From Phycisphaeraceae bacterium (GTDB lineage Bacteria > Planctomycetota > Phycisphaerae > Phycisphaerales > UBA1924): a stretch of 34,080 nt of DNA. How positions within the stretch are numbered: the first letter of the stretch is position 1; each line of letters opens with the position of its first letter. Under the pieces are notes generated by a model. It was not told the origin of the DNA. It made no database searches and saw only the letters and a list, made by a program, of their open reading frames with translations. The position numbers and the translations under genes were made by a program. Below, one piece after another: positions 1 to 34,080 of this stretch. The stretch lies in contig JAJTHN010000045.1 of NCBI GenBank assembly GCA_021297895.1, positions 1 to 34,080 on the forward strand, in the 5' to 3' direction.

Positions 1-3000
1 CGGCGGCGGTCGGCGGCGGCTTGCGCCACGCGGGCGGCGTCATCGCTGGTCAGGGTCGGCACCCCGGGGGCGGGCTGGGCCGAGCGCGGGCCCGCGGCGG
101 CGCGGGTGAGGCTGGCGAGGGTCTGGGCGGCGCGGCGGGCGCTGTCGGCGGCATCGAGCGGTGCCGCGTCGCGCATCAGCAGCCGGTCCCACGCGATGCG
201 GCGGGTGGCGATGTCCAGCAGCAGCACCGCCAGCGCGAGCCAGATGAGCAGCGTCCAGAGCGGAAGGCGGGCCTGCCGCGGCTGGACCTGGTCGCGGTCA
301 AAGAGCGCGGCGGTGCTGGCGGTCGGCGGCGGCCAGAGCGGGTAGACGCTGCCGCCGGCGGTGCGGGCGATCGCGGCCAGGAGCGTGTCGTTGGAGGCCA
401 GGCTGCGGAACTCCGCGCCGGGGGGACGGAAGGCGCCGACGACGATCGGCGGGGGTGGGCGGAGTGCGGGGGATGCGGCGGCGGGGGACGAAGGCGAGGT
501 TGGTGCGCGGGCGGAGATGGTGGCGATGGTTGCGCCGGGGATGGGTGCTGCGCCCTGCGTGTCCGCCGCGGCGGTGGCGGCGTACACGCCCGGGGCCTCC
601 TGCGTCAGCGCGAGAACGCGCCGCGAGCCATCGGGCGCGAAGATGCTCGCGGTGACCTCCAGCCCATCGGCGGGCCGGTCCTGCTCATCGTTGAGCTCGA
701 CGCGGATGCGCAGGCGGTCGCCGTCGAAGGCGAAGGTGGCCTCGCCGCGCTGGGTGTTGGCGGAGCGCGCGATGAGGCGGACGAGCTGGGACCAGAAGCG
801 CGCGTAGCCCGGCCAGTCCAGCCACGGGCCGGCCCAGTTGTGCGCATCGCTGGTGAACGCGGCGACGTTCCCCAGGCCCGCCTGCCAGTGGCTGAGCAGG
901 GGCTCGCCGGTGGGCGTGATGAGGGCGTCGGTCACGCCGGTGGGCTTGTTGTCGGTGATGGCGGGACGCTGCTGGGCCAGGGTGATGCCGTTGAGCGGCG
1001 GGAAGGGGAGCGGGAGCGCATCGGTCGCCGGGGAGGGGACGAGCGAGATGGGGTCGAAGGGCGTTTCGCGGATCGCGGGCGTGCGCACGACGCGGACAGC
1101 GCGGAGGAAGACGCGCGGGAGGAGGTTGGGATCGACGACCGAGTAGGCCTGCCCGCCGCCGATCTGCGCGAGCACGGCCAGGCCGTCGGCGTCGGCCCCG
1201 TCGCCGACGGAAATGGTCGAGACGCGGATGTTGTCAGCGCGCATCTGGCGGACCAGGTCGGGGAGCGTGGAGCGGCCGGAACTGATGCCGTCGGTCAGGA
1301 CGATGACGTGCTTCTGCGAGGCGTTGACGGCCTTGATCTGCTCGTACGCGGCGCGGAGCGCGGGAGGGATGTTCGTGCCGCCGCCGGGGGACAGGGCGCG
1401 GACGAGATCGGCGGTAGCGCGGGGGTCGGTGTTCGGGGCCAATGGCGCGACGACGGAGTAGGACGTGTCGAAGGCGATGACGCCGACGAAGTCGCGCGGG
1501 TCCATGGTCTCGATCGCCAGCGCGGCGCCCTCGTTGGCGATCTGCTGCTGCGTGCGGCTGGAGCCCATGACGGTGAAGCCCATCGAGCCGGAGGTGTCCA
1601 GGACGATGATCAGCGCGGTGGGCGGGGCGACGAGGCGCTCGGGCAGGTCGAGCAGCACGGGGAGGATGGGTTCGATGGGCGTGTTGCGCCAGCCGCCGGC
1701 CCCGAACGACGCCGGGCCGCCGGACATGATCAGGCCGCCGCCGAACTCGGTGACGTAGCGCTGAAGGGCGAGCTGGACGGGGGGCGCGAGGGCATCGGCC
1801 GGGACGTTCTGGAGGATGACGGCGTCGAAGGCCTGAAGGGCCAGGAGGTCGTCGGTCAGCGCGGCGGGGGCGATGACGGAGGTGCGGATCCCCGCGGCAT
1901 CGAGGGCGCGGGGGAGAATGCGGCCGGGGCTGTCGGCGTCGGCATCGGCGATGCCATCGAGAACGAGCACCGAGCCGCCGCCGGGGGTGATGGTGAAGGA
2001 CTCGGCGCGGTTGTTGGCGTCGGCGGTGTCGGCGGGGGGGGGCGGGTGTTGAGGCGGAGGCGGCGGGCTCGAAGACGGCGCTGAGGCGGTGGACAAGGCC
2101 GGTCGAGAGCGGGACGCTGAGGACGATGACGTTCCGTCCGGCGGTGAGCGAGACGGGCAGGCCGAGCCGCGGGTCGGCGGGTGAGACATCGACCTCGGAG
2201 GACTCTTCGAAGACGCGGAGGATGCCGTCGGCGGGGCCGGTGCTGGTGAGGGTGACGCGTGCGGCGATGACGGCGCCCGGGCTGGCGCGGGCGGGGGTGT
2301 CGAGGGACTCGACGATGACTTCGTTCTGCACGCGATAGGAGAGCGGGACGACATCGATGCGGATGGGGTCGCGCGCGCCGGGGGCGAAGGTCTCGGCCAG
2401 CGCGAGGGCGTCGCCCTGGGTCTGGTTGCCGTCGCTGAAGATGATGATGCGGCGGCGCGCATCCGGCGGGAACATCGCGCGGGCGAGGCGCAGCGCGCCG
2501 GCGAGGTCGGTGCCTTCGGCGCGTGAGCCCGGTGCATCGAAGGGGCGATCGATGACATCGGGGATGCGGCGGTCGTTGTCGGCGGGGTCGGCCAGGAGCG
2601 CGGCGCGGCGGCCGGGGGTGGGCGGGGCGATGGGAACGAGGCGGCTGTCGAAGGCGATGATGCCCAGAAGGTCATCCGGGCCGCGGGCGCTAGCGGTGGC
2701 GCGGAGCCAGTCGCGGACGGCATCGAGGGCGGGGCGCGTGGCGGGGTTGTCGGCGGTGGAGGACGCCGCGGGGGCGGTGGCGAAGGTGCGGACGCTGGTG
2801 GAGACATCGACCAGGGCGACGACGGCGACGCGGTCGCTGGTGCGGATGGTGCTCGCGCCGGCGAGGGCCAGGGCCAGGAGCGCGAAAAGGACAAGGCGGA
2901 GGGTGATCGCGGAGATGCGGCGGGCGCGCGACATGGCGCGGAGGGCCAGTGCGCCGACGGTCGCGAGAAAGACACCCGCGAGCGCGATGAGGAGCCAGGC

Positions 3001-3027
3001 GGGTTGCTCGAGGACGAGTTCGGGCAT
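1..3027 (-). CDS. Membrane protein with two VWA domains and an amidotransferase-like domain (partial, frameshifted)
   Basis: Starts at the ATG at 3027 and runs off the left edge, so the C-terminus is missing. Two membrane helices (about residues 10-31 and 40-58) precede a first VWA domain whose metal site is intact: DVSTS at residues 74-78, a Thr in AEGTDL and SDG in IIIFSDGNQT. The frame is broken at nine G (2034-2042). One base fewer restores an open frame to the window edge. That second part carries a GATase1-like segment (FGGGLIMSGGPASFGAGGW), a second VWA domain (VLDTSGSMG, GGGTNI, VLTDG) and another membrane helix near 190-260. Both VWA sites look functional, so divalent-metal-dependent protein binding at the membrane is likely; the GATase-like part probably has no catalysis. 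It follows the upstream gene's stop by 6 bases, so the two are likely co-transcribed. The break is either a homopolymer sequencing error or real; continued coding on both sides favours error or slippage over decay. Confidence 0.85.
2034..2042. repeat. Run of nine G interrupting the VWA gene
   Basis: Nine consecutive G on the plus strand (C on the coding strand) lie exactly where the VWA protein's reading frame changes. Upstream codons read Thr-Pro-Ala-Pro-Pro. With eight bases the next codons read Ala-Asp-Thr-Ala-Asp-Ala-Asn-Asn and the frame stays open for 2 kb; with nine the frame becomes Arg/His/Pro-rich nonsense. Confidence 0.9.
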
Positions 3028-3033
3028 GGAAGA

Positions 3034-5973
3034 TCAGCGGGGCGCGGAGGAGGGCGCGGCGGGGGCGGGGGATGCGGGCGCGGGGGTGGAGGCGGGGGGG
3101 GGCGTTGCGGCGGGAGGTGTTGCGGGTGCTGCGGGTGTGGCGGGGGTTGTCGCGGGTGCGAGATCCTGCCGGAGGCGGTCGAAGTATCGTCGCAGGAGGG
3201 GCCTTTGGCGCGCGGGGACGGACTGGTCTTCGATCGCGCGCTGGGCGGTGTCGGCCGCGTCGCGGATGGCTTGGCGTGCGGCGGGAGCGGGGGCGGTACG
3301 GTCGCCGGCGGGGCCGAGCCACTCGCTGATGATGCGTTGTGAGGAATCGGGCGCGGGGGCGGTGCGGGCGTCGATGGTGGTGGTGCGGGCGTTGTCGAGT
3401 TTGGTGGCGGAGTCGTTCAGTCGCGGGCCGCGGGCGGAGGTGCCGGGTGTTGATGAGCCGGGGCGCGGCGTGGCGGAGGGATCGCCCGGGGCGGGCGCGG
3501 CGGCGCGGTCGGGGTTGGCGGCGTCGGGCGGGGTGGAGTTGGTCGGATCGGGAAGCGAGGCGGTGGGGTCCGGAGAGGACGGGATTGATGAGGGGGGCGT
3601 GAGTGATTCATCGGGCGAGCGGCCGGCACGCTCGGCGGCTTGCCGCGCGAGGTCGGCGAGTTCGCGCTGTTCTTCGGGCGTGGCGTTGTTCCAGAGGTCT
3701 TCGGCGGCTTGGCGGAGGCGATCGCTCTGCTGCTGGCGCTCGGTGGCGCGCTGCGGGGCGCGGGAGAGGTCGTCGAGAGAGTCGCGGAGGCGCTCGATGG
3801 CGGAGCGCGCCGAGGTTGGTGGCGCGCCGTCGGGAGCGGCGCGGTCGCCGGGCGAGTTGGAGGGCTGCTGGTTGGGCTGGGTGGAGTCCGATGCGCGGGG
3901 TTGGCCCGCAGGTTGTTCGGTGGGTTCGTTGGGTTGCGCGGGGATGGAGGGTCGGCCCTGTTGCTGGCCTTGCTGTTGGCCCTGTTGCTGGCCCTGCTGT
4001 TGGCCGGGTGTTGCGGGCTGGTTGGGAGATGGCGTCGGTTGCCGCGGCGACGTGGACTGGCCTTGCTGGGAGACGGGGACCGAGCTGGGGGTGGGGTTGG
4101 GCGTGGTCGTGGGCGCTGGTTGGTCGCCGGGGGCGGGTTGATCGGAGGGCGAAGGTTGATCGCTGGGCGCGGAGCCGGGCGCAGCGGGCGGCTGGCCGGG
4201 TTGGTCGGCGGGTTGCGGGGTTTGTTGCTGGCCGCTCTGTTGGCCCTGCTGTTGGCCAGTCTGCTGGTTCTGTTGCTGGTTCTGCTGTTGGCCTTGTTGG
4301 CGTTCGCCCGGTTGCTGGGTGGATTGTGGATTCTGGGGCGATGGCTCGCGCCCGGGCGCAGGTTGGGTTTGGGGCTGAGTTTGCGGTTGGGGCTGTGCGG
4401 GCGGCGGTGCGGATTCGCGTGCTGCTTCGCGCAGCGTTTCGGCGAGGTTCTGTTGCTGCTGGCGTGCGGCGTTGTCGGCCTGGCGCTCGCGCTGCTCGCG
4501 GGCGGCGGCGTCGGCGAGTTCCGCCGCGCGCTCGGGGGGGATACCGGCGTCGCGGAGGCGCTCCTCGATCTGACGCGGGTCGGTCGACTGCGGCGACTGC
4601 GGATCGATCGGGGGTTGCTCGCGGGCGGCAAGTTCCTGATTGACGCGGTCGGTCGCGGGGGTGGGCTGCTGGGTGGGCGGCTGGGTGGGCTCGGGGCTTG
4701 GCGGCGTGTCGGCTCGCTGGCCGTCGCGTGAGGGGGGCCGGCGAGTCGGATCGTTTGCTGGGGGCGTGTCGGGCCTTGACGGCGGCGCGGGGGGTGACGG
4801 CTGGTCGAGTTGTTGAGCGAGGTCTTCCAACGCGCGGGCGGCTTGGGCTCGCTCATCGGGGGACATGGAGGGGAGTTGGCGGGCGAGTTCGTCGGCGGCG
4901 CGGGCTGCGGCGGCGAGGTCGCCGCGGGTGATGGCTTCGCGGAGATTGTCGGCGGGGGATTCGGGGGTGGTGTCGCCAGCCGCGGCGGTTGCTTCATCGA
5001 GGGATGAGGAGGGCGAGCCGGGCGTGGGGCCGGGGGCCGAGCCGGTGCTGCGTGCGGCACGCGCGGGGGTCTGCTCGCGTGCCGCGGCCTGTTCGCTCAG
5101 GCGACGCGCGAGGGCGTCGGCGGCATCGCGGTCGCGCTGGGCCTGGCGGGAGAGTTCACCGGCGAGCGATTCGACGGCCTTGGCCGAGCGCGTGCGGGAC
5201 TCATCGGGTGAGATCTGGCCGGAGCGGAGTTCGGACTCGATGCGAGAGAGTTCTGAGAGCGCGCTGGCGGAGCCGGCATCGGCGGTCTGGGCGGTACGCT
5301 CGTTCTGCGAGGCGCTCTGGGCCTGGAGTTGCTCGCGGAGTTGGCGGACGCTTTCGGCGGCTCGGGCGGCATCGGCGGCGCGTTGCTCGGGGGTGACTCG
5401 GATCGGGCGAGGCGAGTCGGTGATGCCGAGCGTTGCCAGAAGAGAGTTTGCGGGCTGACGGAGGATGCCGACGGGCGTGAGCAGAAGGACGGATGCGCCG
5501 GCGGCGAGCGCAGCCAGAGCGGACCCGAAGCGGAGGGCGGTGCTTCGGCTGGTCATCGGGAACGCGGCGGCGATGCGCGCGGGGGTGATCGCACGGATCG
5601 CATCGTCGGCCTCGGCGCGGGCGAAGCGCTCCATGGCGGTGCTGGCCCCCACTTGCAACGCGATGATGAGTTGGTCGTTGAGGTTCAGGCGTGCATCGGC
5701 GATTGATGCCGCGCGGATGAGGCCGGGACGGCCGCGCCAGGAGCGTGCGGCGAGCACACCGGCGATCATCGACAGCAGGACCGGCGGCGCAAGGAGGATG
5801 GCGAGCGATGTCGGCGTGGCGGCCAGAGGGGCGACGTTGAGTGCGTGCAGCGAAACGCTGGAGATGCCGGAGATGGCGGACCCGAGCGCGGCCCAGCGCG
5901 CGGCGGCGCTGAGGGCGGAGGCACGACGGAGTCGGGAACGGATCGACGCGGCGTGGCGCTCACTCGCGGACAT
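3034..5973 (-). CDS. Large Gln/Pro/Arg-rich membrane protein with coiled-coil tracts (DUF4175-like architecture)
   Basis: 979 residues starting at the ATG at 5973. The N-terminus has hydrophobic segments at about residues 20-75 and a further helix near 148-170. Between them is ADARLNLNDQLIIALQ, which resembles the segment found in alphaproteobacterial DUF4175 membrane proteins. The rest is hydrophilic: Ala/Arg/Glu-rich helical stretches with many 'AxELARQL' type heptads, separated by Pro/Gln/Ser-rich low-complexity linkers including GQQQ tandem repeats. No enzyme motif is visible. It sits directly upstream of the double-VWA gene (6-base gap) and downstream of the kinase. I infer an envelope-associated scaffold acting with the VWA protein. 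The DUF4175 comparison is from architecture only, and the long disordered part would align poorly. Confidence 0.75.
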   Translation of the reverse strand: MSASERHAASIRSRLRRASALSAAARWAALGSAISGISSVSLHALNVAPLAATPTSLAILLAPPVLLSMIAGVLAARSWRGRPGLIRAASIADARLNLNDQLIIALQVGASTAMERFARAEADDAIRAITPARIAAAFPMTSRSTALRFGSALAALAAGASVLLLTPVGILRQPANSLLATLGITDSPRPIRVTPEQRAADAARAAESVRQLREQLQAQSASQNERTAQTADAGSASALSELSRIESELRSGQISPDESRTRSAKAVESLAGELSRQAQRDRDAADALARRLSEQAAAREQTPARAARSTGSAPGPTPGSPSSSLDEATAAAGDTTPESPADNLREAITRGDLAAAARAADELARQLPSMSPDERAQAARALEDLAQQLDQPSPPAPPSRPDTPPANDPTRRPPSRDGQRADTPPSPEPTQPPTQQPTPATDRVNQELAAREQPPIDPQSPQSTDPRQIEERLRDAGIPPERAAELADAAAREQRERQADNAARQQQQNLAETLREAARESAPPPAQPQPQTQPQTQPAPGREPSPQNPQSTQQPGERQQGQQQNQQQNQQTGQQQGQQSGQQQTPQPADQPGQPPAAPGSAPSDQPSPSDQPAPGDQPAPTTTPNPTPSSVPVSQQGQSTSPRQPTPSPNQPATPGQQQGQQQGQQQGQQQGRPSIPAQPNEPTEQPAGQPRASDSTQPNQQPSNSPGDRAAPDGAPPTSARSAIERLRDSLDDLSRAPQRATERQQQSDRLRQAAEDLWNNATPEEQRELADLARQAAERAGRSPDESLTPPSSIPSSPDPTASLPDPTNSTPPDAANPDRAAAPAPGDPSATPRPGSSTPGTSARGPRLNDSATKLDNARTTTIDARTAPAPDSSQRIISEWLGPAGDRTAPAPAARQAIRDAADTAQRAIEDQSVPARQRPLLRRYFDRLRQDLAPATTPATPAAPATPPAATPPPASTPAPASPAPAAPSSAPR
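3958..4005. repeat. Four tandem 12-base units encoding Gly-Gln-Gln-Gln
   Basis: Units at 3958-3969, 3970-3981, 3982-3993 and 3994-4005 differ only at synonymous positions of Gln/Gly codons and encode four GQQQ repeats in the minus-strand membrane protein. A second Gln-rich tract lies at about 4228-4310. The units preserve frame, so copy number could change without breaking the gene. Confidence 0.9.
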
Positions 5974-6030
5974 GCATGACTGTACGACGGCTCGGGGGTG
6001 TGTGATCGGTGCGGAGCGTCGGCACGGCGA

Positions 6031-8517
6031 TCAGGGTGGTGTGGCTGATGATTCGGGGTCGGCCGCGGCGGATGGATCGGCGGCGGGTGAGAGGGGCTCG
6101 GGGGTCTGCGGCGGGGTGTTGAAGAGGGACTCTGGGAAGGGCATGAGCAGGGCCGAGCGGATGGAGGACACGGTGTCGACGCGGGCCGTGGCGGCGACGA
6201 CCCATGAGCTGAGGGAGACCGGCTCGGTGCTCGCCAGGCCGAGGATCATGATGGCGTCGATCTGCGGCTGAGCGGGATCGGATCGGCGAGAGTCGAGCCA
6301 GATGCGGGTGCGGTTGAAGGCGTCGCTGGAGCCGTGCGGGACGAGGCCGATGGCGGCGCGGTATGAGGCCTCGAGGGTGCTCAGTGCGGCGGGGCTGAGG
6401 ACTTTGTCGGTCTGGTTCTCTGCAGGGGTCTTTGTCGCGGGCGAGACTTGTGAGTCTTCAGGGGTCGCGGTCGGCGCAGAGTTCTGGGCGGGGTCGAGGA
6501 TCGTAAAGCCTGCGGCGCGGAGGTGGTCGATTCGGTCATTGACCAGGAGCGCGGGCAGACCGAGGGTGAGCGCGGGCTCGCGCAGGATGAGGATTCGCGC
6601 GGGTGTTCTGATTGATGTGATCGTCGCGGCGGGAACGCGGACGGTGTTGAAACGCGAGACGATGTTTCGGGGCGCGGGGACGGGCACGCCGTCGATCGAC
6701 ACGGCGATTGGGTGGGGCGTGCCGGAGAGATCCGGCCTGGGAATGGTGCGCACGCGGTCATTCTCTCGGCTGGCCTGGATACCGGCGAGGGCGAACATCA
6801 TGACGAGGAAGGCAATTCCGGCGGCGGCAAGGACGCCGGAGTTGAGGGTGATGGGTCTGCGCGGGCCGTGAATGCCCAGGACGCCGGGGTGGCGTGACAT
6901 GCGCTCGTGTGCACGCTGGCGGCGCTGTTCCATTCGTGCGCGGGCGGAGAGGAGTTGCTCGCGTGCGGGCCGAGAGGGGGACTTCGGCGGCAGAGGCGTC
7001 GCGGCGAAGGCGGGGATAAACGCGGGCGGGGTGGCTGGTGCGGTGTCGGCGATGCCGGGGGAAGCGGATGCGTTCTCGGGAGACGGGGCATTGGCGAGCG
7101 CGGGGGCGGCGACCGCGACCGCGGCGGCGTCATCGGCGGAAAGGGCCGCGCGGAAACTTGGCAGTTGAGCGGGGCGCACGGCGAAGGGGTCGGGAGACTC
7201 GGCGACGACTCGGAGGTCCGCGAGGGCCTCGGCGGCGGAGGCGTAGCGCTTGTCGTAGTCGGTCATCGCGCGGCGGACGATCCAGCGGAGAGCCTCGGGG
7301 CAGCGGCGGGTGATCTGGGAGAGTGCGCCGTGAGCGGGAAAGTTGTTCTCGATCATGGCGAAGAGGACAGCGCCGGAGCCGTAGATGTCGAACTTTGCGC
7401 CATCGACATCGGCGACCTTCACGCCGCGGAGAGCCATGCGGACCATTTCGGGATCGCGGAAGTACTCGGTGCCGTGGGTTGTGAGGGTCATGGTCGAGCG
7501 GAGGGGCGTGAGGAGCCCGAAGTCGACCAGATGAGCGCGATGGTCGGCGGAACTGACGATGATGTTGTCCGGCTTGATGTCCTTGTGCCAGAGGCCGGCG
7601 CGGTGGTATTGATCGAGGGTGGTCAACAGGTCGAGCGCGTAGCCGGTGATCGTGCGGATGGCGGGTGTATCGAGGCCCTGCGCGCTTGCGGCGGCGTGGA
7701 GCGATTGGACCGCCAGGCCCAGCGACGGGCCCGGGACGAACTTCATGACGTAGTAGAAGCGGTCGCTCGAGAGATCGTGCTCGAGAACCAGACCCATTCG
7801 GCGCGCGGCGATGAGGGCGCGGTTCTCGCGCACGATCTGCGGGAGGCTGCTGCCCTCGCGGACGGAGAAGGACTTGATGACGACCTGATCGATGCCGTCG
7901 AAGCCCGCGGCGGCGAGTTCGGCGAGTTTGCGTGCATCGGGACGTGCGATGTAGAGGCGGCTGCCTGATCCGCCGCCGGGGAGCGTGCCGGTGATGGTGT
8001 AGCCATCGAAGACGCCGGGGCGCGAGTGGCGCGGTGCGGAGGCGTTGGTGTCGGGCGTGGGCTGGCTGAGGGTGTTGAGGTTCTGATCGCTTGTGGGTAC
8101 GACGGGGAGGGTCGGGCCGGGCGCGCCGAGCATCGCGGCGGGGACGCGGCGCTCGATCCCTTCGACGAGCGGGTCGAGCATGAGCAGGCGTGCGGGGTGG
8201 CCGATGAGCAGGCGATAGAAGCAGGCGGCCAGGGCGGTGAGTTCTGTCGCGACGGCGTTTGAAAAGTGCCGCGAGGCGGACCAGCGGCCGACGAAGACGT
8301 TTCCGAGGACCAGGAAGATGAAGACGATCGCGGTGATGAGTGTGCCCAGAGCGCGGAGGGTGTCGGTGATGGTGTTGCGGATGAAGCGTGAGATGAGACC
8401 GAAGAGATAGCCGAGCCCGCGGAGGATGGGCATGATGGCGAACATGAGGGCGACGAGCACCAATGGGATGATGACGAAGAGGGCGAACAAGCCGAAGATG
8501 CCGAAGATGAGTTCCAT
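6031..8517 (-). CDS. Membrane-anchored Ser/Thr protein kinase
   Basis: 828 residues. Two hydrophobic segments precede the kinase domain (about residues 2-30 and 58-76). The kinase spans roughly 172-440: glycine loop LPGGGSGSRLY (179-189), the ATP lysine K215 in VVIKS, the catalytic loop HKDIKPDN (311-318, with HKD instead of the usual HRD), VDFG with D332, and GTEYFRDPE in the activation segment. It therefore looks catalytically competent. After a Pro/Ala-rich linker a third helix (about 560-580) leads to a C-terminal domain of about 250 residues, presumably outside the cytoplasm and a likely sensor; I recognise no known fold in it. The gene lies between the sigma factor and the Gln-rich membrane protein on the same strand. 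Its substrates may be among these neighbours, but that is inference. Confidence 0.93.
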   Translation of the reverse strand: MELIFGIFGLFALFVIIPLVLVALMFAIMPILRGLGYLFGLISRFIRNTITDTLRALGTLITAIVFIFLVLGNVFVGRWSASRHFSNAVATELTALAACFYRLLIGHPARLLMLDPLVEGIERRVPAAMLGAPGPTLPVVPTSDQNLNTLSQPTPDTNASAPRHSRPGVFDGYTITGTLPGGGSGSRLYIARPDARKLAELAAAGFDGIDQVVIKSFSVREGSSLPQIVRENRALIAARRMGLVLEHDLSSDRFYYVMKFVPGPSLGLAVQSLHAAASAQGLDTPAIRTITGYALDLLTTLDQYHRAGLWHKDIKPDNIIVSSADHRAHLVDFGLLTPLRSTMTLTTHGTEYFRDPEMVRMALRGVKVADVDGAKFDIYGSGAVLFAMIENNFPAHGALSQITRRCPEALRWIVRRAMTDYDKRYASAAEALADLRVVAESPDPFAVRPAQLPSFRAALSADDAAAVAVAAPALANAPSPENASASPGIADTAPATPPAFIPAFAATPLPPKSPSRPAREQLLSARARMEQRRQRAHERMSRHPGVLGIHGPRRPITLNSGVLAAAGIAFLVMMFALAGIQASRENDRVRTIPRPDLSGTPHPIAVSIDGVPVPAPRNIVSRFNTVRVPAATITSIRTPARILILREPALTLGLPALLVNDRIDHLRAAGFTILDPAQNSAPTATPEDSQVSPATKTPAENQTDKVLSPAALSTLEASYRAAIGLVPHGSSDAFNRTRIWLDSRRSDPAQPQIDAIMILGLASTEPVSLSSWVVAATARVDTVSSIRSALLMPFPESLFNTPPQTPEPLSPAADPSAAADPESSATPP

Positions 8518-8670
8518 GGTGGCAGATCCGCTTGGGGCCGTGGCGGTGGTGCATTCGCGGTGAGCGCGATGGGCCGACGCCGGGGGTTGCGGATGTTGTT
8601 CGGTTTTCGCGCGGCGGGTTTTCGCGGGGGCGTTGCAGCCGGACTGGGACGAGTGTACCGGCGCGTGCGG

Positions 8671-9522
8671 TTATCGGCGCGGGCCGGCTTCGTCGCTTTC
8701 GCCGGCGATTCGGGCGCGGCGGTAGATCTCCCCCACTGCTTCGTCGAACTGCGTGTCGTCGCCTTTGGAGGCGAGCAGGTCGACGCCGTTGACGCGGGCC
8801 TCGGCGAGTTCCTCCGCGGTGAAGGAGTAGGTGGCGATGATCTCCGAGAGGTGCCTGCGGAGGACATCGCGAACGCGGGCGAGGCGGCGAGAGACGGTGG
8901 GCTCGCTGATGCCGAGGTTCTCGGCGACGTCCTTGCCGGGCTGACCGTCGAGGACACGCATGCGGAAGATCTCAAAGTCGGCGAAGTCGCAGTGTTTCTC
9001 GGTGTGGCGGAGCGCGGCGTGGACCTTCGCCGCGAAGACGGCGGCCTCGTATGCGTCATCCGCGGCGGGGACAGTCGCGGCGGTCATCCAGGCCTCGTCG
9101 AGGCTGATGGCCTTGCCGACGGGCAGGACGCGCGGGGTGTCGGAGCCGGAGGTGGGGCCGGAAGCGGGGCCAGAGGTGGGCGGTGCCGAGGACGGGGCGA
9201 TGAACTTTCCTGCGCCGAGTCCGCCTCGTTTCTGGGCGTTTCGGCGGTCGATTTCATCGCCGAGGACGTGCTTGGCGATGGCCAGCAGCCAGGTGCTGAA
9301 GCGGGCGCCCTTTGAGGGGTCGTAGCGATCGATGCAGTCGCTGAGCGCGGCGAGGGTTTCCTGTGAGAGGTCCTGAACCGTGTCGGGGCCGATGCGTCCT
9401 TTGCCCCAGCGGGAGAGTTGGGCCTGGAGAACGGGGCCGAAGGTCTGCCAGAGTTCGAACCAGGCGGCCTGATCCTGGGCGCGGAGGCGAGAGATGAAGT
9501 TGGTGGTGAGGCTGTTGAGCAT
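8671..9522 (-). CDS. RNA polymerase sigma factor, sigma-70 family (ECF-like)
   Basis: 283 residues from the ATG at 9522. The open frame continues further upstream, but the sigma homology starts with MLNSLTTNFISRLRAQDQAA and the extension is low-quality sequence. Region 2 is clear (TVQDLSQETLAALSDCIDRY, then GARFSTWLLAIAKHVLGDEI), with the basic end of region 2.4 at DRRNAQKR. A Ser/Pro/Gly-rich linker of about 60 residues separates it from region 4, whose helix-turn-helix is DVAENLGISEPTVSRRLARV. A C-terminal extension of about 45 residues follows the helix-turn-helix. No anti-sigma gene is adjacent; the neighbouring Ser/Thr kinase is a plausible controller, as known for some planctomycete and actinobacterial ECF groups. 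Confidence 0.92.
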   Translation of the reverse strand: MLNSLTTNFISRLRAQDQAAWFELWQTFGPVLQAQLSRWGKGRIGPDTVQDLSQETLAALSDCIDRYDPSKGARFSTWLLAIAKHVLGDEIDRRNAQKRGGLGAGKFIAPSSAPPTSGPASGPTSGSDTPRVLPVGKAISLDEAWMTAATVPAADDAYEAAVFAAKVHAALRHTEKHCDFADFEIFRMRVLDGQPGKDVAENLGISEPTVSRRLARVRDVLRRHLSEIIATYSFTAEELAEARVNGVDLLASKGDDTQFDEAVGEIYRRARIAGESDEAGPRR

Positions 9523-9623
9523 GGATGGCCGCGGGTCGGACGGCCGGCAGAGCGTACAGCAGAATGGGCGTCGCGTGGTGGGTTGTCGGGGCGTGCGGGT
9601 GGGATCGGGTGGCGGTATCGGGC

Positions 9624-9665
9624 GGGGCGGAGTTGGCGGGGCGGAGTTGGCAGGGCGGAGTTGGC
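9624..9665. repeat. Three tandem 14-base repeats between divergent sigma and coiled-coil genes
   Basis: Units at 9624-9637, 9638-9651 and 9652-9665 read GGGGCGGAGTTGGC, the third with A for the first G. They lie in the 295-base divergent intergenic region, about 100 bases upstream of the sigma start and 150 upstream of the coiled-coil gene. The 14-base period does not match one helical turn. They could be repeated operator sites or simple slippage repeats. Confidence 0.85.
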
Positions 9666-9817
9666 GGGGCCAATTTCGCAGAACCGGCGTTGGGCTGGTC
9701 GGGGGTGTGAAATGTGCGCGCGGGGGTTCCCAAGAACGGAGATGGACCCCGTTCGGTCGGGCGTGCCGAGTGCGAGTGCGGGGCGAGTCGAGCGTCTGCG
9801 AGCATAAGGAGCGTGCG

Positions 9818-10828
9818 ATGAAAGTCGGTCGAATCATGGGCAGGTCGTTGGTGATCGGCGGGGTTGCGGCGGGGTTGCTTGTGCTGGTTGCGGGAACGGA
9901 CCGCGTAATGGCGCTGTTCCGCCAGACGCAGGACTCGATCAACAGCGAGATCGACAAGCACATCAAGGACCCGGTGGCGCTGCGGGCGCAGTTGCGGACG
10001 CTGGAGGGGGAGTATCCGCGACGGCTGGCCGCGGCCAGGAGCGACTTGAGCGAAGTGCGGTCGAACATCGCGCAGCTTGAGCGCGAGCGGCAGGTGGCGG
10101 CGCGCGTGATCGACATGACCGAGACGGACCTGAACACGCTGAAGAACCTGATCACGCGGGCGGAGGACGCGAAGGTCGTGAACGCGTCGATGGAGGCACC
10201 GCCGGCGGTGGAGATCCACTTCGCCGGAAAGGTGCTGGACATCGAGCAGGCGTACGCGAAGACGACGGACGTGGTCAACACGCGGCTGGCGTACGCGCAG
10301 CGGACGAGCGACATCGATCGCGACATGGGGTATCTCAAGCAGCAGGAAGAGCGGCTGAGCTCGCTGGTGAAGAAACTCGAGGGCGAGCAGCGCGAGTTCC
10401 AGGTTCAGTTGTGGCAACTGGATCGGCAGGTGGACTCGATCGCACGCAACGAGCGGATGATCGCGGTGTTCACCGAGCGGCAGAAGTCGATCAACGAGCA
10501 GAGCCGGTATCGCGCGACAAGCCTGGATCAGATCACTTCGCGGCTGAGCGACATCCGAGCGCGGCAGGAGGGACAACTCGCGTCGCTTGGCGGCGGGGGC
10601 GCGGCGAGCGACTATGAGAGCAGGGCGAAAACGACACTCGACCGCGATCGCGGACTGGCGGCCCTGGAGGCGGCCAACGCGGCGCGGACGCAGAAGCGCG
10701 AGGCGGTACGGATCCAGGTTCAGCCGGGAGACGAGAAGGCCCCGCCGCCGATGAGGCCCGAAGGCGGGCCGAAGAACCCGGATGTGCCGGGGAGCACGAC
10801 GGTGACCAGCAGCGAGGGCCGCAACTGA
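9818..10828 (+). CDS. Signal-anchored coiled-coil protein of unknown function
   Basis: 336 residues from the ATG at 9818, chosen because an AAGGAG ribosome site sits at 9806-9811 and a hydrophobic signal or anchor follows at once (about residues 11-27: VIGGVAAGLLVLVAG). The rest is highly charged and helical, with long heptad-like stretches at about 45-110 and 165-250 (for example RTLEGEYPRRLAAARSDLSE), and a disordered Pro/Gly/Thr-rich tail. There are no catalytic motifs. I do not recognise the family; it resembles periplasmic or membrane-tethered coiled-coil proteins. It diverges from the sigma factor gene and could be part of the sigma regulon. It ends just before a strong hairpin terminator. 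Confidence 0.85.
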   Translation: MKVGRIMGRSLVIGGVAAGLLVLVAGTDRVMALFRQTQDSINSEIDKHIKDPVALRAQLRTLEGEYPRRLAAARSDLSEVRSNIAQLERERQVAARVIDMTETDLNTLKNLITRAEDAKVVNASMEAPPAVEIHFAGKVLDIEQAYAKTTDVVNTRLAYAQRTSDIDRDMGYLKQQEERLSSLVKKLEGEQREFQVQLWQLDRQVDSIARNERMIAVFTERQKSINEQSRYRATSLDQITSRLSDIRARQEGQLASLGGGGAASDYESRAKTTLDRDRGLAALEAANAARTQKREAVRIQVQPGDEKAPPPMRPEGGPKNPDVPGSTTVTSSEGRN

Positions 10829-10863
10829 CAGCGGGTTGAGACTGCTGGATGCGTGATAAGCAC

Positions 10864-10903
10864 AACGCCGTCGACGAGCCCGCGCGGGATCGTCGACGGC
10901 GTT
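10864..10903. terminator. Bidirectional intrinsic terminator
   Basis: A perfect 14-base-pair stem (AACGCCGTCGACGA, 10864-10877, with its complement at 10890-10903) encloses a 12-base loop and is followed by CTTGTT on the plus strand. It sits between the convergent ends of the coiled-coil gene and the AbgT transporter and can serve both, although the T tracts are short. Confidence 0.85.
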
Positions 10904-10924
10904 CTTGTTGACCGGCGGAGAGCG

Positions 10925-12775
10925 TTACTTGAGCGGGGAGTAGAAGAGCGGGGCATCGGGGCCGAGGGGGGCGCCGACGAGCATCCAGAGAAGGAGGAAT
11001 CCGGTCCAGATGAGGCCGAAGACGATGCTGTACGGGAGCATGAGGGAGATGAGGCTGCCGAGGCCGGCGTCCTTTTTGTACTTCTGGAGTACGACGAGAA
11101 TGATGAGCAGGTAACTGTTGAGCGGGGTGACGATGTTGACGACGGAGTCGCCGATGCGATATGCGGCGGTGGTGAGTTCGGGGGAAATGCCGACCATCAT
11201 GAACATCGGGATGAAGATGGGGGCCATGACGCCGAACTTGCTGAGCATACCGGACATGACGAAGTCGCCGGCGATGACTAGGAGGATGAAGAGGGAGATG
11301 AGCAGCGGCAGCGGAAGGTCGACCGCGAGAAGGAGTTTGCCTCCGGCGAACGCGAGCATCCGGTCCAGGCCGGTGTAGGTGAAGTAGTTGACGAATTGGC
11401 CCATGAAGAAGGCGATGGCCAGCACGGGGACAATGGATCGGATGCCGTGGTAGAGGGCTTCGATGAAGTCCTTCTGGGAGCGGAGCGCGCCGGTGACGAT
11501 GCCGAAGGCCATGCCCGGGAGCAGGAATGAGAGGAAGATGGCGGGGACGATGACCTGCGACCACTTGTCGCTGGGGCGCTCGAGGACGGTGGGTTTGCTG
11601 CCGGGGTTCTGTTCGATGAGCCAGCCCGGTTCGGTGATGCCGCCCTTGGTTTCGGGCTTGACGAGCATGAGGGTGCGATCGCCGGGTACGTCGGGCAGGG
11701 TGGTGCCCTGGTGGAAGGTGGCGGAGACGGCCGCGGGGATCTGGCCGCTGGCGAGTGTGGGCATGCCGACGCCGCTGAGCGGGGCGTTCTTGAAGAAGAC
11801 CAGAGCGGAGAAACTCGCCAGGACGATCACGAGGACGACGCCTGCGACGGCCAGGCCCTTGGTCTCAAGCCGCGTGAGAGCCATGGTGCTGATGGCGGAG
11901 GTGTCGGCGGAGTCGACGGCCTGCTGGCGCTTGAGTCGTGGCTCGATGAGAAAGTCGGTGACCAGCCAGCCGGCGAACATGACGACGACGGCCGAGCCCA
12001 TTTTGAAGAACTGGTTGTGAACGGCCTGCACAGCGGGGTACGCGGGGTCGATGATCGCGGCGGACTGCGTCGCGACGCCGGCGAGAAAGCCGTCCGCGGC
12101 GGTGGGGAAAAGGCCGCCGCCGAAACCGCCGGCGACGCCCGCGAAAGAAGCGGCGAGGCCGGCCACGGGGTGACGGCCCACGGCGAGATAGAGCGCGGCG
12201 GCCAGCGGCGGGAGGATGATGTACCCGGCATCACTGGCGACGGAGGAATTGGCGCCGATGAAGACGATCACGGGCGTGAGGAGTTTGGCGGGAGTCAGCA
12301 GCGCCAGGAATCGCATCAGCGCACTGAAGAGGCCGAACTTCTCGGCCAGGCCGATGCCAAGCATGGAGACGAAAACCAGCCCGAGCGCGGGGAGGCCGGT
12401 GAAGTTCCGGACCATGGATGAGAACATCCAATAGATGCCCTCTGAGGTGAGGAGGCTGCGGGGTTCGAGGGGTTGGCCGACGTTCTCGGTGGTGCGCTTC
12501 TGGTGGCCGTGCTCATCCAGAACGGGGATGGGCTTCTTGTTCGCGTCGAGTTTCTTGACCTGGGAACCGTCTGGGGCGGTGGTCATTTCGTACACGCCGA
12601 CGACGCGAATGGGCTGGACCTTCCAGCCGACTGCACTGCCGATCGCGGCGGCGACGATAACCAGCGCGGCGAGGAAGACGAAGATGAGCGCGGGTTCGGG
12701 GAGTTTGTTGCCGAGCCGCTCGGTGAAGTCGAGCAGGCGGGTGGTGAACGAGGCTTTGGCGGGCGCGGGCTGCAT
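10925..12775 (-). CDS. AbgT-family transporter (p-aminobenzoyl-glutamate transporter family)
   Basis: 616 residues with many membrane helices. Family features include the N-terminal ERLGNKLPEPALIFVFLAAL and the central GANSSVASDAGYIILPPLAA, followed by HPVAGLAASFAGVAGGFGGG. AbgT and MtrF are characterised as p-aminobenzoyl-glutamate importers or, in some pathogens, sulfonamide exporters; which applies here cannot be read from sequence. At 616 residues it is longer than the usual ~510. The extra sequence lies in hydrophilic loops: about residues 60-110 (after the first helix) and about 330-400 (a Pro/Gly-rich loop between middle helices). It is transcribed divergently from the POT transporter and ends convergently at the terminator at 10864-10903. 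Confidence 0.93.
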   Translation of the reverse strand: MQPAPAKASFTTRLLDFTERLGNKLPEPALIFVFLAALVIVAAAIGSAVGWKVQPIRVVGVYEMTTAPDGSQVKKLDANKKPIPVLDEHGHQKRTTENVGQPLEPRSLLTSEGIYWMFSSMVRNFTGLPALGLVFVSMLGIGLAEKFGLFSALMRFLALLTPAKLLTPVIVFIGANSSVASDAGYIILPPLAAALYLAVGRHPVAGLAASFAGVAGGFGGGLFPTAADGFLAGVATQSAAIIDPAYPAVQAVHNQFFKMGSAVVVMFAGWLVTDFLIEPRLKRQQAVDSADTSAISTMALTRLETKGLAVAGVVLVIVLASFSALVFFKNAPLSGVGMPTLASGQIPAAVSATFHQGTTLPDVPGDRTLMLVKPETKGGITEPGWLIEQNPGSKPTVLERPSDKWSQVIVPAIFLSFLLPGMAFGIVTGALRSQKDFIEALYHGIRSIVPVLAIAFFMGQFVNYFTYTGLDRMLAFAGGKLLLAVDLPLPLLISLFILLVIAGDFVMSGMLSKFGVMAPIFIPMFMMVGISPELTTAAYRIGDSVVNIVTPLNSYLLIILVVLQKYKKDAGLGSLISLMLPYSIVFGLIWTGFLLLWMLVGAPLGPDAPLFYSPLK

Positions 12776-12897
12776 GGTGATGATCCCGAAGAAGAGGGCA
12801 GGTCGGCGCGGGCGGTGACGAGTGTCGGCGTCCCACGCGAATGGGGTTGAGGATACTCGATCAGCGGTGAGACGGTGCGGAGACGCGGGCGGTCGAT

Positions 12898-14544
12898 ATG
12901 CTCGGCGGGATGCAGAACGCCAACGGAAGCGGGACGAACGCGGGGATGCACGATCATGGCCGCACGATCATGGGCCATCCGCCGGGGCTGTTTCTGCTAT
13001 TCATGGTGGAGATGTGGGAGCGGTTCAGCTTCTACGGGATGCGGGCGATTCTGGGGTTGTACCTCAAGTGCAAGTTGACGGGGATCGAGCCGCTGCCGCC
13101 GGGCGCGGAGCCGGGATTCAACCCCGGCCGCGGATGGGAGCAGGCGGAAGCGAGCAATCTGGTGGGCTGGTACGCGGGGATGGCGTACTTGCTGCCGGTG
13201 TTCGGAGGCTTGATCGCCGACAAGTTCATCGGGACACACCGATCGATGGTGGTGGGCGGGCTGCTGATCACGCTTGGGCACCTGATGCTCGGCGTGAGCG
13301 GGCTCGGCGGGATGGGGACGAGCGACGTGGGGATGAGCGTGTTCGTGACGGGGCTGGCGCTGATCGTGATCGGGACGGGGCACTTCAAGCCATCGGTATC
13401 GGTGATGGTGAACCAGTTGTACCCGGAGGGGGACAAACGGCGCGAAGGGGCGTTCGGGATCTTCTACATGGGCATAAATCTGGGCGCGCTGCTTGGCGGG
13501 GCGGCGGTGGGGTATGTCGGCGAGCGGATCGGCTGGCACTGGGGCTTCAGCCTCGCGGCGGTGGGGATGTTGGCGGGGCTGGTGCAGTACACGTACTTCC
13601 GGCGGCGGTACCTGGGTGGTGTCGGCGTCGCGCCGGTGCTGGCGCCGGGGCAGGGCTGGCGCGAGCGGACGGGGCCGTGGTTCTTTCTTGCGGGCGTGAT
13701 CGCCGCATCGGGGGTCGGGGTGGCGTATCACCTTGGTGCCCTGGGGGCCATTGATGGGTTTGTCTCGCAGTCACGGGTGTTCTGGACGCTGATCGGCGGC
13801 GGGCTGGGATGGGCGCTGGTGTTCACGTTGAAGCAGCCGCGGGGCGACCGTGGTCCGGTGGCGAGCATCTTCATTTTCATGCTGTTCAACTTTCTGTTCT
13901 GGCTGGCGTTCGAGCAGGCGAGCACGAGCGTGAACTTTTTCACGGATGATCGGATCGATCGGAACCTCGGGAGGTTTGCGGTCCCGACGAGCTGGTTTCA
14001 GAACATCAACCCGCTGGTGATCATTCTGCTGTCGCCGATTTTCGGTGCGATGTGGGTGACGCTCGCGCAGAAGAAGATCGCGGTGCCGCAGCCGGTGAAA
14101 ATCGGGCTGGGGCTGATCTGGCTCGGCCTCGGATATGTGTTCATGGTGATCGCGGGTCTGCAGATCAAGGGGGACGGTCTGCTGGCGAGCATGTGGCTGC
14201 TGGTGGCGACGTATGTGCTGCACACCATCGGGGAGTTGTTCCTCTCTCCGACCGGGCTGGCGTATGTGACGCGGGCGGCGCCGAAGTCGTCGACGTCTCT
14301 GCTGATGGGCGTCTGGTTCCTGAGCAGTTTCCTGGCGTACACGGTGGGCGGCAAGGTTGCGGGCGAGGCGGACCCTGCGACGATCGCGCAGTCGCGTTTC
14401 TTCGTGCAGGACATCGGGCTGGACATGGGAGCGCCGTTCGCGAACTTCTTCCTGCAGTTCGTGGTGCTGACCATTGGCGGCGGCATCGCGATCATCGCGC
14501 TGACGCCTCTGCTCCGGCGGCTGATGCGCGACCCGAACGACTGA
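12898..14544 (+). CDS. POT-family (MFS) proton-dependent oligopeptide transporter
   Basis: 548 residues, about 12-14 helices. The POT signature is near the N-terminus: VEMWERFSFYGMRAIL carries the ExxERFxYYG motif (one Tyr replaced by Phe) needed for proton coupling. IFYMGINLGALLG matches the second PTR2 signature. Substrates of the family are di- and tripeptides, sometimes other peptidomimetics. The start at 12898 is uncertain; ATG codons at 12910 and further in would drop only an unconserved Gly/Asn/His-rich leader. The next gene starts 28 bases downstream on the same strand. Together with the divergent AbgT gene it suggests peptide or folate-related scavenging. Confidence 0.94.
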   Translation: MLGGMQNANGSGTNAGMHDHGRTIMGHPPGLFLLFMVEMWERFSFYGMRAILGLYLKCKLTGIEPLPPGAEPGFNPGRGWEQAEASNLVGWYAGMAYLLPVFGGLIADKFIGTHRSMVVGGLLITLGHLMLGVSGLGGMGTSDVGMSVFVTGLALIVIGTGHFKPSVSVMVNQLYPEGDKRREGAFGIFYMGINLGALLGGAAVGYVGERIGWHWGFSLAAVGMLAGLVQYTYFRRRYLGGVGVAPVLAPGQGWRERTGPWFFLAGVIAASGVGVAYHLGALGAIDGFVSQSRVFWTLIGGGLGWALVFTLKQPRGDRGPVASIFIFMLFNFLFWLAFEQASTSVNFFTDDRIDRNLGRFAVPTSWFQNINPLVIILLSPIFGAMWVTLAQKKIAVPQPVKIGLGLIWLGLGYVFMVIAGLQIKGDGLLASMWLLVATYVLHTIGELFLSPTGLAYVTRAAPKSSTSLLMGVWFLSSFLAYTVGGKVAGEADPATIAQSRFFVQDIGLDMGAPFANFFLQFVVLTIGGGIAIIALTPLLRRLMRDPND

Positions 14545-14572
14545 GGTTGACGGAGCGCACTACGGTTGCTTC

Positions 14573-15034
14573 ATGTCCAGGACGGTCAGCGGAGCAGGCG
14601 GGACGATCCGGTTCAGCAAGCCTCAGTACGGGCTGGCGCTGAAGATGGCATTTGACCGCGGGTGGAAGCCCCGCGGGACGATCGCGCCGGCGGATTGGGG
14701 CGAGCGGCCCGAGCATCTGGACAAGTACGGCAACGTGCGCGAGTGGCCCGTGATGAACTACTTCGCGGGCATGGGCGAGCGCGTAAGCGACGAGGATGCG
14801 GCGGAGATCGCGCGGGTTCTCGATGCGGTGATGGACGACATACCGGATCACGATGCGCTGGCGCACAAGGTGCTGACGACGGTGGACCTGCCGTACCACG
14901 AGGACATCCGGTTGCTCAAGCCCGGGGCGAAGGTGAACATGTTCGAGTTCTTCAGCGGGAAGAACAAAGGACTGCTCAGGCAGTTCGTGGAGTTGTGCAG
15001 GAAGGGCGGGTTTGAGATTCGCCGCAGCGCGTAA
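14573..15034 (+). CDS. Small cytoplasmic protein of unknown function
   Basis: 153 residues, no signal peptide or membrane segment. It is soluble and mixed alpha/beta in character, with conserved-looking polar and aromatic stretches (GWKPRGTIAPADWGERPEHL, REWPVMNYFAGMG, VNMFEFFSGKNKGLL). I do not recognise the family. It lies 28 bases after the POT transporter and 47 before the thioredoxin-like gene, all on the plus strand, so it may be co-transcribed with them. Coding bias supports a real gene. Confidence 0.75.
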   Translation: MSRTVSGAGGTIRFSKPQYGLALKMAFDRGWKPRGTIAPADWGERPEHLDKYGNVREWPVMNYFAGMGERVSDEDAAEIARVLDAVMDDIPDHDALAHKVLTTVDLPYHEDIRLLKPGAKVNMFEFFSGKNKGLLRQFVELCRKGGFEIRRSA

Positions 15035-15081
15035 CGTCGCGTGACCGCGACGCGTTCAGAGTATCGAAACCGGGAGCGGAT

Positions 15082-15705
15082 ATGGCGCACACACCGTCGA
15101 CGATGCTGGCTCTGGGGACTTCTGCGCCGGTGTTTGCGCTGCCGGATGTTGTGAGCGGGAAGGTGGTTTCATCGGCAGACTTTGCTGGGCGGGCGCTGGT
15201 GGTGATGTTCACCTGCAATCACTGCCCTTTCGTCAAGCACCTGCGTGACGGGTTGGCGGCGTTCGGGCGGGACTACGCAGGACAGCAGAACGCGACGCGA
15301 AGCGGGCACCGCGGCGTGGGGATCGTCGCGATCTCATCCAACGATGTCGCGGCGCACCCGGAGGACGGCCCGGAGAAGATGCGTGCGGAAGCCCGCGAAG
15401 CCGGGTATGTGTTCCCGTATCTGTTCGACGAAAGCCAGGAGGTTGCCAAGGCGTATCGGGCGGCGTGCACGCCGGACTTCTATGTGTTTGATGCCGCGCA
15501 CAGGCTGGTGTATCGCGGACAGTTCGACGACTCGCGGCCGGTGAGCCGCCGCGGCGGGAACGCGCTTGCGGTGACCGGGCGGGATCTGCGGATGGCGGTG
15601 GACGCGGTGTTGGCCGGCAGGATGCCGCCGCTGGAGCAACGGCCGAGCATCGGGTGCAATATCAAGTGGAAGCCGGGGAACGCGCCGGCGTACTTCTCGG
15701 CGTGA
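15082..15705 (+). CDS. Thioredoxin-like protein (AhpC/TSA-related, CNHC active site)
   Basis: 207 residues. The redox motif is FTCNHCPFVKH with Cys45 and Cys48. It belongs to the thioredoxin-like group whose members end in a conserved IGCNIKWKPGN segment, also present here (residues about 195-205). There is no signal peptide, so it is probably cytoplasmic. Function in this group is poorly defined: a peroxide or thiol reductase is likely. A GGGAG ribosome site precedes the ATG. Neighbouring genes do not narrow the role. Confidence 0.9.
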   Translation: MAHTPSTMLALGTSAPVFALPDVVSGKVVSSADFAGRALVVMFTCNHCPFVKHLRDGLAAFGRDYAGQQNATRSGHRGVGIVAISSNDVAAHPEDGPEKMRAEAREAGYVFPYLFDESQEVAKAYRAACTPDFYVFDAAHRLVYRGQFDDSRPVSRRGGNALAVTGRDLRMAVDAVLAGRMPPLEQRPSIGCNIKWKPGNAPAYFSA

Positions 15706-15757
15706 TCGGTAATCTGATCGGTGGCCCGGGAGTGCGGCCGGATCGGCCCGCGGGCGG

Positions 15758-17047
15758 ATGTTGACGATGATCAAGCCCAAGCGCCAGTATCACGTTCACC
15801 CCCCATTGCTGCTGTACTGCGGCGTGTCGCTGCTGGTGGCGGTCGGCGCGTTTCATGCCCAGAACAACCTGCTGTTCTGGGTATTCGGGCTGTCGATGGG
15901 CATGGTGATCGTGTCGGGCATCATCAGCGGGTGGATGCTCATGTCGGTGTCGGTGCGCCGCGAAGCGATCGACGCGACGCAGGTCGGCGAGGCGATGCGC
16001 GTGCGTTACGAGGTGCGGAACACATCACGATTCATCGCGCTGCACTGCCTGACGATCCGCGAGTTGATCGACGAAACGCCCGAGGCTCGCGGCGGGGGGT
16101 CGCGGACCGGGGCTGGCGCGATGGCCGTTCAGCGGGGGAGGCTGGAGACGGCGGCGACGGCGTTTGTGCTGCATGTCGGGCCGGGGCAGGTTGTTCGTGT
16201 GGAGGCGGAGGGTCTTGCGGTCGAGCGAGGGGTGGTGCGGAGCAAGGGGTACATGGTGACCTCGTCGTTCCCGTTCGGGATCATCCGCAAAGCGCTGCGG
16301 TGGGACATTGCGGGTGACGGGATCGTGCGTCCGGCGGCCGAGGCGGTAGCGCTGGTTCCGCCGCGACGGGGGGAGGTCAAGCGTCAGCAGGATGCGCGGT
16401 CGAGTAACGACCCGGGGCCGGGGGACGACTTTCTTTCGCTGCGCGAGTATCGCGAGGGCGACCCACCAAGGGCGATCGCGTGGCGGCTGTCAGCCCGGCA
16501 CGACCAGTTGCGTGTTCGGTTGTCGAGCCAAGAGGCGACGGGCCAACGGTGGATCATGCTCCGGCTGGAGGCGATGTCCGGCGCGGCGGGGCGAGCGGAG
16601 GATCGGGCGGGTGAGTTGCGGCGCAAGCGGGGCGAGCGCGCGATCTCGATGGCGGCGGGACTGCTGACGCGGTCGATCGATGATGGCGTGCGCGTGGGTC
16701 TGGTGATTGTGGGTACGGGGCTGAGCATGCCGCCGCGCGATGGGCCGGCGCATCTGCACGCGATGCTCAACGCGCTGGCCATGCAGCGGCTGGACGATCC
16801 GCGGCTTGGCGGGCCGGAAGATCGGCGGACGATGGGCCCGCGAAGCGGCGATCACGTGATGGTTGTGCACGCGGGAATGGTGGATTCTTCGGTGTGGCCG
16901 GGCGCGGTGCACCTGGCGGCGGGGCGAGAGTTGGCGGACGGCGAGGAGGATTCGGGCGGCGGCTCCGGGACCGCGGCGACCGGGGATACCGGGCACAAGC
17001 CGATGCAGCGAATCCGTCGCCTTTGGCGGAAGGCGGTGGCCTCATGA
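15758..17047 (+). CDS. DUF58 domain protein
   Basis: 429 residues. Two adjacent membrane helices occupy about residues 14-55. The DUF58 core is clear at residues about 214-255: DPGPGDDFLSLREYREGDPP, then RAIAWRLSARHDQLRVR. The C-terminal half resembles a degenerate VWA-like fold. DUF58 proteins usually occur with a MoxR ATPase and a transglutaminase in envelope-remodelling operons. Here the transglutaminase follows at once (ATGA overlap, start 17044 and stop 17045-17047), but no MoxR gene is in the window; the neighbour upstream is the thioredoxin-like gene. Confidence 0.92.
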   Translation: MLTMIKPKRQYHVHPPLLLYCGVSLLVAVGAFHAQNNLLFWVFGLSMGMVIVSGIISGWMLMSVSVRREAIDATQVGEAMRVRYEVRNTSRFIALHCLTIRELIDETPEARGGGSRTGAGAMAVQRGRLETAATAFVLHVGPGQVVRVEAEGLAVERGVVRSKGYMVTSSFPFGIIRKALRWDIAGDGIVRPAAEAVALVPPRRGEVKRQQDARSSNDPGPGDDFLSLREYREGDPPRAIAWRLSARHDQLRVRLSSQEATGQRWIMLRLEAMSGAAGRAEDRAGELRRKRGERAISMAAGLLTRSIDDGVRVGLVIVGTGLSMPPRDGPAHLHAMLNALAMQRLDDPRLGGPEDRRTMGPRSGDHVMVVHAGMVDSSVWPGAVHLAAGRELADGEEDSGGGSGTAATGDTGHKPMQRIRRLWRKAVAS

Positions 17048-19272
17048 TCCGTCTTGCGCGGCTGCGCCTGCTGATCCTCGGGAGCGCGGTGACGGCTGCG
17101 CTGTGCTTTGTCGCGGCGGATGTGAGGCCGGGGCTGGGGCTGGTGGTGGCCGCGGCCGCGGTGCTGTCGCACGTGCTGACACTGATGAAGCCGGTACGGG
17201 CGTTGCCGTCGCTCGGGCTTAACGCGCTGGTGCTGGCCTCGGCGGGGTATGCGCTGCTGCAAGCGGCGCAGCAGCGGACGGAGCTGATCACGGTCGTGGC
17301 GGAGTTTCTGACGCTCGTGCTGCTGATCCGGCTGCAGGATCGGCGACGGCTGCGTGATGAGGCACAGACGATTGCGCTGTCGTTGTTCGTTGTCATCGGG
17401 GCGATCCTGACGAGCAACTCGCTGGCGCTGGGCCTGCTGCTGATGATCTACACGCCGCTGATCGTGACGGCGATTGTGTACTTTCAGGCTCACGCGGGGC
17501 ATGCGCAGGCGCTGCGGGCATCCGGGGCGCTCGGGCGCGATGCACCGGAGCCGGCGACGTTCGGCGTTGCAGGGGCGGCGATCTGGAGCCTTCGGCGCAC
17601 GGCGTTTGTGGCGATCGTGCTCTCGTTGCTGCTGGGCGTGATCGCGTTTGTGGTCACGCCGCGGAACCTGATTCCGAGCGTTTCGAGCACATGGGGCGAC
17701 ATCGGCGCGACCAGCCCGAGCGGGTTCAGCGACACGATCAGGCTCGGGGCCTCGGGGGTGATCTCGCAGTCGCCGCAGAGCGTGATGGAGGTGGTGCTGC
17801 GTGATGGCGATGGGCGGAACATCTCCGGCGAGTGGTTGACGCTGTACTTGCGCGGCGCGGTGCTGACGGACTATGACCGCGACACGGGCTCGTGGGAGCG
17901 GCGCGATCGGTCGGAGGATCGAAACGACACGGATGACCGCCCGGCGTCTGCGGGGACGGTGGTGGTGTTTCGACCGGAGCCGGAGGGCACGACGCGTGTG
18001 CGGCAGGAAGTGACGGTGCGCCGAGTCCGTGACGGCACGGCGCCGCTGTTTTCGATGTTCGAGCCCGCGACGATCATGGGCGATGAGCCGGGACGGTTCA
18101 TCCGGAGCAGGTCCGACGGGATCGTCTATCGCCAGGGCGCGGCGGGCCCGTTTCGCTATGTCGTCAGCAGCGTTGTCAACTCGACGATGAGCAACCCGCG
18201 GCAGGTTCCGCCAGCGATCGACCCGGGGCCGCGGATCAGGGAGTTGGTTGACGGGCTGCTGGACCGCGCGGGCGTGTCCCGGAATCCACTCGAGCGGGAT
18301 GCGCCCGCGAATCGGCGTGCGATCAACGAGTTTCGAGCGTTTCTGCGCGAGGGATTCTCGTACACGCTGGAGATGACCTCGCCGATGGAGGACGAGGACC
18401 CGATCGAGATGTTCCTGTTCCGCACGAAGGCGGGGCACTGCGAGTACTTCGCATCGGCGCTGGCGATCATGTGCAGGACGGCGGGGATCGATGCGAGGGT
18501 GGTGACGGGCTACGCGGCGGGGGAGTTCAACCCGGTGGTTGGACACTTTGTTGTGCGGGAGTCGGATGCGCACGCGTGGGTGGAGGCTCGCGTGGTGCCG
18601 ACGCGATGGGAGACGATCGACCCGACGCCCGAGGGCAGTGTGCCGCATGTGGCGCGACGCCGAACGGGGCTGCTGGCGACGCTTCGGCAGTTTTACGATG
18701 CGCTGGAGTTCACGTGGGTGACGTCGGTCGTGTCGTTCGATCAGTCTCGCGTGGGGACGGCATCTCGGAGCGAGAGCGGCCGCGGGCCGGTGCTGGAGAT
18801 GCTCAGCAGCGTTGGGCAGACTTTGCGGGGGCTGGTGCCTGAGACGGGGCTGGGGCGATGGGCGGCGCTGGTGCTGATCGCGGGTGCGGGCGTGTTCGGC
18901 GCGGTGGTGATCTCGCGCGGGCTGGGCGGCGTGATGCCGACGCTGATGCGGGCCATACGCGGGGTGCTTTCGCGGATGACAGGACGCCCGACAACCGGCA
19001 CCGACCCGGCGACGCGGTTCTATGGCGAGGCACTGGCGGCGCTGGCTCGGGCGGGACACGAGAAGGGCGAAGGGGTTGCGCCGATGCACTTTGCGCGGTC
19101 GATTTCGCACGGCGATGCGAGGGTCCGGGAATTGGTGATCGAGATTGTCGAGCGGTACTACCGCGTGCGGTTCGGCGGGGTCGCGATGGATAGTGCGGGG
19201 CGCGCGTGGGCAGTGTCGGCGGTGGCGGAGCTTCGCTGGCGGCTACAGGGGGCGCGGGATCGGGTCGCGTGA
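17044..19272 (+). CDS. Membrane transglutaminase-like protein (DUF3488 / TgpA type, DUF4129 C-terminus)
   Basis: 742 residues from the ATG at 17044, chosen because it overlaps the DUF58 stop in ATGA and begins the hydrophobic region; the longer upstream frame has no signal. Several N-terminal helices occupy about residues 1-200. The transglutaminase triad is complete: Cys466 in KAGHCEYFAS, His510 in DAHAWVEA and Asp526 in ETIDPTP. A helix near 610-635 leads to a DUF4129-like tail containing FYGEALAALARAGHEK. By analogy with TgpA the catalytic domain faces outside the cytoplasm. Substrate unknown; in Pseudomonas the TgpA family is essential. Confidence 0.94.
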   Translation: MIRLARLRLLILGSAVTAALCFVAADVRPGLGLVVAAAAVLSHVLTLMKPVRALPSLGLNALVLASAGYALLQAAQQRTELITVVAEFLTLVLLIRLQDRRRLRDEAQTIALSLFVVIGAILTSNSLALGLLLMIYTPLIVTAIVYFQAHAGHAQALRASGALGRDAPEPATFGVAGAAIWSLRRTAFVAIVLSLLLGVIAFVVTPRNLIPSVSSTWGDIGATSPSGFSDTIRLGASGVISQSPQSVMEVVLRDGDGRNISGEWLTLYLRGAVLTDYDRDTGSWERRDRSEDRNDTDDRPASAGTVVVFRPEPEGTTRVRQEVTVRRVRDGTAPLFSMFEPATIMGDEPGRFIRSRSDGIVYRQGAAGPFRYVVSSVVNSTMSNPRQVPPAIDPGPRIRELVDGLLDRAGVSRNPLERDAPANRRAINEFRAFLREGFSYTLEMTSPMEDEDPIEMFLFRTKAGHCEYFASALAIMCRTAGIDARVVTGYAAGEFNPVVGHFVVRESDAHAWVEARVVPTRWETIDPTPEGSVPHVARRRTGLLATLRQFYDALEFTWVTSVVSFDQSRVGTASRSESGRGPVLEMLSSVGQTLRGLVPETGLGRWAALVLIAGAGVFGAVVISRGLGGVMPTLMRAIRGVLSRMTGRPTTGTDPATRFYGEALAALARAGHEKGEGVAPMHFARSISHGDARVRELVIEIVERYYRVRFGGVAMDSAGRAWAVSAVAELRWRLQGARDRVA

Positions 19273-19538
19273 TGGGAACGGGCCGATAAGCGCGGGGCTG
19301 CGTGGGTGCGAGTTCAGGAGTCGGGCTGTTGGCGTTACAGACGGCGCGGCTTGCCGCGCTGCCCGGGGGCGTGCGAGCGGGCGTTGCAGGGGCGACATGC
19401 GGGAGCCGATGTCACCAGCGTTGTCAGGGGAGCAATGCGAGGCGTCGCAGTGACGACGCTGCCGGCGCCGGGGCGACGACGTTCGTCGCCGATGAGTGCG
19501 GCTCCCCGAGGACCGACGAGCGAACCTGGAGAGACCCA
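19273..19538 (+). promoter_or_regulatory. Intergenic leader with two tight inverted repeats upstream of the PilZ gene
   Basis: This 266-base gap holds two perfect palindromes: GCGCGGC-TT-GCCGCGC at 19344-19359, and GGCGACGA-CGT-TCGTCGCC at 19472-19490. The second ends 48 bases before the PilZ start. No known riboswitch consensus is apparent and no clear promoter boxes are visible. Roles could be transcription-factor operators, an attenuator or an mRNA structure. Confidence 0.5.
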
Positions 19539-20414
19539 GTGCCCGCCAACCGATCACGGACCGAGAACTTTCGTGAGAGCCTGCATCAGATTCATGAGCG
19601 CGGGGGCTCGCTCGAGCTGTCGTTCAAGCCCGCGAGCGGGACGCAGGAGCGCGATGTGGTCTTCCGCGTGCGACTGCTGCGCCTGAACGATCACGAGCTG
19701 ATCGTGTCGCTGCCGGGCTTTGCGGGCCAGGGCCTGCGTGTGATGGCGGGGGCGAATGTGCTCGCGTCGTACAGCGTGGGGCAGAATCGGTGGTCCTTCC
19801 CGACGCAGACGCTGGGCGTGAGAGCACCCGTCGGCAATGGCGAGCCCGGGCTGGCGCTGCAGATGCCCACGGGCGTCACGCGGTGCCCGCGGCGTGCGCA
19901 CGAGCGTGCGAGCACGAACTCGTTCAACCTGCCCGACGTGATCGGACGGCCGCTGCTTGATCCGCTCAGCGCCGTGCCGGCGGAAGCGGCCAATCGAGCG
20001 AACATCGAGGCCTACTTGGCGAACGCGGCCAGCGGGGTCGGGCTGGTCAGCGATGAGACGGAGCGGGAGTTGCTGCTCCCATACGCGGGGCCGGAGTACA
20101 ACGCCAAATTGCTGAACATCTCGCCGGGCGGCGTGGGGCTGGCGATCTCGCAGTCGCAGGCGCCGGTGCTGGAGCGACGGGCATTCAGCTGGCTTCAGTT
20201 GCCGCTGAAGCCGTTCCTGCCGATCCCCGTGACGGTGACGGTGCGTCGCGTGCACACGCACCTGGACTCGGACGGGACGGTGTACGCGGGCTTCGGGTTC
20301 GACTTCTCGTTCCACCCTGAGCAGCAGGCGTTCGTCGTCGGGCTTGTCAGGCAGTATGTCGCGTCGATCACGGGCGCCGGGGGCCTGACGGGCGGCGATC
20401 GGGCCGCGGCGTGA
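19539..20414 (+). CDS. PilZ-domain protein with YcgR-like layout, likely c-di-GMP receptor
   Basis: 291 residues with a GTG start at 19539, chosen because TGGAGAGA (19527-19534) precedes it and the frame upstream looks non-coding. The N-terminal half (about 10-110) resembles a YcgR N-terminal beta domain. The PilZ motif occurs in two parts: RxxxR at R119-R123 (PRRAHERAST) and NxSxxG at N193-G198 (NISPGG). Normally they are about 20-30 residues apart; here they are separated by about 70, with an inserted segment rich in Ala and Glu. A second beta portion ends near 275. Binding of c-di-GMP is plausible but not certain because of the spacing. Its 3' end overlaps the convergent methyltransferase gene by 47 bases. 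Confidence 0.82.
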   Translation: MPANRSRTENFRESLHQIHERGGSLELSFKPASGTQERDVVFRVRLLRLNDHELIVSLPGFAGQGLRVMAGANVLASYSVGQNRWSFPTQTLGVRAPVGNGEPGLALQMPTGVTRCPRRAHERASTNSFNLPDVIGRPLLDPLSAVPAEAANRANIEAYLANAASGVGLVSDETERELLLPYAGPEYNAKLLNISPGGVGLAISQSQAPVLERRAFSWLQLPLKPFLPIPVTVTVRRVHTHLDSDGTVYAGFGFDFSFHPEQQAFVVGLVRQYVASITGAGGLTGGDRAAA

Positions 20415-21354
20415 CCGGGGCGGGCGGAGGCTCGGGCTGTTCCGGGCCGGGCTTGCGCATGAGGAAGAGGTAATTGAAGCCGCGCAGGTAGAAGTTCTGG
20501 GCTTCGGCGGCCATGCGCCAGTTGCCCTTCTCGATCTTGGCGCTCTGGCGTGCGACGATCACGATGTCGATGGGATCGAAGCGCTCGAGCAGCCTCGCGT
20601 AGAGCTCGAAGCCGATGGGCATGAATACATCGCGTTTGGCCCGCTGCGTGCGCCGCCAGCTGTCACTGACGAAAAGGCCCATCGCGCAACCGGGGCGGAG
20701 TACCCGCGAAATCTCGGCGATGACCTGTCGCATGGCGTCGTAGTACGCGCGGCCCTGATCCTCGCCGGCGGCATCGAGGCGGCCGATGCAGCGGGGATCC
20801 TCACTGTAGTTGATGTGCGTCGAGTACGGCGGGTCGATGAAGACAAAGTCCGCGCTGTTGTTTGGCAGCGCGATCTTCCGGGCATCGCCCTGTCGGATAT
20901 CCGGTCGGCTCGGTGCGAGGTCGAGGCCGATGCACTGGCGGTCGAGGTCGGCACAGACGTCGATCGTGGTGCCGCCGCCGCACATGGGATCAACGACGGT
21001 CTGGCCCGGGCTGGTGTAGCGGCGCACGCACTGCCAGACGACCCAGGATGGGGTTGCGCCTTCGTACGCCTGTGAACCCTGCTGGGCAAAAGCACGGGAC
21101 GTGCGGGCGGCGCGGGTTGTGCGAACGGTGCCTGTGTCGTCGAGGAATCGCTCGTAGTGCTGAGAGGGGTAGTCCCAGAGCGTCGTGGGCTGCACGGTCA
21201 GGACGGGCTTTTCGATCGGCCGCGAGCGTGCGGCGTGTGCCGGCCCGGTGGCCGGGTCGGGAGCCGCGGGGCGAGAGAACGGGCGGCTGTGTGGCCCGGC
21301 GTTCGGTCCACCGTGTGGGCCTGAAGTCGGACGTCGGCGATCTGGGCGTGGCAT
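20368..21354 (-). CDS. DNA methyltransferase, N4/N6 amino type (DPPY)
   Basis: 328 residues from the ATG at 21354. The first ~55 residues are Pro/Arg/Ser-rich and unconserved. Catalytic region: motif VVDPMCGGGTTIDVCA (about residues 120-135, SAM binding), then FIDPPYS with DPPY at 174-177 (catalytic). The order of SAM motif before DPPY matches the gamma/N4-N6 type. TLWDYPSQHYERF (about 59-70) also fits the DNA methylase N4/N6 family. There is no restriction endonuclease beside it, so this looks like an orphan methyltransferase. It is the last gene of a minus-strand unit with ribF and nrnA (23-base gap). Confidence 0.85.
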   Translation of the reverse strand: MPRPDRRRPTSGPHGGPNAGPHSRPFSRPAAPDPATGPAHAARSRPIEKPVLTVQPTTLWDYPSQHYERFLDDTGTVRTTRAARTSRAFAQQGSQAYEGATPSWVVWQCVRRYTSPGQTVVDPMCGGGTTIDVCADLDRQCIGLDLAPSRPDIRQGDARKIALPNNSADFVFIDPPYSTHINYSEDPRCIGRLDAAGEDQGRAYYDAMRQVIAEISRVLRPGCAMGLFVSDSWRRTQRAKRDVFMPIGFELYARLLERFDPIDIVIVARQSAKIEKGNWRMAAEAQNFYLRGFNYLFLMRKPGPEQPEPPPAPVTPRPDRRPSGPRRP

Positions 21355-21377
21355 GGGCGGGCGTCCGAACGTGCGGG

Positions 21378-22505
21378 TCAGGTGCCGGGGGTCGCGGCAT
21401 GGGCGGAGGCGCACGCGGCGGAAAGGGCCTGAAGGACTGCGGCGCGTGCCTGTTCGATGGGCATGGCCAGCTTGACGCCCGCGGCGCGGGCGTGGCCACC
21501 GCCGCCAAGGGTCGCGGTGACGGCCGCGACATCGATGGCGTGCGGGCCGGGCTTGCTGCGGAGGGAGCCCTTGGTCAGTTGGGTTGGCTGGCCCGGGCGG
21601 CTCATCTCGGTGAGGGTGCAAACAACGCTGACGCCGGCGACGGCCATCACGCTCTCGGCGAAGCCGCCGGTGTCCTCGGTGCCGGCGCCGGTGGCGTCGA
21701 AGTCGCTCTGACGCAGGCACATCAGGGCGATCCTGCCGTCGGCGTGAAACTCGAGACTCGAAAGGGCTTTGCCCAGCAGCCGCGGGCGCGAGGGATCATC
21801 GGTCTGCTCGGTGAGCTGGTAAAGACGGGCGTGGTTCACGCCGCTGGCGAGCAGACGCGAGGCGAGGGCGAGCGTGTCGGGAGTCACGTTGCTGTACTTG
21901 AACCAGCCGGTATCGGTGGCCAGACCAAGGTACAGCGGCTCGGCAATTTCTGGCGGAAAGCCGTCGAGAACGTCAAGACCGAGCAGATGCTCGATGACCT
22001 CTGCGCAGAGTTCGGTGACCGCGGCGGCCGATGTGTCGATGTATCGCAGTGACGCGATCGAGGCATCGCCATGGAGATGGTGATCGATGATCAGGGTCTG
22101 ATCGGCGCGGGTGGCGAGCCAGTCCTTGAGGCCATCGAGCTGCGACCAAGAGCCGGTGTCGGTGATGATGGTCGTATCGATCGGTGCCGAAAGGGACACG
22201 TCCGGCGCATCGGCGGAGACTTTTCGCAGCGGGGTGTCGCCCGCGATCTGGGGCATCCAGCGCGGCCAGGGACCGACAACCCAGACCTCGCCCTGGGCGC
22301 CATGACGCGCCAGCGCGCGGGCGATGGCGAGCGTGGACCCCAGCGCATCGCCGTCGGGCTTCGCATGAGTGGTGACGATGAATCGCTTGGTCGCGGAAAG
22401 CCGGGCCGCGATCTCCGCGGCAGTGGCGTTGGCGGTGTATGGAGGTCGCGACGCGCTTGCGGCGGAAGCGGTCGATTGAGAGGAAGTCGCGGCCTGAGGC
22501 GTCAT
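21378..22505 (-). CDS. nrnA: DHH-family phosphoesterase (NrnA-like oligoribonuclease / pAp phosphatase)
   Basis: 375 residues from the ATG at 22505, preferred because a GAGG site lies ten bases upstream; an in-frame ATG at 22529 overlaps the ribF stop (ATGA) and is an alternative. DHH motifs are all visible: THAKPDGDALGS (motif I), IITDTG (II), IIDHHLHGD (III, DHH), LATDTGWFKYS (IV) and the C-terminal GGGGHARAAG of DHHA1. The family degrades nano-RNA and converts pAp to AMP. Order ribF-nrnA resembles common bacterial arrangements (though without rbfA and truB here). Confidence 0.92.
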   Translation of the reverse strand: MTPQAATSSQSTASAASASRPPYTANATAAEIAARLSATKRFIVTTHAKPDGDALGSTLAIARALARHGAQGEVWVVGPWPRWMPQIAGDTPLRKVSADAPDVSLSAPIDTTIITDTGSWSQLDGLKDWLATRADQTLIIDHHLHGDASIASLRYIDTSAAAVTELCAEVIEHLLGLDVLDGFPPEIAEPLYLGLATDTGWFKYSNVTPDTLALASRLLASGVNHARLYQLTEQTDDPSRPRLLGKALSSLEFHADGRIALMCLRQSDFDATGAGTEDTGGFAESVMAVAGVSVVCTLTEMSRPGQPTQLTKGSLRSKPGPHAIDVAAVTATLGGGGHARAAGVKLAMPIEQARAAVLQALSAACASAHAATPGT

Positions 22506-22525
22506 CGGAGCGGGACCTCGGTGGA

Positions 22526-23617
22526 TCATCTGGGAACGACGGGATCCAGCGTCGGCAGGTTCCACCCGCGAGCGAGCATGTTAGCGTCGCCGTTCGTGGC
22601 CATCGCGACAGAGTCTCGGGCGCGATCGACATCGCGGCGGAGTTGCTCGACGAGCGCGCTCAGCGCCGGGAAGCGGACCTGGTCGCGCAGGTGTGCGATG
22701 AACGAGAGCCGGATGCCCCAGCCGTACTCGATGCCGCGGAGAGCGGGGATTGGGGACCATGCGGGGATGGTGCCGTCGCGGTCGATGCTCGCTGGCGGAT
22801 CAGGAAGAATGAGGTGCGCTTCGAGCGTCGGCGGAGCGTTGGGAAAGGTCGGGCGTGCGCCGACGTTTACCGCGGCAGGAACGCGAAGCGTGGCGGCGTC
22901 GACCAGGCCCAGCCGCGCGATGGAGTCGGCCGGCTGCGAGGTGATCGGGACGACCTCGGCGATGGCGCTGTAGACGCCGTGGGCGGGCAGGAGCTGCGTG
23001 GTCTCGATGTTGGCCGTGGGGAAGCCGATGCTTCTGCCCCGGCGGTCGCCACGAACAACGACTCCCTCAATCTGATACGGACGGCCAAGGAGCGACCATG
23101 CATCGTGAACCCGGCCAGCGGCGACGAGCGTGCGGATGACCGTGCTGGAGGCTCGGACGACGGTGTGATCCGATAGTGCTCGGTCAACTGCGGGGGCCTG
23201 CTCGACGGAGGCGGGCTGACCGAGGGCGGCGCGAATGGTGTCCATCGTGCCGCCGCGGCCCTTGCCGAAGCGGAAGTCCGGGCCTGCGACCCAGCCGACG
23301 GCGTTGAAGCGGTCGCGTGCGCGGGCGACGAATTCGTCGGCAGTGAGCGAGAGCAGGTCGGGCGTCGGGATGAGCTGGACAACGTCGGACGCCCCGAGGG
23401 CGGTGAGCCAGCGGTATCTCTGGGCAAAGGTGCTGAGCCTCGCGGGGACGCGCTGGGGGTTGAGAATCGTGACGGGTGATGGATCGAAGGCGAGGGCAAC
23501 GACGCGAGCGCCGGGGTGGCGGTTGGCTGCCAGATGGCGTGCGCGGGCGATGAGGCTGGCGTGGCCGGCGTGGACGCCGTCGAAGTTGCCGATGGTCAGA
23601 ATGCTCGGATCGGGCAT
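22526..23617 (-). CDS. ribF: Bifunctional riboflavin kinase / FAD synthetase
   Basis: 363 residues from the ATG at 23617, just before the nucleotidyltransferase motif IGNFDGVHAGH (about residues 8-18). The C-terminal flavokinase half has SIGFPTANIE (PTAN motif). The enzyme phosphorylates riboflavin to FMN and adenylylates it to FAD. Upstream open frame is unconserved. It is divergent from putA across a 141-base gap and is followed by nrnA with overlapping or nearly overlapping ends. putA needs FAD, but the two genes are not in one unit. Confidence 0.94.
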   Translation of the reverse strand: MPDPSILTIGNFDGVHAGHASLIARARHLAANRHPGARVVALAFDPSPVTILNPQRVPARLSTFAQRYRWLTALGASDVVQLIPTPDLLSLTADEFVARARDRFNAVGWVAGPDFRFGKGRGGTMDTIRAALGQPASVEQAPAVDRALSDHTVVRASSTVIRTLVAAGRVHDAWSLLGRPYQIEGVVVRGDRRGRSIGFPTANIETTQLLPAHGVYSAIAEVVPITSQPADSIARLGLVDAATLRVPAAVNVGARPTFPNAPPTLEAHLILPDPPASIDRDGTIPAWSPIPALRGIEYGWGIRLSFIAHLRDQVRFPALSALVEQLRRDVDRARDSVAMATNGDANMLARGWNLPTLDPVVPR

Positions 23618-23758
23618 CGGCAGGAGGGTACACACGGCGGAGCTGCACCACCGGCACGCGTGCGGGTGATAGAGTGACACGAGGTCGGCGGTCCAGATCC
23701 GGAAGCACCGAAGCGGCGCGTGGGCAGGAATGCCGCGCCAGCATGAAGGGGAAGCAGC

Positions 23759-26700
23759 ATGGCCTGGTTCGGACGCAAGAGCAGCACCGGTGCGACCAAG
23801 CCCGCTCAAGCGGCGGCCCCCCACTCCTCGCACGCTGGCGGAGACGCGAACGGCGCGGCGGTGGTGTCCGGATTCGGCCCGGAGCATGACGCGGCGATCA
23901 CGAGCATCGGATCGGAGATGCTGCGTCGCGCTCGCGGGCACAAGGCGGGAGTGTTCTCATCGCAGTTCTACAGCGATGCGCTGATGGAATGGTCGATGAA
24001 GGACCAGGCGTTCAAGGTGCAGTTGTTCCGGTTTGTCGACACGTTTCCGGTGCTGAGGAACACCGAGGACACGTACGACCATCTGGAGGACTATCTGGCG
24101 CAGCCGGGCGTGACGACGCCGACGGTGATCGCCGCGGCGATGAAGGCCGGCAAACTGGCCAAGGGACTCGCCGTTTCGCAGATCAGCAAGCAGATCACGG
24201 GGATGGCGAGCAAGTTCATCGCGGGAGCAGACGCCGCGGGCGCGATGAAGAACCTGCGGGCGTTGTGGGACGAAGGAATCGCCTTCAGTGTCGACCTGCT
24301 GGGCGAAGCGTGCGTGAGCGATGCGGAGGCGGATGCGTACCGCGACAAGTACCTTGATCTGATCAACAACCTGCCGGGGAGCGTGGCGTCGTGGCCGGCG
24401 AGCGAGCGGCTGGAGCGTGACCACCTCGGGGCGATTCCGCGGACGAACGTGAGCGTGAAGATTAGTTCGCTCAGCGCGCGGTGCGATCCGATCGACGCCG
24501 AGGGTGCTCGCAGGGATCTGATGAAGCGGCTGCGGCCCATCCTCGAGGCGGCCAAGGCGCGGGGCGTGTTCGTGAACTTTGACATGGAGCAGTTCGCGTT
24601 CAAGGACTTCACGCTGGACCTGTTCATGCGCTGCTGCGAAGAGGTGGACTTTCATGCGGGGCTGGCGATGCAGGCCTATTTGCGCAGCGGTGAAAGCGAC
24701 GCGCGACGGATCTGCGAGTGGAGCGTGCGGACGGGTCGCGTGGTGACGGTGCGGCTGGTCAAGGGTGCGTACTGGGATTACGAGGTGATCAACGCCGAGC
24801 AGCGCGGATGGCCCGTGCCGGTGTGGCCCACCAAGCGCGAGACGGACGCGTGCTTCGAACGGATGGCAAGGATCTTCGTGGACTCATGCCCGAGGACGGC
24901 GGGGGCCGGGGGTGTGAAGCTGGCGCTCGGGTCGCACAATGTGCGATCGATCGCGGCAACGGTTGCTTACAGCCGGAGCAAAGGTCTGCCGGACAGCGCG
25001 ATCGAGCTGCAGATGCTTCACGGCATGGCGGATCAACTCAAGCACGCCGCGGCGGAAATGGGGCTGCGGATGCGCGAGTACGTGCCCGTGGGGCAGATGA
25101 TTCCGGGCATGGCGTATCTCGTGCGGCGGCTGCTGGAGAACACCAGCAACGAGAGCTGGCTCAAGAGCGGATTCCTCGACAACGCCGACGAGGGCAAACT
25201 GCTGGCCAGCCCTCACGGTGAGCCGGCCCATGAGCACAAGACCACCGGGGACGCCAACACGATCAAGACCAAGGAGCCGACGGCGGCGAATCTGGAGCGA
25301 GCGCCGGAGCGGCACAGGCTCACGCCCAGCGTGAAGATCGGCGGAAGCGTCGTCCGTCCGTTCTGCAACGAGGCGTTTCGGGACTTCGCGGATGCCGCAC
25401 AGCACAAGGCGTTCGCCTCGGCGGTTTCATCGGCGAAGGTTCCGACGGTGAGGAGCGACACGAGCCTCGAGCAGGCCCGCGCGATGGTTGCGCGGGCGCA
25501 CGCCGCGTTTGACGCCTGGCGCGATGTCGCCCCGGGAACGCGGGCGCAGGCGCTGCTCACGGCGGCGGAAGTGATGCGTGCGCGGCGAGACGAACTGGCC
25601 GCGATGATGATCCGCGAGGCGGGAAAGACGTGGCGTGAGGCCGATGCGGACGTCTGCGAGGCGATCGACTTCTGCGAGTACTACGCGAGGCTGAGCGTCG
25701 GGCTTTTTGAGCGCGAGCGGATCGGTCGGTACATCGGCGAGCTCGATGAACAGTTCTACCAGCCGCGGGGTGTGTGCGTGGTCATTTCGCCATGGAACTT
25801 TCCGCTGGCGATCTGCTGCGGCATGACGGTGGCGGCGCTGGTGACCGGCAACACGGTGATCGTCAAGCCCGCCGAGCAGACACCGGGGATCGCGCGGGTC
25901 ATGACGGACATTCTGCACGAGGCGATCAACCGTGCACTGGCGAACGTGAGCGGCGCACCGAAGGCAGTTGACGTGCTGCACTTCTGCCCCGCGCCGGGCG
26001 AGACAACGGGCGCGATGCTGGTGCGCGATGATCGCGTCGCGGTGATCGCGTTCACGGGCTCGAGAGATGTCGGCTGCGACATTCTGCACGCGGCCGCGCC
26101 GCGCTCACCGTTCGCCGGCGATCGCGCGGCGTTCGAGGCATGGGCGGGCGGCAGCGATGCGCAGGTGAAGAAGGTCATCTGCGAAATGGGCGGAAAGAAC
26201 GCGGTGATCGTCGACACCTCGGGCGACCCTGACGAAACGGTGCTGGGCGTCCGTCACAGCGCGTTCGGATTCCAGGGCCAGAAGTGCTCCGCGTGCTCGC
26301 GATTGATCGTTGTCGATCCGGATGGGCCGAACGGACCGGCGATCACGCACCTGCGGCAGCGACTGGTGGAGGCGACGCGAGTGCTGACCATCGGCGACCC
26401 GTCACTGCCCGGGACGGATATCGGCCCGGTGATCGACGCGGACGCGAAGGCGAAGATCTCGGGCTTCATCTCCCGGGCGAAGACATCGGGGCTGCCGGGG
26501 TTTGAGTTGCCGGTTCCGGCGGGGCTGGAAGCCGCCACGGGGCGGCACTACGTGGGCCCGGCGATCTTCTGGAACGTGCCGGAGACGCACGAACTGGCCC
26601 GGGCGGAGATCTTCGGGCCGGTGCTGGCGATCCTGCACGCGCCGACTTTTGCTGAGGCGCTGCGGATCGCCAACGACCAGCCGTACAAGCTGACGGGCGG

Positions 26701-26935
26701 CGTGTTCACTCGCAAGCCATCGCACATCGAGCTTGCGCGACGGGCGTTCCGTGTCGGAAACCTCTACATCAACCGCGGCATCACCGGTGCTCTCGTGGCC
26801 AGACAGCCATTCGGCGGGTTCGGCATGTCGGGCGTGGGCTCGAAGGCCGGCGGCAAGGACTACTTGCTGCAGTTTGTCGAGCCGCGGGCGGTGTGCGAGA
26901 ACACGATGCGTCGCGGGTTCGCGCCGGAACTCTGA
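23759..26935 (+). CDS. putA: Bifunctional proline dehydrogenase / delta-1-pyrroline-5-carboxylate dehydrogenase (PutA)
   Basis: 1058 residues, ATG at 23759 with AAGGGGAAG ahead of it. The proline dehydrogenase half (about 110-460) has VSVKISSLSARCDP, RLVKGAYWDYE and a barrel end near LGSHNVRSIA. The aldehyde dehydrogenase half (about 560-1040) has GVCVVISPWNFPLAI, VIAFTGSRDVG, the catalytic Glu809 in ICEMGGKN and the nucleophile Cys843 in GQKCSACSR. It oxidises proline to glutamate in two steps. There is no ribbon-helix-helix domain at the N-terminus, so it is unlikely to repress its own promoter, as the short PutA form does not. Confidence 0.96.
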   Translation: MAWFGRKSSTGATKPAQAAAPHSSHAGGDANGAAVVSGFGPEHDAAITSIGSEMLRRARGHKAGVFSSQFYSDALMEWSMKDQAFKVQLFRFVDTFPVLRNTEDTYDHLEDYLAQPGVTTPTVIAAAMKAGKLAKGLAVSQISKQITGMASKFIAGADAAGAMKNLRALWDEGIAFSVDLLGEACVSDAEADAYRDKYLDLINNLPGSVASWPASERLERDHLGAIPRTNVSVKISSLSARCDPIDAEGARRDLMKRLRPILEAAKARGVFVNFDMEQFAFKDFTLDLFMRCCEEVDFHAGLAMQAYLRSGESDARRICEWSVRTGRVVTVRLVKGAYWDYEVINAEQRGWPVPVWPTKRETDACFERMARIFVDSCPRTAGAGGVKLALGSHNVRSIAATVAYSRSKGLPDSAIELQMLHGMADQLKHAAAEMGLRMREYVPVGQMIPGMAYLVRRLLENTSNESWLKSGFLDNADEGKLLASPHGEPAHEHKTTGDANTIKTKEPTAANLERAPERHRLTPSVKIGGSVVRPFCNEAFRDFADAAQHKAFASAVSSAKVPTVRSDTSLEQARAMVARAHAAFDAWRDVAPGTRAQALLTAAEVMRARRDELAAMMIREAGKTWREADADVCEAIDFCEYYARLSVGLFERERIGRYIGELDEQFYQPRGVCVVISPWNFPLAICCGMTVAALVTGNTVIVKPAEQTPGIARVMTDILHEAINRALANVSGAPKAVDVLHFCPAPGETTGAMLVRDDRVAVIAFTGSRDVGCDILHAAAPRSPFAGDRAAFEAWAGGSDAQVKKVICEMGGKNAVIVDTSGDPDETVLGVRHSAFGFQGQKCSACSRLIVVDPDGPNGPAITHLRQRLVEATRVLTIGDPSLPGTDIGPVIDADAKAKISGFISRAKTSGLPGFELPVPAGLEAATGRHYVGPAIFWNVPETHELARAEIFGPVLAILHAPTFAEALRIANDQPYKLTGGVFTRKPSHIELARRAFRVGNLYINRGITGALVARQPFGGFGMSGVGSKAGGKDYLLQFVEPRAVCENTMRRGFAPEL

Positions 26936-27043
26936 GCGAGCGTCGCGGCACTTTCGTGGGGCCACGCGACGGACGGCGTGCCGTATCGAGCGTGCCGGGC
27001 CGGGCCATCGAACCGCCGCGCGCCGAGGCTCGTACCCTCGTGC

Positions 27044-28567
27044 ATGCCGATCAAGCCATTGCTGGGTGCGCTGCTTGTTGCGATTCTGCTGGGCGTTCTG
27101 ACGCTGGGCGTCGTGCTCGTGCCGAGATGGATGAGCCGCACGGTGGAGCGGCTGTTCGTCCTTCCCGGTGAGCGACTGGTGGACATGGACATCGGGCAGG
27201 TCGAGGAGATCGTCGTCGGCGATGCGAGCGGTGCATCTCGCTGCGTGCGCTCGGCGGACCTGGCTTCCTGGAGTCTGCTTCCCGGCGAGCCGAGCGTGCC
27301 GGGCGCGGCGAGCGCCGGGGCCACGGAACTGGATCCGGAACTGGTCCGCGTTGCGATTCGGCGAATCTTTGAGACGCGTGCATCAGCCCAGCCGACGAAC
27401 GAAGCGCTCCGCAGCGCTTCGGAGGGCGTGCGCCAGCGCGCAGCCGCTCTGGAGGGGGCTTTGCGAGGTGACGGGGCGTTTGTGCCCGTGTTCGGCGAAC
27501 GGACGCTGAGCGTGCGGCTGCGAACGAGCTCGGGCGTTGCGCGCGTGCTGCACCTATCGCCCACGACACTGGGCGGCCAGTCGCTCGTGCTGGTCTCATC
27601 GCCAGGTGGCGAAGGCAGCGCGGCGGATTGGCGGTTGGCGGTGATTAGCGAGAACCTTTACGCGGAGATGGATGAACGCGGCCCGATGGCGTGGCGGCTG
27701 CGCACGCCGTGGACGCGACTGGCAACCCGGCTTACAAGCGTGCGGATCATCGGGGAAAGCGGCGCGAGCGTGGTGCTGGGCCGCAGCGGCGCGGCGTGGT
27801 CCGTCACGGAACCGGTCAGGGCTCCGGCGAACCCGGAGGCGATCAGCGCGTTGCTCTCATCGCTGGCGAACGTACGGATCGCGACGTTTATCGATGACCC
27901 AGCGGCACGGGCCGAGGCGGAGAGCTCGCTCGCTTCGCCGAGGGCGAGGGTGGCCGGTGAGGCGGACGGCGCGACGCTGGAGTTGCTCATCGGCCGCGCG
28001 GCGGACCCGGCGGCGCGAACGGTCTTTGCGCGGCTCGATCAGCGGCCCGCGGCGACGATCGATGCGGAGACGCTCAGCCGAATCGCGGCCGAGCCGACTT
28101 CGTACATCAGCCCGATGATCGCGTCGCTGGAACAGGCCGACATTCACGGTCTGACGATCACAGGACATGAAGGCGACAAGAACCTGCTGAACCTGGCGCG
28201 ATCCGCCAGCGGCTGGGATGAGATCCGCGAGGATGGCCAGCGAGTGGCGCAGGCCGAGGAGCGGGCGCGTGAGGTGCAGTTGATGCTGAACTTTCTGACG
28301 CGAGCTCCGGCGATGTCGATCCGAATCACGACTCCCGAGCCCGATGCGACGCCGATGGGCAGGGTTGTGCTGCGCGATGCTCGCGGCGGCGTTGTGCAGA
28401 CGGCGCGAGTCCTGCGGGGTCAGCCCGCGATGATCTGGGTCGAGGTAGATGGCACATTCCGCGCGGTCAGTTCGCTGCCCGACCTGCTCCAGCGATTGCT
28501 CGCACAGCCCGCGCTGAATGTCGGCACGCCCGCAGCGCCGGCGACACCGGTCGAGCCGCAGAAGTAG
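27044..28567 (+). CDS. Membrane-anchored DUF4340-like protein
   Basis: 507 residues. ATG at 27044 begins a signal-anchor (PIKPLLGALLVAILLGVLTL). The remainder is soluble and repeats an all-beta, Ser/Ala/Arg-rich design: 'LRTPWTRLATRLTSVRI...LGRSGAAWSVTEP' at about 222-255 resembles the repeating strand motif of DUF4340. DUF4340 proteins often belong to Gld/ABC-type gliding or export systems, but no such gene is nearby, so the role is unknown. It follows putA on the same strand and converges on purD with a 16-base gap. The family assignment is tentative. Confidence 0.7.
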   Translation: MPIKPLLGALLVAILLGVLTLGVVLVPRWMSRTVERLFVLPGERLVDMDIGQVEEIVVGDASGASRCVRSADLASWSLLPGEPSVPGAASAGATELDPELVRVAIRRIFETRASAQPTNEALRSASEGVRQRAAALEGALRGDGAFVPVFGERTLSVRLRTSSGVARVLHLSPTTLGGQSLVLVSSPGGEGSAADWRLAVISENLYAEMDERGPMAWRLRTPWTRLATRLTSVRIIGESGASVVLGRSGAAWSVTEPVRAPANPEAISALLSSLANVRIATFIDDPAARAEAESSLASPRARVAGEADGATLELLIGRAADPAARTVFARLDQRPAATIDAETLSRIAAEPTSYISPMIASLEQADIHGLTITGHEGDKNLLNLARSASGWDEIREDGQRVAQAEERAREVQLMLNFLTRAPAMSIRITTPEPDATPMGRVVLRDARGGVVQTARVLRGQPAMIWVEVDGTFRAVSSLPDLLQRLLAQPALNVGTPAAPATPVEPQK

Positions 28568-28583
28568 CCTTCCCCGCGCCCAC

Positions 28584-30083
28584 TCAGCCGACGATGTCGG
28601 TCCCGATGTCGCGGCGAACCTGCTTGCCCTCAAAGCGGATCATGTCGGCGGCGGCGTACGCACGTTCGCGGGCTTGCTCGAGCGTGTCGCCTCGGGCCAC
28701 GACGTTGAGCACGCGTCCGCCGGCGGTGACCAGACGACCGGTGTCATCGGTGCGGGTGCCGGCGTGGAAGATCTGCACGCCTTCGATCTTCGCGGCGTTT
28801 TCGACGCCGTCGATCACGAGTCCGGCTCGCGGCGAATCGGGGTATCCGGGCGCGGCGAGGACGACGCAGACACTCACGCCGGAGTCCATGCCGATCTCGA
28901 TCTCATCCAGCGAAGCACCGAGGCCCGCGCCCGCGCCGCCGCTGCAGGCCAGCAGAGCGGCAAGGAGGTTGCCGCGGAATCGCGACATGAGGACCTGACA
29001 TTCGGGGTCGCCGAATCGGCAGTTGAATTCGAGAACTTTGGGACCGGCGGGGGTCAGCATGATGCCTGCATAAAGCACGCCGCGGTACTCGATGCCATCG
29101 CGACGGAGCGCATCGACGGTGGGAACGAGGACTTCACGTTCGATTCGCTCCATTGAGCGGGCGTCGATCGCGCGCGTCGGGCAGAGCGCTCCCATGCCGC
29201 CGGTGTTGGGGCCCTTGGCGCCGTCGAGCAGTCGCTTGTGATCCTGGCAGGGATCGAGCACGAAAATGGTCCGGCCATCGGTGAGCGCCAGCACGGAGAC
29301 CTCGCGTCCCTTGAGGCGTTCCTCGATGAGCACGGTCCGGCCCGCGTCGCCGAACTCCTGCTTGATCATGATCCGATCGATCGCCTCGAGGCCTTCCTCA
29401 AGGCTGGCCGGAAGGATGACGCCTTTGCCCTTTGCCAGACCCGCGGCCTTGATGACCGGACCGTCGTTGCGGGAGCGGAGGTACTCCTTCGCGGCGCTGG
29501 GATCGGTGAAGACTCTCGCCTCGGCGGTGGGGATCGAGGCGGAGCGCATGAGCTGCTTTGCGAAGGCTTTGTCCGCCTCGAGCATGGCCGCGGCCTTGAG
29601 CGGACCGAAGACGCTGGGGACGATGCCACCCAGACCGCCGCCGCCGGTGAGTGGGCCGGCGCGAAGCGCTCGCTCGAGAGCGGCGGTATCCATGTGCGCA
29701 CCGCGCGCAGCGGCGGAGAGAACCGCGCCGGGTGCGATCTCGCGCACGCCCAGCAGCGAATCGGCGAGGCCCATCGCCAGCGGATCCTCCGGACCGATGA
29801 CCACCAGACCGATGCGATGCTCCTTGCAGAAACGCTCGATCGGGAACGTGTCCTTCGGGTTGAACCGGCCGGTGGCACCCCAGCAGTCGGCAGGCTTGCA
29901 GAGCGCCCGGAGGCCGGGGTTCGAGGGTGAGTCGGTGTAGAGCTCGCCAAGCCCATCGCTACGACGCAACGCCGCGGCCAGAGCGTGCTCGCGGCCGCCC
30001 GATCCGATGAGAAGCACGTTGATCGTCGTGTTCGATGCACGGACGGCGGATTCGGCGGGCGTGGGCGGAGTCATGGGGGCCAT
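28584..30083 (-). CDS. purD: Phosphoribosylamine-glycine ligase, with an internal insertion
   Basis: 499 residues from the ATG at 30083 (a second in-frame ATG is at 30074). It joins 5-phosphoribosylamine and glycine in purine synthesis. The N-terminal nucleotide fold is LLIGSGGREHALA (about 24-36); VVIGPEDPLAMGLAD then VFGPLKAAAMLEADKAFAKQ are conserved; the ATP-grasp core has GPVIKAAGLAKGKGVI and GPNTGGMGALCP. Typical PurD is about 430 residues. The excess is mostly one insertion of about 40 residues (about 113-156, Ala/Arg/Gly-rich) between the two conserved blocks GPEDPLAMGLAD and VFGP. The gene is divergent from the polyketide operon. Confidence 0.95.
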   Translation of the reverse strand: MAPMTPPTPAESAVRASNTTINVLLIGSGGREHALAAALRRSDGLGELYTDSPSNPGLRALCKPADCWGATGRFNPKDTFPIERFCKEHRIGLVVIGPEDPLAMGLADSLLGVREIAPGAVLSAAARGAHMDTAALERALRAGPLTGGGGLGGIVPSVFGPLKAAAMLEADKAFAKQLMRSASIPTAEARVFTDPSAAKEYLRSRNDGPVIKAAGLAKGKGVILPASLEEGLEAIDRIMIKQEFGDAGRTVLIEERLKGREVSVLALTDGRTIFVLDPCQDHKRLLDGAKGPNTGGMGALCPTRAIDARSMERIEREVLVPTVDALRRDGIEYRGVLYAGIMLTPAGPKVLEFNCRFGDPECQVLMSRFRGNLLAALLACSGGAGAGLGASLDEIEIGMDSGVSVCVVLAAPGYPDSPRAGLVIDGVENAAKIEGVQIFHAGTRTDDTGRLVTAGGRVLNVVARGDTLEQARERAYAAADMIRFEGKQVRRDIGTDIVG

Positions 30084-30177
30084 GATATCTGCGCGGCGGT
30101 CGGCAAGAACGGCGATGGAGTAGAATCGCCTACCGGCTTTCTGCGAGCATTGCTCACGGCCGATCGCGACAGCCCGG

Positions 30178-30900
30178 ATGTGTATGGACCAGCGCGTGCT
30201 CACGCCGGAACTCATGGACGACGCGGCGATCGACCCGCGCGAGCATCGGCGTGCGCTGCGAGGGCTCGCTCGGCTCAACCGGCTGAGCAGGGCACACGTG
30301 AGCGTCGCCCGCGCGGTCGCCGACCTGCTGCGAGAACGGAGCTTGCCCGCTTCGGATGCGATCCTGCTGGATCTCGCGGCCGGGGGCGGGGACCTGCTGC
30401 TTGGTGTTCGCGATGTCATCGGCCGATGCGCATGCAGGGGAGCAGCGGATGTCGCGGCGGATATCAGTCCGACCGCTCTGGAGGTCGCACAAGGGCACGC
30501 GAGGGCGCGTGGGCACACGGTGCGGACGCTCCGGGCGGACGTTCTCGCCGCTCCACTGCCGATTGACGACTCGGCCGTGGATGTCGGTGTGTGCTCCCTG
30601 TTTCTGCATCATCTCATGCCCGTGGATGTGGTTCGTGTCCTCGCGGAACTCGCCCGCGTTTCTCGCGTTGGCGTCGTGGTATCGGACCTGGCACGATCGC
30701 GGCTGGGGCTCGCGATGGCGTTCTGCGCCGGCCGCATCGTGACAAGATCTCGCGTCGTGCATGTCGATAGCATCAAGTCGGTTCGTGCCGCGTTTACGCG
30801 CGAGGAACTCGCGGAGTTCGCGTTCCGGGCGGGCATGAAGGACGCCATCATCCGTGAGGTCTGGCCCGAGCGGCTGCTGCTGACGTGGAGGCGAGCATGA
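30178..30900 (+). CDS. SAM-dependent methyltransferase of the type III PKS operon
   Basis: 240 residues. Class I methyltransferase motif I is LLDLAAGGGDL (63-73), followed by a DISPTALEVAQ motif II-like segment and SAVDVGVCSLFLHH (motif IV region). Start at 30178; an ATG two codons later (30184) is possible. The gene ends in ATGA, overlapping the next. In characterised type III PKS operons (for example srsABC of Streptomyces) a methyltransferase and a flavin monooxygenase tailor the phenolic lipid; by analogy this one would methylate the resorcinol or pyrone product. The homology is not specific enough to prove the substrate. Confidence 0.88.
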   Translation: MCMDQRVLTPELMDDAAIDPREHRRALRGLARLNRLSRAHVSVARAVADLLRERSLPASDAILLDLAAGGGDLLLGVRDVIGRCACRGAADVAADISPTALEVAQGHARARGHTVRTLRADVLAAPLPIDDSAVDVGVCSLFLHHLMPVDVVRVLAELARVSRVGVVVSDLARSRLGLAMAFCAGRIVTRSRVVHVDSIKSVRAAFTREELAEFAFRAGMKDAIIREVWPERLLLTWRRA

Positions 30901-32168
30901 GCGCCGGCGAGCAGGTTGATGTTCTGGTCATCGGCGCGGGAGTCGCCGGCGCGTGCGCAGCGATCGGTGCTGCTCGCACGCTCGGCACACGTGGCCGCGT
31001 GCTGCTGGTTGACAGATCGGCCTGGCCTCGCGAGAAGGTCTGCGGCTGCTGCCTCGGGGCACGCGGGGTCGCCGCGATCGAGCAGCTCGGCGTGAATCTG
31101 GCCTCTGGCCCGGCTCGCGGCGTATCGCTGAAACACGTTCGGATCACGTCACGCGGAGGAGCAACGTTTGAGCTGCCGCACGCGGGCGGAAGGGTGCTGT
31201 CACGGAGCATGCTCGACGCAGCGCTCGTCGATGCCGCGGTTCGGAGCGGAGCGACGTTCCGAGACAAGTGTTCGGCGAGCGTCGTTGAGCGACGGCGTGG
31301 ATACTGGCGCGTGATGCTTGGCGGCGAGTGCATCGGCGCTCGGAGCGTCATCGTCGCCGATGGCCTCGGCGGGCACGCGCTCGAGGGTCTCCCCGCACTG
31401 GTGCCGACGGTCGCACGCGGATCGTTCATGGGCATCGGTGCAAAGCTCTCGCCATCAAACGTCGACGCGGCGGTGGTGCCCGATGGGACCGTGCTGCTTG
31501 TGCATGGCGTTGGCGGGTATGTTGGATTCGTGCGGATGCCCGATGGGACGATCGACCTCGCGGCGGCAATCGACCCGAGGCGAGCGCGTGCTGCGGGAGG
31601 GCCGATCATGCTGCTGCGTCGCATCATCGAGCAGGCACGCGTGGCCGTGAGGCTCGACGAAAACGTGCGGCTCACGGGAACGCCCCTGCTGACACGACGA
31701 AGACGGATGCTGAGCATGCCCGGATTGATCATCGCGGGCGACTCTGCGGGTTACGTCGAACCTTTCACGGGTGAGGGCATGACGTGGGCGGCGCTTTCGG
31801 GAGCGCAGGCGGGCTCGCTTGCCGCCGCCGCGGGGCGTGAGGGGGAGTCTGCGATCGATCGGGTTGGCGACGCCTGGGCATCATGGCACGATGCCAGTAT
31901 CGGGCCGATGCAAACGACTTGCAGGACGATCCGTGTTCTGCTGCGCACTCCGGGATTGCTGCGCGGAGTCGCGACCGCGGCGACGCGCTGCCGAGCACTG
32001 CGGCGAGCCCTGGCGCAGCTGAGCACCCGCATCACCGGCCGCGACACAGCCTGCAGAGGGCCGCTCGATTCTCGGCTCGCGCCTGCGAGCCTCGTGGCGG
32101 AGCCGGAGCCGGGGGCCGCGATGGCAGCAGTGAGTCATGGCGAGCGAATGGGCGAGGTGAAGCCATGA
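30897..32168 (+). CDS. FAD-dependent oxidoreductase (geranylgeranyl reductase / UbiH-like) of the type III PKS operon
   Basis: 423 residues. The ATG at 30897 overlaps the previous stop (ATGA), with GGAGG at 30887-30891. FAD-binding GAGVAGAC lies at residues 13-20, the GGR-like REKVCGCC at 45-52, and the second flavin motif GDSAGYVEPFTGEGM at about 281-295. The family includes phenol hydroxylases, squalene-type monooxygenases and isoprenoid reductases. Position between the methyltransferase and the polyketide synthase suggests oxidation or reduction of the polyketide product. The C-terminal ~40 residues after the fold are low in conservation. Confidence 0.9.
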   Translation: MSAGEQVDVLVIGAGVAGACAAIGAARTLGTRGRVLLVDRSAWPREKVCGCCLGARGVAAIEQLGVNLASGPARGVSLKHVRITSRGGATFELPHAGGRVLSRSMLDAALVDAAVRSGATFRDKCSASVVERRRGYWRVMLGGECIGARSVIVADGLGGHALEGLPALVPTVARGSFMGIGAKLSPSNVDAAVVPDGTVLLVHGVGGYVGFVRMPDGTIDLAAAIDPRRARAAGGPIMLLRRIIEQARVAVRLDENVRLTGTPLLTRRRRMLSMPGLIIAGDSAGYVEPFTGEGMTWAALSGAQAGSLAAAAGREGESAIDRVGDAWASWHDASIGPMQTTCRTIRVLLRTPGLLRGVATAATRCRALRRALAQLSTRITGRDTACRGPLDSRLAPASLVAEPEPGAAMAAVSHGERMGEVKP

Positions 32169-33301
32169 TCGCACCCGCCGCGGCGATTCTCGGCATGGGG
32201 TTGGCGACGCCGACATACTCGGCGCGGCAGCCGCAGACCACGGCGCTCGCGCTCGCGGCGACGCTCGAAGACCCTTCGCAAGCGGCGCTTGTCGCAGGGC
32301 TCTACTCGCGGGCGGGCGTGGACCGCAGGGGCAGCGTCTTGCTGCGCAGCGAGACCGGCGATGGACACGGCCCGGATCAGTCGGTGTTTCCGAGTTCGAC
32401 GGGCGAACATTGGCCGACAACGGCCGATCGGATGAGAGTCTTCGATCAGCACGCGACAGGCCTGGCGCTCGAGGCCGCGCGACGCGCGCTGGCCGATGCG
32501 GGTGTGCTCCCGGGGCAGATCACGGACCTGTTGACGGTCAGTTGCACAGGATTGAGTTCGCCGGGGGTTGATGTGTCGTTGATGACCGGCCTGCCGATGG
32601 CGGCGGATGTGCGGCGAGTGAACATCGGCTTCATGGGCTGCCACGGCGCGATCGTCGCGCTGCGCACCGCCGCGGATCTGGTGGCGAGCGGGATGAGCAG
32701 CGGTGGCCGTGAGCGGCGCGTGCTGGTGGTATGTACCGAACTCTGCTCGCTGCATCTCCAGCGGACATCGCGCGTGGATCAGCATGTCTCCAACGCGCTG
32801 TTCGCCGACGGCTGCGCGGCGGCGGTCATCGGGGCAGCCACGCCGAGGAATGCTCTGCGGATCGTCGGCTCCTCGTCGATGCTCTTTGCCGGGAGCGAGG
32901 CGGCGATGGGGTGGCACATCGGTGATCATGGCTTCTCGATGTCACTCGATCGCAGCGTGCCCGCGCTGCTGGAACGGAGCCTCGAGGCGTGGATCTGGCC
33001 ATGGCTGCGATCGCACCTCGGCAACGCGGCGGGCGCGGATGATGTTCGCTGGGCGATCCATCCGGGAGGCCCGCGCGTGCTCGATGCCGTGGCACAATCG
33101 CTCGGTCTCGATGACGCGCACGTGCGAGAGAGCCGAGCGGTGCTGCGCGATCATGGAAACATGTCATCCCCCACTGTCCTCTTCATCGCGAACCGGCACC
33201 GAGCACGCCGAGATGACCGCCGTCCGATCGCGCTGCTGGCCTTCGGCCCCGGGCTCTCCGGCGAAGCGACGCTATTGGCGGTCGGGGCGGATGAGGTGTG
33301 A
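32165..33301 (+). CDS. Type III polyketide synthase (chalcone synthase-like; likely alkylresorcinol or alkylpyrone synthase)
   Basis: 378 residues. The catalytic triad of the family is visible: Cys159 in GFMGCHGA, His299 in WAIHPGGPR and Asn332 in DHGNMSS. These positions are close to the classic Cys164/His303/Asn336 of plant chalcone synthase. The ATG overlaps the preceding stop. Bacterial relatives use long-chain acyl starters with malonyl-CoA to make alkylresorcinols or alkylpyrones that insert in membranes. Starter and ring type cannot be read from the sequence. It is the last gene of a three-gene, twice-overlapping operon. Confidence 0.93.
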   Translation: MIAPAAAILGMGLATPTYSARQPQTTALALAATLEDPSQAALVAGLYSRAGVDRRGSVLLRSETGDGHGPDQSVFPSSTGEHWPTTADRMRVFDQHATGLALEAARRALADAGVLPGQITDLLTVSCTGLSSPGVDVSLMTGLPMAADVRRVNIGFMGCHGAIVALRTAADLVASGMSSGGRERRVLVVCTELCSLHLQRTSRVDQHVSNALFADGCAAAVIGAATPRNALRIVGSSSMLFAGSEAAMGWHIGDHGFSMSLDRSVPALLERSLEAWIWPWLRSHLGNAAGADDVRWAIHPGGPRVLDAVAQSLGLDDAHVRESRAVLRDHGNMSSPTVLFIANRHRARRDDRRPIALLAFGPGLSGEATLLAVGADEV

Positions 33302-33402
33302 CGCGGCGCTGGACCGCGCCGGCGCCAGAGCCGCCATGAGGCCAAACGCGCTCCACGGGTCGATCTGCCGGCCGGGTGCCGGAGCGGCGTCAGGTCTATG
33401 GC

Positions 33403-33430
33403 TTGAACTTCGCCGTCTGGCGGCTATACT
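33403..33430 (+). promoter_or_regulatory. Sigma-70-type promoter of the initiator tRNA
   Basis: A -35 box TTGAAC (33403-33408) and a -10 box TATACT (33425-33430) are separated by 16 bases. Transcription would start near 33437, about 5 bases before the tRNA. This is the clearest promoter in the window. Confidence 0.8.
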
Positions 33431-33441
33431 GAAGTCCAGTT

Positions 33442-33515
<74 letters not shown>

Positions 33516-33521
33516 TTACCC

Positions 33522-33546
33522 GGGTCGTCCAGAAACTGGGCGACCC
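33522..33546 (+). repeat. Nine-base-pair hairpin just 3' of the initiator tRNA
   Basis: GGGTCGTCC (33522-33530) pairs with GGGCGACCC (33538-33546) with one G:T pair; loop AGAAACT. It starts seven bases after the tRNA and could be a processing signal or a first terminator, but no T tract follows. Confidence 0.7.
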
Positions 33547-33560
33547 ACCCGTTAGAAGTG

Positions 33561-33595
33561 AACGCCCCGACCGCAAGGCCGGGGCGTTTGCGTTT
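33561..33595 (+). terminator. Intrinsic terminator of the tRNA transcript
   Basis: AACGCCCCG (33561-33569) pairs with CGGGGCGTT (33580-33588) and an inner CC-GCAA-GG closes a GCAA tetraloop. TTGCGTTT follows. It lies 46 bases after the tRNA end. Confidence 0.8.
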
Positions 33596-33983
33596 CCGGG
33601 CCGCGTTTTGCCGAGTCTCTCGACATGCCCCACCGCGGGAAGTCTCACCGACTTGTGCCGTGAGACTCACGGGGCGCGGCATCTGGCCTGCCGGGACGCG
33701 CCGGAACCGAAAAAGTCTCAGAGTCTCTGCGTCTCACCCGGCACGCCGTTATAGCCGTGACTCGAAATCTCGTGGGTCGGCAACACGTGGCGGGCCCGGC
33801 AGCGGCGACGGCGATCTCGAACGCAAACTCGATCCGTGTGATGCCAACGCATCGACGAGCTTCGCGTGAACGCGGCAGCGAAGGTGGTGGCGATCCCACC
33901 GCGCAACTCGAATCAGATCGATCCCTCACATGCCCAGTGCGGACAGCCCGCCTCCGCGTGGCGTATGTAGCCGGGGAGAAGAC
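33596..33983. other. Non-coding region after the initiator tRNA with clustered GTCTC motifs
   Basis: No convincing gene is visible in this stretch; short open frames lack ribosome sites and protein-like sequence. Six copies of GTCTC or its complement fall within 120 bases (33615, 33642, 33662 inverted, 33715, 33723 and 33731). AGTCTCAC at 33641-33648 and GTGAGACT at 33660-33667 form an 8-base-pair inverted repeat. Such clustering near a tRNA could be recombinase or regulator binding sites. It may also be chance in a short region. Confidence 0.45.
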
Positions 33984-34011
33984 ATGCCTTGCCTTCTCGC
34001 CCCCACGCCAC
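33958..34011. repeat. Long imperfect inverted repeat overlapping a putative start codon
   Basis: GTGGCGT (33958-33964) pairs with ACGCCAC (34005-34011). Inside, GGGGAGAAG (33973-33981) pairs imperfectly with CTTCTCGCCCC (33993-34003). The predicted hairpin would bury both the ribosome-site-like GGGGAGAAG and the ATG at 33984. Confidence 0.65.
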
Positions 34012-34080
34012 CTCAATCGTCCGACAACGCGCCGGGAGCACCGCCGATGGTTGCCAATAACGATGACGCCAATCTTACAG
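33984..34080 (+). CDS. Possible start of a gene running off the right edge
   Basis: An open frame from the ATG at 33984 stays open to the window end (about 32 codons). It is preceded by GGGGAGAAG, a possible ribosome site, and a second in-frame ATG at 34047 has GGGAG ten bases upstream. The deduced start is Pro/Ser/Ala-rich and then Asn/Asp-rich; no family is recognisable. A strong hairpin covers the first start, which makes the second more plausible. Confidence 0.35.
   Translation, partial: MPCLLAPTPPQSSDNAPGAPPMVANNDDANLT

Follow-up and report, generated by a model that had tools for sequence, protein, structure and literature searches.

Which lipid would the three-gene operon in this stretch of Phycisphaeraceae DNA (34,080 nucleotides, hereafter the window) make, and is the operon of a new kind? 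Comparisons with known operons indicate that it is very probably an alkylresorcinol operon of the hidABC (hierridin-like) type, most likely in a Phycisphaerales planctomycete. Our analyses predict that the product is most likely a long-chain alkylresorcinol, methylated and perhaps ring-hydroxylated. The genes, encoding a methyltransferase (MT), a flavoprotein (FAD) and a polyketide synthase (PKS), are arranged with their key positions as follows.

30178..30900, + strand: hidA-like class I SAM-dependent methyltransferase (PRK06202-like), 240 aa, assigned from domains and a fold model; a possible alternative start is the ATG at 30184
30897..30900, + strand: ATGA start-stop overlap of MT and FAD, read in the sequence
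30897..32168, + strand: hidB-like FAD-dependent oxidoreductase with a geranylgeranyl-reductase / flavin-monooxygenase fold, 423 aa, assigned from domains and a model
32165..32168, + strand: ATGA start-stop overlap of FAD and PKS, read in the sequence
32165..33301, + strand: hidC-like type III polyketide synthase (putative alkylresorcinol synthase), 378 aa, assigned from domains, catalytic triad and profiles
32639..32641, + strand: codon of the catalytic Cys159 of the PKS, from alignments
32912..32914, + strand: codon of Trp250 of the PKS, aligned with Leu266 of PKS18; putative counterpart of Trp281 in ArsB (resorcinol-type cyclisation)
32939..32941, + strand: codon of Met259 of the PKS, the proposed gatekeeper position, which is Met in the HidC clade
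33059..33061, + strand: codon of the catalytic His299 of the PKS, from alignments
33158..33160, + strand: codon of the catalytic Asn332 of the PKS, from alignments

We took the ATG at 30897 as the FAD start and the ATG at 32165 as the PKS start; the open reading frame list begins both genes upstream, at a GTG (30885) and an ATG (31883), respectively. The three genes lie exactly where an earlier note on this DNA had placed them, and the two ATGA overlaps that join them suggest coupled translation of MT, FAD and PKS. Each protein had a single match in its own genome (3.48 Mb, 84 contigs). The operon is flanked upstream by a divergent purD (28587-30083, - strand), in which all three GARS domains were found, and downstream by a tRNA-Met gene (33441-33516). 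The MT-FAD-PKS operon is real, intact and of the ordinary hidABC type.

Profile searches and NCBIfam assignments revealed homology of all three proteins to hid-like operons of cyanobacteria and planctomycetes. Profiles built from 66 other loci, leaving out the window and L031, scored the window proteins at 236 (MT), 312 (FAD) and 406 bits (PKS). All three were also recovered with profiles from 19 cyanobacterial loci alone (211, 253 and 366 bits). The best NCBIfam family was the same for each of the three genes in the window, a Gimesia locus (L036) and an uncultured Cyanobium locus (L055). PKS similarity by itself is not enough to assign the operon type, because two other loci score close to the window with the leave-out PKS profile: L099, with no partners found (384 bits), and L097 from Myxococcales, with the PKS first (370 bits). 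As an outgroup and control we used the second-type PKSs of two relatives, L022 and L024, which scored about 200 bits with the same profile, are about 30% identical and have Tyr at the W250 position.

Among the closest known systems, two have its gene order. The hidABC operon of Cyanobium sp. LEGE 06113, the subject of Costa et al. 2019, reportedly makes hierridin B/C. It shares with the window the three gene types, their order with the PKS last, and the HidC-clade gatekeeper Met. We compared it through the Cyanobium locus L055, to which the window proteins are 45% (PKS), 35% (FAD) and 43% (MT) identical. The other system is the planctomycetal MT-oxidoreductase-PKS operon described for Gimesia maris and Rhodopirellula baltica (PMC10896814), which agrees in phylum, gene order and protein families. 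The window PKS is 41-44% identical to the PKSs of Gimesia (L036, L093) and Rhodopirellula rubra (L086). The window proteins are clearly diverged, which counts against the hidABC-type reading: across two Gimesia and two Cyanobium loci, identities were 41-45% for the PKS, 32-35% for the FAD and 36-43% for the MT, compared with the 48-55% identity reported between planctomycetal and cyanobacterial proteins (PMC10896814).

Gene order had been put forward as the unusual trait of this operon, on the premise that characterised operons usually begin with the synthase. The order is not unusual: in the hidABC type it is MT-FAD-PKS, and a PKS in last place is the norm. In a survey of planctomycetes that reported 96 type III PKS genes in 131 genomes (Milke et al. 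2024, PMC10896814), 58 of the 96 genes stand last in an MT - FAD oxidoreductase - PKS operon, which is also how hidABC is arranged in cyanobacteria. A study of 47 hierridin-like clusters (Larsen et al. 2021, PMC8086630) describes two arrangements, with hidA>hidB>hidC the more conserved.

We profiled gene order among relatives by a contig scan that yielded at least 585 confirmed relatives, of which the best 80 were used; partner genes were counted when they scored >80 bits on the same strand within a search span of about 4.5 kb. Among these best 80 of at least 585, MT-FAD-PKS on one strand was found in 67, two of them with an extra FAD-like gene upstream. The remaining loci showed FAD-PKS (4), a PKS with neither partner inside the span of about 4.5 kb (8) or PKS-MT-FAD (1). 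Upstream of the PKS, the FAD-PKS loci extend no further than about 1.2 kb in three of the four cases; the exception is L053. In a second sample of 40 relative genomes besides the window's own, 22 had a match and 19 of these carried MT-FAD-PKS. Of the other three, G009 and G036 show only FAD-PKS in a short stretch, and G033 has a weak match only. Given the published orders and this census, we reject the idea of a novel arrangement; MT-FAD-PKS is the norm for this family, and therefore nothing in the operon is structurally new. At two PKS places, L007 and L013, one search gave a single stop inside the matched stretch and another profile gave none; we did not treat them as broken.

Carriers of the three-gene order among the named loci (best 80 of at least 585) include Synechococcus, Cyanobium, many Planctomycetota and two Halomonadaceae (L037, L070). 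It also occurs in metagenome-assembled genomes (MAGs) labelled Elusimicrobia (L042), Gemmatimonadetes (L084), Acidobacteria (L043) and Hydrogenedentota (L058), labels that may be wrong. Within the order of the host, we searched 269 genomes, each at least 90% complete, with the PKS profile. At E <= 0.001 there was a match in 211/269, of which many are weak hits, probably FabH-like. Matches at E 4.9e-48 or better (at least 163 bits) were found in 127 genomes and matches of at least 342 bits in 102.

How the resorcinol would be decorated depends on the first two genes. The MT is of class I, as the earlier note had recognised: it has Methyltransf_25 (3e-11) and Methyltransf_11 (9e-11) domains and a Ubie_methyltran match in Pfam, and its model (mean pLDDT 94.4) shows the class I fold. 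In NCBIfam it scored 157.6 bits against PRK06202, under the cut-off of 243. Foldseek placed yeast Coq5, a quinone-pathway methyltransferase, first by E-value. By Z, two phenol C-methyltransferases, CouO (Z 21.5, rmsd 2.8, 213 aligned) and NovO (Z 21.2, rmsd 2.9, 213 aligned), were level with the S-methyltransferase TmtA (Z 21.5, rmsd 3.4, 205 aligned). The VIA list puts CouO and NovO on a par with two S-methyltransferases, TmtA and GtmA, and other MT types come next. The MT is 36% and 42% identical to the Gimesia MTs and 43% and 37% identical to the Cyanobium MTs, ranges that overlap. Because of this overlap and the mixture of MT types in the VIA list, neither identity nor fold matches separate O- from C-methylation. 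The double O-methylation of HidA in the hierridin B pathway may not apply to the window MT.

The flavoprotein matched DAO (3e-8) and FAD_binding_3 (6e-7) in Pfam. Its best NCBIfam match was the geranylgeranyl-reductase superfamily, at 89 bits and below the cut-off of 158.8; UbiH/UbiF reached 18 bits only. The model has a mean pLDDT of 89.8, with residues 398-422 modelled poorly, and matches a Cytophaga flavoprotein, geranylgeranyl-reductase-like proteins, flavin monooxygenases and halogenases. These fold matches do not tell hydroxylation from reduction. FAD-dependent halogenases typically carry the motif WxWxIP. We rejected a halogenase function since this motif is absent from the flavoprotein and from two others checked (of 24 aligned), though the model matches halogenases among many flavoproteins.

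The same two proteins bear on the role of the product, which could be an alkyl-benzoquinone or hydroquinone that carries electrons in respiration and is not a secreted allelochemical or membrane component. The geranylgeranyl-reductase / flavin-monooxygenase fold of the flavoprotein and the first rank of Coq5 among the Foldseek matches of the MT would fit such a role, and alkylquinones are cited as electron carriers in another bacterium (PMC10896814). However, the fold likeness is unspecific, as many MTs score alike, and the patchy occurrence of the PKS in the order (the matches of at least 342 bits) fits an accessory trait better. We consider an electron carrier unlikely; it would be compatible with the hidABC-type reading.

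That the PKS makes a resorcinol is suggested by its own residues and by its relatives. It carries the Chal_sti_synt_N (5e-22) and Chal_sti_synt_C (2e-21) domains (Pfam) and, as the earlier note had stated, a full Cys-His-Asn triad, which together place it among the type III PKSs. The triad (Cys159/His299/Asn332) is invariant in a 16-sequence alignment and in 133/133 rows of a wider alignment, which includes duplicate places and from which 115 distinct PKSs went into the tree described below. Over the same rows, duplicates included, W250 is Trp in 131/133 and M259 is Met in 132/133. From the CHS motif, we take the M259 column to be the position of CHS Phe265. Met at this gatekeeper position is the state of the HidC clade (Larsen et al. 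2021, PMC8086630), and the window PKS has it.

In Azotobacter vinelandii, W281 of ArsB and G284 of ArsC are reported to decide between resorcinol and pyrone, with Met293 of ArsC moving with the residue at the G284 position; an aromatic residue at this switch favours resorcinols (PMC6274091). The nine residues between W250 and M259 equal the spacing of G284 and M293 in ArsC, so we take W250 as an ArsB-type aromatic wall. Its equivalence to ArsB W281 is thus inferred from spacing and not from a direct alignment with the Ars enzymes. Trp250 suggests that a resorcinol is formed and not a pyrone. ArsB and ArsC use a long-chain acyl starter and form a tetraketide, as predicted for the window PKS, and the switch residue of ArsB is the resorcinol-type Trp (PMC6274091). 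They differ in operon context: the ars operon also encodes the fatty acid synthase ArsA and is not of the MT-FAD-PKS kind.

A PKS18- or ArsC-like alkylpyrone synthase, with the MT and flavoprotein decorating a pyrone, would be consistent with the best solved-structure match of the PKS profile, which is PKS18 (277 bits), an enzyme of long-chain alkylpyrones, and with the promiscuity of type III PKSs. The single PKS sequence had Steely1 as its best solved-structure match (160 bits), and ArsC had no entry among the matches listed for the PKS. However, the small or non-aromatic switch residue of alkylpyrone synthases (Leu266 in PKS18, Gly284 in ArsC, the latter column derived from spacing) is absent: the window PKS has Trp250 there. 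The HidC-clade gatekeeper M259 and its ArsC-like distance from W250 also speak against a pyrone, as do the resorcinols obtained from tested operon-type homologues (PMC10896814). We regard an alkylpyrone as improbable.

A Streptomyces griseus srs-type operon with shuffled gene order can be dismissed as extremely improbable: srsABC shares the general functions of PKS, methyltransferase and flavoprotein hydroxylase and yields methylated, hydroxylated alkylresorcinols, but its SrsB-type enzyme is described as an isoprenylcysteine carboxyl methyltransferase (ICMT; PMC6669644), whereas the MT here is of class I, and gene order and homology fit hidABC. Because of this difference in the methyltransferase, the comparison with srs-type clusters that had been suggested for this locus uses the wrong yardstick for gene order.

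The tested homologues give the hidABC-type reading its chemistry. Expression in Corynebacterium glutamicum yielded pentadecyl-, heptadecyl- and heptadecenyl-resorcinol with the PKS of G. maris, heptadecyl-resorcinol with that of R. baltica, and pentadecyl- and heptadecyl-resorcinol with that of S. maiorica. When the MT and FAD of G. maris were co-expressed, one methyl group was introduced, probably at a carbon (PMC10896814). Two PKSs that are not part of such an operon, from P. limnophila and A. californiensis, are reported to have given no product in that assay (PMC10896814). The earlier view of a three-gene operon for a tailored lipid is thus upheld, with an alkylresorcinol derivative most likely in light of the hid-type homologues, W250/M259 and the resorcinols of tested homologues. 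Its suggestion that the product class is not yet described goes too far in view of the alkylresorcinols reported for these homologues (PMC10896814).

By homology, the HidC-like PKS would be primed at Cys159 with a long-chain (C16/C18) fatty acyl thioester and add three malonyl units; a C2-C7 aldol condensation that releases CO2 would then close the tetraketide. The expected PKS product is 5-pentadecyl- or 5-heptadecyl-resorcinol, as shown experimentally for homologues. The class I methyltransferase may then put one or two methyls on the ring. The methylated position may be a carbon, as is probable for the Gimesia maris product, or an oxygen, as it is in hierridin B. In the weakest step of this scheme, the flavoprotein would hydroxylate the ring to give a hydroquinone-type phenolic lipid. 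The likely end product would be a membrane-soluble methylated alkylresorcinol or alkylhydroquinone.

Phylogenetic analysis paired the window PKS with that of its nearest named relative. The nearest named PKS locus (best 80 of at least 585) is that of another Phycisphaeraceae MAG, L031. The two PKSs are 59% identical, and both are 39-49% identical to the remaining operon-type PKSs in the comparison. A tree of 115 PKSs, among which there is no characterised enzyme, groups the two with support 1.0 and unites them with L032 and L039 in a four-member group (0.948); the nodes that follow, and several deeper ones, have support 0. We tentatively raise the possibility that the window and L031 form a diverged branch in which tailoring of the alkylresorcinol by the MT and flavoprotein differs from that of hierridin B and of the Gimesia product, for example to give an undescribed C-methylated alkylhydroquinone or quinone. 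To our knowledge, none of the six strains tested in the planctomycete PKS study belongs to Phycisphaerae, and we found no experimentally tested Phycisphaerae operon in the literature among the matches listed. Type III PKS genes are reported to be less abundant in this class (PMC10896814). The operon adds a probable Phycisphaerales example to a type that, in the studies cited here, has so far been tested in one cyanobacterium and a few other planctomycetes.

The window opens with a G+C-rich stretch (72-74% at 1-6000, compared with about 65-69% in the remaining contig), and a Pfam search returned no match for the four long ORFs tested within it. Further genes lie between this stretch and the operon:

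15758-19272, overlapping ORFs for a DUF58 protein and, after it, a TgpA_N/transglutaminase-core/DUF4129 protein
26978-28567, a DUF4340 protein (PF14238, Pfam match)

The first two genes form a usual pairing. The DUF4340 gene is flanked by purD on one side and on the other by a long ORF (23759-26935) that, from its translation, we take to encode a proline dehydrogenase / P5C dehydrogenase-like protein.

Two relatives (G034 and G023) carry, besides the operon-type PKS, a distinct second type III PKS (L022 and L024, about 30% identical), in which Tyr replaces Trp250. In Aphanothece and Synechococcus (L062 and L068), an extra FAD-dependent oxidoreductase, weakly matched at 134-136 bits, lies ~1.4 kb upstream of the operon, and in a Myxococcales MAG (L097) the PKS leads, followed by the methyltransferase and the FAD oxidoreductase.

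Among the best 80 of at least 585 relatives, the methyltransferase-FAD oxidoreductase-PKS order was also found in two Halomonadaceae loci (L037 and L070) and in L042, L043, L058 and L084, all six from records labeled as neither Planctomycetota nor Cyanobacteria. This shared order suggests that the operon has spread horizontally more widely than Planctomycetota and Cyanobacteria, the two phyla covered by the studies considered here.
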